Assembly: GCF_015864945.1 (NCBI RefSeq)
Contig: NZ_JADYWF010000001.1
Coordinates: 558,378-622,377, forward strand
Reading direction: 5' to 3'
Origin: Salinibacterium sp. NG253
GTDB taxonomy: Bacteria; Actinomycetota; Actinomycetes; Actinomycetales; Microbacteriaceae
DNA length: 64,000 nucleotides
A program made the position numbers and the translations under genes. The notes under the pieces were generated by a model. The model was not told the origin of the DNA. It saw only the letters and a program-made list of their open reading frames with translations, and did no database searches. Numbering within the stretch: the stretch's first letter is position 1; each line of letters opens with the position of its first letter. This document shows positions 1-64,000 of the stretch, piece after piece.

Positions 1-1043
1 TTCTGAACGCGACCGAGGTAAACGTTGCCGATGAGGCTAGCGTCTTGAGCCTTCGCTACGTAGTGCTCAACCAAGACGCCGTCTTCGAGAACACCAATCT
101 GGATGCGATCAAACTTCGAGCGGACCACCATGACGCGGTCAACACTTTCGCGGCGCGCGAGGAACTCGCTCTCCGTTACGACGGGGCGACGACGACCAGC
201 ATCGCGGCCATCGCGGCGGCGCTGCTTCTTGGCTTCAAGACGAGTCGAGCCCTTGACGCGTGTGGGTTCATTGCTGGGCTCTGCCTGCTTGCGCGGCTGG
301 CGAACCCGAACAACCGTGTTCGGTGATTCGTCGCCGGGGCGAGCGTCCTCACCGGAACGACGGCGTGAACGACGGCGAACGTTGCCCGCTTCGTCTTGGC
401 TATCGTTATCGTTTTTGCGACCGTCATTGTTGCGGTTGTCTCGACCATCGCGGTTGTCGCCATTGCGGTTGTCGCCATTGCGGTTATCGCCGTTGCGGTT
501 ATCCGAACCAGCGCCGTTGTCGTTACGCGAACGCGACGAACGAGCCGGCAGTGCGGGCAGGTCGGGAAGATCAGGTGCCTGAAAAAGCAGCGACGTCGTC
601 GACGGCGGGGTCACCGGAGCGGCTTTGGCTGTGGCGGCCTTCTCGGTCGTCTTCTTGGCGGCAGGGCTCTTGCGTGAGCGCGAACGAGTGGATGCCGTTG
701 AAGTCGACTTGGCGTCTGATTTTGCGTCTGTCTGTGCGGCATCCGGTGCGGTCGCAGCGGAGCTCGCGGCCTTGGACTCGGTCGCTGCCTTGTCTTTCAT
801 GCCGGTAACGGCATCCGGAACTTCGAGCCCGAGGTGTTCGCTTGCGGTCTTGGCGGCCGGACGCTGAGCAGCCTTCGCTGCGCGGGGTGCGCTCTCTGCA
901 ACCGGAGCCTCAACGGCGGGTTGTTCGACCGGCGGCTTCTGTGCCACTGGCTTCTCTACCGCTGCCTTTGAAGAAGGAAGAATGCGACCAAAAAGGCCCT
1001 TCTTCTTCGGAACATCTTTCGAATTATTGCTTTCATTCACCAT
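1..1043 (-). CDS. rne: Ribonuclease E/G, N-terminal part (runs off left edge)
   Basis: Endoribonuclease of the RNase E/G family, central to mRNA turnover and rRNA processing. Only the first ~347 codons are present; the catalytic core lies beyond base 1. The frame stays open from ATG 1043 to the window edge, and AAGGAG sits 9-14 nt upstream of it. Roughly the first 300 residues are Ala/Lys/Arg/Asp-rich and look disordered, including a run of NGDNR-type repeats. The S1 domain then begins, recognised from segments such as VLVEHYVAK and IGNVYLGRVQ close to the edge. Actinobacterial RNase E proteins commonly carry such an N-terminal extension, usually linked to RNA or protein binding. The gene follows ndk in the same direction, with a plus-strand VKOR gene between them. 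Confidence 0.9.
   Translation of the reverse strand, partial: MVNESNNSKDVPKKKGLFGRILPSSKAAVEKPVAQKPPVEQPAVEAPVAESAPRAAKAAQRPAAKTASEHLGLEVPDAVTGMKDKAATESKAASSAATAPDAAQTDAKSDAKSTSTASTRSRSRKSPAAKKTTEKAATAKAAPVTPPSTTSLLFQAPDLPDLPALPARSSRSRNDNGAGSDNRNGDNRNGDNRNGDNRDGRDNRNNDGRKNDNDSQDEAGNVRRRSRRRSGEDARPGDESPNTVVRVRQPRKQAEPSNEPTRVKGSTRLEAKKQRRRDGRDAGRRRPVVTESEFLARRESVDRVMVVRSKFDRIQIGVLEDGVLVEHYVAKAQDASLIGNVYLGRVQ
451..503. repeat. 15-bp tandem repeat coding NGDNR units in rne
   Basis: Three full copies plus part of a fourth of a 15-bp unit (cggttgtcgccattg and close variants) lie in frame within rne. Read on the minus strand they encode repeating Asn-Gly-Asp-Asn-Arg in the disordered N-terminal region. 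The first two copies are identical; the third differs at two positions. Copy number could vary between strains. Confidence 0.85.
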
Positions 1044-1372
1044 TGCTGGTGTACTCCTTGCCCTGTGTAGGCGACCGCGCCACCTACCGGGTACTCTCTC
1101 GTGCGCTATTCCCCCACCAAACCTATGGTTCAGGAACCGCTACTAATTCTTCAGGTCCTGCAACGGGCCCGTGGCTCGCGTTGCAGTTGTGCTCTCTCAC
1201 AGCACTCCGGAACTGGCTATCCGACGCACGCAACTAGCGTTGCGCAACTGGTCCGGTCGCTATGCCCGGGAAGACTTCTTGGTGTTGTTCCGAGCGCGGC
1301 TCGGAATAACTACGCTTCATTATCGCATGCATTCTCAGAAAGTGAGCCTGACGCGCGTGCGATAATCCCAGC
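1044..1372. promoter_or_regulatory. Divergent rne / VKOR intergenic region (329 bp)
   Basis: No gene is visible here. For VKOR, GATAAT at 1361-1366 lies only 7 nt before its ATG at 1373, as in a leaderless or near-leaderless promoter. For rne, the long region upstream of ATG 1043 contains several short inverted repeats: 8-bp arms at 1288-1306 (ttccgagc, gcg, gctcggaa), 6-bp arms at 1229-1244 (cgcaac, tagc, gttgcg) and the palindrome gttgcgcaac at 1239-1248. They would form hairpins in a long rne leader. RNase E autoregulation through its leader is known in enterobacteria; extending that here is inference. Confidence 0.5.
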
Positions 1373-1972
1373 ATGACTGCTTCCGGGGTTCGCAACAGGC
1401 CCATCGCCCTCGCTATTTTTCTGATCTTTGCTGGGGTAGTGGGGCTCTGGGCCTCATTCCAGCTCACACTAGAGAAACTCCACGTGCTCGAAAACCCGGA
1501 TGCCACGTTGAGCTGCGACTTCAGCATCGTCGTGCAATGCGCGGCCAATCTCGAGTCAGCGCAGGGCGCGTTGTTCGGCTTTCCTAACCCCATCATTGGC
1601 CTAGTGGCGTTCATGGCGCCGGTCGTTGTTGGCGCCGCGATACTCGCCGGAGCGCGCTTCAATAGCTGGTTCTGGGTCACGTTCAACCTCGGCGTAGCTG
1701 GCGCTTTCACGTTCATTCTGTGGCTCGCCTATCAGAGCATTTTCAACATCGGCACGCTGTGCCCGTGGTGCATGGTTGTGTGGTCCGTCACGATCCCCAT
1801 GTTCTGGGCAGTGACGCTTCGCAACCTCAAAGTCGGCGCGATCCCAGCTCCCCGTGCGCTTCGCAAAGCTGCCGGCGCCGCCTACAGCTGGGTGCCGGTG
1901 ATCACGATCGTCGGGTACATCATCATCGCCATCGTCGCTCAGTATCGACTCGACGTTCTGGCTTACCTCTAA
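1373..1972 (+). CDS. Vitamin K epoxide reductase (VKOR) family membrane oxidoreductase
   Basis: Membrane thiol oxidoreductase of 199 aa. In actinobacteria VKOR homologues replace DsbB: they reoxidise a DsbA-like thioredoxin-fold partner and pass electrons to quinone, driving disulfide formation outside the membrane. About four to five hydrophobic helices are visible. The redox motif CPWC is at residues 130-133, the loop cysteine pair is C48 and C56, and the family NP-x-x-G turn follows. The DsbA-like domain that is fused in some homologues is absent, so the partner is encoded elsewhere. A strong hairpin follows the stop. The gene stands alone on the plus strand between minus-strand rne and ndk. 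Confidence 0.9.
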   Translation: MTASGVRNRPIALAIFLIFAGVVGLWASFQLTLEKLHVLENPDATLSCDFSIVVQCAANLESAQGALFGFPNPIIGLVAFMAPVVVGAAILAGARFNSWFWVTFNLGVAGAFTFILWLAYQSIFNIGTLCPWCMVVWSVTIPMFWAVTLRNLKVGAIPAPRALRKAAGAAYSWVPVITIVGYIIIAIVAQYRLDVLAYL

Positions 1973-1995
1973 ACATATTCCCCACCGGGAACACG

Positions 1996-2037
1996 ACAAT
2001 GGCGAGAGCCTGACGATAGTCAGGCTCTCGCCATTGT
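1996..2037. terminator. Perfect 19-bp hairpin between convergent VKOR and ndk genes
   Basis: Arms of 19 bp (1996-2014 and 2019-2037) are perfectly complementary around a 4-nt gata loop. The hairpin lies 24 bp after the VKOR stop and before the ndk 3' end. No clear T-tract follows on either strand, so a bidirectional terminator or 3'-end stabiliser is inferred from its position. Confidence 0.7.
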
Positions 2038-2117
2038 GTCGTGACCTGAGACGCACTGCGGGTGAGGCTACGCAGCCGATCAGTCACCTACCCGTGAGGG
2101 TATAAAAGGGGTGCGAT

Positions 2118-2534
2118 TTAAGAGAACCACAGAGCGAGCTCACGCGCTGCCGACTCGGGCGAATCGCTGCCGTGCACAAGGTTCTGCTGAACAGCGAGGC
2201 CCCAATCACGACCGAGATCTCCACGGATCGTTCCGGGAGCTGCCGTCGTGGGGTCAGTGGTGCCGGCGAGCGAACGGAAGCCCTCGATTGCACGGTTGCC
2301 CGTGATGCGAAGCGCGACCGTCGGGCCGGACTGCATGAAGTCGAGCAGCGGCTCGTAAAACGGCTTGCCTTCGTGCTCGGCGTAGTGCTGTGACAGAAGG
2401 TCGACATCCGCCTGCACAAGACGCACGTCTACCAGCTGGTAGCCCTTCGCTTCGATGCGGCGAAGGATTTCGCCCGTCAGATTGCGAGCAACGCCGTCAG
2501 GCTTGATCAGTACAAGGGTCTCTTCGATGTTCAT
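2118..2534 (-). CDS. ndk: Nucleoside diphosphate kinase
   Basis: Transfers the gamma phosphate of ATP to nucleoside diphosphates through a phospho-histidine, balancing NTP and dNTP pools in the cytoplasm. The 138-aa length is normal. The N-terminal [10 protein letters not shown] strand is present, and the active-site motif NLVHGSDS places the catalytic histidine at residue 121. Its start overlaps the end of the DUF4233 gene by 4 nt, making it the last gene of the ileS-folC-DUF4233-ndk operon. Confidence 0.97.
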
Positions 2535-2932
2535 TGTGTCTCCTCAGAGGGGGTGGTCATGGACTGGGTGTTAAGTATTTCGGCCTTGGCGCGGTCGAGT
2601 TGCTGGCCCTTGATGAAGCAATAGATCCAGATGCCAGCAAAACCTGCTCCCACGAAAAACATCGGCGTGAGGATGAAACCAAGAGCAACGAGACCGACCT
2701 GCAGCGCCCAACCAACCCAGAGGGCACCCGGGCGGTGCAGCATCCGGGCAAGAGCGACGAACACGAGGATCAGAACTGCTCCCCCAATGAACGCTGGTGC
2801 CGGAGCAAGAGCTTTGAGCCCGAACGCCGTCAGCGCGACGAAGAAGATCAGCGTGGCGTCGAGCACCAAGACGATGCTCAGTAGCAGTTCAGTGACGGAG
2901 CGCTTTCTGCGGACCGCGGGTGCGGCGGTCAC
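2531..2932 (-). CDS. DUF4233 domain membrane protein
   Basis: Integral membrane protein of 133 aa with about four hydrophobic helices, roughly at residues 15-36, 44-64, 70-88 and 91-110, and a short charged C-terminus. It matches the DUF4233 family, which in actinobacteria sits almost always between folC and ndk. Function unknown. It overlaps folC (4 nt) upstream and ndk (4 nt) downstream, so it is translationally coupled to both. The conserved position suggests a link to envelope or folate/nucleotide metabolism, but nothing in the sequence fixes one. Confidence 0.85.
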
Positions 2933-4461
2933 GGTTTCCAGCCTTCCGCCTCGGCAAGAGCGAGTGCCTCACCGACGAGAGTGATGGAACCCGTTACGAC
3001 GACAGCACGGCGTTCGTTCTCTGCGGCCCAGCTGCGCGCCAACTCCATCGCTTCGGCAAAGGAATCGAAATCGGTGGTCTCATCGGTAAACGCGCGAACC
3101 GTCTCAACGAGTTCCTCTGGAGGAACGGCACGGTCAGACTGTGATGCCGTCACGTAGAAGCGATTAGCAACGGGGGCGAGAGCCTCCACGATGCCAGCAG
3201 CGTCCTTGTCGTCAACGACCGCGATCACAAAAGCGATGTCTTCGAAGGTGAAGTATTCCTTGAGCGCTGCGGCGAGAGCCGCTGCCCCATGAGGGTTGTG
3301 AGCGGCATCCACAATCACGGTGGGTTCTGCACCAATAACCTGCAGTCGCCCCGGCGACGCGACGGTAGCGAGCCCTTCAGCGAGCACATCGTGAACGAGC
3401 GCCTGGCTGCCAGCGCCCAAGAACGACTCAACGGCAGCGATAGCGAGCGCGGCGTTGTGCCCCTGGAACTCCCCAAACAGCGGCATAAACAGGTCAGAGT
3501 AGGTGCCGGCGAGTCCGCGCACCGAAATAAGTTGGCCGCCCACGGCAACATTGCTGCTGAGGAGCTCGAACGCATCGCCCTCGACACCAATCGTTGACTC
3601 GGTAAGGTCTGCTGCGCGCTCCAACTCGATCTGAGCATCCGACGACTGAATAGCCGACACGATCGCTGCAGCCGGCTTGATAATGCCCGCCTTGGTGCGC
3701 GCAATCTGCGCAATTGTCGTACCCAAACGATGCGTGTGATCGAGCGCAATCGGCGTGAACACGGCAACTTGACCGTCAGCGACATTCGTGGAATCCCACT
3801 CGCCACCCATGCCGACCTCAAGGATGGCGACGTCGATAGGGGCATCCGCAAAGCTCGCAAATGCCAGCACCGTCAGCGCCTCAAAGTAGGTGAGCGCTTC
3901 TTCGCCCTTGGCCATCAGCTCGGCATCGACCATGAGCAGGAACGGACGGATGTCAGCCCAGTTCTCGGCCAGTGCCCGGTTCGAAATCGCCCGGCCATCA
4001 ATCACGATGCGCTCGTTGACGCGCACCAGATGCGGACTCGTCATGAGCCCCGTGCGCAGCCCATAGGCGCGCAGAATGCTTTCGATGATGCGACTCGTGG
4101 AGGTCTTGCCGTTGGTGCCCGTGACGTGGATAACGGGGTACGTGCGCTGCGGGTCGCCGATCAACTCGACGGCGCGACGAGTTGCTTCGAGCCGCGGTTG
4201 AGGCGCCTGCTCCCCCACTCGAGCGAGCAGCTCTTCGAACACATTGTTGGCATCCGAGAGGTATTCAGTGTCTTCAAGTTCGAAGTCTGAATCCTCATCG
4301 ATGTTCGTGCCTTCAAAACCATCCGCGAAGGGACTCAGGTCGGCAAGGGGATGCTCCGGGCCAAGCTCGGCGCGTTCTTCGTCGGTCAACGACGCCTCAA
4401 TGGGGTCGCCGTTTTCGTCGAATTGGCCGTCGTTACCGAGTTCATCATCGCGGTCAGACAT
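2929..4461 (-). CDS. folC: Bifunctional folylpolyglutamate synthase / dihydrofolate synthase
   Basis: Mur-ligase-family enzyme that adds glutamate to dihydropteroate and then to folates, using ATP. The product is 510 aa. The first ~75 residues form a very acidic, low-complexity extension that the E. coli enzyme lacks. The catalytic part then begins, with the P-loop GTNGKTS near residue 115, the conserved SPHL and ERI segments, the EVGMGG motif, LDHTHRLG and DAAHNPHG in the C-terminal domain. It overlaps the ileS 3' end by 8 nt and the DUF4233 start by 4 nt, so it is expressed from the ileS T-box promoter. Confidence 0.95.
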
Positions 4462-7400
4462 TGGTCGTTCCCATCTTGGTGATGTCGATCACCAGCGCGC
4501 CGTTATTGGCGTATTTTCCTGCCGCGAGTTGCGTGCGGTGCACCTCTAGTGTGCCCTCTTCGAGATCATTCGCGAAGGCCTGAACGGTGGTTTGCGCTGC
4601 AAGCGTTTCTGAGGAAATCATGGCGCTGTGGAATCCGATGGCCTCGTGGTCGGCGGGGTCTGGCGCCCCAATCGTCAGAGAGATGCGGTCGCTCACGTCG
4701 AAGCCTGCCGCCTTGCGGGCATCCTGAATCGCACGGATGACATCGCGAGCGAGGCCCTCCGCCGAGAGTTCTGGAGTGAGTTGGGTGTCAATGATCACAA
4801 AGCCACCCTCAGAGAGGAACGCGATTGCGCTGGCCTCGTCGGCGGCTTCCATCTGGAGCTCGTACTCGCCGGCTTCCAGCGGCATCCCGTCGACGGAAAC
4901 ACCCTCGGCCGTGGTTTCCCAGTTGCCGGCCTTGGCTTCCTTGATGACCTGCTGCACTTGCTTGCCGACACGCGGGCCGAGAGCACGAGCGTTGACGGTG
5001 AGCTTCTTGGTGATGCCGAAGCTCTCCAACGAACCTTCTTCGAGAGCGTCAAATTTCACAGCCTTGACGTTGAGCTCATCGCGAAGGATGTCGCTAAACG
5101 GCGCGAGAGCCGCGGGGGTCTCGCTTACGACGGTCAGCGAAGCCAGAGGCAGTCGCACGCGCAGGCTGCGAGCCTTGCGCAGAGCAAGTCCGCTTGAGGC
5201 GATCTCACGCACGCGGTCCATCGAAGCAACCAGATCGTGGTCAGCCGGGAAAGCTGCGGCGTCAGGCCAATCCGTGAGGTGCACGCTGCGGCCGTTGGTG
5301 AGGCCGCGCCACATCTCTTCCGAGATGAGCGGGAGCAACGGTGCCGCAACTCGCGCCACGGTCTCCAAGACCGTGTAGAGAGTGTCGAAGGCATCCTTGT
5401 CGTCGCCGCTCCAGAAGCGGTCACGGCTGCGACGCACGTACCAGTTGGTGAGCACATCGGCGAAGTCGCGGAGCTTGGCCGCCGCCATCGGGCTGTCGAG
5501 GGCATCGAGTTCGGTAGTGACATCCTCAATCAGCTCTCGCGTCTTAGCGAGCAAGTAGCGGTCGAGAACGTTCGTAGAATCGGTGCGCCAACTCGCCTCA
5601 TAGTTATCGGCAGCGTTGGCGTAGAGAGTGAAGAAGTAGTACGTGCTCCACAGCGGCAGCAGCATCTGGCGAACACCATCACGGATGCCCTCTTCGGTAA
5701 CCATGAGGTTTCCGCCGCGTATCACCGAGCTCGACATCAGGAACCAGCGCATAGCGTCAGCACCGTCACGCTCGAACACTTCGGAGACATCCGGGTAGTT
5801 ACGCAGGCTCTTCGACATCTTTTGGCCGTCATTGCCGAGCACGATGCCGTGGCTGATGACGTTAGAGAAGGCCGGGCGGTCGAACAACGCCGTCGAGAGC
5901 GTGTGGAGGGTGTAGAACCATCCGCGAGTCTGACCGATGTACTCCACGATGAAGTCGGCAGGGCTGTGGGTGTCGAACCACTCCTGGTTCTCGAACGGGT
6001 AGTGAACCTGAGCGAAGGGCATCGAACCCGAATCGAACCACACGTCGAGCACGTCTTCGATACGACGCATCGTCGACTGACCACTCGGATCGTCGGGGTT
6101 CGGTCGCGTCAACTCATCGATAAACGGGCGGTGCAGGTCGGGCTCGCCCTCGTGGTTGAGAGGCAAGCGGCCGAAGTCGGCTTGGATCTCAGCCAGCGAA
6201 CCGTAGACATCCACGCGCGGGAAGTCAGGGTTGTCGCTCTTCCAGATCGGGATCGGCGAACCCCAATAGCGGTTGCGGCTGATCGACCAGTCGCGGGCAT
6301 TGCTCACCCACTTGCCGAACTGGCCCTCCTTGACGTTCTCGGGAACCCAGTTGATCTCCTGGTTGAGCTCGCCCATGCGGTCGCGGAACTCCGGAACCTT
6401 CACGAACCAGCTCGACACCGCCTTGTAGATCAGCGGGTTGCGGCAGCGCCAGCAGTGCGGGTAGGAGTGCTCGTAGCTGGCGACCTTGAGCAGGCGGCCC
6501 TCTTCGCGCAGCAACTTCGTGAGCGGCTTGTTGGCATCGAACACCTGCATGCCTTCAACGGGCGGCACCGACGGCAAGAACTTGCCACCATCGTCAACCG
6601 AGATAACAACGGGGATGCCGGCAGCGGCACACACATTTTGGTCATCTTCACCGTAGGCGGGCGCCTGGTGCACGATGCCGGTACCTTCACCGGTGGCAAC
6701 GTAGTCGGCGACCAAGAACTGCCACGCGTTTTCGGTGCCGTAGGTTTCGACATCCGCATAGAAATCCCAGAGGCGGTCATAGCGAACGCCCGCGAGTTCG
6801 GCACCCTTGATGGTGCGCGTGACTGCAGCAAGAGCTTCCTCAGCAGTCTCGTAGCCAAGTTCTTTCGCGTAGGCCGCGATGGTGTCGCCCGCAAGCATGA
6901 ACTGGGCGGAGCCCTGCTCCGAACCGTCGCCAGCACCGAGCGGGCCAGCAGGCAGCACCGCGTAGTCGATGTCAGGACCGACAGCGAGAGCAAGGTTGGT
7001 GGGGAGCGTCCACGGGGTGGTCGTCCAGGCAAGAGCCTTCACGCCGGTGAGACCCAGCGCCTCTGCCTTCACGCCATCGAGAGGGAACGTGACCGTGACG
7101 GTCTGGTCTTGACGCATCTTGTAGACGTCGTCATCCATGCGCAGTTCGTGGTTGGAAAGCGGGGTTTCGTCATTCCAGCAGTACGGCAGCACTCGGAAAC
7201 CCTCGTAGGCGAGGTTCTTCGTGTGCAACTGCTTGAACGCCCAGATGACGCTCTCCATGAAGTTGACATCGAGCGTCTTGTAGTCGTTCTCGAAGTCGAC
7301 CCAACGCGCCATGCGCGTCACATACTCTTGCCATTCGCCGGTGTACTTGAGCACCGATTCGCGAGCGGCGGCATTGAACTTGTCGATGCCCATCTCTTCG

Positions 7401-7744
7401 ATCTGGCTCTTCTCGGTGATGCCAAGCTGGCGCATCGCTTCGAGTTCAGCGGGGAGTCCGTGGGTGTCCCAGCCGAAGCGACGGTGCACTTGCTTGCCGC
7501 GCATGGTCTGGTAGCGCGGAAAGAGGTCTTTGGCGTAGCCGGTCAGCAGGTGACCGTAGTGCGGGAGGCCATTGGCAAAAGGAGGACCGTCGTAGAAGAC
7601 CCACTCATCGGCGCCTTCACGCTGATCAATGGATGCCTGAAAAGTGCCGTCTGCCTTCCAGTACGAGAGCACTTGCTCTTCGATCGCCGGAAACTTCGGG
7701 GACGGCGCGACGGAATCATCTGAGCTGTGGCGGGGATACGACAT
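4454..7744 (-). CDS. ileS: Isoleucyl-tRNA synthetase (eukaryote-like, type 2)
   Basis: Class I aminoacyl-tRNA synthetase of 1096 aa that charges tRNA-Ile and edits Val-tRNA-Ile. The start at 7744 is chosen because it is preceded by GGAG and because the frame upstream is T-box leader, although an in-frame ATG occurs at 7837. Visible features are the HIGH-type motif HYGH within a PPFANGLP context, the CP1 editing domain with [12 protein letters not shown], the KMSKS motif, the anticodon-binding domain and a long C-terminal DUF5915-type region. HYGH and this C-terminus place it in the IleS2 clade, many of whose members are insensitive to mupirocin; resistance here is inference. It heads the operon ileS-folC-DUF4233-ndk. 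Confidence 0.96.
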
Positions 7745-7965
7745 GAGGCTCCAGTGGTACGTAGGTGCGAATAGTCTGCACGAGGACGACCTTTCAGCCG
7801 CGGTACCACCCCGCTTATGCACCCAGAGGCACACCACTCATATTGCTGTGACGGGCTTACCCGTTCGGTTCTACCGCCGCCCGCTCCCCCGCCGAAGCTG
7901 AAGTTGAGATGGTTTCTTCCGAACGCTCCCCGGTGATAGCCGGTTCATAGCGTGTGGCAGCAATG
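7745..7965 (-). promoter_or_regulatory. ileS T-box leader (translation-type)
   Basis: tRNA-Ile-sensing leader. The T-box bulge sequence TGGTACCGCGG occupies 7808-7798 (minus strand). The Stem I specifier region reads GGCTATCACCGGGGAGC at 7941-7925, with ATC (Ile) at 7937-7935, as in known actinobacterial ileS T-boxes. The T-box core GTGGTAC (7809-7803) is complementary over 7 bp to GTACCAC (7760-7754), which directly precedes the TGGAG ribosome-binding site. No intrinsic terminator is visible. Uncharged tRNA-Ile would therefore act on ribosome access rather than on transcription. Confidence 0.9.
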
Positions 7966-7987
7966 ATACGCGAGTTAGCTGACCGTT

Positions 7988-8013
7988 GAGCGCTATTTCT
8001 GAGCGCTATTTCT
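7988..8013. repeat. 13-bp tandem duplication at the DUF1648 gene end
   Basis: gagcgctatttct occurs twice head to tail (7988-8000 and 8001-8013). The second copy contains the stop codon of the minus-strand DUF1648 gene. It looks like a recent small duplication of the gene's 3' end. Confidence 0.85.
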
Positions 8014-9010
8014 TGGCGACCGTAGCGAGCGTTTCGGCACCCAGCTGGGCATCGTGCATCGTGACGATGAACTTTTTGCCGTTCATCCGCGTCACTTCGA
8101 TGGCATCACCTTTGGAGAGCACGATGCCGCTGCGGCCATCGGGAGCCCAACGCCAGCCGTAGCCACCGAACTCGCCCATCGGGTTGACGTCGACGACGGC
8201 GACGGACTCGATCTGGTCGGGCGCAATGGTGATGCGAGGAAAACCGAGAGCGGAGCGAACTTTGAGCCCGCGCTGATCGATCGTCACACGCCAGGAAAGC
8301 GTGCTGACGGCCAGCGCAATCACGAAGAGTCCGATGACGGCGGGTAAGAGAAGTTGCTCGGGATTGCTGACGGCCTGCACTGCGAGCGCGATTGCTAATG
8401 CTGCGAGGGCAGCGCCGACGATGATCACGACGCCTGGACCAACCCGCGTCGTGGTGGAGAAGTGCACGCGCTGCGTAGCAGCACCCGCGATGGGCTTCGC
8501 GGTAACAGGGGTCGACGTGATGTACTCCGCGGGTGGAAGCATGAGCCACGCAAAGAGAGCCATGACGAGCGCGATGGGGAATGCGGCAATGGCAATTCCT
8601 CCGATCGCAGGAGCATTCTCAGCGTTCTCAAGTCCTCGCTGAACAGCAAGTGAGCCCGCCGCTGTGACGCTGAGCGTGATCGACAGGAACATGGATGCGG
8701 CCACCATGATCTTGTGTCCCCAGAGCATTCCGCCGTTAGGGCCACCCTTCCAGCTGGCGAAGGCGGCAAGCGCCGCGAAGATTAGCGTCATCAGTAGCGG
8801 CAACACAATCACGCTGCCCACGGTGGAGTATCCGTCTGGACCCGTGGTTCCCCAGTGCGAGGCAACCGGGCTCGGAAGCTCGGGAATCCACAACGCCATG
8901 ATGAAGGCAGCGGCCAGCGCGATTACGAGCGGGATCACCACGCCGATCACAATGATCAGACGGCGGTTTCGCGTGAGTTGGGGCGAAACATTCTCGGCGG
9001 GAAGGGTCAT
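8006..9010 (-). CDS. DUF1648 domain membrane protein
   Basis: Integral membrane protein of 334 aa. The N-terminal DUF1648 signature (LPSPVASHWG plus a GPDG turn, ~residues 49-60) follows a first transmembrane helix. About seven further hydrophobic segments follow, then a C-terminal soluble part of ~100 residues. The family resembles Bacillus YtrA-cluster and SdpI-type membrane proteins; biochemical role unknown. The start overlaps the GntR regulator by 4 nt, so the pair is translationally coupled, as in other YtrA-type regulator/DUF1648 pairs that answer envelope stress or cell-wall antibiotics. The antibiotic link is family knowledge, not visible here. Confidence 0.85.
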   Translation of the reverse strand: MTLPAENVSPQLTRNRRLIIVIGVVIPLVIALAAAFIMALWIPELPSPVASHWGTTGPDGYSTVGSVIVLPLLMTLIFAALAAFASWKGGPNGGMLWGHKIMVAASMFLSITLSVTAAGSLAVQRGLENAENAPAIGGIAIAAFPIALVMALFAWLMLPPAEYITSTPVTAKPIAGAATQRVHFSTTTRVGPGVVIIVGAALAALAIALAVQAVSNPEQLLLPAVIGLFVIALAVSTLSWRVTIDQRGLKVRSALGFPRITIAPDQIESVAVVDVNPMGEFGGYGWRWAPDGRSGIVLSKGDAIEVTRMNGKKFIVTMHDAQLGAETLATVAKK

Positions 9011-9357
9011 TGGTATTCCTCTCGGATGAGGGCGGTAAGAGTAGCGAGTGAAACCTTGTGGGCGCGCGCTTCAGCAACAACAGCGGTGATGCCGTCGGCG
9101 AGCGAATCGTAGCTGTGGGCGGTGGTGGCAACGATGGCCCCACGGCCGCGGCGGAGTTCGATGAATCCCTCGTCGCGCAATTCTTGGTAGGCGCGTAAGA
9201 CGGTGTGCATGTTGACGCCGAGAGAGCTGGCTAGTTCTCGTGCGCTGGGGAGCCTATCCCCCGCCGTGACAGTTTTGTCGATGACGGATTGGCGGATGCT
9301 CGCCGCGAGCTGCTCGAAGAGCGGCGTCTCTGACGCGGGATCCACTCGAACTAGCAT
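9007..9357 (-). CDS. GntR-family regulator, YtrA subfamily
   Basis: Short repressor of 116 aa with an N-terminal winged helix-turn-helix (about residues 10-72: SIRQSVI, GDRLPSARELA, NMHTVLRAYQEL, RGRGAIV). A ~40-residue tail serves for dimerisation and there is no large effector domain; this is the YtrA layout. It is the first gene of a two-gene operon with the DUF1648 protein and presumably represses itself through the inverted repeat just upstream. Confidence 0.92.
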   Translation of the reverse strand: MLVRVDPASETPLFEQLAASIRQSVIDKTVTAGDRLPSARELASSLGVNMHTVLRAYQELRDEGFIELRRGRGAIVATTAHSYDSLADGITAVVAEARAHKVSLATLTALIREEYQ

Positions 9358-9372
9358 GACGTCATCATAGTT

Positions 9373-9391
9373 GTTCTAGTTGGACTAGCAC
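9373..9391. promoter_or_regulatory. Candidate GntR operator
   Basis: Inverted repeat with arms gttctagt / actagcac around tgg. Seven of eight pairs match, and the core ctagt-tgg-actag is perfect. It lies 16-34 bp upstream of the gntR start, where an autorepressor would bind. Assigned from symmetry and position only. Confidence 0.55.
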
Positions 9392-9421
9392 AAGCGCGCT
9401 CTAGGTGGATCACCGTGCGCC

Positions 9422-10675
9422 TCAGAACCGACGACGTGCCGGCATCTCCTGCACATGCTTCAATTCAGCCGCGGATGCCGGCGCCGAGCTCAGGTGGCGC
9501 GCGAGTTGAGCAGTCCACGGGCTAGCAGTCGCGCCGTGCGCAAAGACGCTGACGAGAATTGTCCAGACCGCTACGGAGAACACGGTGTCGGCGACGGAGC
9601 CACTGAGTTCATCGAATACCAACAGCGCGAACAGAATGGAGGCAAGCCCCCGCGGCCCAAACCATCCGATGAAGAGCCGGGTCTCGAAGCGGGTGCCCGA
9701 CCACGCCATCGAGATGAGCACGGGAACCATGCGCACCACCGTCAATGACAACACGACGTACAGTGCAATTTGCCACGTGAGGGATGTCAGAATCGGGGCC
9801 GCAAGCACCGCACCGAATACCAAGAACGTGATCGAGCTCAGGAGCTCGCCCTCGTCTTCGGTGAAATCCTGAACGTCTTTGCAATGGTCACGCGCGATCG
9901 CGCTGAAGGCGAGTCCAGCCACAAACGCGGCAATGAACCCGTTCCCTCCGACAACACCGGCGCTCGCATAGGCCGCCACGGCGATGGCAATGGTCGCGAG
10001 TTGGCGATAGATGCCGTCCACCTGCCCGGCGCTCGACGCGCGGCTCAGCAGCCACCCACCGATAGCCCCAACGCCACCACCCACGAGGATCCCGAAACCG
10101 ATCTGCTGGGCGGCAAAAACGCCCCAGCTTTCGCTTGAGGCCACCCCGGTCTCTGCAGCCGCAACGGCGAGAAAAACGGTGACAACCGGAACCATGATTC
10201 CGTCGTTGAGCCCACTCTCCACGTTGAGGGCTTGCCGAATCCGAACCGGCAACCGTTTATCGCTGACGACCGCCTGACCAAGGGCGGCATCCGTCGGGGC
10301 AAGAATCGCAGCGACAAGCGCGGCTTCGATAAAAGTGAGTTGGTCGAAGAGTGCCGCTGCCGCTACTGCACCGAGCACAATCGTGAGCGGAAGCCCTATG
10401 CCCAGCAAGCGCAGCGGAAGCAAGACTTGCTTGCGCAACGCCCGAAGATCGATGCGCACCGCATCCGTGAAGAGAACCAGCACCAGCGTGGCTTCAACCA
10501 GAATCGACACAACGTCGCTCTTGAGATCAAGGTGAAACCATTGCGCGCCCGCCGTGCCGAGCAGGATACCCACGGCGGTGAAGACCATCGGTGCGGTAAC
10601 GGGAGACAAAGCCAGCCGTTGCGAGACCATTGCGAAGGCGAACACCACAACGGCAATGATCACGAGCTCTGTCAT
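9422..10675 (-). CDS. Na+(K+)/H+ antiporter, CPA1 family
   Basis: Cation:proton antiporter of 417 aa in the cytoplasmic membrane with about 12 helices. The family's ion-binding region is visible: APTDAALGQAV in helix 5 and NVESGLNDG in helix 6, whose Asn-Asp pair is typical of electroneutral CPA1 exchangers, followed later by GWFGPRGLAS. It has no long cytosolic C-terminal or TrkA domain. Likely role: pH and sodium homeostasis. It stands alone, divergent from the TDT transporter gene, with a 160-bp shared upstream region. Confidence 0.9.
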   Translation of the reverse strand: MTELVIIAVVVFAFAMVSQRLALSPVTAPMVFTAVGILLGTAGAQWFHLDLKSDVVSILVEATLVLVLFTDAVRIDLRALRKQVLLPLRLLGIGLPLTIVLGAVAAAALFDQLTFIEAALVAAILAPTDAALGQAVVSDKRLPVRIRQALNVESGLNDGIMVPVVTVFLAVAAAETGVASSESWGVFAAQQIGFGILVGGGVGAIGGWLLSRASSAGQVDGIYRQLATIAIAVAAYASAGVVGGNGFIAAFVAGLAFSAIARDHCKDVQDFTEDEGELLSSITFLVFGAVLAAPILTSLTWQIALYVVLSLTVVRMVPVLISMAWSGTRFETRLFIGWFGPRGLASILFALLVFDELSGSVADTVFSVAVWTILVSVFAHGATASPWTAQLARHLSSAPASAAELKHVQEMPARRRF

Positions 10676-10835
10676 GGTTCCTCCAGTGCGGGGCTAGGCG
10701 CAGAATGCCCCGCAGCCGAAGCAACAACACTGTGCGGCACCGAGGTGGCTCAAGGCTACGGGAATGTTGCGCGAACGCACGCGGTTGCACCGGTGGACCG
10801 ACACCCGTTGCCCCTTCGATACTCAGAAACGACGC

Positions 10836-12065
10836 ATGAGCCGCCACACCCCTCGCCTTCACCCCGCGAGCCCCGACACCGGCACCGCCAACGACGCCCC
10901 CGCCGTGCGCGTGCGCCGCCGACTGCTCTTGCGCGACCTCAGCAGCCCGCGCCTCGTGATCTCGAACATCAGCCCCAACTGGTTCGCCTCTGTCATGGGC
11001 ACCGGCATCGTCGCGAATGCTGCGGCAACGCTTCCCTTGATCACCCCACAACTCCACGTGTTTGCGAGCACCGTCTGGGTGATCGCGACCGTCTTACTCC
11101 TCGGGCTGATCGCTGCCAGCGCAGCGCACTGGATCGCCCACCGGGAGGTCGCGCTTTCGCACCACCGGCATCCGGCAATGGTTCACTTCTACGGGGCTCC
11201 GCCGCTGGCAATTCTGACGATCGGGGCTGGTGCATTGCTGTTCGGCCCCGACATTATGGGGGCGGATGCTGCGCTCACCGTCGCACTGATCTTGTGGTCA
11301 ACCGGCACCGTCCTTGGCCTCGCCACCGCCGTAATTGTGCCGTTCTTGACCTTCACGTCGTCATCCGGCACAGATCAATCGCCGTTCGGGGGCTGGATCA
11401 TGCCCGTGGTTCCCCCACTGGTCTCGGCAGCAGCCGGAGCACCGCTCATCCCGTACCTGCCTGAGGGCGAGGCACGGTTGACGATGCTGATCGCCTGCTA
11501 CGCAATGTTCGGGCTCAGCATGATCGCTACCGCGGTGATCCTCCCGCTGATCTGGGGTCGGCTAGCACGACACAACATCGGCAACTCCGCAGCGGTTCCG
11601 ACTCTCTGGATTGTGCTTGGCCCACTCGGCCAGTCCATCACGGCCGCGATTGTTCTTGGAGCGGTTGCCCCCTCCGCGGTGTCTGCTGAGCTCGCCGAGG
11701 CCCTCAGTTTCTTCGGGTTCATCTACGGCGTCCCCACACTAGGTTTTGCACTCCTCTGGACGGCGCTAGCAATCGCCATGACCGTGCACACCGCCCGCCG
11801 CGGCTTGCCATTCAGCCTCACGTGGTGGTCGTTCACCTTCCCCGTGGGCAACATGGTGGTTGCGCTGAGCGTGCTCGCCGTGGCTACCGGTTCCGCGGTG
11901 CTCGAGGTGATGGCACTCGTGAGCTTCGTAGCTCTTGTGGGAGCCTGGGTGCTCGTAGCGCTTCGCACCTTTGCGGGAAGCGTCATTCGGGGCACTTTAT
12001 TCTTGGCGCCCCCGGTAGTGGGCGATGCGACAGCCATTTCAGCGCCTGCCACTCCGGCGGCGTGA
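10836..12065 (+). CDS. TDT/SLAC1-family transporter (TehA-like)
   Basis: Polytopic membrane protein of 409 aa in the tellurite-resistance/dicarboxylate transporter (TDT) family, which includes TehA, Mae1, Ssu1 and plant SLAC1 channels. The start at 10836 follows GATACT (10818-10823) at promoter spacing and removes an Arg-rich leader of unlikely coding character. About ten helices begin at the family motif SPNWFASVMGTGI (~residue 51) and end with SFTFPVGNM. Substrate cannot be read from sequence; organic acid, sulfite or anion export are all possible. No tehB homologue lies beside it. Confidence 0.85.
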   Translation: MSRHTPRLHPASPDTGTANDAPAVRVRRRLLLRDLSSPRLVISNISPNWFASVMGTGIVANAAATLPLITPQLHVFASTVWVIATVLLLGLIAASAAHWIAHREVALSHHRHPAMVHFYGAPPLAILTIGAGALLFGPDIMGADAALTVALILWSTGTVLGLATAVIVPFLTFTSSSGTDQSPFGGWIMPVVPPLVSAAAGAPLIPYLPEGEARLTMLIACYAMFGLSMIATAVILPLIWGRLARHNIGNSAAVPTLWIVLGPLGQSITAAIVLGAVAPSAVSAELAEALSFFGFIYGVPTLGFALLWTALAIAMTVHTARRGLPFSLTWWSFTFPVGNMVVALSVLAVATGSAVLEVMALVSFVALVGAWVLVALRTFAGSVIRGTLFLAPPVVGDATAISAPATPAA

Positions 12066-12151
12066 GAATCGCAATTGTTACGCACCTCACAAATCTGAGC
12101 AGGTTTGTTAGTACGAGGCGCACACCGATGCCCGCAATCTATGACTAGGGT

Positions 12152-12177
12152 TATTCAGGCACCCGCCTATTCAGGCA
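12152..12177. repeat. Paired direct repeat upstream of bioY
   Basis: tattcaggca occurs at 12152-12161 and 12168-12177, 16 bp apart start to start, about 40-65 bp before the bioY start. It could be a tandem regulator site. It does not look like the BirA or BioQ operators I know. Confidence 0.5.
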
Positions 12178-12217
12178 GGGCTCTTCACAGTTCGCAGACA
12201 AAGGAAAGGAGCGTCGC

Positions 12218-12817
12218 GTGTCGACTCTCACTTTGACCCTCGGCCGGCCCACGCTCGCCGACACCGTCTTTTCTCGTAGCCTCGCCACTGACATCACGCT
12301 CGTTGCCGCCGGCGCCGCCCTGACTGCTGTGATGGCCCAAGTTGTTGTGCCGCTGTACCCCGTACCGATCACGGGCCAGACACTCGCGGTACTGCTTGTT
12401 GGTGCTTCGCTTGGTGCGACGCGTGGTGCGATCTCGATGACGCTGTACGCGCTGCTCGGTCTGGTGGGACTCCCCGTCTTTAGCGAAGCTTCTTCCGGAG
12501 TCAGCGTTCTTGCTGGCACCACCGGCGGCTACATTATCGGCTTCATCTTTGCTGCCGGCTTCACCGGCTGGCTCGCCCAGCGCGACTGGGACAAAAAGTT
12601 CCTCGGTGCTGCGCTCTCGTTCCTCGGTGGCACGGTTGTCACCTTCGCCTTTGGTCTCACGTGGCTCGCCATTGTGACCGGCGGAACGCTCGAGCAGGTT
12701 CTCGCGTGGGGCCTCTACCCCTTCATCATCGGTGGCCTCATCAAGGCCGGTATCGCCGCAGCCGTGATCCCCACCACATGGAAGATCGCTACCAAGTTCT
12801 CGCGCAAGCAGGACTAA
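12218..12817 (+). CDS. bioY: Biotin transporter substrate-binding subunit BioY
   Basis: S-component of the biotin ECF transporter, 199 aa, with about six helices. Family features include VPLYPVPITGQTLAV, the GLVGLPVF segment and the TGGYIIGF motif. The GTG start is preceded by a strong AAAGGAAAGGAG. The ECF module genes bioM and bioN are not adjacent, so BioY works alone (some do) or with a shared ECF module. A rho-independent terminator follows, so it is monocistronic. The direct repeat upstream may be its control site. Confidence 0.95.
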   Translation: MSTLTLTLGRPTLADTVFSRSLATDITLVAAGAALTAVMAQVVVPLYPVPITGQTLAVLLVGASLGATRGAISMTLYALLGLVGLPVFSEASSGVSVLAGTTGGYIIGFIFAAGFTGWLAQRDWDKKFLGAALSFLGGTVVTFAFGLTWLAIVTGGTLEQVLAWGLYPFIIGGLIKAGIAAAVIPTTWKIATKFSRKQD

Positions 12818-12839
12818 CGCTCGCTCTTTTAGCTTCACC

Positions 12840-12880
12840 AACCGGGTCGGTTGTGCTTCCGCACACCGGCCCGGTTTTTT
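12840..12880 (+). terminator. Rho-independent terminator after bioY
   Basis: GC-rich stem (left arm 12840-12856, loop ttcc, right arm 12861-12875) followed directly by a run of six T. It begins 22 bp after the bioY stop. Confidence 0.92.
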
Positions 12881-12965
12881 GTCCAGTTGGACTTAATGTA
12901 CTGAGTTCAACAATAATTGAATGTCTCGCACCCGAGCAGCATTCCTCCCCCACAAAAGGACTCCC

Positions 12966-14600
12966 GTGAACGCGCCCCGCATCCTGCTACTCCCCCTCTC
13001 GATTGCGGCCAGCGCCGCGTTGCTTGCCGGCTGCACGGCGACAACCGAACCTGCTGCGGAGCCCGTAGATGGCGGCACGCTCGTCTATGCAACGGGTGAC
13101 GCTGAGCCCGGCTGCCTCGACCCCCACGTCGGCGGCAACTACCCGCAGGGACTCATCAGTACCCAATACCTCGAGTCACTGGTCTCCAAGGACAGCGACG
13201 GCGAAATCATCCCGTGGCTCGCCACCGACTGGACCGAGAGCGAAGACGGCCTCACGTGGGACTTCACGCTACGCGACGACGTGAACTTCACCGACGGCAC
13301 CCCGTTTGATGCTGAAGCCGTCAAGGCGAACATCGAGCACCTGAAAGACCCCGACACCGCGTCGTCGACCGGCTACCTCGCCGTGGGCAAGATCGACGGC
13401 ATCGAGGCCGTCGCCGCCGATCAGGTGCGCTTCAGCCTGTCAGCACCCGATAGCGCGCTACTCGAATCGTTCTCGCAGCCCTGGGTGAGCATCCAATCCC
13501 CCACCGCGCTCGAACGCGACCAGGCCACCAACTGCGAAAGCCCGGTCGGCACCGGCCCCTTCATCGTGACCGACTGGGTCAAGCAGCAGTCGGTCACCCT
13601 CGAACGCAACGAGGACTACAACTCGGCTCCTGCTGACGCCGAGCACACTGGTGCGGCCCGTCTCGACGCTATTGAGTGGCGCTTCATTCCGGATGCCGCC
13701 ACGCGCTATGCCGCCCTCCAGTCGGGCGACGTTGACGTGATCGACAACGCGCAGCCCAACAACATCTCGTCCGCCGCCGATGTGGCCACCATTGAGGAGC
13801 TCGATGCGCCGCGCCCCGGCGCTGCCAATCGCATCGAACTGAACTCGGGCAAGGCACCGTTCGACGACATCCGCGTACGCGAAGCCTTCATCCGGTCTGT
13901 GGATGTGAACCCCGGCATCGAGAGCTTGTTCTTTGGCACGGCCGAACGTTCCTACTCGGTGCTCTCGAGCGTTGAGCCTGCGGGCATCTCGACCCCTGAC
14001 GTGTTCACCACCGACCCGGAGGCCGCTAAGACCCTGCTCGACGAGGCAGGCTGGGACACGATTGACTCCGACGGGTACCGCACGAAAGACGGCGAGCGCC
14101 TGAGCCTGACGTTCCCGATCAGCACGAACCAGTCGATCCCCGCTGAGCAGTCCCTGTTTGAGCAGATTCAGGCCTCAGCGAAGGACGTCGGTTTTGAGGT
14201 CATCCTGCAGCCGACAGATTTGTCGTCCTGGTACGGCACTCTTTTCACGAACGAGTACAACCTCGTGAGCGCTCCATACACGAAGGTCGGTGCTGACGTG
14301 CTGCGCATCCTGTACCACTCAGACTCGATCATTCCGGCGCCGAGCGGCTACTACGCGAACCTGGCCCAACTGAGCGACCCTGCCCTCGATGAGATTTTGA
14401 CGACGGCGAGCGAGACATCGGATGCCGCTGACCGTCAAGAACTCTATGCCGAGGCTCAGTCGATCATTGTCGACGGCTTCTATGTTCTGCCCCTCTATGA
14501 CCAGCAGAACCACTACCTCTACAGCACGAGCGTTGAGGGATTCCGGGCGTTGCCTCCCGTGGCAGCGCCAACCTTCTACGATGCGTGGTTGAGCAACTAG
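12966..14600 (+). CDS. Peptide/nickel-type ABC transporter substrate-binding lipoprotein
   Basis: SBP_bac_5 (DppA/OppA/NikA) lipoprotein of 544 aa, anchored outside the membrane. GTG 12966 is preferred over ATG 12921 because AAAAGGA lies 5 nt upstream and a normal signal peptide follows, ending in the lipobox LLAGC. Further on are the family segments DGLTWDFTLRDDVNFTDGTPF and VREAF. A possible promoter (TTGGAC at 12887) precedes it. It is the first gene of a five-gene plus-strand set: binding protein, two permeases, a fused double ATPase and a TetR regulator. The ligand (oligopeptide, opine or similar) cannot be told from sequence. Confidence 0.92.
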   Translation: MNAPRILLLPLSIAASAALLAGCTATTEPAAEPVDGGTLVYATGDAEPGCLDPHVGGNYPQGLISTQYLESLVSKDSDGEIIPWLATDWTESEDGLTWDFTLRDDVNFTDGTPFDAEAVKANIEHLKDPDTASSTGYLAVGKIDGIEAVAADQVRFSLSAPDSALLESFSQPWVSIQSPTALERDQATNCESPVGTGPFIVTDWVKQQSVTLERNEDYNSAPADAEHTGAARLDAIEWRFIPDAATRYAALQSGDVDVIDNAQPNNISSAADVATIEELDAPRPGAANRIELNSGKAPFDDIRVREAFIRSVDVNPGIESLFFGTAERSYSVLSSVEPAGISTPDVFTTDPEAAKTLLDEAGWDTIDSDGYRTKDGERLSLTFPISTNQSIPAEQSLFEQIQASAKDVGFEVILQPTDLSSWYGTLFTNEYNLVSAPYTKVGADVLRILYHSDSIIPAPSGYYANLAQLSDPALDEILTTASETSDAADRQELYAEAQSIIVDGFYVLPLYDQQNHYLYSTSVEGFRALPPVAAPTFYDAWLSN

Positions 14601-14613
14601 AGGAACGCCCTCT

Positions 14614-15612
14614 GTGACGGTTTCGACTGATGCTCCTGCAGTAGCGAGTGTCTCCACCCCAGCGACGCGATTGAGGTCGCTGGGGTGGATCGCGCGCCGG
14701 GTGGGCGGCGGCGTGTTTGTTTTGTGGGCTGTCGCAACCGTCATTTTCTTTGCGCTGCGCTTGATTCCGGGCGATCCGGTGGATGCAATTCTGGGCGGCC
14801 CTGGTTCTCAAGCGTCCGCCGAAGCCGTGGCCCAGATTCGCGCCGACTATGGCCTCGACCAGCCGCTGATCGTTCAGTATTTTCTGGCGATGGGCAAGCT
14901 CGCCGTTGCTGACTTCGGCACGTCGTACGCGCTCAAGGTGGCAGTGGCTCCCTATGTGCTGACGCAACTCTGGTCGACGCTCGTGCTCACGCTGGCCTCC
15001 CTCGTAGTGGCCTGGCTTGGCGCCCTTGCCCTCACGCTGGCGACGAGCGGTCGCGGTCGCGTTGCGCGCGCGTTGGGGTCCGGGCTCGAACTCTTGGCGG
15101 CTGCCGTTCCCCATTTTTGGTTGGCATCGCTGCTCATCATTCTGCTGAGCAATACGTTGCACTGGCTTCCCCCGATTAGCGTCCCCGGTCCGCTCGGGCT
15201 CGTCTTGCCAGTTTTGACGCTTGCTCTGCCCCTCACGGGCTTCCTCGGCCAAGTGATGCGCGAGTCGTTGGCTAACGCCTACGAACAACCCTTCGTGCTG
15301 TCGGCTCGGGCACGCGGCGAAAGCGAATGGGGTGTGCGGCTTCGTCACGTTCTGCGCCACGCAGCCCTTCCCGGCATCTCGCTCTCCGGCTGGGCCTTCG
15401 GCTCGCTGCTCAGCGGCGCCGTGGTCGTCGAGACGATCTTTGCCCGTCCCGGCCTCGGCCGAACCTTGTTGAGTGCCGTTACCATCCGCGACATTCCCGT
15501 CGTCACCGCCGTCGCCCTGCTCTCGGCACTGACCTTCATCATCGTCACGATCGCAACGGATGTCGTTGACCGCATTGTCGACCCGCGCGTAACGGAGGTG
15601 GCAGCACGATGA
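14614..15612 (+). CDS. ABC transporter permease (DppB type)
   Basis: First permease of the peptide-type importer, 332 aa with a GTG start. It has a long N-terminal segment, then about six helices. The oligopeptide-permease N-terminal motif (FFALRLIPGDPVDA) and the EAA loop (ARARGESEWGVRLRHVLRHA) that contacts the ATPase are visible. It starts 13 nt after the binding-protein stop and overlaps the next permease by 4 nt. Confidence 0.93.
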   Translation: MTVSTDAPAVASVSTPATRLRSLGWIARRVGGGVFVLWAVATVIFFALRLIPGDPVDAILGGPGSQASAEAVAQIRADYGLDQPLIVQYFLAMGKLAVADFGTSYALKVAVAPYVLTQLWSTLVLTLASLVVAWLGALALTLATSGRGRVARALGSGLELLAAAVPHFWLASLLIILLSNTLHWLPPISVPGPLGLVLPVLTLALPLTGFLGQVMRESLANAYEQPFVLSARARGESEWGVRLRHVLRHAALPGISLSGWAFGSLLSGAVVVETIFARPGLGRTLLSAVTIRDIPVVTAVALLSALTFIIVTIATDVVDRIVDPRVTEVAAR

Positions 15613-16484
15613 CCGAAATCTTGGCTGGCCGACTCTCGCAGCCTGCGGGACGCGCTCCCGGCATCCGCGGCGGCTGGCTTCGCAACGCGGGCATCATCAT
15701 CGCACTGGCCGTGCTTGCGCTTATTCTGACCGCTGCTCTCGCGCCGCAACTCATTACGACCGCTGACCCGGATGCCGTTGCCCCCGCCGAGGCCTTCCGA
15801 TCGCCATCGGCTGCCCACTTCTTCGGCACCGACGAGTCCGGTCGCGACGTGTACACCCGCGTCGTTTTCGGCGCCGGAAACTCCCTGCTCATCGGAATCG
15901 CCGCCACCGCGGTCGGGCTAGGGCTTGCCCTCATTCTCGGCTTGCTCGGTGGACTCGGCAGCAAACTCGGCGACTTCGTCAGCACCCGCATCGTCGAGGT
16001 CATGTTTGCTCTTCCCGGCCTGCTGCTCGCGCTCGTCTTCATCGCGATCGCCGGGCCCGGCGTGGTCACCTCGACCGTGGCGGTTGGCCTCTCAACCGCG
16101 CCCGGCTACGCCCGCATCATCCGCAGCCAACTGCGGAGTGTTCGCAACGCCAGCTACGTGGAGGCAGCGACCGTTCTCGGCCATTCGCGGGCGCGCGTCG
16201 TGTGGCAACACATTCTGCCCGGCGCACTCTCCCCCATCTTTGTGCTCGGCACCCTTGGCGTTGGTCAAGCCATCGTGTGGGCGTCGTCGCTCGGTTTCCT
16301 CGGGCTCGGTGTCGCCCCGCCCGCCGCCGAATGGGGCGCCATGCTCTCGAGCGGCCGCACCTACATCGACGTCGCCTGGTGGCTCACGGTCTTCCCCGGC
16401 TTGGCTATCGTCGCGACCGCCGCCTCCTTCACCGTGCTCGGCCGCGCCCTCAACGCCCGCAGCCGCCAGGAGGCCCGCGGATGA
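15609..16484 (+). CDS. ABC transporter permease (DppC type)
   Basis: Second permease of the peptide-type importer, 291 aa. A first helix (~residues 30-50) is followed by the DppC signature HFFGTDESGRDVYTRV, four to five further helices and the EAA loop (YVEAATVLGHSRARVVWQHILPG). It overlaps its neighbours by 4 nt on each side, so it is tightly coupled with the DppB-type permease and the ATPase. Confidence 0.93.
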   Translation: MTEILAGRLSQPAGRAPGIRGGWLRNAGIIIALAVLALILTAALAPQLITTADPDAVAPAEAFRSPSAAHFFGTDESGRDVYTRVVFGAGNSLLIGIAATAVGLGLALILGLLGGLGSKLGDFVSTRIVEVMFALPGLLLALVFIAIAGPGVVTSTVAVGLSTAPGYARIIRSQLRSVRNASYVEAATVLGHSRARVVWQHILPGALSPIFVLGTLGVGQAIVWASSLGFLGLGVAPPAAEWGAMLSSGRTYIDVAWWLTVFPGLAIVATAASFTVLGRALNARSRQEARG

Positions 16485-18154
16485 CCGCCTCCCCGCTCCT
16501 GCGCGTGAGCAACCTCAGCGTGCACTTCGACCGCACCGCCCGCCCGGCCGTTGACGATGTCAGCTTCGAGGTCGCCGCCGGCGAATGTCTCGCCATTGTC
16601 GGAGAGTCGGGATCAGGCAAGAGCGTCACAGCCCGTTCCCTGCTCGGACTTGCGCCCGCCGGAGCCCACGTGAGCTTCAGCGAGTTGAGTCTGGCGGGAG
16701 AGAGCCTTCCGGCACCCGGTGCTCGACGGTGGAGGACGATTCGCGGAGCATCCATTGGGCTGGTGTTGCAGGATGCGCTCGTGTCGCTCGACCCGCTGCG
16801 CCCGGTCGGCCGCGAAATCGATGATGTGCTGCGGTTACACACCACCCTCAGCCAGCGCGAACGTCAGGCCCGCGTGATTGAACTGTTGGATGCGGTGGGC
16901 ATTCCCGATCCGGCGCTGCGAGCCCGCCAGCGCTCGGGCGAGCTCTCGGGCGGACTGCGCCAGCGCGCGCTCATCGCCGCCGGAATCGCGGCTGGCCCTG
17001 CCCTCATCATCGCCGACGAGCCCACCACCGCTCTCGATGTCACGGTGCAAGCGCGCGTGCTCGACGTGCTGTCGTCACTGCGCAACAACGGCACCGCCAT
17101 GATCCTCATCACCCACGACCTCGCTGTTGTCTCGCACATTGCCGACCGCGTGGCCGTGATGAGCGCCGGCCGCATCGTCGAGACCGGCGAAACGAAGGCG
17201 TTGCTGCGAGCGCCCACGACGGCGGCAACCCAGCAGCTGTTGGCGGCGATTCCTGTCGACGTGCCGCGGGGAACACTGCTGGCATTGCCGTCGGATGCGG
17301 AGGCCGTCACACTCCCCGACACTTCCGCGAGCGCCGGGGCTGCTGTCACGGCGGCTGCTGCCACGGCTACCGCTGCCGGTTCACTGCTACCCGCGCTCGA
17401 ACTGCGCCGGGTATCTCGCCGCTATCCCACCCCGCACGGGGCGGCAATTCAGGCGCTCGACAACGTTTCTCTCACGCTCACTTCCGGCACCACTCTGGGC
17501 CTTGTCGGCCAGTCTGGCTCCGGCAAGACCACCATCGCGCGCATCGCCCTTGGACTGGAGACGGCCGACAGCGGCGAAGTGCTGCTCGCCGGCCACGAGT
17601 GGGGGTCGCTGAGTGCCCGCGAGCGCCGCCCGCTGCGTCCAACGCTGGGTGCCATCTATCAGGATGCCTTGAGCTCGTTCGATCCTCGCTTGAGCGTCGA
17701 GCGCATTCTCGCCGATGCGTTGAGCGCTGGAGCATCCGCAAACCACCAATCGCTGACGACGCCAGATGAGCTGCTCGATGCTGTCGGGCTGCCTCGCGCG
17801 GTGAAGAACCGTCGCCCGCTGCTCTTGTCGGGAGGCCAGCGCCAGCGGGTAGCAATTGCTCGCGCGCTCGCGCCGGGGCCGCAGACGATCCTCTGCGATG
17901 AGCCGGTGTCGTCACTGGATGTCTCCGCTCAGGCCCGCGTGCTGAATCTGCTCGACGAGTTGCAGCGCCACCTTCACCTCAGCTATCTCTTCATCTCTCA
18001 CGATCTCGGCGTGATTCGCCATATGAGTGACCGGGTCGCCGTCATCAACGAGGGCCGCATTGTGGAGACGGGCCCGACGGATGAGATCTTTATCGCACCA
18101 CAGCATCCGTATACCCGGTCGTTGATTGCGGCCCTCCCGCGAGTGAGAGGATGA
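16481..18154 (+). CDS. Fused double ABC ATPase (DppD-DppF type)
   Basis: Both nucleotide-binding domains of the peptide-type importer on one 557-aa chain. Domain 1 has Walker A GESGSGKS, a signature LSGGLRQR and Walker B LIIADEPTTALD. Domain 2 has GQSGSGKT, LSGGQRQR and ILCDEPVSSLD. An Ala/Thr-rich linker around residues 285-310 separates them, and each domain ends with the HPYTR/oligopeptide-type C-terminal element or a shortened form of it. The ATG at 16481 overlaps the permease stop. Such fusions are common in actinobacteria and energise the transporter without separate D and F subunits. Confidence 0.94.
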   Translation: MTASPLLRVSNLSVHFDRTARPAVDDVSFEVAAGECLAIVGESGSGKSVTARSLLGLAPAGAHVSFSELSLAGESLPAPGARRWRTIRGASIGLVLQDALVSLDPLRPVGREIDDVLRLHTTLSQRERQARVIELLDAVGIPDPALRARQRSGELSGGLRQRALIAAGIAAGPALIIADEPTTALDVTVQARVLDVLSSLRNNGTAMILITHDLAVVSHIADRVAVMSAGRIVETGETKALLRAPTTAATQQLLAAIPVDVPRGTLLALPSDAEAVTLPDTSASAGAAVTAAAATATAAGSLLPALELRRVSRRYPTPHGAAIQALDNVSLTLTSGTTLGLVGQSGSGKTTIARIALGLETADSGEVLLAGHEWGSLSARERRPLRPTLGAIYQDALSSFDPRLSVERILADALSAGASANHQSLTTPDELLDAVGLPRAVKNRRPLLLSGGQRQRVAIARALAPGPQTILCDEPVSSLDVSAQARVLNLLDELQRHLHLSYLFISHDLGVIRHMSDRVAVINEGRIVETGPTDEIFIAPQHPYTRSLIAALPRVRG

Positions 18155-18158
18155 TGCG

Positions 18159-18773
18159 GTGACGCCTCCCCGCACTCCCACCCGTGGCCGCCCGCCCGCC
18201 GCATCCCGCGAACTCCTGCAAGAGGCCGCCTTTGAGCTGTTCGTCGAGAATGGCTACACCGGCACGACTGTTGACCAGATCGCGACCCGCGCGGGCGTCA
18301 GCCGCAATACGTTCTTCAACTATTTCGAGGCCAAGGGCGAAGTCTTTTGGGTCGAGTTGGATGCCGCGACCGAGAGGCTGAAGGCGGCGCTGGCTGATCA
18401 GCCGACTGACGCCCGTGACGCGGCATCCGCCCCGCTCGCTATCCGTCAGGCGATGCTGCGTTCGCTGGCCGAGCTGGAATCGCGCCATGTGCCCTTTGTG
18501 CTCACCCAGTACGACCTGATTGGTAGCGCGACGGAACTGCAGGCGTCAGCAATGAGCCGTTTTGCGACCCAGGCTCGCCTGCTGAGTGGCTTCCTCGAGC
18601 GCCACGGGGTGGATGCGGCGACCGCGCGCACGCAGGCCTACGCTCTCATCGCGTGTGTCGTCTCGGCTGCCCAAGAGTGGGCCAATGCTGGACCACAGCG
18701 CGGACGACTCGAACCCTTTGTGCACCGTGCGTTCGACACCGCTCTCGCACCCCTTTCAACGCCCGATCGCTGA
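18159..18773 (+). CDS. TetR-family transcriptional regulator
   Basis: Regulator of 204 aa with a GTG start 4 nt after the ATPase stop. The N-terminal TetR helix-turn-helix is clear at about residues 17-63: LLQEAAFELFVENGYTGTT, then VDQIATRAGVS and NTFFNYFEAKGEVF. The C-terminal ligand domain is unrecognised. Its place at the end of the ABC operon suggests it regulates the transporter or senses its substrate; no operator was identified. Confidence 0.93.
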   Translation: MTPPRTPTRGRPPAASRELLQEAAFELFVENGYTGTTVDQIATRAGVSRNTFFNYFEAKGEVFWVELDAATERLKAALADQPTDARDAASAPLAIRQAMLRSLAELESRHVPFVLTQYDLIGSATELQASAMSRFATQARLLSGFLERHGVDAATARTQAYALIACVVSAAQEWANAGPQRGRLEPFVHRAFDTALAPLSTPDR

Positions 18774-18874
18774 ACTGCACGGTAGCTGAGACCCTCTCGA
18801 CACGGGGCGAAGGTCGGGGTTAGGCTTCAGCCACGCTGGACTGCTTGCATGATCCCCCATCTTGGAGCTACGCC

Positions 18875-19525
18875 ATGAGTGACGATCAACCGACCAAACG
18901 TTTCGATGTTCAGAATGATGACGCGCCCACGGTGCGGTTCGAGCCAGCGGGAGCAGCCCCACCTCCGGGTGGCGGGGAGCCACCGATCGAACCTCCGACA
19001 TCTCCGGAGCCCAAGTCACGCAAGCTCCTCATCATCCTGTCGATCATTGGTGGGGTGCTGCTGATCGCGGTCGTCATCATGCTGACGTTGTTGTTTGCTC
19101 GCGGGGCTGGCGGGGAGGTCACACCAGTGCCGACAGACACCCCGTCGGCCACTCCGAGCGAGACTCCCGCTCCCAGCGCTTCTGCCTCGGAGGAAGCAGA
19201 GCCGAGCGCTGAACCGACGACTGCTCCGCCGCCCGCAACCGCGAGCCCGTCATTCGTCACATTCAGCGCGCCTACCAGCGCAAATTGCACCGACGCGAAT
19301 CCGACAAGTCAACTCACCTTCGCCTGGAGCAGCACTGACGCGACCATGGCGTGGTTCGGAGTGCGCACCACTAACGCGAAGGAGGAGCCGTATGAAGAGG
19401 TTCCCACCACCGCGACGTATACCTTTGATTACCAGTGCAGCAACGAGACCGAGATTTATACGGTGACGCTCGAGGATGCGGCGGGAAACCTCACCCACAA
19501 AACAGTCACGGTGACAAAGAACTAG
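18875..19525 (+). CDS. Single-pass membrane protein with Pro/Ser/Thr linker and Ig-like outer domain
   Basis: Protein of 216 aa, not assigned to a named family. A cytoplasmic Pro/Gly-rich tail (residues 1-48) is followed by one transmembrane helix (~51-75), an extracellular Pro/Ser/Thr/Glu-rich linker (~80-130) and a C-terminal beta-rich domain of ~85 residues. That domain holds two cysteines, in NCTD and YQCSN, likely disulfide-bonded, and resembles Ig/fibronectin-like folds. The start at 18875 follows TTGGAGC; the upstream frame is unlikely coding. Standing alone between the TetR gene and valS, it may be a surface sensor or scaffold, but this is a guess. Confidence 0.8.
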   Translation: MSDDQPTKRFDVQNDDAPTVRFEPAGAAPPPGGGEPPIEPPTSPEPKSRKLLIILSIIGGVLLIAVVIMLTLLFARGAGGEVTPVPTDTPSATPSETPAPSASASEEAEPSAEPTTAPPPATASPSFVTFSAPTSANCTDANPTSQLTFAWSSTDATMAWFGVRTTNAKEEPYEEVPTTATYTFDYQCSNETEIYTVTLEDAAGNLTHKTVTVTKN

Positions 19526-19638
19526 ACGTCCTCGCGCGGCGCGCCTAATACGACGCTGTCCGTTACGATTGGTACTACACCTCACACTCAGGCACCTCTT
19601 CTTTGACTCGGTGCCGCACATATCGAACCGGAGTAATT

Positions 19639-22233
19639 ATGTCGTCGAGCGTTCCCGAAAAACCTGCCCTAGAAGGCCTCGAAGACAAATGGGCTCCCGT
19701 GTGGGAGAACGAAGGCACCTACCGCTTCGATCGCCAGAAGGCGCTCACCGAGGGGTCTGACTGCGTATTCTCAGTCGACACTCCCCCACCGACGGCATCC
19801 GGAAGCCTGCACATTGGCCACGTCTTCAGCTACACCCACATGGACTTGGTTACTCGCTTCCAGCGCATGCGCGGCAAAGAGATCTTCTACCCGATGGGCT
19901 GGGATGACAATGGTCTGCCCACCGAGCGTCGGGTTCAGAACTATTACGGTGTGCGCTGCGACCCCACTCTCCCCTATGACGAAGGCTTCGAACCTCCTCA
20001 GCAGGGCGGCGAAGGCAAGTCGACGAAGGCTGCCGCACAATTGCCGATTTCTCGTCGCAACTTCGTTCAACTGTGCGAGACGCTGACCGCCGAAGACGAA
20101 AAGCAGTTCGAAGACCTCTGGCGCCAGCTTGGTTTGAGCGTTGACTGGAACCTCACCTACCGCACTATTGGTGATGACGCTCAGCGTGCCGCTCAGCGTG
20201 CATTCTTGCGCAACCTTGACCGCGGCGAGGCCTACCAGGCGTTCGCTCCGACGCTGTGGGATGTCACGTTCCGCACCGCTGTTGCTCAGGCTGAGCTCGA
20301 AGACAAAGAGCAGCCTGCCGCCTACCACCGTCTTGCTTTCCACCAGGCGGATGGCGACGACATCCACATCGAGACGACGCGCCCTGAGCTTCTGCCGGCG
20401 TGTGTTGCTCTCGTGGCTCACCCCGATGACGAGCGCTACAAGCACCTCTTCGGCACGATGGTCACGACGCCGATCTTCGGTGTTGAGGTTCCGATTCTCG
20501 CCCACCACCTTGCTCAGCAAGACAAGGGTTCGGGAATCGCGATGATTTGTACGTTCGGTGACGTCACCGACGTTGTGTGGTGGCGTGAACTCGATCTTCC
20601 GAACCGCACCATCATCGGTGCCGACGGTCGCATCATTGCCGACGCTCCCGATGTCATTGTCGGCGACGCCGCTCAGGCTGCCTACGCCGAGCTCGCGGGC
20701 AAGACGGTCTTCAGCGCGAAGGCTGCCATGGTTGCTCTGCTCAAGGAGTCGGGCGAAATGATCGGCGACGCCAAGCCGATTCAGCACCAGGTGAAGTTCT
20801 TCGAAAAGGGCGACAAGCCTCTCGAGATTATTTCGACGCGCCAGTGGTACATCACCAATGGTGCGCGCGACGAGAAGCTGCGCAACCGCCTTCTTGAGGC
20901 GGGCGAGCAGATCAATTTCGTCCCCGACCACATGCGGGTTCGCTACGACAACTGGGTGGGCGGCCTCACGGGCGACTGGCTCATTTCGCGCCAGCGCTTC
21001 TTCGGTGTGCCGATCCCCGTCTGGTACGAGCTCGACGCTTATGGTGAAAAGGGTGCCCCGATCGTTCCCAGCGAGGCTTCGCTGCCGATCGACCCGTCCT
21101 CCGACACCGCTCCCGGCTACACGGAAGACCAGCGTGGTGTTCCCGGCGGCTTCGAGGGCGAACTCGACATCATGGACACCTGGGCAACGTCATCCCTGAC
21201 CCCACAGATTGCCGGTGGTTGGGAGACCGACCCCGAGCTCTTCAACCTCGTATTCCCCTACTCACTGCGCAGTCAGGGCCAAGACATCATTCGCACGTGG
21301 TTGTTCTCGACCGCGCTGCGTTCTGAACTCGAGCACGGCACTGTGCCGTGGAAGAACGCCGGCATCTCTGGCTTCATCGTTGACCCCGACCGCAAGAAGA
21401 TGTCGAAGTCAAAGGGCAACGTTGTGACGCCCAAGGGCATGCTCGATGACCACGGTTCGGATGCGGTGCGCTACTGGGCAGCATCCAGTCGCCTCGGTAC
21501 TGACGCAGCGTTTGACCCGCAGAACCCGAAGCAGATCAAGATCGGTCGCCGACTCGCGATCAAGGTCCTGAACGCGTCGAAGTTCGTTTACTCGTTCCCG
21601 GCGCCCACTGTGGCTGCGGGCTCGACTGCCGTCGTTACCGAAGCGCTCGACCTCGAAATGCTCGCCGAGCTTGCGTCGGTCGTTGACCAGGCCACCACGG
21701 CGCTGGAGAACTTCGATCACGCCAAGGCGCTTGAGGTCACCGAGAAGTTCTTCTGGACCTTCTGCGACGACTACCTCGAACTCGTGAAGGAACGTGCCTA
21801 TGGCGCCGGAACTCCCGAAACGCAGGCAAGCGCCAACCGTGCGTTGCACACCGCCATCGACGTGTTCTTGCGTCTCTTCGCGCCCTACCTCCCCTTCGCT
21901 ACCGAAGAGGTCTGGCGCTGGACGCACGACACTTCGGTGCATTCCGCTTCGTGGCCAACCGCCGACGAACTCGGTGTTTCGGCAGAGCCGAGCGGCCTGT
22001 TCCACGCGGTTAGCCAAGCGCTCATCAGCATCCGTCGCGCTAAAACAGACGCGAAGGCTTCGCAGAAGACTGAAGTGACCTCGGCTACCCTCGCGGGCCC
22101 AGCCCTGATCGCTGCCGCCATCGACGATTTGAAGGCTGTGGGTCGCATTCATGACCTCACGATTGTTGAAGCGGAAGAGATTGAGGTTCGCGACATCGTT
22201 TTGGTTGAAGCGGCACCCGAAGCTTCGGTCTAA
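19639..22233 (+). CDS. valS: Valyl-tRNA synthetase (alternate type, without C-terminal coiled coil)
   Basis: Class I synthetase of 864 aa that charges tRNA-Val and hydrolyses Thr-tRNA-Val. ATG 19639 with a CGGAG site is chosen over the upstream in-frame codon at 19603. Visible are the HIGH motif (TASGSLHIGHVFSY), the editing domain, the KMSKS motif (KKMSKSKGNVV) and the anticodon-binding domain. The protein ends soon after this domain, so the C-terminal coiled-coil arm of E. coli ValS (951 aa) is missing. This matches the alternate ValS form found in many actinobacteria, Rickettsia and archaea. A possible -35 (TTGACT near 19601) lies upstream; no T-box was found. Confidence 0.95.
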   Translation: MSSSVPEKPALEGLEDKWAPVWENEGTYRFDRQKALTEGSDCVFSVDTPPPTASGSLHIGHVFSYTHMDLVTRFQRMRGKEIFYPMGWDDNGLPTERRVQNYYGVRCDPTLPYDEGFEPPQQGGEGKSTKAAAQLPISRRNFVQLCETLTAEDEKQFEDLWRQLGLSVDWNLTYRTIGDDAQRAAQRAFLRNLDRGEAYQAFAPTLWDVTFRTAVAQAELEDKEQPAAYHRLAFHQADGDDIHIETTRPELLPACVALVAHPDDERYKHLFGTMVTTPIFGVEVPILAHHLAQQDKGSGIAMICTFGDVTDVVWWRELDLPNRTIIGADGRIIADAPDVIVGDAAQAAYAELAGKTVFSAKAAMVALLKESGEMIGDAKPIQHQVKFFEKGDKPLEIISTRQWYITNGARDEKLRNRLLEAGEQINFVPDHMRVRYDNWVGGLTGDWLISRQRFFGVPIPVWYELDAYGEKGAPIVPSEASLPIDPSSDTAPGYTEDQRGVPGGFEGELDIMDTWATSSLTPQIAGGWETDPELFNLVFPYSLRSQGQDIIRTWLFSTALRSELEHGTVPWKNAGISGFIVDPDRKKMSKSKGNVVTPKGMLDDHGSDAVRYWAASSRLGTDAAFDPQNPKQIKIGRRLAIKVLNASKFVYSFPAPTVAAGSTAVVTEALDLEMLAELASVVDQATTALENFDHAKALEVTEKFFWTFCDDYLELVKERAYGAGTPETQASANRALHTAIDVFLRLFAPYLPFATEEVWRWTHDTSVHSASWPTADELGVSAEPSGLFHAVSQALISIRRAKTDAKASQKTEVTSATLAGPALIAAAIDDLKAVGRIHDLTIVEAEEIEVRDIVLVEAAPEASV

Positions 22234-22297
22234 AGGTCTACCGAGGGTTCGGCGTCGAGTTCGGCGTCGAACCCCAAAACCGCGTATTGTTGAGTAA

Positions 22298-22777
22298 ATG
22301 ACGAACTCAGAGAAGCCTTCGTACACCGTTCGCGATATTCAAGAAACCGATTTCGAAGTGTGGAAAGACCACTTCGTCAACTACGGAGTGTTCTACGAAA
22401 CCGAGTTCACCGATGCCATCGTTCAGGGTGTCTGGGAATGGCTCATGGATGACTCAGCACAGCTCAACGCGGTCGTTGCTGTAGCTCCTGAGGGCGCTCC
22501 CGATCCCGGCATTGTGTGTGCCTTTGGTCTCTACCGTCGTCTGCCCGACACCTTCACTGCTTCGTGGGGCTGGTTTATGGATGACCTTTACGTCGACCCT
22601 GAGCACCGTGGTGCCGGAGTTGCCGGAACGATCATTGACGACATCGCTGCGCGTGCCGCAGAAGATGGTGGCGGAAAGCTCCGCTGGATCACCAACAAGG
22701 AAAACGACAGCGCCAAGCGTCTCTACGACAAGGTCGCGGACCGCACGTCGTGGATCTTGTACGAAAAGAGCGTGTAG
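22298..22777 (+). CDS. GNAT-family N-acetyltransferase
   Basis: Acetyltransferase of 159 aa with the GNAT fold. The acetyl-CoA binding motif A appears as DLYVDPEHRGAGVAGTII (~residues 98-115), and the C-terminal ENDSAKRLYDKV segment matches motif B. The acceptor is unknown. It overlaps the next small gene by one nucleotide (TAGTG), so the two are cotranslated. It lies downstream of valS, with a 64-bp gap. Confidence 0.9.
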   Translation: MTNSEKPSYTVRDIQETDFEVWKDHFVNYGVFYETEFTDAIVQGVWEWLMDDSAQLNAVVAVAPEGAPDPGIVCAFGLYRRLPDTFTASWGWFMDDLYVDPEHRGAGVAGTIIDDIAARAAEDGGGKLRWITNKENDSAKRLYDKVADRTSWILYEKSV

Positions 22778-23007
22778 TGCAGCTCGGCACACGATGGTCG
22801 GTCGGCGCTGCGGTGCCCGATCATCTTTCCGCAGAAATGCAGGAAGCGATTGCCGGCGTTGAAGCGGATGTCGCCCACCTCGATACGAGCGCGTGGCGTT
22901 GGACCCTCACGTGGCTCGAATCACGCCCCGTCGCCGAACTCGACGACGGCACCATCGTGCGCCAAGGTGCCGACGGCAGCGTTTCCGTCGAAGAAGCTGC
23001 TTCCTAG
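22777..23007 (+). CDS. Small conserved actinobacterial protein, function unknown
   Basis: A 76-aa soluble protein whose GTG start overlaps the stop of the acetyltransferase gene (TAGTG). It reads as an acidic helix (residues 13-35), then a Trp-rich segment (SAWRWTLTWLESRP), a short hairpin (DGTIVRQGADG) and an acidic tail. I do not recognise a named domain. Similar small proteins with the WRWTLTWLE pattern occur in relatives. A hairpin after the gene probably ends the transcript. Confidence 0.75.
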   Translation: MQLGTRWSVGAAVPDHLSAEMQEAIAGVEADVAHLDTSAWRWTLTWLESRPVAELDDGTIVRQGADGSVSVEEAAS

Positions 23008-23035
23008 CAACATCTAGCTCCTAGCCACATTGATT

Positions 23036-23087
23036 GTTGCCCGCTCCGCGCCAGTGCTTGCGCACTCGTCAGCACGGAGCGAGCAAC
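23036..23087 (+). terminator. Hairpin after the small gene
   Basis: 13-bp arms (gttgcccgctccg / cggagcgagcaac, one mismatch) enclose a smaller nested stem agtgc-ttgc-gcact. It lies 29 bp downstream of the stop at 23007. No T-tract follows, so a terminator is likely but not certain. Confidence 0.6.
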
Positions 23088-23144
23088 ACCTGGTCTTGTG
23101 GATAGTTGAGCACCACAATCTCCCCAGATGTTTAGCGTCGTAGT

Positions 23145-23699
23145 ATGCGCCAACCGAATCTCTTACGACTGTCGATTGGCGCCCTCCTCCTCGCCTCGTT
23201 GAGCGGCTGCGTGCCCTCCGACGCCACCACCCCACCCGCGCCGACCTCGACCTTCGTTGCGCCCTACGCGACCGACGAAGAAGCGCTGGCCGCGGCTGAA
23301 GAGGCCTATGCGGAATACACGCGGGTGGTCGGTGAGATTCTGCAGGATGGCGGGGCCAACCCGACACGCCTAGAGTCCGTCGCGGTGGGCGCTTTTCTGG
23401 ACGCGTCCGTCGACGGACTAGAAGAATTCGCAGCTAAAGGTGGTCAGGCATCCGGAGATGTTCGCAACAACGCGTTCGAACTCCAAAGATATTCTCCCCG
23501 GGGCAGCACCGCTGAGGTCATCACTGTCTATTTGTGTTCGAACGTCTCGGGTTTAGACCTCACAGACCAAGATGGAAATTCGCTAGTTTCCGATGATCGA
23601 CCTGACGAGTCGACCATGCAGGTCACGTTCGACTTCAGCGTTGAACGTCAATTGCTTCTGGTGTCCGACGTGGAAGTCTGGAGCGCTGGGGAGTGCTAA
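23145..23699 (+). CDS. Lipoprotein, function unknown
   Basis: Secreted lipoprotein of 184 aa. A signal peptide ends in the lipobox LSGC (Cys22), then comes a Thr/Pro/Ala-rich spacer, a helix rich in Ala and Glu (EEALAAAEEAYAEYTRVV) and an alpha+beta domain ending WSAGEC. The layout resembles the NTF2/Mce-associated-like lipoproteins common in Microbacteriaceae. The family call is an impression, not a motif match. The stop lies inside the start of the PKD gene, so both are made from one mRNA, probably as partners on the cell surface. Confidence 0.8.
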   Translation: MRQPNLLRLSIGALLLASLSGCVPSDATTPPAPTSTFVAPYATDEEALAAAEEAYAEYTRVVGEILQDGGANPTRLESVAVGAFLDASVDGLEEFAAKGGQASGDVRNNAFELQRYSPRGSTAEVITVYLCSNVSGLDLTDQDGNSLVSDDRPDESTMQVTFDFSVERQLLLVSDVEVWSAGEC

Positions 23700-24532
23700 G
23701 GACTCTTCTTTCGATTCCCGTTTTGGGACTTCTCGTCATGTTGCTTGTCTCAACCGAAGCTAGCAGCGCCGTCGCGGACGAGCCTACTTGCGGAGCGCTT
23801 TCGTACTATGACGGTAGCTGCCCTACCTATGATGTCGGGGAAGACAGCATCGAACTCGGTGCTTCCTCTGAGGTACCCGGCACCGGCGGCTCCTCCGGCG
23901 GCAGCTACGGCTACGACACCGGAGGTGCCGCCTACAGTCCTGTTGAGGATCCTGCTCTCGACAGTGTCGAGGAAGCCTGGTGCGACATCCAGCGCATCGA
24001 GTGCGTACCCTGGACTCCACCGGCCGATGACGCCGACGGTAAAACCGGCCCCATCACGATCTCGGACATCGCCAGCTTCCGCCCACAAGCCCCCGCCGCG
24101 GGGATGCAACCCAACCAGTGGATGATCGTCGGCCTCGACACCAACTTCTACGCCACGACATCCGCCCATGTTGTTGACGGCATCCTCTTCGGTGGCACCG
24201 CCCAAGTCAGATTCACCCCCATCGCCTACAACTGGGATTACGGCGACGGCAGCACCTCAACCACTAGCAACCCCGGCAGAACCTGGGCCAAATACCGGAT
24301 CACCGAGTTTGATCCCACGCCCACCAGCTACGTCTACCAAGAACCCGGCAACTACACGATCACGCTCGCCGTCACCTACGCCGCCGAATACCGCGTCGCC
24401 GGCAGCAGCTGGCAGAACGTCGTCGGCACCCTCACCATCGTCGCCCCGCCCCTCACCGCCACAGCAGGCCACGCCACCACCGTCCTGGTCGACCAAGACT
24501 GCATCGCCAACCCCACCGGCATCGGCTGCTAA
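23693..24532 (+). CDS. Secreted PKD-domain protein
   Basis: Exported protein of 279 aa with a GTG start overlapping the lipoprotein gene by 7 nt. An N-terminal signal peptide (~30 residues) precedes a Gly/Ser-rich region with several cysteines. A PKD-like beta domain follows at ~residues 170-265, shown by YNWDYGDGS, SYVYQEPGNYTITLAVTY and a final TLTIVAPP strand. No LPXTG motif or C-terminal helix is seen, so it is probably released or held by the lipoprotein partner. PKD domains mediate protein or glycan contacts. Its stop overlaps the stop of the convergent methyltransferase gene. Confidence 0.82.
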   Translation: MLRTLLSIPVLGLLVMLLVSTEASSAVADEPTCGALSYYDGSCPTYDVGEDSIELGASSEVPGTGGSSGGSYGYDTGGAAYSPVEDPALDSVEEAWCDIQRIECVPWTPPADDADGKTGPITISDIASFRPQAPAAGMQPNQWMIVGLDTNFYATTSAHVVDGILFGGTAQVRFTPIAYNWDYGDGSTSTTSNPGRTWAKYRITEFDPTPTSYVYQEPGNYTITLAVTYAAEYRVAGSSWQNVVGTLTIVAPPLTATAGHATTVLVDQDCIANPTGIGC

Positions 24533-25320
24533 ACGCGCACCACAATCTCACCGTGCGGCATCGCCATCCACCCCTCCGGCGAATCAGCCCACTCGCGCCA
24601 CGCAGCACTAATCTCCTGCAACACATCCGGAGTCGCCAACGACTTGCTCAGAGCATCCTCAGCAAAAGCCGATTCCAGAACACGCGCCTCCCACATGCTG
24701 CCCCACCACTCCCTGTCGACTTCGTCGGAAAAGTTCCAGATCGATGCCGACGTTGTGACGTCAGCCAATCCGGCCTGCATCGCCCACGACTTCAGCCGCC
24801 GACCCGCATTAGGTTCTCCCCCATTGCTGCGGTGTACCGCGTCGTACACGTCAGCCCAAACTTTCAGCCCCGGCAGTTCGGGAAAGCAAATGGTGCCCGC
24901 ATAGTCGACATCGCGCACCGCAATCAGCCCACCGGGCTTGGCAACCCGCTTCATCTCCACAAGAGCCGCGACCGGATCGCCCAAATGCTGCAGAGTCTGA
25001 TGTGAGTGCACGAGATCGAAACTGTTGTCATCGAACGGCAGCGCATACGCGTCCCCCACGATGAAACTGAGGTTGTCGGCAGTGAAAGCCGACGCTTTGT
25101 CGATCGCTGCGGAAGCGGCATCCAAACCGACAACACGGCCAGGAGAAAGTCGTTCGGCAAACTCAGCCGTGATCGTGCCCGGCCCACACCCGATATCTAG
25201 CAACGAAAGCCCTGCCTCAAGGTGCGGCTCGAAGTACGCCGCCGAGTTGGCAATGGTGCGCCACGTGTGTGATTTCAAAACACTTTCGTGATGGCCGTGG
25301 GTATAACGCTCGCTAGTCAT
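24529..25320 (-). CDS. SAM-dependent methyltransferase, class I
   Basis: Methyltransferase of 263 aa. ATG 25320 is chosen because the frame further upstream runs into the divergent M3 peptidase gene. Motif I is LLDIGCGPGTIT (~residues 39-50), and later Rossmann elements include VGLDAAS and DLVHSHQTLQHL. This UbiE/COQ5-like pattern does not identify the substrate. It is divergent from the M3 peptidase gene with only 23 bp between starts, and its 3' end overlaps the PKD gene tail to tail. Confidence 0.9.
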   Translation of the reverse strand: MTSERYTHGHHESVLKSHTWRTIANSAAYFEPHLEAGLSLLDIGCGPGTITAEFAERLSPGRVVGLDAASAAIDKASAFTADNLSFIVGDAYALPFDDNSFDLVHSHQTLQHLGDPVAALVEMKRVAKPGGLIAVRDVDYAGTICFPELPGLKVWADVYDAVHRSNGGEPNAGRRLKSWAMQAGLADVTTSASIWNFSDEVDREWWGSMWEARVLESAFAEDALSKSLATPDVLQEISAAWREWADSPEGWMAMPHGEIVVRV

Positions 25321-25343
25321 ACTGACGAGAATAGAGTGGATGC

Positions 25344-27368
25344 ATGACCAATCCTTTCTTTGAGCCCAGCACGCTGCCCTTCGGCATGCCCCCCTTTGCC
25401 GATATCGAAGATGAGCACTTCGCACCGGCCTTCGACAAAGGCATGGCAGAGCAGCTCGCAGAGATTGAAGCGATCACCTCGCAGGCCGACGCACCCACGT
25501 TCGAGAACACCATGATCCCGCTTGAAAAAAGCGGCCAGCTGCTCAACCGGGTTGCCACCGTGTTCTTCAACAAGACGTCCGCCGATGGTGATGCAGCCTC
25601 GGATGCACTCGAAGAAGTCATCGCTCCCCAACTTGCCGCGCACAATGACGCCATCAGCCTCAACAGCGCGCTCTACGAACGCATCAGCAGCATCCGTGAA
25701 GGCCTCGACGACACCAAGTTGGATGCCGAAGCCCGCTACCTTGTTGAGCGCTATTTCACCGAGTTCACCCTTGCCGGCGCCGGCCTCTCCGAAGACGCCA
25801 AAGCGACCCTGCGCGACTACAACTCGCGCCTCTCGACCCTCACCACGAAGTTTGAGAAGAACCTGCTTGCCGACACCAACGATCTTGCGATCGTGGTTGA
25901 CAGCATCCAGGAGCTCGATGGTCTTGAGCCGTCAGAGATCTCTGCCGCTGCCAGCGCGGCCAATGATCGTGGTCTCACGGGCAAATACCTCATCACCTTG
26001 ATTCTGCCCACGAACCAACCCCACCTTTCTGTGCTGAAGAATGCGGATGTTCGCGGCCGGGTGATGGCGTCGTCACGTTCGCGTGGCATCCGTGGCGGCA
26101 AGTTCGATAACCGCGAGCTCGTGTTGGAGATTGCGAAGGTGCGTTCGCAGCGTGCCGCCCTTCTCGGCTACGAAAGCCACGCCGCCTGGGTTACGGCCGA
26201 CGAGACGGCCCAAAACCCGCAGCGGGTCGCTGACATGCTCGGCAAGCTTGCTCCGGCCGCGGCACGCAACGCGCGCGAAGAGCACGCTGCGTTAGAGAAG
26301 CTCGCGGGAACCGAAGTGACCGCAGCGGACTGGGCGTTCTATGCCGAGAAGGTGCGCGCCGAGCAGTACAACGTCGACACCACTCAGATGCGCCCCTACT
26401 TTGAGGCCGAGCGCGTACTGCGCGACGGAGTGTTCTTTGCGGCGACTCAGCTGTACGGCGTTACCTTCACCGAACGTCGCGACCTTCCCGCCTACCACCC
26501 CGACGTGCGCGTCTTCGAGGTCACAAACGAGGATGGCAGCGAGGTCGGCCTTTACACTCTCGATCTCTATACCCGCGACTCCAAGCGCGGCGGAGCGTGG
26601 ATGAACTCGCTCATCTCGCAGTCGGATCTGCTCGGGCATCCGGTGATCGTCACCAACAATCTCAATGTGCCGAAGCCTGCCGCTGGCGAAACGACGCTAC
26701 TCACCTACGACGAGGTCAACACGCTCTTCCACGAGTTCGGCCACGCCCTGCACGGCCTGTTCGCTCGTGTGACGTACCCCAAATTTGCGGGAACCAACAC
26801 CTACCGCGACTTCGTCGAGTTCCCCAGCCAGGTCAACGAGATGTGGATGCTCTGGCCGGAGGTGCTCGACAACTACGCCAAGCACTACGAGACCGGCGAG
26901 CCCATGCCCCGCGAGATTGTGGAGCGCATCCAGGCCAGCGCCGCGTTCAATGAGGGATTCCTTACGAGCGAATACCTCGCTGCCGCCCTCATCGACCAGG
27001 CTTGGCACGGCATCAGCGCCGACGACGACGTGACGGATGTCGCGGCCTTCGAAGCACAAGCGCTGGCCGAGGTCGGGCTCAACAACCCCGCGGTGCCGCC
27101 CCGGTACTCGAGCACCTACTTTCAGCACATCTTCGCGAACTCGGCCTATGACGCGGGTTATTACTCCTACATCTGGAGCGAGGTCCTCGACGCCGACACG
27201 GTCGAGTGGTTCACCGAAAATGGCGGACTCACGCGTGAAAACGGCGACCGCTTCCGCTCGCGGCTGCTGGGCGTGGGCGGCTCTAAGAACCCGCTCGAGG
27301 CGTTCCGCGACTTCCGCGGCCGTGACGCCGAATTGCAGCCCCTGCTGAACCGTCGCGGACTTAACTAG
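25344..27368 (+). CDS. dcp: M3-family zinc oligopeptidase (peptidyl-dipeptidase Dcp-like)
   Basis: Cytoplasmic metallopeptidase of 674 aa that trims oligopeptides. The zinc motif HEFGH is at residues 463-467, with the third ligand at Glu492 (EFPSQVNE), as in the M3A family. The N-terminal helical half is complete and the length matches Dcp/OpdA. The start is 23 bp from the divergent methyltransferase start, and a strong terminator follows the gene. Dipeptidyl carboxypeptidase is the likelier activity than oligopeptidase A, but sequence inspection alone does not settle it. Confidence 0.93.
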   Translation: MTNPFFEPSTLPFGMPPFADIEDEHFAPAFDKGMAEQLAEIEAITSQADAPTFENTMIPLEKSGQLLNRVATVFFNKTSADGDAASDALEEVIAPQLAAHNDAISLNSALYERISSIREGLDDTKLDAEARYLVERYFTEFTLAGAGLSEDAKATLRDYNSRLSTLTTKFEKNLLADTNDLAIVVDSIQELDGLEPSEISAAASAANDRGLTGKYLITLILPTNQPHLSVLKNADVRGRVMASSRSRGIRGGKFDNRELVLEIAKVRSQRAALLGYESHAAWVTADETAQNPQRVADMLGKLAPAAARNAREEHAALEKLAGTEVTAADWAFYAEKVRAEQYNVDTTQMRPYFEAERVLRDGVFFAATQLYGVTFTERRDLPAYHPDVRVFEVTNEDGSEVGLYTLDLYTRDSKRGGAWMNSLISQSDLLGHPVIVTNNLNVPKPAAGETTLLTYDEVNTLFHEFGHALHGLFARVTYPKFAGTNTYRDFVEFPSQVNEMWMLWPEVLDNYAKHYETGEPMPREIVERIQASAAFNEGFLTSEYLAAALIDQAWHGISADDDVTDVAAFEAQALAEVGLNNPAVPPRYSSTYFQHIFANSAYDAGYYSYIWSEVLDADTVEWFTENGGLTRENGDRFRSRLLGVGGSKNPLEAFRDFRGRDAELQPLLNRRGLN

Positions 27369-27422
27369 CCCGCAGCACCATTACTGCGCTCGGCGCCCCG
27401 ACTGGGCGCCCAGTCACGCCAG

Positions 27423-27459
27423 AAACGCGGCAGTCTTTTCGGAGACTGCCGCGTTTTTT
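27423..27459 (+). terminator. Rho-independent terminator after the M3 peptidase gene
   Basis: Perfect stem of at least 14 bp (aaacgcggcagtct / agactgccgcgttt) with a 6-nt loop and a run of six T at its 3' side, ~55 bp after the stop. Confidence 0.95.
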
Positions 27460-27650
27460 GCGCCACAACCGCGCGAATTCAAGGGACGCATTGTCCGAAA
27501 CTCCTACCAAAACTGCACCTGCGGACGATTTGTTGTGCTCGCTTCACAAAAATTGGTGAAAACCTTTCGCTAACCCCCAGTGGTCGTGCACAATAGTGCG
27601 GGTCGCGCTTGTCGCGGCCACTCACACTTAGACGTCACCTAGCACGGTGC

Positions 27651-27723
27651 CCTGAGGGCGATCTCCTCGCAGCTTCCCCCGATTTCAGCTGCGATGCATT
27701 TGCCCGGTGCGATCGCCCTCAGG
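27651..27723 (+). ncRNA. Candidate structured RNA with C-rich loop (6C-RNA-like?)
   Basis: The 370-bp gap between the convergent M3 and GH31 genes holds no coding frame I can support, but it does hold a nested structure. A perfect 12-bp outer stem (27651-27662 with 27712-27723) encloses a 7-bp hairpin (cgcagct / agctgcg, 27668-27693) whose loop carries CCCCC. A second arm follows, with GCCC in its loop. No T-tract follows on either side, so it is not an ordinary terminator. Actinobacterial 6C RNA is built of two hairpins with C-rich loops and is the nearest known relative I can suggest. The match is a resemblance only, and the strand is inferred from the C-rich loop. Confidence 0.45.
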
Positions 27724-27738
27724 AACACCACTTACTGT

Positions 27739-29973
27739 CTAGCTCGTAAAGACAGGCACCAGACGCTCCCAGGCCTCAGCCCGCACATACACGGGCACCT
27801 CATCCCACGGCACTGCGCGAGTATCGACGCTGCCGCCCGCGACCCGTTCGCCAGTGAACGCGTACACCCAGTCGCCACGAGGAAGAGTCGCCGTGTGTTC
27901 GGTGGCGCCCTCGTCGATCACGGGCGATACGAGAATGTCGCGCCCGAGCATCCACTGCAACGGTTGTTCCCAGAGGCGTTCATCGTCAGGCCAGTCGAAG
28001 AACAGCGGCCGCATGACGTTCGTGCCAGCAGAAACCGCCCACTCGCTCTCGGCGGTAAGGTACGGCACGAGACGCTCGCGTAGTTCGACGATGCTGCGGC
28101 TCATCTCGAGCACGCGCGCATCCCCCGATTGCTCGGCGATGTTCCAAGGCGTTCGATCACGACTCGGTGATCGATGGTGATTGAACTCCGAGTGGTACTG
28201 CATGATCGGCACGAAGGCCGCGGCAGCGAGTGAACGAACGTAGAGCTCCGCCGTGGGCACGTCGCCACTGAAACCAGCGAGATCCCAGCCCCAATAGAGG
28301 ATCCCGCACGCGCTCGCATTGAGCCCGGCGAACAGCGACCAGCGGAAGGCATCCCAGGTGGAGTTCTCGTCTCCGGCCCAGAAAGCTCCGTGGGCTTGCG
28401 ATCCCGTGTACCCGGCGCGCGAGAACGTCACTGGCGCTTTGCCAGCACTCTTGAGGAGATCGCCGTAGGCACGGGCGTAGTGCACCGGGAACGTGTTGTT
28501 CTTCTCGTCGCCGCGGCGGCCATCCTGATAGTGCAGTTCAGAGCCCCACGCGTGCTCACCACCATCAGTCTTGAAGCCGTCGACGCCCATGTCCTCTACG
28601 AGGTAGCGACGTTTCTCCGTCCACCACTGCGCCGAACGTTCGTCGGTGAGATCTGGCATCAGCGAGAGCGGGAACCACCAGCCACGATTGCGGTAGGGCT
28701 TGAGCGCACCACGCGGCGTCTCATCCTGAATCAGCACGTTGTCTCGCTGCGCGCCCTCAGCATCAAAGCGGGCTTGACCCACAGGATGCGGGCGCATCTT
28801 AATGAGCGGAATCTGCCACAGCAGCACGCGCACATCGCGATCATGCAGCTCGTCGATCATGGCTTTTGGGTCGGGCCACGCACCCTCCGCGGGAAAACTG
28901 AAATCGTTGAGCCGCAGCGGCCCACCGCTGTCGTTCGGCGCGTACTGCGCATCCCGCCAGACCGTGAACGTGCTTTCGTCGCTCCATGCCTCAATAACCA
29001 CAGAGCCGACCGGGATACCGTGCTCCCGATGCGCATCCATCTGACGCATGACCTCGGCTTGAGTGTTCCACTCGTTGCCGCTCGCCCACAAACGGTGAAC
29101 CCAACTCGGCAACACTTCGGGGCGCCCAACCTCGGCGAGAAACTGATCGAGAACTTCCGCCGACGTTCCCGCATAGCCACCAACCGACAGCACTTCGGAG
29201 GCGTCACTGGGCGAATCGACCTCTGATTCGATCCACAGCAGGCCGGCATCGCTATCGGCAACATCGAACCACACACGCCTGCTGGTGCGCACGTGAAAGC
29301 CCCACCCGCGAGCGCCGATGACGTGAGCGAATGGCATCGGCAGGTACGTCTTGCGTTCCGCCCCCTGAGACTTGTACTGCTCGAAAACGACCGAGTCGAG
29401 GCTCGCACCGCGCTGGTCGAGGGCGTCAAATCGTTCGCCGAAGCCGGAGACGTGCTCGCGCTCGTCGAGCCGCAGTGCGAACCGAACCCGGTGGATGCGT
29501 TCGCCGTCGTCGAGAACAGTGGTGCTGCCGGCGACAAGGCCAACCGTCTCGTCAGCGGCAACGATCGAATCGGGCGCAGCGCGCCATCCGGCGACGCGCA
29601 CGTCGAACCAGCGGGTGGACTGCGAGCGCGGTGCCGCCGTCGGGCCACCGACGAACCGATAACGATACTGGGCCGTTGCTCGGAGTTGGGACACATCAAA
29701 AGCGAAACCGGTGCTCGTTCGTGCCAGTTTCGCTTGCGCCGAGGCGAGGTGGCCGCCATCGACGGCTTGGCCCCGCGAGCGCTGCTGCACTCGCTCGAGG
29801 GCGAAGTCGGTGACCGACTGTCCGTCATCCCATTCGAGAGTGACAACGTCGACATCCGCTGTGGCACGCACGCCGAGCCGGAAGGCCTCGCCCGCAATGG
29901 GAACGGCGGGGTGACGTTGTTCGGTGTCGACAGAGTACGGATGCCCCGAACCCAGGGGTCTATGTCTCAGCAC
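27739..29973 (-). CDS. Glycoside hydrolase family 31 (alpha-glucosidase/alpha-xylosidase type)
   Basis: Retaining alpha-glycosidase of 744 aa. The GTG start at 29973 overlaps the stop of the GH15 gene (TAGTG); an ATG much further upstream is in frame but lies inside that gene. An N-terminal beta-sandwich is followed by a (beta/alpha)8 barrel. The nucleophile region reads DGFKTDGGEHAWG and the acid/base region AFWAGDENSTW. No signal peptide is seen, so it acts inside the cell on imported oligosaccharides. Last gene of the ROK-permease-permease-binding protein-GH15-GH31 operon. Exact linkage (alpha-1,4, alpha-1,6 or xyloside) cannot be read. Confidence 0.9.
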   Translation of the reverse strand: MLRHRPLGSGHPYSVDTEQRHPAVPIAGEAFRLGVRATADVDVVTLEWDDGQSVTDFALERVQQRSRGQAVDGGHLASAQAKLARTSTGFAFDVSQLRATAQYRYRFVGGPTAAPRSQSTRWFDVRVAGWRAAPDSIVAADETVGLVAGSTTVLDDGERIHRVRFALRLDEREHVSGFGERFDALDQRGASLDSVVFEQYKSQGAERKTYLPMPFAHVIGARGWGFHVRTSRRVWFDVADSDAGLLWIESEVDSPSDASEVLSVGGYAGTSAEVLDQFLAEVGRPEVLPSWVHRLWASGNEWNTQAEVMRQMDAHREHGIPVGSVVIEAWSDESTFTVWRDAQYAPNDSGGPLRLNDFSFPAEGAWPDPKAMIDELHDRDVRVLLWQIPLIKMRPHPVGQARFDAEGAQRDNVLIQDETPRGALKPYRNRGWWFPLSLMPDLTDERSAQWWTEKRRYLVEDMGVDGFKTDGGEHAWGSELHYQDGRRGDEKNNTFPVHYARAYGDLLKSAGKAPVTFSRAGYTGSQAHGAFWAGDENSTWDAFRWSLFAGLNASACGILYWGWDLAGFSGDVPTAELYVRSLAAAAFVPIMQYHSEFNHHRSPSRDRTPWNIAEQSGDARVLEMSRSIVELRERLVPYLTAESEWAVSAGTNVMRPLFFDWPDDERLWEQPLQWMLGRDILVSPVIDEGATEHTATLPRGDWVYAFTGERVAGGSVDTRAVPWDEVPVYVRAEAWERLVPVFTS

Positions 29974-31154
29974 TAGTCGGTCTCGCTTTCGTTTCTGAGG
30001 CAATTTTCGGTGGTCGCGGGTGACGCCGGCCACTCTGCTGGTGGTGAGTACACGCCAATCTCGACGGCGAGGCGCACATACATTGCGTGACTCCAGAGCA
30101 GCGGTGTCGCCACACTCCCCCAGCGTTCCTGCCATTCGGCGACACGGCTGGGATCAAGCAGGTCATCGGCGACCTGTTCTGGCAGGAATCCCTCCGCAGT
30201 CACCGTGCTGGCCGCCCACTCCAGTTGGCTGCGTGCGCGTGCAGTGTCGCCGCCGGCCGCATAGGCCAGGCCGAGCATGCAACTGAGGAGCGGCCATTGG
30301 CCACCGCCATAGAACGTGTCGCCGAGGTAGCGATGCACACCACCGTCGACCGTGAGTTCGTGGTCGATGCGCGCGGTAGTAGCGGCGGCGAGAGCGCTCG
30401 CGCCATCCACAACGGCCAGCGGGGAGATGAGCGCGGCAAGGGAACCGTCGACGGCAACTGACCCCAGCCATTTGACGAGGTGGCCGTCGCGAACACCATC
30501 CAATTCGATGATCTCTCTGGCAGCGGTCGCGGCGACCATCGCTCGGGTGGCAATATCAGCGGGGAGCACATCAGCGGATACCGCAGCGCTCAGCCCCGCA
30601 ATGACACAGCCGAGCGTTGACACGTGACGCTCGGTCTCAAACTCTTCCCACCAGTCAAAGCAGGGGCGCTCCCACGTCGCGAGCAGATAGCGGACGGAAA
30701 GCTCAATGCCTTCACGCCACCGCTCAAGATCGAGCCCGTGTCGCCGAGAGTGCGCGACTGCCGCCCACACCCACGTGCCGTAGCCGTCGGTTTGAAAGTC
30801 CCACCAGTCGTCGTCGCCCTCGGCGCCATCGAAGGTAAAACGGGTAGCAAGCATCTGGGAGTTATCGAGCGGAGTGCCTGCCGCTTCGGCTCGCTCGATG
30901 GTCTCGATCTGGGCGCGGCGAGCGATAAGGATGCTCGCACACCAGTCGAAGAAGCGTGAGGCAGATTCGACGGCGTTGGCGCTCGACATTCCGTCAGCGA
31001 TGAAGGCGCCGTCACGGAACCAGGAGTAGCCGGTGTATGCCGAAAAGGTAGGGCTGGCGGGGTACGCCCCACTGGGGTGCTGCAACGTGGAGATCAGCTC
31101 GACGCTGTGCGCGGCGAGCGACGCGAGGGATTCGTCGTCCAGGCGTGAAGTCAT
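29973..31154 (-). CDS. GH15-like glucoamylase/glucodextranase catalytic protein
   Basis: Inverting glucosidase-like protein of 393 aa made only of the (alpha/alpha)6 barrel; the N-terminal beta-sandwich of full GH15 enzymes is absent. Family segments are YSWFRDGAF near the N-terminus, FDWWEE in mid-protein and GFLPEQ with the probable catalytic glutamate near the C-terminus. No signal peptide, so cytoplasmic. It precedes GH31 with a 1-nt overlap, and a hairpin separates it from the binding-protein gene. With GH31 it would break imported alpha-glucosides to glucose. Confidence 0.85.
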   Translation of the reverse strand: MTSRLDDESLASLAAHSVELISTLQHPSGAYPASPTFSAYTGYSWFRDGAFIADGMSSANAVESASRFFDWCASILIARRAQIETIERAEAAGTPLDNSQMLATRFTFDGAEGDDDWWDFQTDGYGTWVWAAVAHSRRHGLDLERWREGIELSVRYLLATWERPCFDWWEEFETERHVSTLGCVIAGLSAAVSADVLPADIATRAMVAATAAREIIELDGVRDGHLVKWLGSVAVDGSLAALISPLAVVDGASALAAATTARIDHELTVDGGVHRYLGDTFYGGGQWPLLSCMLGLAYAAGGDTARARSQLEWAASTVTAEGFLPEQVADDLLDPSRVAEWQERWGSVATPLLWSHAMYVRLAVEIGVYSPPAEWPASPATTENCLRNESETD

Positions 31155-31178
31155 GAAGTGCCCTCCTGGGCCAGCTGG

Positions 31179-31218
31179 GAGTGAGACCCATCTCGCGTCA
31201 ACAAGATGGGCCTCACTC
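31179..31218 (-). terminator. Intercistronic hairpin between binding-protein and GH15 genes
   Basis: 15-bp arms (31179-31193 and 31204-31218, one mismatch) with a 10-nt loop, directly after the binding-protein stop. No T-tract. In ABC operons such a hairpin typically protects the binding-protein mRNA or partly terminates, giving more binding protein than downstream product. That role here is inference. Confidence 0.6.
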
Positions 31219-31228
31219 GGGAGACGTA

Positions 31229-32470
31229 CTATCCGATTACTGCGTTGATTCGTTCTTCAGCGCTGGCCAGAGCGTCGGCGACTGACTTGCGTCCTGCCTG
31301 TGCTTCGATCAGTTCCTCGGTGACGATGTCTTGCATCTCCTGCTGGCCGTTCTCGACCAGTGGCGTGAGCGCAATCGAGTCGAGCGAGTCAAAGACGGCC
31401 TGGCGGTTAGCCGGACTGTCCTTGGTCAGGTAGACGGCGAGTTGATCTTCGTCGCTCGTGGGAGGAAGTTCCCAACCGCTATCGAGGCGAACATCGATCA
31501 TTGTCTGCGACGACGTCAAGAATTCGGCAAACGCGGTCGCTTCGGCAATGTGGTCGGATGCTGCTGACACACCGACCGCGTTGGAGAACACTGCGCTGGC
31601 CTGTTGGGTATTTCCAGGCTCAACGGCGATGTCCCACGTGAATGGTGCGTCGGCGAGTGCGCCGAAGACCCAGATGCCGGAGTGCATCATGCCGAGCTTG
31701 CCCTCGAGGAACAGGTTCGTGTCGAAGTCTGCTGTGCCCTGACCCTCTTCAATCGTGGGCATTACAGTGCCGCTCTTGTCTGTGAGCCACTCGGCTGCCT
31801 CGATGCCTGCCGGTGTGTTGAACGCGACGGAGGTTCCGTCGTCACTCAAAAACGATGCACCGTTCTGGTCGAGCACCTTGTAGAACTCGTAGAACGACAC
31901 AGGCTGGTGGTCGCCCCAGGTTCCGCTAGCGGAATCGGTGAGAGCTTCCGCTGCCGCTTGCTCGTCAGCCCAGGTCCAGTCACTCGTCGGGTAGTCGAGT
32001 CCGGCCGCATCGAAGAGGTCAGCGTTGTAGTACAGCACAACATCGGAGAACGAACTCGGCAGCCCGTAACTGGTGCCGTCAACGGCATACGCGTCAATGA
32101 GCGACTCACGGTATGACTCGGGGTTAGTCACTTCGAGAGGAGCGAGCGAACCGCTCGAAGCCAACTGGGGGAAGAAGTCGTAGTTGGTGTCCACGACATC
32201 CGCCACCGTTCCGGCCGCGAGGTCGGTTTGGAGGGTGGTGAAGTAGTCGCCATAGGGAAGCGTCGTGATGTCAACAGTGACGTTGGGGTTCTCTGCCTCG
32301 AACGCATCAACAATCGTCTGAAGGTTGTCTTCGTTGCCGCCCGAAGAGGTGAAGTTCGAGTAGGTGATGGTGACCGGGCCGTCTTCGGCGGCAGGTTCGC
32401 TGGCGCAGGCACTCAACAGCAGTGCTGAGACTCCGACGATTCCTCCCGCAGCAAGTAGTGAACGTTTCAT
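31229..32470 (-). CDS. Sugar ABC transporter substrate-binding lipoprotein (CUT1)
   Basis: Extracellular solute-binding protein family 1, 413 aa. The signal peptide ends at lipobox LLSAC. Mature-domain features are TITYSNFTSSGG, ADVVDTNYDFFPQL, the YGLPSSFSDVVLYYN segment and GLDYPTSDWTW, typical of maltose and oligosaccharide binders. It is encoded after the two permeases and before the GH15/GH31 enzymes, so an alpha-glucoside ligand is the natural reading. Confidence 0.92.
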   Translation of the reverse strand: MKRSLLAAGGIVGVSALLLSACASEPAAEDGPVTITYSNFTSSGGNEDNLQTIVDAFEAENPNVTVDITTLPYGDYFTTLQTDLAAGTVADVVDTNYDFFPQLASSGSLAPLEVTNPESYRESLIDAYAVDGTSYGLPSSFSDVVLYYNADLFDAAGLDYPTSDWTWADEQAAAEALTDSASGTWGDHQPVSFYEFYKVLDQNGASFLSDDGTSVAFNTPAGIEAAEWLTDKSGTVMPTIEEGQGTADFDTNLFLEGKLGMMHSGIWVFGALADAPFTWDIAVEPGNTQQASAVFSNAVGVSAASDHIAEATAFAEFLTSSQTMIDVRLDSGWELPPTSDEDQLAVYLTKDSPANRQAVFDSLDSIALTPLVENGQQEMQDIVTEELIEAQAGRKSVADALASAEERINAVIG

Positions 32471-32525
32471 GCTAGATATCTCCTTTGATGTCAGGTTATG
32501 AATGGATCTCTGGTGCCTCGGGGCC

Positions 32526-33353
32526 TTACTTGATCCCTGAGCTTGCGACGCCCTGAATGATGTACTTTTGGGCGAAAATGTAGAGCGCGAGCATCGGTAA
32601 GATGCTCACGATCGAGCCGGCCATCACGACGTCCCACGCGGTCGTGTACTGGCCTTGAAGCCCCGCTAGAGCGATCGGCAGTGTCTGCAACTCGGGTGAG
32701 CGCAGCACGACGAGTGGCCACAAAAACGCGTTCCAACTGCTCATGAAGGCGAACACGGTCAGCGTTGCGAGTGCGGGGCGGATGTTCGGGATGATGATTT
32801 GGGTAAACACTCGGAAGTGACCAGCACCATCGAGCTTCGCCGCCTCGTCAAGCTCTCGGGGAACCTGATTCACGGCCTGGCGAAGCAAGAAGATTCCGAA
32901 GGCGCTCGCAAACGTTGGGAGCAGAGCACCGAGGTAGGTGTCGAGCAACCCGAATGCCTTGAGCTCAGCAAAGAGCGGCACGATGAGCACCTGAAGCGGA
33001 ATCATCATGGTGGCGAGGTAGACCGCGAAGACAACGCCGCGACCGCGGAACGGTAGTCGACTAAAGGCGTAGGCAGCGGTGGCACTCGTGAAGAGTTGCG
33101 CCAGTGTGGTCACGAGGGCGAGCCCAATACTGTTCGCAACGACCCGACCGAATGGTCGCTCCGTAAAGAGTGTTTGGTATGCCTCGAATGATGGGTTTTC
33201 GGGCCACAGCTGTGGAGCGATGGAGAACCCAGCGCCCGGAGTGATCGAGGTGATGAACGTCCACAAGAAGGGGAAGAACATCGCAATCGCGCCGGCGATG
33301 ACGACGACATGCAAGACGATCGACCGGGGGCGAGTGCGCGGCGACTTAGCCAT
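32526..33353 (-). CDS. Sugar ABC transporter permease (MalG type)
   Basis: CUT1 inner-membrane permease of 275 aa with six helices. The EAA loop (ELDEAAKLDGAGHFRVFTQIIIP) that docks the ATPase is visible, and the C-terminus ends IQGVASSGIK, as in the MalG group. ATG 33353 is preceded by AGGTGGG and overlaps the upstream permease by 8 nt. It needs an ATPase (MsmK/MalK type) that is not in this operon. Confidence 0.93.
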   Translation of the reverse strand: MAKSPRTRPRSIVLHVVVIAGAIAMFFPFLWTFITSITPGAGFSIAPQLWPENPSFEAYQTLFTERPFGRVVANSIGLALVTTLAQLFTSATAAYAFSRLPFRGRGVVFAVYLATMMIPLQVLIVPLFAELKAFGLLDTYLGALLPTFASAFGIFLLRQAVNQVPRELDEAAKLDGAGHFRVFTQIIIPNIRPALATLTVFAFMSSWNAFLWPLVVLRSPELQTLPIALAGLQGQYTTAWDVVMAGSIVSILPMLALYIFAQKYIIQGVASSGIK

Positions 33354-34293
33354 AGTGAACCCACCTCTTTTGTCCAATAATTTGAATGACGGTGACCGCG
33401 AGAATCACGATGAAGAGCAACCATGAGAGGGCGGATGCTTCGCCCGCAGCCCCATAGCGGAAGGTGAGGTCGTAAATCTGCTGCACGACCACCTGTGTTG
33501 ATCCGCCCGGTCCACCGCCGGTCATTGCATAGACCTGGTCGAAGACTTGGAAGCCATTGATCAGCGAGATCACGATGACAAAGAACGTGCTGGGGCTCAG
33601 CATCGGGATCGTGACGTTGAAGAAACGGTTCCATGCCCCCGCGCCATCGACTTTGGCAGCGTCATACAGATCAGGGTTGATCGTCTGCAGTCCAGCGAGC
33701 AGGATGACCATCACGAAGCCGAGGTCTTTCCACGAGCTCGCAAGGATGATCGAGATCATTGCCCAGTCGGGGTCGGTCCACCAACCGGGGCCATCGATGC
33801 CGAACCAGCCAAGCGCGAGGTTGACGACACCGTTGTTGGGGTTAAGGAGCCAACGCCAGACAATGGCCACGGCGATCCAACTTGTGACGACAGGCAGAAA
33901 GTAGATGCCCCGCCAGAACGAACGCCCTTTGAGCGCTTGGTTGAGCGCGAGCGCTAACGCTAGTCCCCCGATGTAGACGAGCGGCAGGTACCCGGCGATG
34001 TAGCCGATAGTGTGCAGGAAGACTTGCCCGGTGCGTTCGTCGGCGAGAAGGGAACGGTAGTTTTCCCATCCGATGAATTCCATGGGAGTGATGAGGTTCC
34101 ACTCGGTGAAGCTGATCCACGCCGCCGCGACCATGGGCCCGAGCACGAAGAGGGTCAGCGGGATGGCGCTCGGCAGCAGGAATGCGAGCACGGTAAGCAC
34201 ATAGCCTGCGCTAGCGCGCTTCTTCTTCCGGCTGAGGGGCGCGCGTTGCGGTGGTGGCGCCGCCGGCGCCGTGAGTACGGTCGGGAGAACCAT
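33346..34293 (-). CDS. Sugar ABC transporter permease (MalF type)
   Basis: CUT1 permease of 315 aa with a ~30-residue cytoplasmic N-terminus and six helices. The EAA loop is DLYDAAKVDGAGAWNRFFNVTIPML. Its start overlaps the last base of the ROK gene and its end overlaps the second permease by 8 nt, so all are coupled. Partner ATPase not encoded nearby. Confidence 0.93.
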   Translation of the reverse strand: MVLPTVLTAPAAPPPQRAPLSRKKKRASAGYVLTVLAFLLPSAIPLTLFVLGPMVAAAWISFTEWNLITPMEFIGWENYRSLLADERTGQVFLHTIGYIAGYLPLVYIGGLALALALNQALKGRSFWRGIYFLPVVTSWIAVAIVWRWLLNPNNGVVNLALGWFGIDGPGWWTDPDWAMISIILASSWKDLGFVMVILLAGLQTINPDLYDAAKVDGAGAWNRFFNVTIPMLSPSTFFVIVISLINGFQVFDQVYAMTGGGPGGSTQVVVQQIYDLTFRYGAAGEASALSWLLFIVILAVTVIQIIGQKRWVHYG

Positions 34294-35510
34294 CAGGAGC
34301 TCTCTTGCGGGGAAGCCTGCTGCACGAGACGCTGACGAACGAGGTCACCTTGTTCTCCGGCAATCCCCTCAGCGTCGAACGGAGTCGCAAGTACAAGAGT
34401 GGCAGCGCCCTGAGCCCAACTGGCGTCTTGCCAGGTCTCGACAGCAACAGGGATGCCCCGTCGCGCGGGAATGAGCGCAGCACGGAAAGCCGGTTCGAAA
34501 CCATAGGACCAGTGTCCCCAGTCGGCTGTGCCCTCCCCCAGCAGAATGACGATCTCGGGATCAAGCACGTGAACGAGCCCAGCAATTGCTCGGCCCAACA
34601 GGTGGCCGGCCTCGCCAAAGACGGCGATGGCATCGGCATTCCCGCGATCTGCTGCGTCACGAAGTGCCGCAACTCCTGCGCCGGGAGCGATGATGTTGCG
34701 ATCGCGAGCCGTCGCCACTAGCGCGCTCTCCGATACGAATGTCTCAAGGCATCCGATGTTTCCGCACGTGCAGCGGGGACCATCGTCACGCACCGGAATG
34801 TGGCCGATTTCGCCAGCACCGCCGCCGAAGCCGCGAACGATAAGACCGTCAATCACGATTGCGGCGCCGATACCGGTTCCAATTGTCACGGCGAGAAAGT
34901 TGCGATGACGACGGCCGAGACCGTAGAGACGCTCCGCCATCGCGAGAGCGTTCACGTTGTTCTCCACGAGAACGGGGAGTCCCAGTTCGCGGCGCAGAGT
35001 GGCGCCGATCGGCACGTTGTTCCACTTCAGCTGCGTGGAACTCACTACCCCAGCGGCTTGAGAATCGACGGAGCCGGGAACACCGACTCCGATGCCGAGG
35101 AGCGGCGCGGATGAGCCACCAGCGATGAAGGAGCGAAGCAACCCAGCAAGTGACATCAGCATTGTGGTCGCCGAGGCGTCAAAGGGTTCGCTAGCCGTTC
35201 GCAGCACTGTGCCATCGATTCCGACCTCAACGAATGCCACGTGATCGGAGGCCACCTTTACGCCAACCGCGCGCCCAGCGCTCGAGACGAGGCCAAGCAT
35301 CCGTGCCGGTCGTCCGCCCTGCGATGCCTGATGTTCGAGTTCTCGCAAAAGTCCGTCGTGAAGCAGGTCTTTGGTGAGTTGCGTCATGAGCGCCGGTGAC
35401 AGGCTCAGCGTGCGAGCAAGCTCAGCACGGGATGCCGGACCGTGTGCACCCAGGTGAGCAAGGATTGCTGACCGGTTTACATCGGTACGTGCCATCGGAC
35501 GAATCGCCAT
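34293..35510 (-). CDS. ROK-family transcriptional repressor of the sugar operon
   Basis: Regulator of 405 aa. An N-terminal MarR-like winged helix (residues ~10-65: NRSAILAHLGAHGPASRAELA, SPALMTQLTKDLL) is joined to a ROK sugar-kinase-like domain. That domain holds the glycine-rich GIGVGVPG and the zinc-binding motif CTCGNIGCLE. It is the first gene of the operon and probably senses a glucoside or its product. The inverted repeat just upstream is the likely operator, so it would control itself and the transporter/hydrolase genes. Confidence 0.93.
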   Translation of the reverse strand: MAIRPMARTDVNRSAILAHLGAHGPASRAELARTLSLSPALMTQLTKDLLHDGLLRELEHQASQGGRPARMLGLVSSAGRAVGVKVASDHVAFVEVGIDGTVLRTASEPFDASATTMLMSLAGLLRSFIAGGSSAPLLGIGVGVPGSVDSQAAGVVSSTQLKWNNVPIGATLRRELGLPVLVENNVNALAMAERLYGLGRRHRNFLAVTIGTGIGAAIVIDGLIVRGFGGGAGEIGHIPVRDDGPRCTCGNIGCLETFVSESALVATARDRNIIAPGAGVAALRDAADRGNADAIAVFGEAGHLLGRAIAGLVHVLDPEIVILLGEGTADWGHWSYGFEPAFRAALIPARRGIPVAVETWQDASWAQGAATLVLATPFDAEGIAGEQGDLVRQRLVQQASPQESS

Positions 35511-35519
35511 TGGTTCCCC

Positions 35520-35534
35520 TTAGTTCAGGACTAA
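35520..35534. promoter_or_regulatory. Candidate ROK operator
   Basis: TTAGT-tcagg-ACTAA inverted repeat, 10-24 bp upstream of the ROK gene start, in AT-rich sequence that probably also holds the promoter. Supported by symmetry and position only. Confidence 0.5.
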
Positions 35535-35663
35535 ACAAACCATAGAATTAAGTTCGGCCCCCTGTCAATGGCCACTAGACCACCGGCACAGACAACCCAG
35601 CGTTTCGGCGCGACAATAGGCACAATTGGGGCGTGTTCACGGTCGCGTGTGTGCCCGAAAACG

Positions 35664-35699
35664 AAAAAGCGCAGACGACCCAGTGGGTCGCCTGCGCTT
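35664..35699 (-). terminator. Rho-independent terminator of clpX
   Basis: Read on the minus strand, a 15-bp stem (aagcgcaggcgaccc / gggtcgtctgcgctt, one G-T pair) with loop act is followed by five T. It starts 14 bp after the clpX stop. Confidence 0.92.
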
Positions 35700-35712
35700 C
35701 TATGCGGTGCGG

Positions 35713-36990
35713 TTAGGCCGACTTCTCGGCACGCACGGGCTCACGAGGAATGATCGTGGGTGCTGCGTTCTCCAGCACGGCCGCCTTCGTCACAATGACG
35801 CGGCCAACAGTTTCGTCGGATGGAACATCGAACATGATCGGGCCGAGCACTTCTTCGAGAATCGCACGAAGGCCGCGAGCACCCGTCTGACGCAGCACGG
35901 CAAGATCAGCGATTGACTCGAGGGCATCGCGTTCAAACTCAAGCTCAACGCCGTCGATTTCGAACATGCGCTGGTACTGGCGCACGAGCGCATTCTTTGG
36001 CGTTGTCAGAATGTCCATAAGAGCAACCTGGTCGAGCTGCGTAACCGTGGTTACAACAGGCAGACGACCAATGAACTCAGGGATGAGACCAAACTTGTGG
36101 AGATCTTCTGGCAGAACCTCGCCGAAGAGGTTCACATCGTCGCCCTTGCTGTGCAGCGGAGCGCCGAAGCCGATGCCCTTTTTGCCCGCGCGGTTCGAGA
36201 TGATCTCTTCAAGGCCAGAGAATGCACCGGCAACGATGAAGAGAACGTTGGTGGTATCCACCTGAATGAACTCTTGGTGCGGGTGCTTGCGACCGCCCTG
36301 GGGTGGAACAGAAGCGACAGTGCCTTCAAGAATTTTGAGGAGCGCTTGCTGCACACCCTCGCCTGACACGTCGCGAGTGATGGAAGGGTTCTCTGCCTTG
36401 CGAGCGATCTTGTCGATCTCATCGATGTAGATGATGCCCGTCTCAGCACGCTTGACGTCATAGTCAGCAGCCTGCAGAAGCTTGAGGAGAATGTTTTCGA
36501 CATCCTCGCCGACGTAGCCAGCCTCGGTGAGCGCAGTGGCATCCGCAACGGCAAAGGGCACATTGAGGCGCTTAGCCAGAGTTTGTGCGAGATACGTCTT
36601 TCCGCAACCGGTAGGACCGATCAGCAGGATGTTCGACTTAGCGATCTCGACATCGTCAATCACTGCATCTGCCGAAGTGATGGTGTTGCGGGCGCGAACA
36701 CGCTTGTAGTGGTTATAAACGGCTACCGAAAGCGAGCGCTTGGCTGCTTCTTGGCCGATGACGTATTCCTCTAAGAAGTCGTAGATTTCACGCGGCTTAG
36801 GCAGGTCAAATTCGCTCGACGTTTCTTCGCCAGCTTCAGCAAGACGCTCTTCAATGATCTCGTTGCACAGATCTACGCACTCGTCGCAGATATATACGCC
36901 CGGACCGGCAATCAATTGCTGTACCTGCTTTTGGCTTTTGCCACAGAAGGAACACTTGAGCAGGTCCGCGCTTTCCCCAATTCGGGCCAT
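35713..36990 (-). CDS. clpX: ClpX, ATPase subunit of the Clp protease
   Basis: AAA+ unfoldase of 425 aa that delivers substrates to ClpP. The N-terminal zinc-binding domain has Cys13, Cys16, Cys35 and Cys38. Walker A (GPTGCGKT) is at residues 125-132 and Walker B is IIYIDEIDK; the ClpP-contacting loop and C-terminal D2 small domain are complete. In actinobacteria clpX usually follows the clpP pair; here it is about 17.5 kb from them, separated by the copper and ureide/urease genes. It therefore has its own promoter in the 190-bp divergent region and its own terminator. Confidence 0.97.
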
Positions 36991-37181
36991 GCCGGTTCCT
37001 CTCCTTGAGTAAATACCTTGATTACGAGCCTAACCCGATATTCGTTCAGTCTCCGTCACAATTCCCGGCGGCGTTTCGGCGAGTCGCCCACCGGGGCTCA
37101 GCCCACGCTCACCCGGCGTCGCTACAGCGCCACACGAACTAGGCTTGAGGGGCTATAACGCCGCTTGAGATAAGGAGCCCC

Positions 37182-37760
37182 ATGCATACCCGTGCCATGC
37201 GCGTTCTTCGTGGCAGTCTCGCGGCGCTCTTCGCAACTTTTGCGGCCGCCATCTCGCACCACATTGCGGGCGGCGTCACCCCCTCGCTGTTCGGCATCGG
37301 CGTATCCCTCGTCATCTCAGTCACTATGTGCACTTTGCTGGCCGGCCGCACGGTCTCGATCGGGCGCCTGAGCGCCGCCATTCTTGCCAGCCAAGCGCTC
37401 TACCACACACTGTTTAGTTCGATGCTGGCGCCCGAAGGCATCGCGCCGCACAGCATGGCAGCCATGACCTTTGACTTCTCCTCGGCGGCCCAAACAGCGG
37501 ATTCCGCGATGTCGCTCTCGCATCTCGCTGCCGCAGTCATCACGATTCTGATGTTCCGCTACGCCGAGGTTGCGTTCTGGGGATTGTTCGAAACGGCCCG
37601 CGTCATTGTGTCGCGGCTTCTCGCATCCGCAACCCTCGCCGGAACCTACATTCTCGAATTCCGCGTTGTGCCTTCCGCCGCGCCAGCGACACCGCTTGTT
37701 GCACGAGTTCTCTCCACCATGCGTTATCGGGGCCCACCAGCCATCGTGCCCGCGGTTTAG
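37182..37760 (+). CDS. Integral membrane protein of the copper gene set, function unknown
   Basis: Protein of 192 aa with about five hydrophobic segments and His/Met residues near them (AISHHIAGG, LYHTLFSSM, HSMAAMTF). Such residues fit, but do not prove, metal handling. It is followed 64 bp later by ycnI and then a copC-like gene, all plus strand, an arrangement seen in other actinobacteria. I do not recognise a named domain. The start follows AAGGAG with good spacing. Confidence 0.8.
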   Translation: MHTRAMRVLRGSLAALFATFAAAISHHIAGGVTPSLFGIGVSLVISVTMCTLLAGRTVSIGRLSAAILASQALYHTLFSSMLAPEGIAPHSMAAMTFDFSSAAQTADSAMSLSHLAAAVITILMFRYAEVAFWGLFETARVIVSRLLASATLAGTYILEFRVVPSAAPATPLVARVLSTMRYRGPPAIVPAV

Positions 37761-37824
37761 CACTACGCCGCTCAGCATCCCCGATATTTGTCGCGCCATC
37801 GCGACCCTTTTGAGAAAGAAACTA

Positions 37825-38544
37825 ATGAAGAATTTCACTAAAGCTGCACTCGCACTCTCGGCGGGCGCCGCCCTCGCCATTGCAGCACCACTCGCCGCTA
37901 TGGCCCACGTGACGATCGACCCCGGTCAGGCAGACGCCGGCGACTACGCGCTCATCACGGTCAAGGTTCCCAATGAATCTGAAACCGAAAAGACCAACCG
38001 AGTAGAGCTGTTCTTGCTCACCGATACCCCTTTCACGAGCGTGCGTTTCGTGCCGGTAGCAGGCTGGGATGCTGAACTCGTGCGCAGCGAACTGCCCGAG
38101 CCTGTCATGATCGGCGAAAGCGAAATCACTGAGGCGGTGACTTCGATCGTGTGGACAGCTCAGGCTGGCTCAGAGCTCGGAGATGGCGGACTCCTGCTTC
38201 TCCCCATCTCGCTCGGGCCGGTTCCTGATGTCGGAAGTGTCGTCCTCGCCGCCGACCAGAGCTACACCGACGGAAGCGTCGTCAGCTGGAACGGTGTCGA
38301 GGAGGATGCAGAGAAGCCAGCTCCCATCCTTTACGTCAACGACGAAGCGGTCGACCACCACGACGCTGCAGCTGACAGCGACGAAGGCGACCACGACACT
38401 GCTGAGGCCGATGAGGAAATGCACTCTGCTGACTCTGCAAGCAGCGGCGACCCCGTTGCTCGCGGTCTCGGCATCGCAGGCCTCGTCGCCGGCCTCGCAG
38501 GTCTCGTAGCCGCATTCGCTTTCCGCCGCCCCACCGCTAAGTAG
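37825..38544 (+). CDS. ycnI: YcnI-family copper-binding membrane-anchored protein
   Basis: Exported protein of 239 aa. A signal peptide ends at AMA, so the mature protein starts with the histidine of AHVTIDPGQ; in the YcnI family this N-terminal His is a copper ligand. The DUF1775/YcnI beta domain fills residues ~30-165. An acidic His/Asp/Glu-rich stretch (DHHDAAADSDEGDHD) and a C-terminal transmembrane helix ending FRRPTAK follow. It lies between the membrane protein and the CopC-like gene and likely acts in copper acquisition or delivery outside the membrane. Confidence 0.9.
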   Translation: MKNFTKAALALSAGAALAIAAPLAAMAHVTIDPGQADAGDYALITVKVPNESETEKTNRVELFLLTDTPFTSVRFVPVAGWDAELVRSELPEPVMIGESEITEAVTSIVWTAQAGSELGDGGLLLLPISLGPVPDVGSVVLAADQSYTDGSVVSWNGVEEDAEKPAPILYVNDEAVDHHDAAADSDEGDHDTAEADEEMHSADSASSGDPVARGLGIAGLVAGLAGLVAAFAFRRPTAK

Positions 38545-38552
38545 TTCGGTCA

Positions 38553-39188
38553 ATGCGTCGAGTTATTCGCGCCGGCGCCGCGTTCGGCGCGGCCATGCTA
38601 GCAGCCCTCACGCTGCTCGTGGCCGCGCCCGCGTACGCCCACAACTATCTCGTCGAGAGCACACCCCTTGAGGGCGAGACCCTCACCGTGCTCCCCGACG
38701 AATTCTCGGTCACCACAAACGACACCCTGCTCGATCTCGCTGGCGACGGTGGCGGATTCGCGATTCAGATCTTGGATTCGAATGGTGGGTATTACGGCGA
38801 CGGTTGCTTCACCATCCGCGACGCAACGCTGTCGACCGGCGCGACTCTAGGTGAAGCAGGCGACTACCGGATGCTCTGGCAACTGGTTTCCGCCGACGGC
38901 CACACTGTCTCAGACGAAATCGACTTCACGTGGGAGCCGGATGTCGACCAGACGATCTCCGACCCACTGAGCGGGCCTCCAGCCTGCGGTGGCGGAACGC
39001 TGGAGGAGTCAACTCCCCCACCCGATTCTGCCGACGCGGTGCCGGACGAAGCGGACAGTGAAGCCGCCACAGCAGACGCAGGCACCATCGTGCTCGTGGG
39101 CGGAGCAATCGCTCTGGTCCTGATTGCGGGCGTGGCGATCTTCTTGATCACCGCGAAGCGCAAGAAAGACGAACACGACGCGTCTTAG
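38553..39188 (+). CDS. CopC-domain copper-binding protein
   Basis: Exported, membrane-anchored protein of 211 aa. The signal peptide ends around AYA, exposing the CopC N-terminal histidine in AHNYLVESTP. The family SADGHTVS motif follows near residue 112. An acidic Pro/Glu-rich linker leads to a C-terminal transmembrane helix and a Lys-rich tail. Two extra cysteines (DGCFTI and PACGGG) are unusual for CopC. No CopD domain is fused or adjacent, so it may bind or pass copper rather than transport it. Confidence 0.87.
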   Translation: MRRVIRAGAAFGAAMLAALTLLVAAPAYAHNYLVESTPLEGETLTVLPDEFSVTTNDTLLDLAGDGGGFAIQILDSNGGYYGDGCFTIRDATLSTGATLGEAGDYRMLWQLVSADGHTVSDEIDFTWEPDVDQTISDPLSGPPACGGGTLEESTPPPDSADAVPDEADSEAATADAGTIVLVGGAIALVLIAGVAIFLITAKRKKDEHDAS

Positions 39189-39204
39189 CGGGGCCGATTA
39201 CAGC

Positions 39205-39246
39205 CGCCAGCTCGGACCGCCGGCAAAGCCGACGCTATGGCTGGCG
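39205..39246. terminator. Possible bidirectional terminator between copC-like and lacI genes
   Basis: Imperfect stem (cgccagc / gctggcg with an inner tcgg / ccga pairing) in the 73-bp gap between two convergent genes. No T-tract; weak. Confidence 0.35.
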
Positions 39247-39261
39247 CGGCAGCTCCACCAA

Positions 39262-40278
39262 TCATCGACAGCCGCAGCTCTCACGAATAGTGAGTTCCAG
39301 CGGAAGAACACGATTGTGGGGCGCTTCCTGGGCCCCCGGAGTTGCGTCAAGAAGAACATCCACTCCGAGCGAGGCCGCCGTATGGAACGGTTGCTGGACG
39401 GTCGTGAGTCGGGGCAAGACGATGCTCGATTCCTTGAGCCCATCGAAAGAAATGAGCGCGAGGTCCTCGGGAATACTGAGCCCCGCCTGCGTGGCTGCGG
39501 TCATGATTCCGAATGCTTGCTCGTCACTATGGACGAAGATTGCCCGCGGGCGGGTGGGTCGCGCAAAAATATCTCGTGCGAGGGCAAAAGCGCTGTAGCG
39601 ATCGAATTCGCTCTCGAAAACCTCGTGGTCTTCGACTTTCATACCTTTTGCCTCAAGAGCATCGCCCCACCCGGCTAGCCGGTCGCTGACGCCATATAGG
39701 TGCGCCGGGCCAGAGAAACACGCAACGGACTCGTACCCGTGGTCGAGCAAATGCGAGGTGGCGGCAAAACCTCCGCCTCGGTTATCAACCAGAATCGCGG
39801 TCGCTCCAAGCTCGCTTGCCGGACGGTCGAAGAACACCAGAGGTGTGTGGTTGCCCTCAAGCACGCTGGAGGTCTCTTCATGGCTTGAACGGCGCTCATC
39901 CGTGCTGCCGACGAAGAGAATCCCCCGCACTTGGTGTTCCATGAACGAGCGAAGGTGGCGCGCTTGTCGCTCGTCGCTATTCATGGCGTTTCCGAGCAGC
40001 AACGAATGACCGCGTGCAAGAGCGGAGTTCTCGACCTCGATGGCAAGCTCGCTGCAGTACGGGTTAGTGATGTCGGAAGCAATGAGCCCCAAGACTGTGC
40101 TGGATGCTGACGCCAAAGCACGAGCCGTGGCATTGGGGCGGTAACCGAGCCGTGCAACCGCATCGAGTACGCGTTGCCTAGTGGGCGCTGCAACATTCCG
40201 AGGGCCGTTGTTCATGACGTAGCTGACAACAGCCGTAGAAGTGCCCGCTTCGCGAGCAACATCGTCTCTGGTTACCAC
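39262..40278 (-). CDS. LacI-family regulator of the ureide/urease operon
   Basis: Repressor of 338 aa with a GTG start. The N-terminal LacI helix-turn-helix and hinge helix are complete (DDVAREAGTSTAVVSYVMNN, RVLDAVARLGYRPNATARALAS), followed by a periplasmic-binding-protein-like effector domain. It is divergent from the 15-gene operon. The two matching palindromes in the shared upstream region are its probable operators. The effector could be a nucleoside, ureide or pathway intermediate; sequence does not tell. Confidence 0.92.
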   Translation of the reverse strand: MVTRDDVAREAGTSTAVVSYVMNNGPRNVAAPTRQRVLDAVARLGYRPNATARALASASSTVLGLIASDITNPYCSELAIEVENSALARGHSLLLGNAMNSDERQARHLRSFMEHQVRGILFVGSTDERRSSHEETSSVLEGNHTPLVFFDRPASELGATAILVDNRGGGFAATSHLLDHGYESVACFSGPAHLYGVSDRLAGWGDALEAKGMKVEDHEVFESEFDRYSAFALARDIFARPTRPRAIFVHSDEQAFGIMTAATQAGLSIPEDLALISFDGLKESSIVLPRLTTVQQPFHTAASLGVDVLLDATPGAQEAPHNRVLPLELTIRESCGCR

Positions 40279-40414
40279 GGTGTATCCGATCCCCTATTCA
40301 TCAGTGTTGTCCCCCTGTGCTGCGTGGAGTACGTGGATGACCCACACCTCGCACAAGCGAACGTGACGCGACCCGCAGCAGAAGGCTAAAGATAATTCAC
40401 TTTACCCGAAAATA

Positions 40415-40430
40415 ATCTACGCGGGTAGGC
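40415..40430. promoter_or_regulatory. LacI-type operator 1 (lacI-proximal)
   Basis: ATCTACGCGGGTAGGC. Its reverse complement shares 14 consecutive bases with operator 2 (CTACCCGCGTAGAT). The arms match in four of six pairs and the centre is GCGG. It lies ~137 bp upstream of the lacI start codon. Confidence 0.75.
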
Positions 40431-40523
40431 AATAAAAGTGCGTACAGCAAGAATTCACGCAGATTTCTATGTTTCTTCGACGTTAACTCTGCGCAATCAC
40501 AGGGCGATTTTCAGTATTCACGC

Positions 40524-40555
40524 TTGACCCTGACAAAACGGTCTGTTTGTATAGT
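40524..40555 (+). promoter_or_regulatory. Promoter of the ureide/urease operon
   Basis: TTGACC at 40524-40529 with TTGTAT at 40547-40552 (17-bp spacing) or the overlapping TATAGT at 40550-40555. Operator 2 begins 5 bp after the -10, so it covers the expected transcription start. Confidence 0.65.
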
Positions 40556-40560
40556 CCACA

Positions 40561-40576
40561 ATCTACCCGCGTAGAT
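40561..40576. promoter_or_regulatory. LacI-type operator 2 (over the transcription start)
   Basis: ATCTAC-CCGC-GTAGAT: perfect 6-bp arms around a CG-containing centre, the usual LacI-family operator form. Its position just downstream of the -10 predicts direct repression. Confidence 0.82.
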
Positions 40577-40632
40577 CGCTAAACAAACCTCACATCGCAC
40601 GCTCATCCGGCGATTCGAAAGGAACCAAGGCT

Positions 40633-41460
40633 GTGGCTCATTCCTCACTCCCCTCGCCCCACCACTACGCACCGACCTGCGCACCAGTTGTCGCGGCTGA
40701 CGTGCCAGCGTGGGTCGCGAAGGCCCAGTCGCACTCTGATCACTTGCTCTCGCTCGCTGGGCCGGTCGCTCATCGTGCCGAGGTCGTCGGTGTCCTCGCC
40801 GACGACGAGACCGACTGGACTTTCGGCAACTTCATGTTGACGTGGTTGGACTCAAGCCAAGCAGTTCGCCGCATCTGGCATCTTCCCGATGCAGCATTCT
40901 TTCTTCGCCTCATCGAGATCGCTTACGCTCCCGTGCTCGACGCTAACCCGTCGTACCGCACATTGCTGACCGATACCAGCCGCATCCAAATGTCGATCAC
41001 AAACGACATTCTCCAGATTCAGCTCGACGGGCTCGTGGAGGACTACACGATGATCCGACACCACGCCCTCATGCTCTTCAGCTCTGCACTCTGGCTCGAT
41101 GAGCCTCAACGGAGCCAATGGCTCGCCCTGTACGACGATCTCGTCACCTACGTCGATTCCCGCCCAGAAGGACGACCCCACGTTGACTCACTCGCAGCGG
41201 TCGAGAGCGCAGCTTTCGCTGACTTCGTCACGTTGGCCCCTCAAACGCTCACCGCTGAAAGCGCCGACGCACTCCTCAACAACCACGAGGCGCTCGCCCA
41301 TGTTCTCGACTACCAGCTTTACGCCGGGGTAGCCATCGGACTCCTGTGGCGCGAGTACCGAGCCCTCGATGAAACAGAGCGAGACGAGTGGTACCGCACC
41401 CAACTTTCCGAACGTTACCTAGACACCGATTATCTGAAGACTGAATGGATGGCACAGTAA
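40633..41460 (+). CDS. Unrecognised 275-aa protein heading the ureide/urease operon
   Basis: Mostly helical soluble protein, no signal peptide or membrane segment, GTG start with AAAGGAA ~10 nt upstream. I recognise no domain. Visible patterns are a His/Pro-rich N-terminus (SPHHYAPTCAP), a central DWTFGNFML segment, an amphipathic helix run with HH (YTMIRHHALMLFSSALW) and a C-terminal WREYRALDETERDEWYR. The histidines and acids could bind a metal or a small polar ligand. Its stop overlaps the amidohydrolase start by 1 nt, implying a fixed stoichiometry or joint function. The pathway around it lacks a recognisable urea-releasing enzyme (allantoicase or ureidoglycolate lyase), so a catalytic role there is a reasonable inference, not a demonstration. 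Confidence 0.8.
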   Translation: MAHSSLPSPHHYAPTCAPVVAADVPAWVAKAQSHSDHLLSLAGPVAHRAEVVGVLADDETDWTFGNFMLTWLDSSQAVRRIWHLPDAAFFLRLIEIAYAPVLDANPSYRTLLTDTSRIQMSITNDILQIQLDGLVEDYTMIRHHALMLFSSALWLDEPQRSQWLALYDDLVTYVDSRPEGRPHVDSLAAVESAAFADFVTLAPQTLTAESADALLNNHEALAHVLDYQLYAGVAIGLLWREYRALDETERDEWYRTQLSERYLDTDYLKTEWMAQ

Positions 41461-42887
41461 TGTCCCACGATCACAGCGCCTCCGCGCCTGCCGAGCAACT
41501 TGACCTCGTCATCACGAACGCAAAGATTCGTTCCGACGACGACGCGCTTTACAACATCGGCATCAAGGGCGGCGTCATCGTCGCAATGTCGAGCAACCTG
41601 CAAGATCTGGGCTACGCGACCGAAACCACAGATGCTGCGGGCCGCTGGGTGATTCCCGGCGCGATCGATTCCCACGCTCACATCAACCAGCGCGCCGACG
41701 AATACAACCACATTCCCGGCCTTGGTCCAGACGACAACTTCTCCGCTGAGTCGCGCGGCGCACTAGCCGGTGGCTGCACGACTGCGCTCAACTACGTACA
41801 GTTCGGCACCCCGTCGCTTCTTGACTCGTTCCACGATGGCCTTGCCGCAGCACGCGCTCAGTCTCAGATCAATGTGATGTTCCACGGCTGCCTCATGAAC
41901 ATGGGCCAGGTTTCGGAAATCGAGCAGGCGACCAAGGAAGGCATGCGCACCTTCAAGATCTTCATGCCCTACCGGGGTGAAGAGGCCAAGAACCTCGGCG
42001 GAATCGGAAGCCTCAACCACGCGCAAATGCGGGAAGCCTTCGCCGCGATCGTCGCGAACGGCGCTCAAGCGTTGGTGCACGCCGAGGACGGCGACATCGT
42101 CGACGCGGCGATGCAAACGGAGAGCACCGCGGGGCTCGACTCGCTCGCAGGGTGGGAACGTTCGCGCCCCACCATTGCCGAAGGGGATGCCGCGTGGACT
42201 GCTCTCTACCTTGCCGAAGAAGCAGGCTGCCAAGTATCGATCGTGCACGTCTCCAGCTTGGAAGCCATCAAAGCTCGGAAGGCTCTGGGGTACCCGGGCG
42301 CGGCGCTCGAATCATGCGTCCACTACATGGTGCTCAGCACTGAGTCGGCAATTGGCCCGGAGGGCAAAGTTGCCCCGCCCATCCGCGACCGCAGTCTTTC
42401 CGACGCCATTACCGAGGCAGTTCTTGCGGGCGAGATCGATTTCTTCGGATCCGACCACAACGAATGGCCAAGTGCCGCAAAGACTGACTGGGAAACTTCC
42501 AAGCCTGGATTGCCCGGCATCGGCCTTATGCTCCCGCTGCTCTTGACGCACCTTGTCGTGGACAACGGCATGAGCATGGAAAGCCTTATCGAACTCACCT
42601 CGCGCAATGCCGCTCTGAGATTCGGCCTCGAAGGCAAAGGAAAGGTCGCAATCGGCATGGATGCTGACCTCGTCATCCTCGAGGAGGGCGAGCGAGTCGT
42701 GCGGATCGAGGATCTTCACTCACCCATCGACTACTCGCCCTACGCCGGCATGACACTGCGGATGTGGCCGAGCGTGACCGTATGCGGCGGCGTCGTCGTC
42801 TTCGCTGATGGCACGTTCCCACGCGAGGACTTCCGTGGCGAAATGCTGAACGATCGCTTCCGGACAGACCCCGCACTCGCGGTCTGA
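41460..42887 (+). CDS. Cyclic amidohydrolase (hydantoinase / dihydropyrimidinase / allantoinase type)
   Basis: Binuclear-metal amidohydrolase of 475 aa that opens a cyclic amide (hydantoin-like) ring. The full metal site is visible: HAH (His72, His74), the carbamylated lysine Lys166 in FKIFMPY, His207, His263 and Asp332 in GSDHN. Start 41460 (1-nt overlap with the preceding stop, GGATGG upstream) is preferred over an ATG 15 nt earlier. Family membership is firm; the substrate is not. Urease, hydroxypyruvate isomerase and tartronate semialdehyde reductase downstream favour a ureide such as allantoin or hydroxyhydantoin over dihydropyrimidines. Confidence 0.9.
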   Translation: MSHDHSASAPAEQLDLVITNAKIRSDDDALYNIGIKGGVIVAMSSNLQDLGYATETTDAAGRWVIPGAIDSHAHINQRADEYNHIPGLGPDDNFSAESRGALAGGCTTALNYVQFGTPSLLDSFHDGLAAARAQSQINVMFHGCLMNMGQVSEIEQATKEGMRTFKIFMPYRGEEAKNLGGIGSLNHAQMREAFAAIVANGAQALVHAEDGDIVDAAMQTESTAGLDSLAGWERSRPTIAEGDAAWTALYLAEEAGCQVSIVHVSSLEAIKARKALGYPGAALESCVHYMVLSTESAIGPEGKVAPPIRDRSLSDAITEAVLAGEIDFFGSDHNEWPSAAKTDWETSKPGLPGIGLMLPLLLTHLVVDNGMSMESLIELTSRNAALRFGLEGKGKVAIGMDADLVILEEGERVVRIEDLHSPIDYSPYAGMTLRMWPSVTVCGGVVVFADGTFPREDFRGEMLNDRFRTDPALAV

Positions 42888-42922
42888 TCCTCATCATCAC
42901 CAACCAAGAAGGAGCACACTAC

Positions 42923-43882
42923 ATGCCACGGTCAATCATCCTCGATGTCGACACAGGAACTGACGACGCGATTGCAATCATGATGGCAGCGCTATCGCCA
43001 GAGATCGACCTCGTTGCGTGCACCACCGTGTGGGGCAATCGTCCGGTCGAGAATACGACTGACAACACGCTTCGCGTGCTCGACTACATCAACCGCTCCG
43101 ACATCCCTGTCTATCGGGGACTCGATGAGCCATTTGGCCCCATCGGCGTACCGCAGCCCAGCCCTTCGGATGACCACAGCGGCGGAAAGATGCACCCGAA
43201 GGAACTCGACCTCCCGCCCGCCACCTCGGTTGCTCAAACACAGGGGGCTGTCGAGTGGTTAGTCGAAACGCTGCGGGCGCGCACGGAACCCATCACGCTG
43301 GTGCCAGTCGGTCCGCTGACCAACATCGCTGCAGCGATTACCCTCGATCCCTCTATCATCGACAAGGTTGACGAGATTGTGATCATGGGAGGCGCACACG
43401 CTTTCGGCAACGCGACACCGTCGGCCGAGTCGAACATCTGGCATGACCCCGTAGCTGCTGACGTGGTTTTCAAGGCTGGCTTCAAGCGAATTGTTCTGGT
43501 ACCTCTCGACGCGACGCACGACGCACTCGTCACCGGAGCACAGGCATCCGAACTTCACGCTCTCAGCACCCCTGCTGGACTGGCGACCGCGATCTGCATT
43601 CAGCAGCGCATCGTCGCCCACGATGAAAGCCAGCCGCAGGCGATTCCCGACAGCGCCCCCATTCACGATGCCGTCTGCATCGCGTATTTGCTCGACCCCG
43701 CTGTCCTTCCTCTTAACCACCTTCACGTCGGCATCGAGACAACAGGAGTGCGCACGTTCGGCAGGACTGTGATCGACGTTCGTCACCGAGGCATAGAAGA
43801 ACCGAACGCCTACGTCGCATTGACGGCGAACGCTGACGTCTTCTATCGACTGCTGAAGGAGTGTGTCTCTATCCAGCGATAA
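42923..43882 (+). CDS. Inosine/uridine-preferring-type nucleoside hydrolase
   Basis: N-ribohydrolase of 319 aa. The calcium-binding DVDTGTDDA motif is at residues 8-16, and conserved VGPLTNIA, IVIMGGA and the C-terminal HDAVCIAYLLDP follow. It cleaves the N-glycosidic bond of a ribonucleoside to base plus ribose. A strong AAGGAG precedes the ATG. Its place between the amidohydrolase and the importer suggests the imported molecule, or one of its forms, is a nucleoside. A second, more distant member of the family lies at 56.5 kb. Confidence 0.92.
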   Translation: MPRSIILDVDTGTDDAIAIMMAALSPEIDLVACTTVWGNRPVENTTDNTLRVLDYINRSDIPVYRGLDEPFGPIGVPQPSPSDDHSGGKMHPKELDLPPATSVAQTQGAVEWLVETLRARTEPITLVPVGPLTNIAAAITLDPSIIDKVDEIVIMGGAHAFGNATPSAESNIWHDPVAADVVFKAGFKRIVLVPLDATHDALVTGAQASELHALSTPAGLATAICIQQRIVAHDESQPQAIPDSAPIHDAVCIAYLLDPAVLPLNHLHVGIETTGVRTFGRTVIDVRHRGIEEPNAYVALTANADVFYRLLKECVSIQR

Positions 43883-43934
43883 CCACTGCTCTTCACGTTT
43901 CGAATATTTCGCTCCACCTAAGCAAGGGAAAACA

Positions 43935-45257
43935 ATGAAACGCAACATCGCAACACTGAGCACGGCGGTCGGGACGGTAGCCATTATGGCTCTCGCCGGA
44001 TGTTCTGCCGGCTCCACCCCCACCATCGCAGGCTGCGAGGACGGCGTGACGGAACTCTCCGTACTCCGCGCAGAAAACAACTCCCCCACTGACGAGCAAT
44101 TGGATGCCTACACAGCAGCCAACGAATGCGTCATTTTCACGGTCGACGAGGTTCCGTTCGGCAACTTGGCAGCGAAGATCGCGGTGCTCGCACCGTCGTC
44201 GAACCCGCCAGACATTGTCGGATTTGATGCTCCTAGCACCGCCTCCTACGCATCGCAGGGCTTCTTGCTTCCCCTTGACGATTACCTGCCCGATGGCTGG
44301 TTTGACGACGTGACGTCAGCGACGTTGACAGAGAACTCGTGGGACGGCCAGGTTTACTCGCCCGGCAACGAGCAAGACACTCTCTCCTTGTACTTCAACA
44401 AGGAGCTGACTGATGCTGCCGGCATCACACCTCCCACCTCTCTTGACACCGCGTGGACATGGCCAGAGGCGCAAGCCGCAATGCTGACCTGCCAGGTATC
44501 GGCAACCGAGGCTGCTGGGTCGACCGTGTACGGTCTCGCACCGTCACGACTCGGAGACGGCACCCCGGGAACGTCGTACCGCGATCAGCTCTTCTTGCGC
44601 AGCATGGGAGACCCCACTGCTCCGGAATCGTCGTCGGCCTACAAGACGTTCTATGCAATCTCTGACGACGGCACCACTGTCGATGGCTGGCTGAACACGC
44701 CAGAGGCTATCGAGGGTGCGACCTTCTACCAGAACTTGTTCGAAGGCCCGGATGCTGTGACATCGAAGACTGGTCTTCCCAATGCACTGATCGATGGCAA
44801 AGCATGCTTCGACCTCGAAGTGAGCTCCAACGCTACGACTCTTACTAGCGCGGGAGTGGACTTCGGTGTGAGCCCAACGCCGTATCTCGTTACTCCTGTT
44901 GTGCACACCGGCGCTGTTACATTCGGCGTCACCGCACGTTCGAACAACGCAGAGGCAGCGGCCACGGCCGTTGTTGCAATGGACACCGGTGACCAGTACC
45001 TCGAGTGGGTTGAGAACAACCTCCGGATTCCAGTGTTGGTGTCGACGACCGAAGCACTGCCTTCGCTCAGCGAAGCACCGTTGAACATTCCCGTCGAAGA
45101 GATCCAGGAGTGGGGCGTACCGCGTCCTCCCGGACCGCACTTCGACGCGTATGACCTCTACGTCACTGCAGCGTTAAAGAACATCGCATACGGAGCGGAT
45201 CCGAAGACTGAGCTCGATCAGGCAGTCGCCAAGCTCGACCCGATCCTCTCGAAGTAG
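43935..45257 (+). CDS. ABC transporter substrate-binding lipoprotein (family 1)
   Basis: Binding protein of 440 aa. ATG 43935 follows AAGGGAAAA; a GTG 72 nt earlier lies inside the previous gene and would spoil the signal peptide. Lipobox ALAGC. The mature part has the family 1 pattern (PDIVGFDAPSTASYASQGFLLPLDDYLPD, TDAAGITPP, TAWTWPEAQAAM), like CUT1 sugar binders but with extra cysteines (AGCEDG, NECVIF, LTCQV, KACFD). Context predicts a nucleoside or ureide ligand instead of a plain sugar. Confidence 0.88.
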   Translation: MKRNIATLSTAVGTVAIMALAGCSAGSTPTIAGCEDGVTELSVLRAENNSPTDEQLDAYTAANECVIFTVDEVPFGNLAAKIAVLAPSSNPPDIVGFDAPSTASYASQGFLLPLDDYLPDGWFDDVTSATLTENSWDGQVYSPGNEQDTLSLYFNKELTDAAGITPPTSLDTAWTWPEAQAAMLTCQVSATEAAGSTVYGLAPSRLGDGTPGTSYRDQLFLRSMGDPTAPESSSAYKTFYAISDDGTTVDGWLNTPEAIEGATFYQNLFEGPDAVTSKTGLPNALIDGKACFDLEVSSNATTLTSAGVDFGVSPTPYLVTPVVHTGAVTFGVTARSNNAEAAATAVVAMDTGDQYLEWVENNLRIPVLVSTTEALPSLSEAPLNIPVEEIQEWGVPRPPGPHFDAYDLYVTAALKNIAYGADPKTELDQAVAKLDPILSK

Positions 45258-45273
45258 AACAGGAAACATCGTC

Positions 45274-46233
45274 ATGCATTCTGGCCCGATCGATTCCACG
45301 CCGCTCGCGGTCAGAGACCTGGGCGGGAGCACTTCGCTCCCGCCCAGGCGCAGATCGAAGAGCGCGATGGGGAAGGGCGCACTGCCTGCGCTTGCCTTCC
45401 TCACTCCGTTCCTTCTGCTTCTGCTGGTCTTCCAATACATTCCGCTGGCAGTCATGGCTCGCAGCAGCGTGCTCGACTACAGCCTTTTCAACCCCGACAA
45501 CGCAACCTTCGTCGGTGCGGACAACTTCATCCGGATCTTCACGGATGCAGAGACGATCCAGTCGCTGCTGATCACGTTCGCGTTCATTCTCGGTGTCCTC
45601 GTTCTTGTAGTCCCCGCGTCTTTCGCGCTCGCAGTTTTCCTGAACGGAAAGTTACCCGCTCGGGCTCTCGTACGCACCATGATTTTTCTTCCCGTTGTTA
45701 CTTCGTCGGTGGTCGTCGCGACACTCTGGACGTTCCTGCTCAATGAGACCGGCTTGATCAACTCAGTGCTCGCGACAGTAGGAATTCCGCCCGCAGGTTT
45801 CCTCACCGACACCACCCAAGCACTTCCCGCCATCATCGTGATGACCGTCTGGCAACAAGTGGGTCTCGCCACCGTTCTCTTTCTCGGCGGACTGCAAGCA
45901 GTTCCCGCCGAGCTCAGCGAGGCAGCGCATATGGATGGAGCCGGCCCCCTCCGTCGCACGCTCAGCATCACTCTTCCGCTGCTTTCCCGCACGACCCTGT
46001 TCATCGTCGTCGTGATGACTGTCTTCGCACTCCAAGCATTTGCGCCGGCGTACATCATGACGGGCGGTGCCCCTCAGGGCACGACGAACCTCATCATTTA
46101 CCACATCTACAAGACGGCGTTCATTCTTCAGCAGCCGGGCTACGCCTCAGCAATGGCGCTCGTCGTGCTTGCTTTCGCCATCATCATCAGCTTGATCCAG
46201 ATGCGGTTACTTCGCACTCGTTGGAACTATTAG
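45274..46233 (+). CDS. ABC transporter permease (CUT1, MalF-like)
   Basis: Permease of 319 aa with a ~35-residue cytoplasmic N-terminus and six helices. The EAA loop ELSEAAHMDGAGPLRRTLSITLP is clear. It pairs with the next permease. No ATPase gene occurs in the operon, so a shared MsmK-like ATPase is needed. Confidence 0.92.
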   Translation: MHSGPIDSTPLAVRDLGGSTSLPPRRRSKSAMGKGALPALAFLTPFLLLLLVFQYIPLAVMARSSVLDYSLFNPDNATFVGADNFIRIFTDAETIQSLLITFAFILGVLVLVVPASFALAVFLNGKLPARALVRTMIFLPVVTSSVVVATLWTFLLNETGLINSVLATVGIPPAGFLTDTTQALPAIIVMTVWQQVGLATVLFLGGLQAVPAELSEAAHMDGAGPLRRTLSITLPLLSRTTLFIVVVMTVFALQAFAPAYIMTGGAPQGTTNLIIYHIYKTAFILQQPGYASAMALVVLAFAIIISLIQMRLLRTRWNY

Positions 46234-46242
46234 GAGGACGCC

Positions 46243-47121
46243 ATGACTACTCAACGCATAGCGGAACCAACTCAGCTTCGCCGAATCCCCCGGACTATCG
46301 CTCGCTTCGGCGTCTCGTTCGTGGTGATTGCCATCATCGTGGGCGCATTCCTCCTGCCCTACCTCTGGATGGTGTCGTCTGCATTCAAAAACCAGACCGC
46401 AATCTTCGATGATCTCAATCCGCTCTCGTGGAAGGTGTTTCTTCCCGTCGGCGGAACGATCGACAACTTCGTGGCGCTTTTCGAAAAAGGAATCGGTCTC
46501 GCTCTTGTCAATTCCCTCATCGTCGCGTTCATCCAAGTGGGCGGCACCCTGGTGGTCTGCACCCTCGCCGCCTACGCGTTGACAAGAATTTCGTTCAAAG
46601 GCCGCGGCGTGGTCTTTGCGGTGATCCTCGCAACATTCATGCTTCCGGCAGAAGCGCTTGTCGTGCCGATGTATGGGGTAATTGCTGGCCTCAACTTGCA
46701 AGACACGCTCCTCGCGGTCGCTCTTCCTTGGGTCTCGAGCGTTTTCGGGCTCTTCCTCTTGAAGCAAGCCTTCGAAGAGATCCCGATGGAGTTGGATGAG
46801 GCGGCACGACTCGATGGTGCGGGACACTTCCGGGTCTTCTGGTCGATCATCCTTCCCAACGTGCGCACATCGTTGGCAACTCTGTGCCTCGTGACCTTTT
46901 TGTTCTCATGGAACGCTTTCCTCTGGCCGTTGACGGTCGTGCAAAGTTCTCAGAACCAGGTCATTCAGGTCGCCATTGCTCAGTCGGTATCTGCGGGTGA
47001 GCTGCCGAACTGGGGCTTGACGTTCGCGGGCGCTGCGGTGGCCACAGTGCCGCTGATCCTCCTCTTTCTCTTCGCTCAGCGCTTCTTCGTGCAGGGCCTC
47101 GCTTCTTCCGGACTCAAGTAA
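46243..47121 (+). CDS. ABC transporter permease (CUT1, MalG-like)
   Basis: Second permease, 292 aa, six helices, EAA loop ELDEAARLDGAGHFRVFWSIILP, and a C-terminus FVQGLASSGLK like the MalG group. GGAGG precedes the ATG, 9 nt after the first permease. Confidence 0.93.
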   Translation: MTTQRIAEPTQLRRIPRTIARFGVSFVVIAIIVGAFLLPYLWMVSSAFKNQTAIFDDLNPLSWKVFLPVGGTIDNFVALFEKGIGLALVNSLIVAFIQVGGTLVVCTLAAYALTRISFKGRGVVFAVILATFMLPAEALVVPMYGVIAGLNLQDTLLAVALPWVSSVFGLFLLKQAFEEIPMELDEAARLDGAGHFRVFWSIILPNVRTSLATLCLVTFLFSWNAFLWPLTVVQSSQNQVIQVAIAQSVSAGELPNWGLTFAGAAVATVPLILLFLFAQRFFVQGLASSGLK

Positions 47122-47130
47122 GGACATCGC

Positions 47131-47982
47131 ATGAACTCCCCCCAACGTTCCACCTACGTCGCCAATTGTTCGCTGCTGTTTCAGGAGCTGCCCCTCCTGC
47201 AGCGGCCCGCCGCCGCTTATAACGCTGGTTTCGATTCGATCGAATATTGGTGGCCGTTCGATTCTGCTTCGCCCACTGATAGCGACGTCGACAAGTTCGT
47301 CGGGGCTATTGACGATTCCGGAGCGAAGCTTGTCGGACTCAACTACTTTGCTGGTGATCTTTTCGGGCCCGATTGCGGCGTCGTCTCTCTTCCTGACCGC
47401 CAAGCAGAATTTCGTGACAGCGTGGAAATCGCGACGGCCATCGGTTCGCGTCTCAACGTGGGAGCGTTCAACGCGCTGTATGGAAACCGAGTTGAGACCT
47501 CGACTCCAGAAGCACAGGACGAGCTCGCGATCCAGAGCCTCGGCTTTGCCGCCGACGCTGCCGCCACCATCGGGGCGACAGTCCTCATCGAAGCTGTCAG
47601 CGGCCCCAAGCCTTATCCGCTACGTACCGCAGCAGACGCGATCGCGGTGGTAGATCGCGTCCGGGCATCCGGACACCCGAATGTTGCTTTCTTGCTCGAC
47701 ATTTTCCACTTAGCTGCGAACGGGGATGACGTTTCCGCCGCTATCAAGAGTCACGCCTCATCCGTTGCGCATGTACAAATCGCGGACTTCCCTGGCCGAG
47801 GAGAACCCGGCTCCGGAACGCTCGATCTAGACCGCTATCTCAGCGAATTGACCGAGCAGGGCTATACCGGGGCGGTCGCGCTCGAGTACAAGCCGTCCAC
47901 TGGCGACACTCAAGCCAGTATCGCCAATCTCAATGGTTTCCCATCGATCACAGTTTCAGTAACGAGAGGTTTCACACAATGA
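47131..47982 (+). CDS. hyi: Hydroxypyruvate isomerase
   Basis: TIM-barrel isomerase of 283 aa that interconverts hydroxypyruvate and tartronate semialdehyde. It follows the E. coli Hyi pattern closely: ANCSLLFQELPLLQR at the N-terminus, LPDRQAEFRDSVEIA, the ligand segments LIEAVSGPKPYPL and LLDIFHL, HVQIADFPGRGEPGSG and VALEYKP at the C-terminus. It overlaps the reductase gene by 4 nt, as hyi and glxR pair in allantoin/glyoxylate operons. Glyoxylate carboligase (gcl), which makes tartronate semialdehyde from glyoxylate, is not in this operon. Confidence 0.9.
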   Translation: MNSPQRSTYVANCSLLFQELPLLQRPAAAYNAGFDSIEYWWPFDSASPTDSDVDKFVGAIDDSGAKLVGLNYFAGDLFGPDCGVVSLPDRQAEFRDSVEIATAIGSRLNVGAFNALYGNRVETSTPEAQDELAIQSLGFAADAAATIGATVLIEAVSGPKPYPLRTAADAIAVVDRVRASGHPNVAFLLDIFHLAANGDDVSAAIKSHASSVAHVQIADFPGRGEPGSGTLDLDRYLSELTEQGYTGAVALEYKPSTGDTQASIANLNGFPSITVSVTRGFTQ

Positions 47983-48875
47983 CAAAGATTGCATTCATCG
48001 GTCTCGGCATCATGGGAGCGCCCATGGCGGCAAACTTGGTCGCCGCCGGCCACGACGTAACAGGATTTAACCGCAGCCGTGCCGCCGTCGACACGTTCAT
48101 TTCACAGGGCGGGTCAGGCGCACAGAGCATCGAAGAGGCGATCGCCGGCGCCGAGATTGTGGTGACAATGCTGCCGGACTCCCCCGATGTCGAATCTGTA
48201 TTGAGCGGCGAAAGCGGCGTCTTCGCACATGTGCCGCAGGGCACCCTCGTCATCGACTTTTCGACAATTCGACCGGATGTTGCCATCCGGCTGGCCGAAG
48301 AAGCCGCGGCCGTGGGAGTCCAGATGCTCGATGCTCCAGTTTCGGGTGGTGAAGCAGGAGCTATCGAGGGTGTTCTCTCGGTCATGGTCGGAGGATCAGC
48401 AGAGGCCTTCGCTCAGGCCTCTGCCGTGTTCGACGCCGTTGGCTCAACCATCGTTCACGTGGGGCCGTCAGGTTCGGGCCAGACGGTGAAGGCCGCCAAT
48501 CAGCTCATTGTGGCCGGCACGATGGAACTCGTCGCCGAAGCTCTCGTCTTTCTCGAGGCTCACGGCGTAGACATGGAACCGGCAGTGAAGGTGCTCTCGG
48601 GAGGTCTTGCCGGCAGCACAGTGCTCTCGCGGAAAGCTCCGAACATGCTCTCGCGAAACTTCGCACCGGGCTTCCGAGTGACCTTGCACGATAAAGACCT
48701 GGGAATCGTCACGGCTGCGGCACGGGAAGCCGGCGTCGCTATTCCGCTCGGTGCGGTGGTGGCGCAGCTCATGGGATCGCTCAAAGCCCGCGGCGACGGC
48801 GACCTCGATCATTCGGCATTGTTCACCCTCGTCAGTGAACTCTCCGGCCGCAGTGACGATCAGACCGAGGGATAA
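47979..48875 (+). CDS. glxR: Tartronate semialdehyde reductase (2-hydroxy-3-oxopropionate reductase)
   Basis: Beta-hydroxyacid dehydrogenase of 298 aa that reduces tartronate semialdehyde to D-glycerate with NAD(P)H. The dinucleotide fold GLGIMGAPMAANL is at residues 8-20, the substrate motif DAPVSGGEAGA at ~118-128, and the catalytic lysine is Lys171 in GQTVKAANQ. Next to hyi, the GlxR/GarR assignment is preferred over 3-hydroxyisobutyrate dehydrogenase. Confidence 0.9.
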   Translation: MTKIAFIGLGIMGAPMAANLVAAGHDVTGFNRSRAAVDTFISQGGSGAQSIEEAIAGAEIVVTMLPDSPDVESVLSGESGVFAHVPQGTLVIDFSTIRPDVAIRLAEEAAAVGVQMLDAPVSGGEAGAIEGVLSVMVGGSAEAFAQASAVFDAVGSTIVHVGPSGSGQTVKAANQLIVAGTMELVAEALVFLEAHGVDMEPAVKVLSGGLAGSTVLSRKAPNMLSRNFAPGFRVTLHDKDLGIVTAAAREAGVAIPLGAVVAQLMGSLKARGDGDLDHSALFTLVSELSGRSDDQTEG

Positions 48876-48878
48876 GTC

Positions 48879-49931
48879 GTGAGCCTGCCGTCACGGTCTG
48901 CCACGACCACACGCATGAACCGCTCCTGGGGCGTTCTCGGTGCCATCGTTGCGCTCCACGTCGTCGGGTTCGGCGCGCTCGTTCTCGCGAGCGCGCCATC
49001 AGCTACGGACTCCTCGGGCGCAGCGAGCGGGTTGGCCGTCGCTCTCGGAATCGGGCTCACCGCCTACGCGTTAGGAGTTCGTCACGCTTTCGATGCCGAT
49101 CACATCGCCGCCATCGACAACACGACCCGACGACTCGCGACGTCGCCCCGCGAAGCGCGCGGCACCGTCGGTTTTTGGTTCGCGCTGGGGCATTCGACGA
49201 TCGTCACGGTCCTGTGCGTGCTTCTTATGGCATTCGGGCAGGCATTGGAAACGGCCATGGCAGCTGACGGCTCAGCGGTTCAGTTCACCACGACTGTCTA
49301 CGGCCCCACGATTTCAGGAGTCTTCCTGCTCGTCATCGCCGCTGCCAACATTATTGCGCTCACCCGTTCCCATAGTCACGGAGTTCGTGGCCCCGTCACG
49401 TGGCTACTCGGACGTTTCGATAAGGCTGTGGATCGACCAAGTCGAATGTACGTAGTCGGTCTGTTGTTCGGACTCGGCCTCGATACCGCCACAGAGATCT
49501 GGCTTCTCGTCCTGTTGGGCGCAGCCGCTCTCTCGTCTACTTCGCTGTGGGCTGTGCTCGCGCTTCCCATTCTGTTCGCAGCAGGAATGACCGCAATGGA
49601 TACCCTCCAAGGCCTCATGGCGAGCCGCGTCTACCGACCAGGCTCGCGCTCCTCACGCGTGCAACGAGCCTTCAGCGTCGGAATGACTGTCGTCGCTGTC
49701 ACCGTCGCGGTTGTTGTCGGTGTCGTGCAGCTCGCGTCGGCGGTGACTGCATCCGGAGGAACTGCGGGTGTACTGAATTGGATCTCGGGTGCCGAAGTGT
49801 CATCTCTTGGCTTCGTACTAGCGGGGCTCATCCTTGTTGGCTGGCTTGTTGTGCTGGCAGTCGGACGATCACACGGCGATCGCACCTCTGCATTCGTTGC
49901 TCCTCAGCCGATGATGAAAGAAGGCGTCTGA
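48879..49931 (+). CDS. Nickel/cobalt permease, NiCoT (HoxN/NixA) family
   Basis: High-affinity nickel uptake protein of 350 aa with about eight helices and a GTG start. The signature [14 protein letters not shown] (~residues 68-81), LGHSTIVT and [11 protein letters not shown] are all present. It sits directly before ureA with its stop overlapping the ureA start, so nickel uptake is co-expressed with the nickel enzyme urease. Confidence 0.94.
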
Positions 49932-50233
49932 TGCATCTCACTCCTGCCGATACCGAGAAACTATTGCTCAGCGTTGCTGCGATGGTCGCTCGGGAGCGAC
50001 TCGACCGCGGGGTCATCCTTAATTACCCGGAGAGCATTGCGTTGCTCAGTAGCTGGGTAATCGAACGCGCCCGCGACGGCGCACTCGTCGCCGACCTCAT
50101 GGACGAAGGCCGGGAGGTGCTCACTCGAGCCCAAGTGATGCCCGGTGTCGCCGACATGATCCGCGACGTTCAAGTAGAAGCAACCTTTCCCGACGGCCGC
50201 AAGCTCGTCACCTTGCATCACCCCATCCAGTAA
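49931..50233 (+). CDS. ureA: Urease gamma subunit
   Basis: Small structural subunit of urease (urea to ammonia and carbamate), 100 aa as usual. Typical sequence: [34 protein letters not shown]-type segment ([17 protein letters not shown]) and [18 protein letters not shown] 49931 overlaps the nickel permease stop by one base. Confidence 0.97.
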
Positions 50234-50247
50234 GAGGGAGATAGATC

Positions 50248-50598
50248 ATGGCTAGTGCAAGCTCCGAAGGACCAGGCGCCTTCAGGATTCGCCCCGGAAC
50301 CATAGAGCTCAATGCCGACCGCATGCCGGCCGAGCGAATTCGTGTTGTCTTCCTCAACGCTGGTGATCGGCCAATCCAGATCGGATCCCATCTTCACCTG
50401 CCAGACGCTAACACCGCCCTCGAATTCGATCGCGAAGCGGCCCACGGCTTCCGGCTCGATATCCCCTCGGGCACATCGCAACGGTTCGAACCAGGTGCGT
50501 CTCGAGAACTCGACGCGGTAGCAATTCAGGGCGCGAGGCGCATTCCCGGCCTCCAGATTTCGCACGCAGGCAAGGAGCAACTCGATGGTATCCATTGA
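50248..50598 (+). CDS. ureB: Urease beta subunit
   Basis: Structural subunit of 116 aa. Conserved [47 protein letters not shown] and the [11 protein letters not shown] strand are present. GGGAG precedes the ATG, and its end overlaps ureC by 14 nt. Confidence 0.97.
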
Positions 50599-52288
50599 CC
50601 GACAGCGCTACGCAGCAATTTATGGTCCTACTGCGGGCGACCAGATACGCCTCGGCGACACTGACCTCTGGATCGAAATCGAGCGCGATCTCACCGTGGG
50701 CGGAGAAGAAGCCGTGTTCGGTGGCGGCAAATCGATTCGCGAGTCTATGGCTCAGGGCGTGCGCACTCGCGCCGAAGGCGCGCTAGATACCGTCATTACG
50801 AATGCCATAGTGCTCGACTGGTGGGGCATTCAGCGAGCGGATGTCGGCATCAAAGATGGACGAATCGTTGCGTTAGGCCGTGCAGGAAACCCTGACATCG
50901 CCGACGGCGTCCATCCCCTACTCGTGATCGGCCCGTCGACTGACGTGATCTCGGGAGAGGGTCGCATCCTCACCGCCGGGGGTATTGATTCTCACGTTCA
51001 CCTCATCTCCCCCTCCCAAATTCATGAAGCGCTCGCCACAGGAATCACTACCGTGGTCGGTGGCGGCACCGGGCCTTCCGAGGGATCAAAAGCCACCACT
51101 GTCACCCCCGGCGCGTGGCATCTGGAAACCATGCACCGCGCCATGGATCGACTGCCTGTCAACCTGCTCTTGCTCGGCAAGGGAAACACCGTCTCGCCCG
51201 AAGCCCTCAAGGAACAGGCGTTAGCCGGTGCTGGTGGTTTCAAGATTCATGAGGATTGGGGCGCGACACCTGCAGCGATCAATGCGGCTCTTGAGGCGGC
51301 CGACACCTTCGGTCTACAGGTCGCTTTGCACTCCGATTCGCTCAACGAAGCCGGCTATGTGCAGTCCACGATCGATGCGATCGGCGGACGCGGCATCCAC
51401 GCATTTCATGTTGAAGGTGCTGGCGGCGGTCACGCGCCCGATATTTTGTCGATCGCGTCTCTGCCCAATGTCATCCCGGGATCAACGAACCCGACGCTCC
51501 CCCACACCATAAATACTGTTGCGGAACACCTCGACATGCTGATGGTGTGCCATCACTTGAATGCGTCGGTTCCGGAGGATCTCGCTTTCGCGGAGTCCAG
51601 AATCCGGGCGACAACGATCGCGGCAGAAGACATCCTCCACGACATCGGAGCGCTGTCGATCACGTCGTCTGACTCCCAGGCAATGGGGCGAATTGGTGAA
51701 GTCATTGCGCGCACGTGGCAGGTTGCCCACGTCATGAAGGCACGGCGCGGGTCATTGGGCGCCGCGCACCCCGCCGACAACGAGCGCGCACGGCGCTACA
51801 TCGCTAAATACACAATCAACCCCGCTATCGGTCACGGAATCGATAAAGAAGTAGGGAGCATCGAGCCAGGCAAGCTGGCTGACTTGGTGCTGTGGGATCC
51901 ACGATACTTCGGCATTAGGCCCGAAGTTGTCATTAAGGGAGGCGGCTTAGCGTGGGGCGCTCTCGGCGATCCCAACGCCTCAATCCCTACGCCACAGCCG
52001 GTGCTCATGCGACCGTCATTTGCGGATGCCATTGGCGACCGACTCTCACTCTCGTTCGTCGCGCAGGCCGCAATTGATGACGGCTTTGAGGAACGGATGG
52101 GGCTCGGGCGCACCGTCGTCGCCGTGCAGTCCACTCGGGAAGTGACCAAGCATGACCTGAAGAACAATGACACGCTCCCTAAGATCGATATTCGTCCAGA
52201 CACCTTCGCGATCTCGATCGATGACGAACTTGTCGTGCCCGCTCCCGTCGATACCCTGCCCCTCGCTCAGCTCTACACGATGTTCTAA
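50585..52288 (+). CDS. ureC: Urease alpha subunit (catalytic)
   Basis: Nickel-containing catalytic subunit of 567 aa, full length. All active-site residues are present: His137 and His139 (SHVHL), carbamylated Lys220 and His222 (FKIHEDWG), His249 (ALHSDS), His275 ([13 protein letters not shown]), Cys322/His323/His324 in the mobile flap (VCHHL) and Asp363 (SSDSQ). Nearby positions depart from the most common form: ISPSQ follows the first histidines where many ureases have ICPQQ, and LLLLGKGN replaces NLGFTGKGN. It is divergent but should be active. Confidence 0.97.
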
Positions 52289-52962
52289 TGGTCGACTCGG
52301 GGACGCTCGCGATGCTCCTCGCTGATGCGCGCCTGCCCACCGGCGGACACACTCACTCGGCGGGAATGGAGCCTGCTTTGCTTGGTGGGCTTAAGCGAGA
52401 CGACATCCCCTCGTTCCTTGCCGGGAAAACAAGCTCGACAACACTCGTCGAAGCCGGAACGGCGGTAGTAGCACGGCATCATTTCATCAGCGAAGCCGCG
52501 CCGCCAGAAATGGACGCACTAATCGCGGCGTGGGCGGCGAGAACCCCGAGCCCGGCATTACGCGACGCGTCCAGGCTCCTCGGGCGCGGCTACACAAGGA
52601 TTGGCCGCACCGTGTGGCCGAGCAGCGCATCAATTGCGTTCTGCGCTCAACTGCGGCAGCCACCCCGGGCTGTGGTTCTCGGTGCGATCGCGGCAACTGC
52701 CCAGATGAAGCCAGCCGACCTGGTTCGTCTTGTCGTCTACGAAGAGGTTCAGAATGCGGCATCCGCTGTGCTGAAGCTCGACCCGATCGACCCGGCCACA
52801 GTGGTTACCTGGGTGCTCAACGCCTGCGAAGTAGCCGAACCTTTTGTCCATCAGCTCTCGCTTATCACTACGCCTGAGGCGATCCCCGCCTTGGGCGCTC
52901 CGCAAGCCGAAGGGTGGGCCGAGGCCCACGCTGTTATGAAGAAGAGGTTGTTCCGTGCTTGA
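52288..52962 (+). CDS. ureF: Urease accessory protein UreF
   Basis: Helical chaperone of 224 aa that joins UreD and UreG in the urease activation complex and controls the fidelity of nickel insertion. It has the UreF opening ([19 protein letters not shown]) and [21 protein letters not shown]. Its ATG shares a base with the ureC stop, and its end overlaps ureG by 8 nt. Confidence 0.93.
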
Positions 52963-53728
52963 AAACAACGCCCCCTCCCGCGCACTACGTCTGGGAATAG
53001 CCGGTCCCGTGGGAACTGGAAAGTCGTCGCTCATCGCACTTCTGTGTCGTTCTCTGGGTGAGGAACTGCGACTCGGTGTCATCACCAACGACATCTATAC
53101 GGATGAGGATGCGCGCTTCCTGCGATCCGCTGGAGTGCTGGATCCCGAAAGGATCCGCGCAGTGGAGACAGGCGCGTGCCCGCACACCGCAATTCGTGAT
53201 GACGTGACAGCGAACCTGCTGGCTGCCGAAGATCTTGAAGCCGACTTCGCTCCCCTCGACATCGTCATCATCGAGTCCGGCGGTGACAACTTGACCGCGA
53301 CGTTCTCTCCCGCGCTCGTGGATGCACAGATTTTCGTGCTCGATGTCGCCGGCGGCGGCGACGTTGCGCGCAAGGGCGGCCCGGGCATTTCCCGCGCCGA
53401 TCTGCTCGTAGTAAACAAGACAGACCTCGCGCCTTACGTCGGCGTTGATGTAGAGATGATGGTCTCTGACGCAACTCACGCGCGCGAAGGTCGGCCTGTT
53501 GTTGCTCTGTCGCGAACGGATGACAATTCGATTGCCCAGTTACGGCTGTGGGTGCTCGAAATGCTCGCCGCCTATCGCTCCGGAACTCACAGCCCCCAAG
53601 ACCCCGGTCCGATGGCGCCGCATAGTCACCTCGATGAGGGCGGCCAAGCTGTGGTTCACACCCACAGTCCCAGTTCAGACCACAACCACGACCACGACCA
53701 CGACCACGACCATCCCGTGAGAGCTTAA
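52955..53728 (+). CDS. ureG: Urease accessory GTPase UreG with His-rich C-terminal tail
   Basis: SIMIBI-class GTPase of 257 aa that powers nickel insertion. P-loop GPVGTGKSS, nickel-binding CPH (in [12 protein letters not shown]), IESGGDN and NKTD are visible. The last ~36 residues carry ten histidines, ending in an alternating His-Asp run made by a gaccac hexanucleotide repeat (53678-53713). UreE is absent from the operon, and this tail may store or deliver nickel in its place. Mycobacterial UreG proteins carry a His-rich stretch at the N-terminus instead. GTG start. Confidence 0.95.
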
Positions 53729-53737
53729 GGCCTTCGC

Positions 53738-54460
53738 GTGCAGTCTGAGGCGGCTTCGCGAGTCACGCGAGTCGCGGTAAACGCGAACACGTCAGGAAAC
53801 GCGCGCGTGGAGTTAAGGGCAGGGATACTCATACCGCGACTCATCTCGTGCACGGATACCTCGGCGGATGTCGCTCTCGTCGCCGGGGGCGCGCTACTGC
53901 TCGGCGGCGACACTGTTGCGATCGAAATTACGGTCGGCGCGGGTTGCCAGCTCACGCTCGAAGACATTGGCGGAATGGTTGCGTACGACGGTGAGGGACG
54001 GTCCGCAACCATGACGATTCAGGTCCGGCTGGAGGTTGGAGCCCGATTGTCGTGGGCAACGCTCCCGTTCATCATTGCCGACGGCGCCTGCGTCGAGCGG
54101 GTCCTCGACGTCGAGTTGGCTGACGGCGCTGTCGCGCTCATTCGGGAAACTCTTGTCTTAGGGCGCGAAGGGGAAAAAGGCGGTCGGGTGGTAACCCGAA
54201 CCTCCGTCTCGGCAAACGCTGTCCCCGTGTTGATTGAGCAGCAAGATTTCGACGGTAACGCACCTGTGTGGGGTCATCTTGGTGGCGAACGTGTCATGGA
54301 TACCGTCTTGTTTGCTGGCGCGCGGGTACCCGCGTCGTCCATCGATTCCGCTGCAGTCGTGCTCGACTTCGAGGAGCCGGGCGGCCTTGCACGGTGGCTT
54401 GGACGAGAAACCCACCTCTCGCCGCTCGATGCCGTGTGGCGAGATTGGGCATTGGCGTAG
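53738..54460 (+). CDS. ureD: Urease accessory protein UreD (UreH)
   Basis: Scaffold of the activation complex, 240 aa, GTG start 9 nt after ureG. Family segments: GGALLLGGDTVAIEITVGAGCQLTL, SWATLPFIIADGA, RETLVLGREGEKGGRV and LIEQQDFDGNAPVWG. It is the last gene of the operon, followed by a strong hairpin. Confidence 0.92.
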   Translation: MQSEAASRVTRVAVNANTSGNARVELRAGILIPRLISCTDTSADVALVAGGALLLGGDTVAIEITVGAGCQLTLEDIGGMVAYDGEGRSATMTIQVRLEVGARLSWATLPFIIADGACVERVLDVELADGAVALIRETLVLGREGEKGGRVVTRTSVSANAVPVLIEQQDFDGNAPVWGHLGGERVMDTVLFAGARVPASSIDSAAVVLDFEEPGGLARWLGRETHLSPLDAVWRDWALA

Positions 54461-54473
54461 CGCCGTTAACGCA

Positions 54474-54508
54474 CTGAGGCCGCCACCCGCAATGGGTGAC
54501 GGCCTCAG
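54474..54508. terminator. Bidirectional terminator between ureD and clpP
   Basis: Long stem ctgaggccg-caccc / gggtg-cggcctcag with one unpaired base in each arm and a short loop, between the convergent ureD and clpP 3' ends. Confidence 0.8.
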
Positions 54509-54527
54509 CAACGTTAAGAACGTAAAA

Positions 54528-55202
54528 CTAGCTCGTGATCGCCGGAAGCGTCTTGCGGCTCGTGAGCACCTGGTCGATGAGACCGTACTCCATTGCCTCA
54601 GCTGCGCTCAGAATCTTGTCGCGCTCGATGTCCTTGTTGATTTCTTCAGGAGTGCGGTTCGAGTGGAACGACAGGGTCTCTTCGAGCCATCCGCGCATGC
54701 GCAGGATCTCGCGAGCCTGAATCTCGATGTCCGAAGCCTGGCTTGAGCCTTCAGAACCACCGCTCGGCTGGTGGATCAGGATGCGAGCGTTGGGCAGAGC
54801 CAAACGCTTTCCCTTGGTTCCACCGGCGGTGATCACGGCAGCAGCCGAAGCAGCCTGACCGAGAACAACGGTCTGAATCTGAGGACGAATGTACTGCATC
54901 GTGTCGTAGATCGCCGTCATTGCGGTGAACGATCCACCGGGTGAGTTGATGTACATCACGATGTCGCGGTCAGGGTCTTGGCTCTCGAGAACGAGAAGCT
55001 GAGCCATAACGTCGTCAGCGGAAGCGTCGTCGATCTGCACACCCAAGAAGATGATTCGGTCTTCGAACAGCTTCGCGTACGGGTCTTGACGCTTGTAGCC
55101 ATAGGCCGTGCGCTCTTCGAACGTCGGCAAGATGTAGCGAGCATCAGCATCCGGACGACCAATGCCGGCGGGAGCCTGTGCTCCGAGGTTAAAGTTCTCC
55201 AT
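54528..55202 (-). CDS. clpP: ClpP protease subunit (second of the pair)
   Basis: Serine peptidase subunit of 224 aa. Catalytic serine in GQAASAAA and histidine in LIHQPSGG; the SPGGS oxyanion-region motif is present. It begins 2 nt after the stop of the first clpP gene. In actinobacteria two different ClpP rings form one active hetero-tetradecamer that works with ClpX or ClpC1. Compared with its partner it has a longer N-terminus and a SEGSSQASD insert near the histidine. Confidence 0.96.
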   Translation of the reverse strand: MENFNLGAQAPAGIGRPDADARYILPTFEERTAYGYKRQDPYAKLFEDRIIFLGVQIDDASADDVMAQLLVLESQDPDRDIVMYINSPGGSFTAMTAIYDTMQYIRPQIQTVVLGQAASAAAVITAGGTKGKRLALPNARILIHQPSGGSEGSSQASDIEIQAREILRMRGWLEETLSFHSNRTPEEINKDIERDKILSAAEAMEYGLIDQVLTSRKTLPAITS

Positions 55203-55204
55203 AA

Positions 55205-55810
55205 TTAGTCCTTCTTGCCGGTTGCGTTGTCTTCAGTTCCGCCGCCGCCAACTACGTCGGAGGCGAATTCGCGGAGGTGATCGACGAAGCCATATTCGAG
55301 AGCTTCTTTGGCCGTGAACCAGTTATCACGGTCGTTGTCGATGAGAACCTGCTCGACGCTCTTGCCTGTTTGCTCGGCGGTGAGCTCGGCCATGCGCTTC
55401 TTCATATCGAGGATGACGCCAGCCTGAGTCTGGATGTCTGCAGCGGTTCCACCGAATCCACCCGACGGCTGGTGCAGGAGCACACGCGCGTTGGGGGTGA
55501 TGTAGCGCTTGCCCTTGGTGCCCGAAGAGAGCAGGAACTGCCCCATCGAGGCGGCAAGGCCAATGCCGACGGTGACGATGTCGTTCGGCACGAACTTCAT
55601 CGTGTCGTAGATCGCCATTCCCGCGGTGATGGATCCACCGGGTGAGTTGATGTAAAGGTAGATGTCGCGCTTGGGATCCTCTGCGGCGAGCAGCAAGATC
55701 TTTGCGCAGATCTCGTTCGCGTTTGCATCGCGCACCTCTGAGCCGAGCCAGATGATGCGGTCCTTGAGGAGTTGGTCGAAGATGCTCGAGACCAATGCCG
55801 GTTGGGCCAT
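55205..55810 (-). CDS. clpP: ClpP protease subunit (first of the pair)
   Basis: Serine peptidase subunit of 201 aa. Catalytic serine in GLAASMGQ, histidine in [11 protein letters not shown] and aspartate region in DNDRDNW. It is the first gene of the clpP-clpP operon; its promoter must lie in the 119-bp divergent gap before the TPR gene. clpX does not follow as in most relatives, because the accessory block lies between. Confidence 0.96.
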
Positions 55811-55929
55811 TGTTGCGCTCCATTTCAGTTATCGCGTGATACGAATCTATCCGAGTACGCGCCGCTATTCTGGCGTGTTCGCCCTAGGCAAAGTACCGCG
55901 TCGCCGGAGGCTGCTTGTAGGCTCGCCAA

Positions 55930-56418
55930 ATGCAGCAGACTTGGCGCGATCGAATCGCAGATATTTGGGCCCACGCCGCGACAATGGCCGAGGGAGATGT
56001 TGTCGCCGCAATTGATGAGCTCGTGGCTGAACGTGCCCCTGATGACGCCGAAGCGTTGTTCGAGGCAGCCGGTGCCCGCGACTATGCGGGCCGCGAGACT
56101 GAGGCTGAGCCGCTGTACCGCAGTGCTCTTAACACTGGGTTGGATGCCGCACTGCGGCCACGCGCGATCATCCAGTTGGCGAGCACGCTGCGCAATCTCG
56201 ATCGCGTAGATGAGTCGATTGCTTTGCTCGAGCAGCAGTTGCACGAGCATCCCGACGATGAGTGGACGGGCCCAACCGCCGCATTTCTCGCCCTTGCCCT
56301 CACCACTCGCGGCGATCCCACCTTGGGGGCCTCGGTCGCGCTAATGGCATTGGCGAACTATTTGCCGATCTATCAACGTTCGGTGCGCGGCTATGCAGCG
56401 GAGCTCGTGGCCGAGTAA
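55930..56418 (+). CDS. Tetratricopeptide-repeat protein
   Basis: Soluble helical protein of 162 aa matching the TPR_5-type family. Paired helices are visible: EALFEAAGARDYAGRETEAEPLYRSAL, then RAIIQLASTLRNLDRVDESIALLEQQL. Probably a protein-interaction module; partner unknown. Divergent from clpP. Similar proteins are common in actinobacteria. Confidence 0.88.
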   Translation: MQQTWRDRIADIWAHAATMAEGDVVAAIDELVAERAPDDAEALFEAAGARDYAGRETEAEPLYRSALNTGLDAALRPRAIIQLASTLRNLDRVDESIALLEQQLHEHPDDEWTGPTAAFLALALTTRGDPTLGASVALMALANYLPIYQRSVRGYAAELVAE

Positions 56419-56514
56419 CGTCACTCAGCGCTTGCCACGGCAGCGCTACGGCACGCCACTCCCCTCTAGTTGCCTCAGCGTCGGCATGCTCCCTGCGACC
56501 ATTAGCATTGCCGA

Positions 56515-57471
56515 ATGCAGCAAATGATTCTCGACGTTGATACCGGCATTGATGACGCACTCGCTCTCCTGTTGGCGGTGCGGCATCCGGGAGTCAATCT
56601 TCGGGCTGTCACGTGCGTCGCTGGCAACGCGGGCCTCGAGCAGGTGGTGCGCAACACTCTGACGGTCTTGGATGCTGCGGGCGCGGGAGATATTCCGGTT
56701 GCGGCAGGCGCTCACCGCCCGCTGCTCTCCGAGGCTCATTCGGCCGCTCACGTGCACGGAGCTGACGGTCTTGGTGACCTCGGTCTGCCCGAGTCGTCGC
56801 GCACTGTCGTGCCTCTGCACGCGGTCGAGTTGCTGCGTCGGGAGATTCTGGCGAGCCCGACGCCGGTAACGCTCGTTCCGCTTGCCCCCATGACCAACAT
56901 CGCGCTTCTCGTGCGCCTCTACCCAGAAGTGTTGAAGAACGTGGAGCGAATCGTCTTCATGGGAGGTTCAGCCTCTGTCGGCAATGCCACTGCGGTTGCC
57001 GAGTTCAATACGTGGCACGATCCCGAGGCCGCCGAAATCGTGTTGACCTCTGGCGCCCCCATCACCATGTATGGCTTGGATGTGTTCTATGCCGTGACAA
57101 TCCCACCTGAGGACATCGTGCGGCTCGCCGCCAGTTCCGAACCCGGAACGCAGCTCGCTGGGCGCCTTCTGCAGCATTTGGTCACGGTAAAAGGCAGCGA
57201 GGTGCGCGTCGCCGGTAATGGACACGGCGATATTGGCGATGCGGGCGCGGTGTGTGCTGCGATCGATCCGGATGGACTCAGCACCACACACCTGCCGGTG
57301 CGAGTGAGCCTGGCTGATCCTCTCACTCGCGGGCAAACGGTCGTGGATCATCGCACGGCCGGCCACGAACAGGCCGGAGCGGCAGATCCCCTTTTCCGCC
57401 GAATTGATGTGGCGCTTGGCATCGATAGTGCTCGTTACGCGAAGCTGTTCCTCGACACGATCACTCAGTAG
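56515..57471 (+). CDS. Nucleoside hydrolase (second copy)
   Basis: N-ribohydrolase of 318 aa with the calcium motif DVDTGIDDA at residues 7-15, plus APMTNIALL, RIVFMGGSA and NTWHDPEAA. The C-terminal region reads DAGAVCAAIDP, where the other copy has HDAVCIAYLLDP: the histidine that helps protonate the leaving base in purine-preferring members is replaced here. It is quite different in sequence from the 42.9-kb copy, so this is not a recent duplication. General nucleoside salvage is likely. Confidence 0.9.
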   Translation: MQQMILDVDTGIDDALALLLAVRHPGVNLRAVTCVAGNAGLEQVVRNTLTVLDAAGAGDIPVAAGAHRPLLSEAHSAAHVHGADGLGDLGLPESSRTVVPLHAVELLRREILASPTPVTLVPLAPMTNIALLVRLYPEVLKNVERIVFMGGSASVGNATAVAEFNTWHDPEAAEIVLTSGAPITMYGLDVFYAVTIPPEDIVRLAASSEPGTQLAGRLLQHLVTVKGSEVRVAGNGHGDIGDAGAVCAAIDPDGLSTTHLPVRVSLADPLTRGQTVVDHRTAGHEQAGAADPLFRRIDVALGIDSARYAKLFLDTITQ

Positions 57472-57495
57472 CTCGAGCGAAACAGCCCGTTAACG

Positions 57496-57532
57496 ACCTC
57501 ACGGCCAACTAGATAACTAGTCGGCCGTGAGG
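57496..57532. terminator. Bidirectional terminator between nucleoside hydrolase and tig
   Basis: Stem cctcacggcc-actag / actag-ggccgtgagg with one mismatch per side and a short ata-type loop, between convergent 3' ends. Confidence 0.85.
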
Positions 57533-57547
57533 GTAAAGCGAAGTGGT

Positions 57548-58879
57548 TTAGGACTCGTCGCTGGCGTCGTCTTCTACAACGACTTCTTCAGCGGCTTCGG
57601 GGTTAGCGATCGCAGTGAATGCCGAAACGTCTACCGACTTGCCCTTGGTGTCAACGACCTTGGCCTTGCTGAGCACGACTGCGAGAGCCTTGCTGCGAGC
57701 GACCTCAGCAACCATGGCCGGGATCTGGCCGTTCTTGTCCAGGATCTGGATGAACTCGCCGGGCTCCATGCCGTACTGCTGTGCGCCCTGCACGAGGTAC
57801 GAGGTGAGCTCTTCTTGGCTGACCTTGATCTCTTCGGACTCAACGATGGAGTCGAGCAGAATCTGCGAACGGAAGGTCTTCTCGCTTGCGATAACGACCT
57901 CGGCGCGGTGCTCGTCGTCTTCGAGGCGGTTCTCGTTCTCGAGGTGACGGTGAACTTCGTCTTCGACGAGCTTCTCGGGAACGGGGATCTCAACGCTCTT
58001 GAGCAGTTCGTCAACGATCTGGTCGCGAGCTTCTGCACCCTGGCCGAACGACTTGGAGCGCTTGATCTGCTCCTTGAGGTCTGCCTTGAGTTCCTTGATG
58101 GTGTCGAACTCGCTAGCCATCTGAGCGAAGTCGTCGTCTGCTTCGGGAAGCTCGCGCTCCTTGACGGTGAGGAGCGAAACGCTGATTACAGCGGTTTCAC
58201 CCTCGTGGTCGCCACCGAGAAGTACGGACTCGAAGGTGGTCGATTCGCCGGCGCTGAGCGAGTCAAGTGCCTCGTCGATGCCTTCGATCAGTTCACCCGA
58301 GCCGAGCTCGTAGGAAATGCTGGTTGCGGAGTCAACCTCGGTCTCGCCGATCTTGGCGACGAGGTCGAGCTGAGCGAAGTCGCCCTTTGTGGCGGGGCGT
58401 TCGACGGTAACGAGCGTGCCGAAGCGGGCACGCAAGGTGTCGAGCTCGTCCTTGACGTCGTCAGCCGACACCTTGACTTCTTCAACCGTGAGGGTGAGTT
58501 CGTCGTAGGCGGGCATGTCGAACTCGGGGCGAACGTCTACCTCAATAGCGAGAACGAGGTCTCCGCTGAAGTCTTTGACCTCGGGCCACGTGACAATGTC
58601 TGCCTCGGGGCGACCGAGAACGCGAATCTCTTCTTCGGTGACTGCCTGGCGGTAGAAACCGTCAAGTCCGTCGCTGACCGCGTGGTTCAGGATCTCTTCG
58701 CGACCTACACGCTGGTCAACCAGCTGCGGCGGAACCTTTCCCTTGCGGAAGCCGGGGATGTTGATCTGCGAGGCGATGTGGCCATACGCGTGATCGATGC
58801 TCGGCTTGAGTTCTTCGGGGGTGACCGAGATGTTGAGCTTGACGCGGGTCGGGCTCAGTTTCTCAACGGTTGTCTTCAC
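57548..58879 (-). CDS. tig: Trigger factor (ribosome-associated chaperone)
   Basis: Chaperone and peptidyl-prolyl isomerase of 443 aa that binds the ribosome exit tunnel. The ribosome-docking signature GFRKGKVPP is in the N-terminal domain, followed by the FKBP-like PPIase domain and the helical C-terminal domain with an acidic tail. The start is GTG 58879 behind AGGAG. A longer in-frame ATG at 58972 reads through the tRNA-Pro gene and is rejected. tRNA-Pro lies just upstream on the same strand. Confidence 0.96.
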
Positions 58880-58914
58880 GTCGTGGATCTCCTGTAATTC
58901 GATGGTGTATTTCG

Positions 58915-58988
58915 TCGGGGCGACAGGATTCGAACCTGCGACCTCTCGGTCCCAAACCGAGCGCTCTACCAAGCTGAGCTACGCCCCG
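58915..58988 (-). tRNA. tRNA-Pro (anticodon TGG)
   Basis: Complete cloverleaf: 7-bp acceptor stem CGGGGCG / CGCCCCG, D-arm, anticodon stem CTCGG / CCGAG around TTTGGGA, T-arm with GGTTCGAATCC. Discriminator A; the 3' CCA is not encoded. Confidence 0.97.
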
Positions 58989-59245
58989 GGGCGCCGTGCT
59001 GTCTTACGGCCATGGCATCACGTAGAAATGCCGGTACAAATTTGACCTCGGCAAGTCTAGCCTGAGCGCGCACCGAATGTTGACGAGATACCAAGATCAA
59101 TGTTTTTCGGGCCGCGCTTGCAGCATTTACCGGGCCAGAACCCAGCAAATATGGGGCGGATTACGCGGGCAGCGATCTCGACTTCGTACTTTGCAAGGTT
59201 TCGGGTACAGTAATCCTCGGTACACAGCACGATCGGGTGCCAAGT

Positions 59246-59319
59246 GGGGATGTAGCTTAATGGTAAAGCCTCAGTCTTCCAAACTGATGACCGGAGTTCG
59301 ATTCTCCGTATCCCCTCCA
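59246..59319 (+). tRNA. tRNA-Gly (anticodon TCC)
   Basis: Complete cloverleaf starting GGGGATG, anticodon stem CAGT / ACTG around CTTCCAA, T-arm CGGAGTTCGATTCTCCG, discriminator T, and an encoded CCA (59317-59319). Confidence 0.97.
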
Positions 59320-59325
59320 CTACAG

Positions 59326-59359
59326 AACGAAGGCCGCCTCGGTTGAGGTGGCCTTCGTT
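59326..59359 (+). terminator. Terminator after tRNA-Gly
   Basis: 15-bp arms (aacgaaggccgcctc / gaggtggccttcgtt, one G-T pair) with loop ggtt, 7 bp after the tRNA CCA end. Confidence 0.85.
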
Positions 59360-59432
59360 CGTTAACGCTCAGGCCGCATCCCATTAGAGAGAGCGCTAGG
59401 CGCCGGCAACGGAGCGCTAGTTGCAGTGCAGG

Positions 59433-60344
59433 CTAAGCAGCAGAGCTACCGCGAGAGATCGCACTCGCGATCACTTGTCGAGCATCCGCGGCTTCGGGAA
59501 TCGGGAGGAGCGGATAATCGTGGACCATTCCCTCCCCGACCTGAAAATCGAGGGCGATACCTTCGTGCTGTGCGCGCTCACGAAGGCGCAGCGCATCCGC
59601 GTGCACAAGGTCACGTGTGCCCGTGAAAAGGGTGATCGGCCCGAGGCCGGTGAGATCGCCATGGATGGGGCTGACGCGCCAATCGCTCTCGTCGAGTTCG
59701 CCACGATAAAGGGAGCCAGCCGCATGAGTGCCGGGAACCGCAAGCCACGGGTCGTGCGGTGCAATCTCTGCGAGCATCGGATCCGTGCCGCTGATGTCGA
59801 GCCAGGGTGCGATGAGCACTATCGATCGGAGAGGTGGAAGCTTGCGGTCTCGCAGCTCCATTGACACCGCCATCGTCATCCCGCCGCCCGAGGAATCACC
59901 CATGACGCTGACGTTCTCAGCACCAACATCGGTGACAATCGACTGAACAATCGTGGCCGCACGATCGACGATCACGGCAGCACGCCCTTCAGGCGCGAGC
60001 GGCATGATCGGTACCGTAAACGTTGTTCCGGTGGCACGCACGAGGCGGGCGATGAACTTCCAGTGCAACGGATTGATCTGAAATACATACGACCCACCGT
60101 GAAGGTAGACAACGTGGCCGGCATTCGATGGCGTCTTCGGCGCGATCGTAAACACGGGCCAGCCGCCAACTTCGTGGGACGACACGTTGACGTGCCGAGA
60201 AATCGATGCGGGAGGCTCGAACGAAACTGGGTTCTTTCGAAGCTCATCGATCCGCGCAAGAGTGCGCTCTGGATCGCTGAACATGCGTTTTGACCCTCGC
60301 AGGGTTAACGCAAGTGGAGCGAGCCGACTAAGAAGGCTCGCCAT
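59433..60344 (-). CDS. Alpha/beta hydrolase, hormone-sensitive-lipase (GDXG) family
   Basis: Esterase-type hydrolase of 303 aa. Oxyanion motif HGG at residues 82-84, nucleophile Ser151 in GDSSGGG, acid near DLVHADALR and base histidine in GMVHDYPLL. No signal peptide, though the N-terminus (MASLLSRLAPLALTL) is hydrophobic. Substrate unknown; short-chain esters or acylated sugars are typical. It follows the 57-aa membrane protein gene with a 6-bp gap, so the two are probably cotranscribed. Confidence 0.9.
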   Translation of the reverse strand: MASLLSRLAPLALTLRGSKRMFSDPERTLARIDELRKNPVSFEPPASISRHVNVSSHEVGGWPVFTIAPKTPSNAGHVVYLHGGSYVFQINPLHWKFIARLVRATGTTFTVPIMPLAPEGRAAVIVDRAATIVQSIVTDVGAENVSVMGDSSGGGMTMAVSMELRDRKLPPLRSIVLIAPWLDISGTDPMLAEIAPHDPWLAVPGTHAAGSLYRGELDESDWRVSPIHGDLTGLGPITLFTGTRDLVHADALRLRERAQHEGIALDFQVGEGMVHDYPLLPIPEAADARQVIASAISRGSSAA

Positions 60345-60350
60345 GGTGAG

Positions 60351-60524
60351 CTAGCTGTCGACGCGCTTCATGACGTGAATGGGGATGAAGACGCCCAGCG
60401 TGGTGACAAGCAAGCCGCCGATGAATACGACTGACTCAAGGCCCTCCACGTAGAAAGCTTCGCCCATCATGTAGATGCCGCCCACAAAGAGCACGAAGGA
60501 GATTACGAAACCGAAGATGTTCAC
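60351..60524 (-). CDS. 57-aa two-helix membrane protein
   Basis: Small open frame with GTG start behind GGAGG. It reads as two hydrophobic helices (NIFGFVISFVLFVGGIYMM and VVFIGGLLVTTLGVFIPI) joined by a short loop, GEAFYVEGLES, and ends in HVMKRVDS. Small size, clean ribosome-binding site and a position 6 bp upstream of the hydrolase gene argue that it is real. No family recognised. Confidence 0.75.
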   Translation of the reverse strand: MNIFGFVISFVLFVGGIYMMGEAFYVEGLESVVFIGGLLVTTLGVFIPIHVMKRVDS

Positions 60525-60586
60525 GCCTCCATCTTACTCATGTGGGGCGGAACTCCGAAGTCGCCCGCGCCGCCGAAAGTGACCTC

Positions 60587-60616
60587 TTGTCATGGCTCGC
60601 GCGTGCCCCCTATACT
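60587..60616 (+). promoter_or_regulatory. Sigma-A-type promoter for the DUF2510 gene
   Basis: TTGTCA at 60587-60592 and TATACT at 60611-60616, 18-bp spacing, close to consensus. Transcription would start near 60623, ~90 nt before the ATG. Confidence 0.7.
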
Positions 60617-60711
60617 GGGGATAGCCGTTACCCCCGAACTGATCCTCCGCGGCTGGATCGAACGCCACACCCGTATCGCCCCTCGTGGCAGGGCAACTTT
60701 GGACTCCCCCG

Positions 60712-60897
60712 ATGTCTAACACTGCAACCCAACTTCCTCCCTTCGGCTGGTACCCGGACCCCGCAGGCAGCCACATGCTGCGCTGGTGGGACGGCAAGGC
60801 GTGGACTAACCGTCTCGAAAAGCCTCGCCCCGAAATCCAGGCCGCGAATGGTTACAACCACAATCAGTCCACACTTTCGCGGCTTATCGCTTCTTAA
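60712..60897 (+). CDS. DUF2510 domain protein
   Basis: Protein of 61 aa consisting almost only of the DUF2510 motif: GWYPDPAGSHMLRWWDGKAWT. In larger proteins this motif sits at the cytoplasmic end of membrane proteins. Here it stands alone with a short Asn/Ser tail and no membrane helix. A GTG 27 nt earlier is possible but less likely. Confidence 0.85.
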   Translation: MSNTATQLPPFGWYPDPAGSHMLRWWDGKAWTNRLEKPRPEIQAANGYNHNQSTLSRLIAS

Positions 60898-60949
60898 GCT
60901 TTAGTCAGCGATACTCTGGGGCTTCCTCCCGAAAGGAAGTCCCGAGTAC

Positions 60950-63900
60950 ATGGTTGATGCACCGCGTTCGTTCATAGAGCACGTCGGTCACGTTCTTTTT
61001 CCCCGTGGACCGCAAGACCTCACAGATGCTTCGCGATGCCCGGCGTGTTTTGTCACGCTCCCGCCTTCCGCGGTTTGCTCACAATGTGGGCTTGATCTCA
61101 ATCACCCGGATGCCGCCCTCCTCCGCGAAGAATCACTCGACGTCGCGGCTCTGCTCGATTCCCGGCTCGAGCTCATCGGCAAGATTCGTTTCGAGACCGC
61201 CGCAGAACGCAAACGCGTTCGTGACGAAGCTCGGGATGCCGAATACGCTGCGCTCGAAGCCGCGACAGCACAACGCGCCGCTCGCGCGGCCGCCATGTTG
61301 CAATCCAGCGATCACACCGTTGCGGACCAAGAGACGCCGGCTCCGATCGAGGCTCCGGCGCATCCGCAGTTCCCGCAGCCCACGCCCATCGCTGATCCCG
61401 CGCCGCAAGTATCCACGCCGGTCGCTTCCGCGACGCTGACTCCCGTTTCAGCTCCACACGATGCTGAAGCCACAGCTCCGACAACGATCGACGCCCCCGC
61501 TGCTCGCTCGCACGCGGGCATCCAAGTCATCCTGTTGATCGTGGGAGTGTCGCTGCTCTCAGTCGGCGCAATCTTCTTCCTTATCTACGCCTTCATTAGC
61601 TTTGGGCTCATTTGGCGGTCAGCGATCATCGCAACCATCACTATCGCCAGCATCGTCGGCGCAACCATGGTGAAGAAGCGTGGGCTCACTGCTACCGCTG
61701 AAGCGCTATCCGCGCTTGCCGTCGTGCTCGTCGGGCTCGATATCTACGCTGTGCGCGCTAATGAACTACTTGTCGTCGGCGACTCTGCCGGCCGCACGTA
61801 CTGGGGCTCAGCGATGATCGCCGCTGCGCTGGGATTCATGTGGTGGCATCGGGCGAGCACAATCAGGCTCGTCAATGTGGTGGCGTTCGTGGCTTTCCCG
61901 CCCGCAGCTGCCCTCGTCGTCGCCGGCGTGGCCGACGGACGCTTCCCCGAGGCCAATGTGCTGCTCCCCATGGTGGCGTTCACCACCGCGACGCTCATCT
62001 ACCGGGTGGCTGCGCACGGAGAATACTCGGGGCGAGCAGAGCGCACGACCATGATCGTCTTCGCCTACCTGGGGCTCTCGGTCGGGTTCTTCAGCGCAAT
62101 TATCTCTCTGTTCGTCTTGTCAGAATCCGCTGGCAATCGCTCGACAGGAATCTGGCTCCTCGTCTTGGGCGCGGTAGCGGCAATCCACAGCGTCGCGGCT
62201 CACCGTGCGGGCTTCGATCCGATCATCCGCAACACCTTCGCAATGATCGCGGGTCTCACGATCGCGACAGCGGTGTCGACTCTCCTATCGAACGACTCCC
62301 CTATCGCGGTGTTCTCCGTTGTCGCTGCACTCACCACTCTTGCGGTGCTGAGCGAGGCGAGCGGGCGACACTTTGGCGCGACAAGCCGGAGTACCACCCT
62401 CTGGGCATCGCTCGGCGTGTGGACGATTACCGCGATCGCGCTGATCGCGCCCCTCAGTGAGTCGCTCTCTGTAGCGCTGCAGTATTTCTCTCAGACGTCC
62501 CTGCGCCGCACTACCGCGGCGAGCGCCCCGTTCGCTATCAGTGACGACGGCTGGCCTCAGCTTGCCCTCCTCAGCGTTCCAGTGATTATGGCGTTGGCGT
62601 GGTGGGCCACGCGCCAACTCCACGGTCGACTTTCTCTACTGCTCGCGAGCGCAGGTGCCGCGCTCGCCCTGGCAGCGCCGCTGGCCGGAACACTACTGCT
62701 CGCTGTTGCGGTGTGGCTTGCGCTAGCTGTACTGGCTGTCGTGGCAATCGGTGTGAGCCAACGCCGCCGCCCCGGTCTACGCCTCAGCACAGTCATTCTT
62801 GCCCTGGCCGGCTTCACACCGTTAGCGCTTGCCTTCGGTTCAGGATGGTCGAGCTACGGAACGTGGCTTCTCGCCAGCCTCGGCACGGCGGCCGTGCTCT
62901 TTGCCGCTCGCTACCTCGTGACCGTGGTTTCAGTTCGCACGACGATGCTGGGCTTGACGATGCTTGTGCTGTTGCTCGCGGCCGCGGGCGTGGGAGAACA
63001 GCTGCAATTCGCACTCACTCCCCTCGATCCCCATCCGCTCGACTCGTGGATGACCGTCTCCGTTCTTGCCGTCGTCATCAGCGCGCGATCGCTCTGGCCC
63101 CGCACCCGCGAAGTGACCGCCCTCGAACGACAGGTTCTGTGGTGGATAGGGTTTGTCGGCACCGCAGTTGCGGGCACCATTCTCTGGTTCGCAACAGGCA
63201 GCGGGGCCCCTTTCGCGAATGCACCACTCGCCCTGAGCCTCACCTCCATCAGCCTGCTCGTCTCTGTGCTGTTCGTCGCAGTGCTTATCGTCACCATGCT
63301 GAACAACACCGCGCTGCTTGCCCGAGCATCAGCAAATACGGACGCTGCGAATGCTGCGAGCGCAACGAGTGGACCGAGTGCACCGACAGGGCGCTCGATC
63401 GAAAGCTTCGTTGCCGCTGCGGCGCTCGCGCCCGCGCTGGTGTGGGCACTCGATAGTGCGAGCCGTACCGCTGGTCTCGGCGCTATAGCGATCGAGTTAG
63501 CACCGGCCACGGCATCCGTTCTCGTCGGAGCGCTCACGATGACCCTGCGTGTGCGGGGCCGACACACATTCGTACGACGTATCGCTGAACTCAGCGCGCT
63601 CACCGTCGCACTGTTCACCACAGCGAGTGCAATTCTTCGGCCCCACGAGACACACTGGCTGATCGCGCTTCTCGTCTCGATCACCCTTCTGCTGGCATCG
63701 ATTTCCGCCGACGGAATCGTAGGCTCACGTTCGCCACGGCGCTTCGCTATCTGGGGTGCGGTCGCGTTCTCCACGTGGGCCCTGTGGCTGCGCCTTGAGC
63801 AATACCGAGTCGAGGCGCTCGAGGCCTACGTGCTGCCGCTTGCCGCAGTTGTGGTGGCAATCGCCATCTTTACGGCCAGAGCAGAACTACGCGAATCCCG

Positions 63901-64000
63901 CCTGCGTTCTGGCGCGTTCATCGCTCTCGCTGGACTCCTTATCGCCGTTGTGCCGCTCGCGCTGAACTCCGCAAGTGGCTCAGGCACCAGCACCCTCGTC
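60950..64000 (+). CDS. Large multi-pass membrane protein, SCO7613 type (3' end beyond window)
   Basis: At least 1017 codons, open to the window edge. GAAAGGAAG precedes the ATG. The N-terminus has a zinc ribbon (CPAC at ~31-34 and CSQCG at ~46-50), then a helical charged stretch rich in Ala/Arg/Glu (residues ~65-120) and a Pro/Thr/Ala-rich linker to ~180. Many hydrophobic helices then run to the edge, at least twenty by eye. This matches actinobacterial SCO7613 C-terminal-domain membrane proteins, whose function is unknown. The zinc ribbon and coil are cytoplasmic by the usual charge rule. Confidence 0.85.
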   Translation, partial: MVDAPRSFIEHVGHVLFPRGPQDLTDASRCPACFVTLPPSAVCSQCGLDLNHPDAALLREESLDVAALLDSRLELIGKIRFETAAERKRVRDEARDAEYAALEAATAQRAARAAAMLQSSDHTVADQETPAPIEAPAHPQFPQPTPIADPAPQVSTPVASATLTPVSAPHDAEATAPTTIDAPAARSHAGIQVILLIVGVSLLSVGAIFFLIYAFISFGLIWRSAIIATITIASIVGATMVKKRGLTATAEALSALAVVLVGLDIYAVRANELLVVGDSAGRTYWGSAMIAAALGFMWWHRASTIRLVNVVAFVAFPPAAALVVAGVADGRFPEANVLLPMVAFTTATLIYRVAAHGEYSGRAERTTMIVFAYLGLSVGFFSAIISLFVLSESAGNRSTGIWLLVLGAVAAIHSVAAHRAGFDPIIRNTFAMIAGLTIATAVSTLLSNDSPIAVFSVVAALTTLAVLSEASGRHFGATSRSTTLWASLGVWTITAIALIAPLSESLSVALQYFSQTSLRRTTAASAPFAISDDGWPQLALLSVPVIMALAWWATRQLHGRLSLLLASAGAALALAAPLAGTLLLAVAVWLALAVLAVVAIGVSQRRRPGLRLSTVILALAGFTPLALAFGSGWSSYGTWLLASLGTAAVLFAARYLVTVVSVRTTMLGLTMLVLLLAAAGVGEQLQFALTPLDPHPLDSWMTVSVLAVVISARSLWPRTREVTALERQVLWWIGFVGTAVAGTILWFATGSGAPFANAPLALSLTSISLLVSVLFVAVLIVTMLNNTALLARASANTDAANAASATSGPSAPTGRSIESFVAAAALAPALVWALDSASRTAGLGAIAIELAPATASVLVGALTMTLRVRGRHTFVRRIAELSALTVALFTTASAILRPHETHWLIALLVSITLLLASISADGIVGSRSPRRFAIWGAVAFSTWALWLRLEQYRVEALEAYVLPLAAVVVAIAIFTARAELRESRLRSGAFIALAGLLIAVVPLALNSASGSGTSTLV

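Follow-up and report, generated by a model that had tools for sequence, protein, structure and literature searches.

Which compound is broken down by a single operon that carries a cyclic amidohydrolase, a nucleoside hydrolase, a sugar-type ABC importer, Hyi, GlxR and a urease with its own nickel permease? The question is raised by a locus in Salinibacterium sp. NG253, and coordinates below refer to the window, the whole 64,000-nt stretch of contig NZ_JADYWF010000001.1 that was analysed. We consider a urea-producing ureide pathway likely, and the exact ring uncertain. Our preferred reading, held tentatively and at somewhat short of an even chance, is a cassette under LacI control that breaks down an oxidised pyrimidine ring to urea and tartronate semialdehyde.

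The cassette and its boundaries

The operon is intact, with 15 genes that are all open and all on the plus strand, from 40633 to 54460, in the order reported by the initial annotation. The genes are closely packed, as had also been reported, but the intergenic gaps lie between -16 and +52 bp rather than between 0 and 55 bp, given a binding-protein start at 43935. That start is suggested by the sequence MKRNI and a lipobox-like LAGC. Families were assigned with Pfam and NCBIfam (UreA, UreF, UreG and UreD with Pfam); for UreB and UreC the call rests on the open frame and on conserved position. The features are:

39262..40278, minus strand: LacI-family regulator gene, divergent, accompanying the operon
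40416..40429, unstranded: LacI-type operator-like palindrome, distal copy, TCTACGCGGGTAGG
40562..40575, unstranded: LacI-type operator-like palindrome, proximal copy, immediately before the first gene, TCTACCCGCGTAGA
40633..41460, plus strand: 275 aa protein of no recognisable family, conserved core
41445..42887, plus strand: cyclic amidohydrolase of the hydantoinase/dihydropyrimidinase/allantoinase group, own subfamily, conserved core
42923..43882, plus strand: nucleoside hydrolase (IU_nuc_hydro), closest to UriH/RihA/RihB, in the Salinibacterium version only
43935..45257, plus strand: ABC solute-binding lipoprotein (SBP_bac_1), in a frame open from 43863
45274..46233, plus strand: ABC permease 1, UgpA-like (BPD_transp_1)
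46243..47121, plus strand: ABC permease 2, UgpE-like (BPD_transp_1)
47131..47982, plus strand: Hyi, hydroxypyruvate-isomerase-like (AP_endonuc_2; TIGR03234 230 bits, cutoff 353)
47979..48875, plus strand: GlxR, tartronate semialdehyde (2-hydroxy-3-oxopropionate) reductase (TIGR01505), conserved core
48879..49931, plus strand: nickel permease NicT/NicO (Pfam/NCBIfam NicO)
49931..50233, plus strand: ureA, urease gamma (Pfam)
50248..50598, plus strand: ureB, urease beta, 75% identical to the copy in the same place in a second genus (G627)
50585..52288, plus strand: ureC, urease alpha, 82% identical to the G627 copy
52288..52962, plus strand: ureF (Pfam)
52955..53728, plus strand: ureG with a His/Asp-rich tail (Pfam)
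53738..54460, plus strand: ureD (Pfam)
54474..54508, unstranded: hairpin between ureD and clpP2, also present in empty sites

Together with the divergent LacI gene, the operon forms a discrete cassette of approximately 15.3 kb that lies between copC and clpP2. Of seven operon-less sister genomes seen, three were examined, and in each of these copC directly adjoins clpP2. The hairpin downstream of ureD is a possible two-way terminator. Predicted promoters and terminators in the operon were no more numerous than in shuffles and were set aside.

The initial view that the operon and the LacI gene are one unit gains support from the operator-like palindromes, at which LacI would bind. Allowing up to one mismatch, the palindrome was found ahead of the operon in four genomes and ahead of an NMT1-type importer in G627, and nowhere else in the seven genomes searched (four with the operon, three without). 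The same motif precedes both units in G627. The LacI protein is 98% identical in two sister strains and 61% identical in G627.

A core shared by two genera

The same gene order was found in Salinibacterium sp. SWN248 and SWN167 (L005 and L006), where the DNA compared ends inside ureC, and through ureD in a further entry, L009 (G762), that is probably SWN248 itself. The second genus, represented by G627, has a leaner unit that consists of LacI, the family-less protein, the amidohydrolase, GlxR, ureABCFGD and NicT. As this unit lacks the nucleoside hydrolase, the sugar-type importer and Hyi, those three lie outside the conserved core; G627 has an NMT1/THI5-type importer. Conserved co-occurrence of the families had been suggested as a check; it holds for the family-less protein, the amidohydrolase, GlxR and urease, and fails for the other three. 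The gene order kept in the Salinibacterium strains and the recurrence of the core in a second genus are more than chance.

The core bears on whether the locus is simply a patchwork, in which uptake genes for a sugar or nucleoside happen to share an operon, but no common pathway, with an ordinary urease cluster. The lean G627 unit and a stand-alone urease in the sister genome G632 would suit that explanation. However, the core enzymes have stayed linked in both genera, with the same operator-like site ahead of them, and LacI gene and operon sit together between genes that are neighbours in three sister genomes. Further, the G632 urease adjoins importer genes of the urea type (Peripla_BP_5 and BPD_transp_2), whereas the cassette contains no urea-type importer. 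We regard a patchwork as very improbable, below the oxidised-pyrimidine proposal. The earlier suggestion that opening of a cyclic ureide could supply urease with internally released urea is, on the same contrast with G632, strengthened.

The first protein of the operon has no sequence match in Pfam, NCBIfam or the PDB. Its dN/dS, 0.07 when compared with a sister strain and 0.24 when compared with G627, indicates purifying selection, so the gene behaves as one encoding a real protein. A structural model built from three near-identical sequences (window, L005 and L006) is all helical at low confidence (mean pLDDT 44.8). When a profile was used to search 297 genomes of the order at E 0.1, 13 genomes matched, namely its own and 12 with short, chance-like matches, the best of which had E 0.0018. 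No relative was found in viral contigs (one scan), in the PDB or in plasmids. As no sequence match places the protein in a family and the model is too poor to suggest a fold, a role as the urea-releasing lyase is proposed by elimination only.

The enzymes and their candidate substrate

In the amidohydrolase, the HxH, Lys, His, His and Asp positions, which we take to be the dinuclear-metal ligands of cyclic amidohydrolases, are conserved in alignments to 1gkr, 3e74 and 1nfg. Its best models score 225-230 bits, under the cutoff of every NCBIfam model among the best 25 of 54. These include the two best allantoinase models (225 and 229 bits; cutoffs 358 and 631) and, on the dihydropyrimidinase side, TIGR02033 (218 bits; cutoff 393) and PRK13404 (230 bits; cutoff 647). 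Its FKIFMPYRG corresponds to FKVFMAYRG in D-hydantoinase and FKCFVATCG in E. coli allantoinase, and a Pro occupies the position where hydantoinases carry an Asn that presumably has a role there. No plasmid match was found at E 1e-60. The sole other match in the family search, a 37% identical amidohydrolase in G544, was not counted as an ortholog because it is closest to allantoinase models (below their cutoffs) and adjoins an SDR gene.

The nucleoside hydrolase scores 265 bits as IU_nuc_hydro, under the cutoffs of all four NCBIfam models. Its N-terminal DVDTGTDDA aligns to DCDPGHDDA of RihB and thus carries DxDxGxDDA, which we take to be the metal/ribose motif of the family. GlxR, for which the closest solved chain is 1vpd, exceeds the TIGR01505 cutoff of 340.75 in all three copies tested (347 in the window, 345.8 in L005 and 352.5 in L007 of G627), although only narrowly. 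Members of the GlxR family can reduce other semialdehydes. No hydroxypyruvate isomerase was found over the TIGR03234 cutoff in any of 11 genomes. Glycerate kinase is present in 4/4 operon-bearing genomes and in 10/11 overall.

Glyoxylate carboligase was found over cutoff in 0/11 genomes and in 1/14 controls. Weaker matches occur in all 11; those named are the three in this genome, which are an acetolactate synthase, an acetolactate-synthase-like protein (PRK06112-type) and a pyruvate dehydrogenase. AllA-type ureidoglycolate lyase (PF04115) was found in none of the 11, with E. coli positive as the control. Allantoicase (PF03561) matched in 0/11 genomes but also in 0/14 controls, hence this absence is weak. 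No allantoate amidohydrolase AllC (M20 family) was found among the cassette proteins scanned. The glyoxylate-to-glycerate leg of the initial annotation therefore did not hold up against the carboligase and AllA results, and a semialdehyde made from glyoxylate is unlikely, as no carboligase is over cutoff.

The pathway that we propose starts from an oxidised pyrimidine, most likely 5-hydroxyuracil (isobarbiturate) or uracil glycol. In Salinibacterium, its riboside would enter via the sugar-type ABC importer, with an ATPase from elsewhere, and the nucleoside hydrolase would free the base; in G627, uptake would be of the free base, by the NMT1-type importer. The amidohydrolase would then open the ring between N3 and C4 to give a 3-ureido C3 acid, and the first protein would cleave its C-N bond to yield urea and tartronate semialdehyde. 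Hyi may balance tartronate semialdehyde and hydroxypyruvate, GlxR would reduce the semialdehyde to glycerate for a housekeeping glycerate kinase, and urease, served by the nickel permease, would convert urea to ammonia. The formulae balance when the base is uracil glycol (C4H6N2O4 + H2O -> C4H8N2O5 -> C3H4O4 + urea). As the family-less protein, the amidohydrolase, GlxR and ureABCFGD recur in the second genus, in a unit without nucleoside hydrolase, sugar-type importer or Hyi, four enzymes fit four steps. Also in favour are the operator-like site that marks this operon and the G627 importer, the GlxR scores over cutoff, the lack of a carboligase over cutoff, the presence of glycerate kinase, the FKIFMPYRG stretch of the amidohydrolase and the missing urea-type importer. 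We infer the substrate and every reaction.

Several points weigh against this proposal. On chemical reasoning, 5-hydroxyuracil would open only via its keto tautomer, and uracil glycol would leave poorly in a nucleoside hydrolase reaction. The lyase role of the first protein is assigned by elimination. The amidohydrolase scores below the listed cutoffs and carries the Pro noted above, GlxR passes narrowly and comes from a family with other possible substrates, and Hyi is below cutoff. Ordinary dihydrouracil was considered as the substrate and ranked lower than an oxidised pyrimidine.

The next best candidate, and the one favoured by the initial annotation, is a hydantoin-type ring (5-hydroxyhydantoin or its riboside), opened to ureidoglycolate, from which the first protein would release urea and glyoxylate, with GlxR acting on glyoxylate or a semialdehyde derived from it. 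The logic of the operon would be unchanged, the amidohydrolase group includes hydantoinases, and ring opening would give a genuine ureidoglycolate, for which one new enzyme suffices. However, the 11 genomes have no carboligase over cutoff and no AllA, GlxR scores best as tartronate semialdehyde reductase, and Hyi has no role without tartronate semialdehyde. We consider this substrate unlikely. Even if it were correct, a LacI-adjacent urease for internal urea, with its own nickel permease, would be an unusual design.

A ring that yields hydroxypyruvate, such as 5-hydroxy-5-hydroxymethylhydantoin, would explain Hyi directly, as the enzyme that converts the product for GlxR, and would make glyoxylate carboligase unnecessary. 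Against this, the G627 unit has no Hyi. The best Hyi-like gene of that genome lies elsewhere, near DAO and Ldh_2 genes, has no operator-like site and scores best as a 2-oxo-tetronate isomerase; it could still serve, given 292 bits as a hydroxypyruvate isomerase. Such a ring seems rather improbable.

Use of allantoin or allantoate, with the amidohydrolase as allantoinase and the first protein releasing urea twice to leave glyoxylate, has about as small a chance and also ranks below an oxidised pyrimidine. Allantoinase models are among the best matches, but all three listed among the best 25 of 54 have cutoffs that are missed by >100 bits. AllA was not found, nor was allantoicase, though in a search with no working control. 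One protein would have to perform two steps, and the nucleoside hydrolase would have no part. According to PMC12694930, Hyi and GlxR go with allantoin use in P. aeruginosa, but in a cluster that has gcl, which is not found over cutoff here.

Comparison with known pathways

The oxidised pyrimidine proposal, in its fullest form, is of an undescribed route: an oxidised or modified uracil, originating in RNA damage or, as 5-hydroxyuridine, in the turnover of tRNA and rRNA, would be converted to urea and tartronate semialdehyde by a new enzyme family, predicted to be helical at low confidence, so that the nucleoside feeds glycolysis via glycerate and all ring nitrogen leaves through urease. This fuller version is doubtful, though a real possibility. 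No report of a route from an oxidised pyrimidine to urea and tartronate semialdehyde was among the literature matches listed. If true, it would give bacteria a further way to recover the carbon and nitrogen of oxidised or modified nucleosides, assign a function to a family-less protein and tie the neighbouring importer in each of two genera to the same compound. Because the cassette is compact, with four enzyme activities at its core, and its operator-like site is clear, each step is testable with purified proteins.

The closest known arrangement is the gcl-hyi-glxR-glxK allantoin/glyoxylate cluster PA1498-PA1502 of P. aeruginosa (PMC12694930). Like that cluster and the E. coli allantoin regulon, the cassette would use a ureide as food, with Hyi and GlxR feeding glycerate. 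It differs in having no gcl over cutoff and, instead, urease, a nickel permease, a nucleoside hydrolase, LacI and an unclassified protein.

The cassette hydrolase resembles UriH, RihA and RihB in family, N-terminal Asp motif and C-terminal His-Asp, and differs from RihB in the loop aligned to IHGDTGLDG and in the base-side helix. We did not use these base-site differences to argue for an unusual base, since RihA and RihB themselves differ in that helix.

The reductive pyrimidine pathway (dihydropyrimidinase and beta-ureidopropionase) has beta-alanine, ammonia and CO2 rather than urea as its end products. It shares with the cassette the opening of a pyrimidine-derived ring by a cyclic amidohydrolase, but the cassette contains urease and no carbamoyl hydrolase. 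In the URC pathway for uracil, known from yeasts and some bacteria, pyrimidine nitrogen leaves as urea; this pathway involves the URC1 and URC4 families, and Pfam matched neither in the operon proteins scanned. In the oxidative pyrimidine pathway, barbiturase, which belongs to another family than the cassette amidohydrolase, starts a route from the ring through a ureido acid to urea and malonate. That route is like the one proposed here in that a ureido acid is split to urea and a C3 acid, and differs in the C3 acid, which is malonate.

The operon and its chromosomal setting

The operon of 15 genes with a LacI gene described in the initial annotation was borne out, as the genes lie on one strand and are separated by gaps of -16 to +52 bp. 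The relevant features are:

35713-39188, clpX, a putative YcnI-like gene and copC, flanking the cassette on one side
39262-40278, LacI-family gene, in the opposite direction to the operon
40633-54460, + strand, the 15 operon genes
52955-53728, + strand, ureG
54528-55810, putative clpP2-clpP1, flanking it on the other side

Family assignments were confirmed for the amidohydrolase, nucleoside hydrolase, binding protein, two permeases, Hyi-like protein, GlxR, nickel permease, UreA, UreF, UreG and UreD. UreB and UreC were named from their open frames and conserved place. No ureE was found among the cassette genes. UreG ends in a His/Asp-rich tail of 11 residues, which may replace UreE as a nickel store, and the end of UreG in G627, a genome from another genus of the family, is likewise His-rich.

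Seven genomes of the genus lack the first protein of the operon, and in the three examined for the site (G537, G736 and G588) copC and clpP2 are separated, between their aligned ends, by approximately 90-140 bp. Between the same two genes the window carries the LacI gene and all 15 operon genes, approximately 15.3 kb. Given this adjacency in the sister genomes, the operon and its regulator look to have been gained or lost as a single piece. A hairpin found beside clpP2 is retained adjacent to ureD in the window, and may end both transcripts. Of the flanking genes tested, which include clpX, copC and clpP, none was found in the two G627 stretches, L007 and L034.

A second nucleoside hydrolase gene (56515-57471, + strand), downstream of clpP, is closest to RihC and approximately 34% identical to the operon copy, and has 87-88% identical counterparts in sister genomes G537, G736 and G588, which lack the operon. 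The - strand segment at 29973-35510 includes a glucoamylase-like (GH15) gene, another sugar-type binding protein, two more open frames and a ROK-family gene, and resembles a second sugar-uptake operon.

Distribution, the first protein and the operator-like site

The first protein returned no matches in Pfam, NCBIfam or PDB, and its predicted structure is a poor model. Counting the window's own genome each time, 4 of the 398 genomes searched in the family carry it, as does 1 of the 396 searched in the phylum. The only relatives found under a strain name are Salinibacterium sp. SWN248 and SWN167, where it is 96% identical. The gene is under constraint (dN/dS 0.07 versus SWN248 and 0.24 versus G627), and there is a real chance that it represents a new enzyme family. 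At E 1e-60, the amidohydrolase was found in the same four family genomes and in G544 (37% identical, in a different gene setting), and among the phylum genomes only in the window's own (1/396). As three of the four operon-bearing genomes belong to one genus, with the window genome placed in the Salinibacterium group by the genome grouping used in the survey, they amount to two independent sightings rather than four.

Co-occurrence of these families was confirmed in part in the second genus, where the G627 unit shares the LacI (61% identical), first protein (56%), amidohydrolase (76%), GlxR (65%), ureABCFGD (46-83%) and nickel permease (40%), but lacks the nucleoside hydrolase, sugar-type importer and Hyi. 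Four catalytic activities are conserved: ring opening, an unassigned step, reduction of a semialdehyde and hydrolysis of urea. The G627 unit is adjoined by genes for an ABC importer whose binding protein is NMT1/THI5-like. Genes for a RibD_C reductase, a Pterin_bind (dihydropteroate-synthase-like) protein and a D-2-hydroxyacid dehydrogenase lie beside it on the opposite strand (G627:C19, L007 1126-3742).

When upstream regions were inspected, ATCTACGCGCGTAGAT was found upstream of this importer, with near-copies upstream of the G627 unit and of the window's first gene. Allowing one mismatch, TCTACSCGSGTAGA was searched for in seven genomes. Each of the four operon-bearing genomes has it exactly twice, always at operon or importer sites, and it occurs nowhere in operon-less G537, G632 and G672; a reversed control pattern occurs in 0-3 places per genome. 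As far as this pattern shows, the regulon is the operon alone, plus the importer in G627, and we infer that the LacI protein binds the site.

Tartronate semialdehyde, urea and the possible ring substrate

GlxR exceeds the curated tartronate semialdehyde reductase cutoff in the window, SWN248 and G627, though only narrowly, and the nearest relative with a solved structure has this same activity. For P. aeruginosa GlxR, specificity for hydroxypyruvate is reported to be far below that for the enzyme's second substrate, taken to be tartronate semialdehyde (PMC12694930). The operon's Hyi-like protein falls well under its cutoff. A Hyi-like gene outside the G627 unit scores 292 bits to TIGR03234 and 298 to 2-oxo-tetronate isomerase, and is without an operator-like site.

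The usual source of tartronate semialdehyde is glyoxylate carboligase. Above cutoff, this was found in none of 11 genomes (1 of 14 control genomes passed). Sub-cutoff matches occurred in all 11; the window genome's three, the only ones scanned further, score as acetolactate synthase (1041 bits), a PRK06112-type protein (858) and pyruvate dehydrogenase (988), each over the cutoff of that model. AllA was not found in any of the 11 (E. coli control positive); allantoicase was not found either, in a search in which no control genome matched. The glyoxylate leg of the earlier reading was therefore not borne out. Ten of the 11 genomes, among them all four with the operon, have a glycerate kinase.

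With GlxR over its cutoff and no glyoxylate carboligase over its own, the most economical interpretation is that tartronate semialdehyde and urea both come directly from the ring. It is possible that the ring is a hydantoin, if GlxR reduces glyoxylate. For direct release of tartronate semialdehyde, chemical considerations suggest that uracil glycol, opened between N3 and C4, would give 2,3-dihydroxy-3-ureidopropanoate, and cutting its C-N bond would give exactly tartronate semialdehyde and urea. 5-Hydroxyuracil, via its keto form, would give the same products with one more water. Hyi would then have a helper role, as suggested by the P. aeruginosa enzyme, which is reported to accelerate the reaction of the carboligase, perhaps because it restricts tautomerisation (PMC12694930).

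ureC is present in five of the 11 genomes, the four with the operon and G632. The stand-alone G632 cluster (L031, G632:C1:198000-214000; UreC 78% identical) adjoins permeases of the branched-chain type along with a Peripla_BP_5 binding protein, and is the natural comparison for a urease without the cassette. This layout is presumably that of a urea importer. Neither gene type is found in the cassette, which fits urea being produced inside the cell.

Comparison with known systems

Among the papers listed from open-licence full texts, none brings these genes together or describes such a route. The amidohydrolase stretch FKIFMPYRG contains a Tyr and aligns with FKVFMAYRG of D-hydantoinase, unlike FKCFVATCG of E. 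coli allantoinase. A Pro aligns at the hydantoinase Asn position, and the APP(I/V)R stretch resembles L-hydantoinase; on this alignment the protein is best called its own subfamily. The cassette belongs to a known kind, the nucleobase and ureide catabolic operons, and there is a real chance that it encodes a new degradation route.
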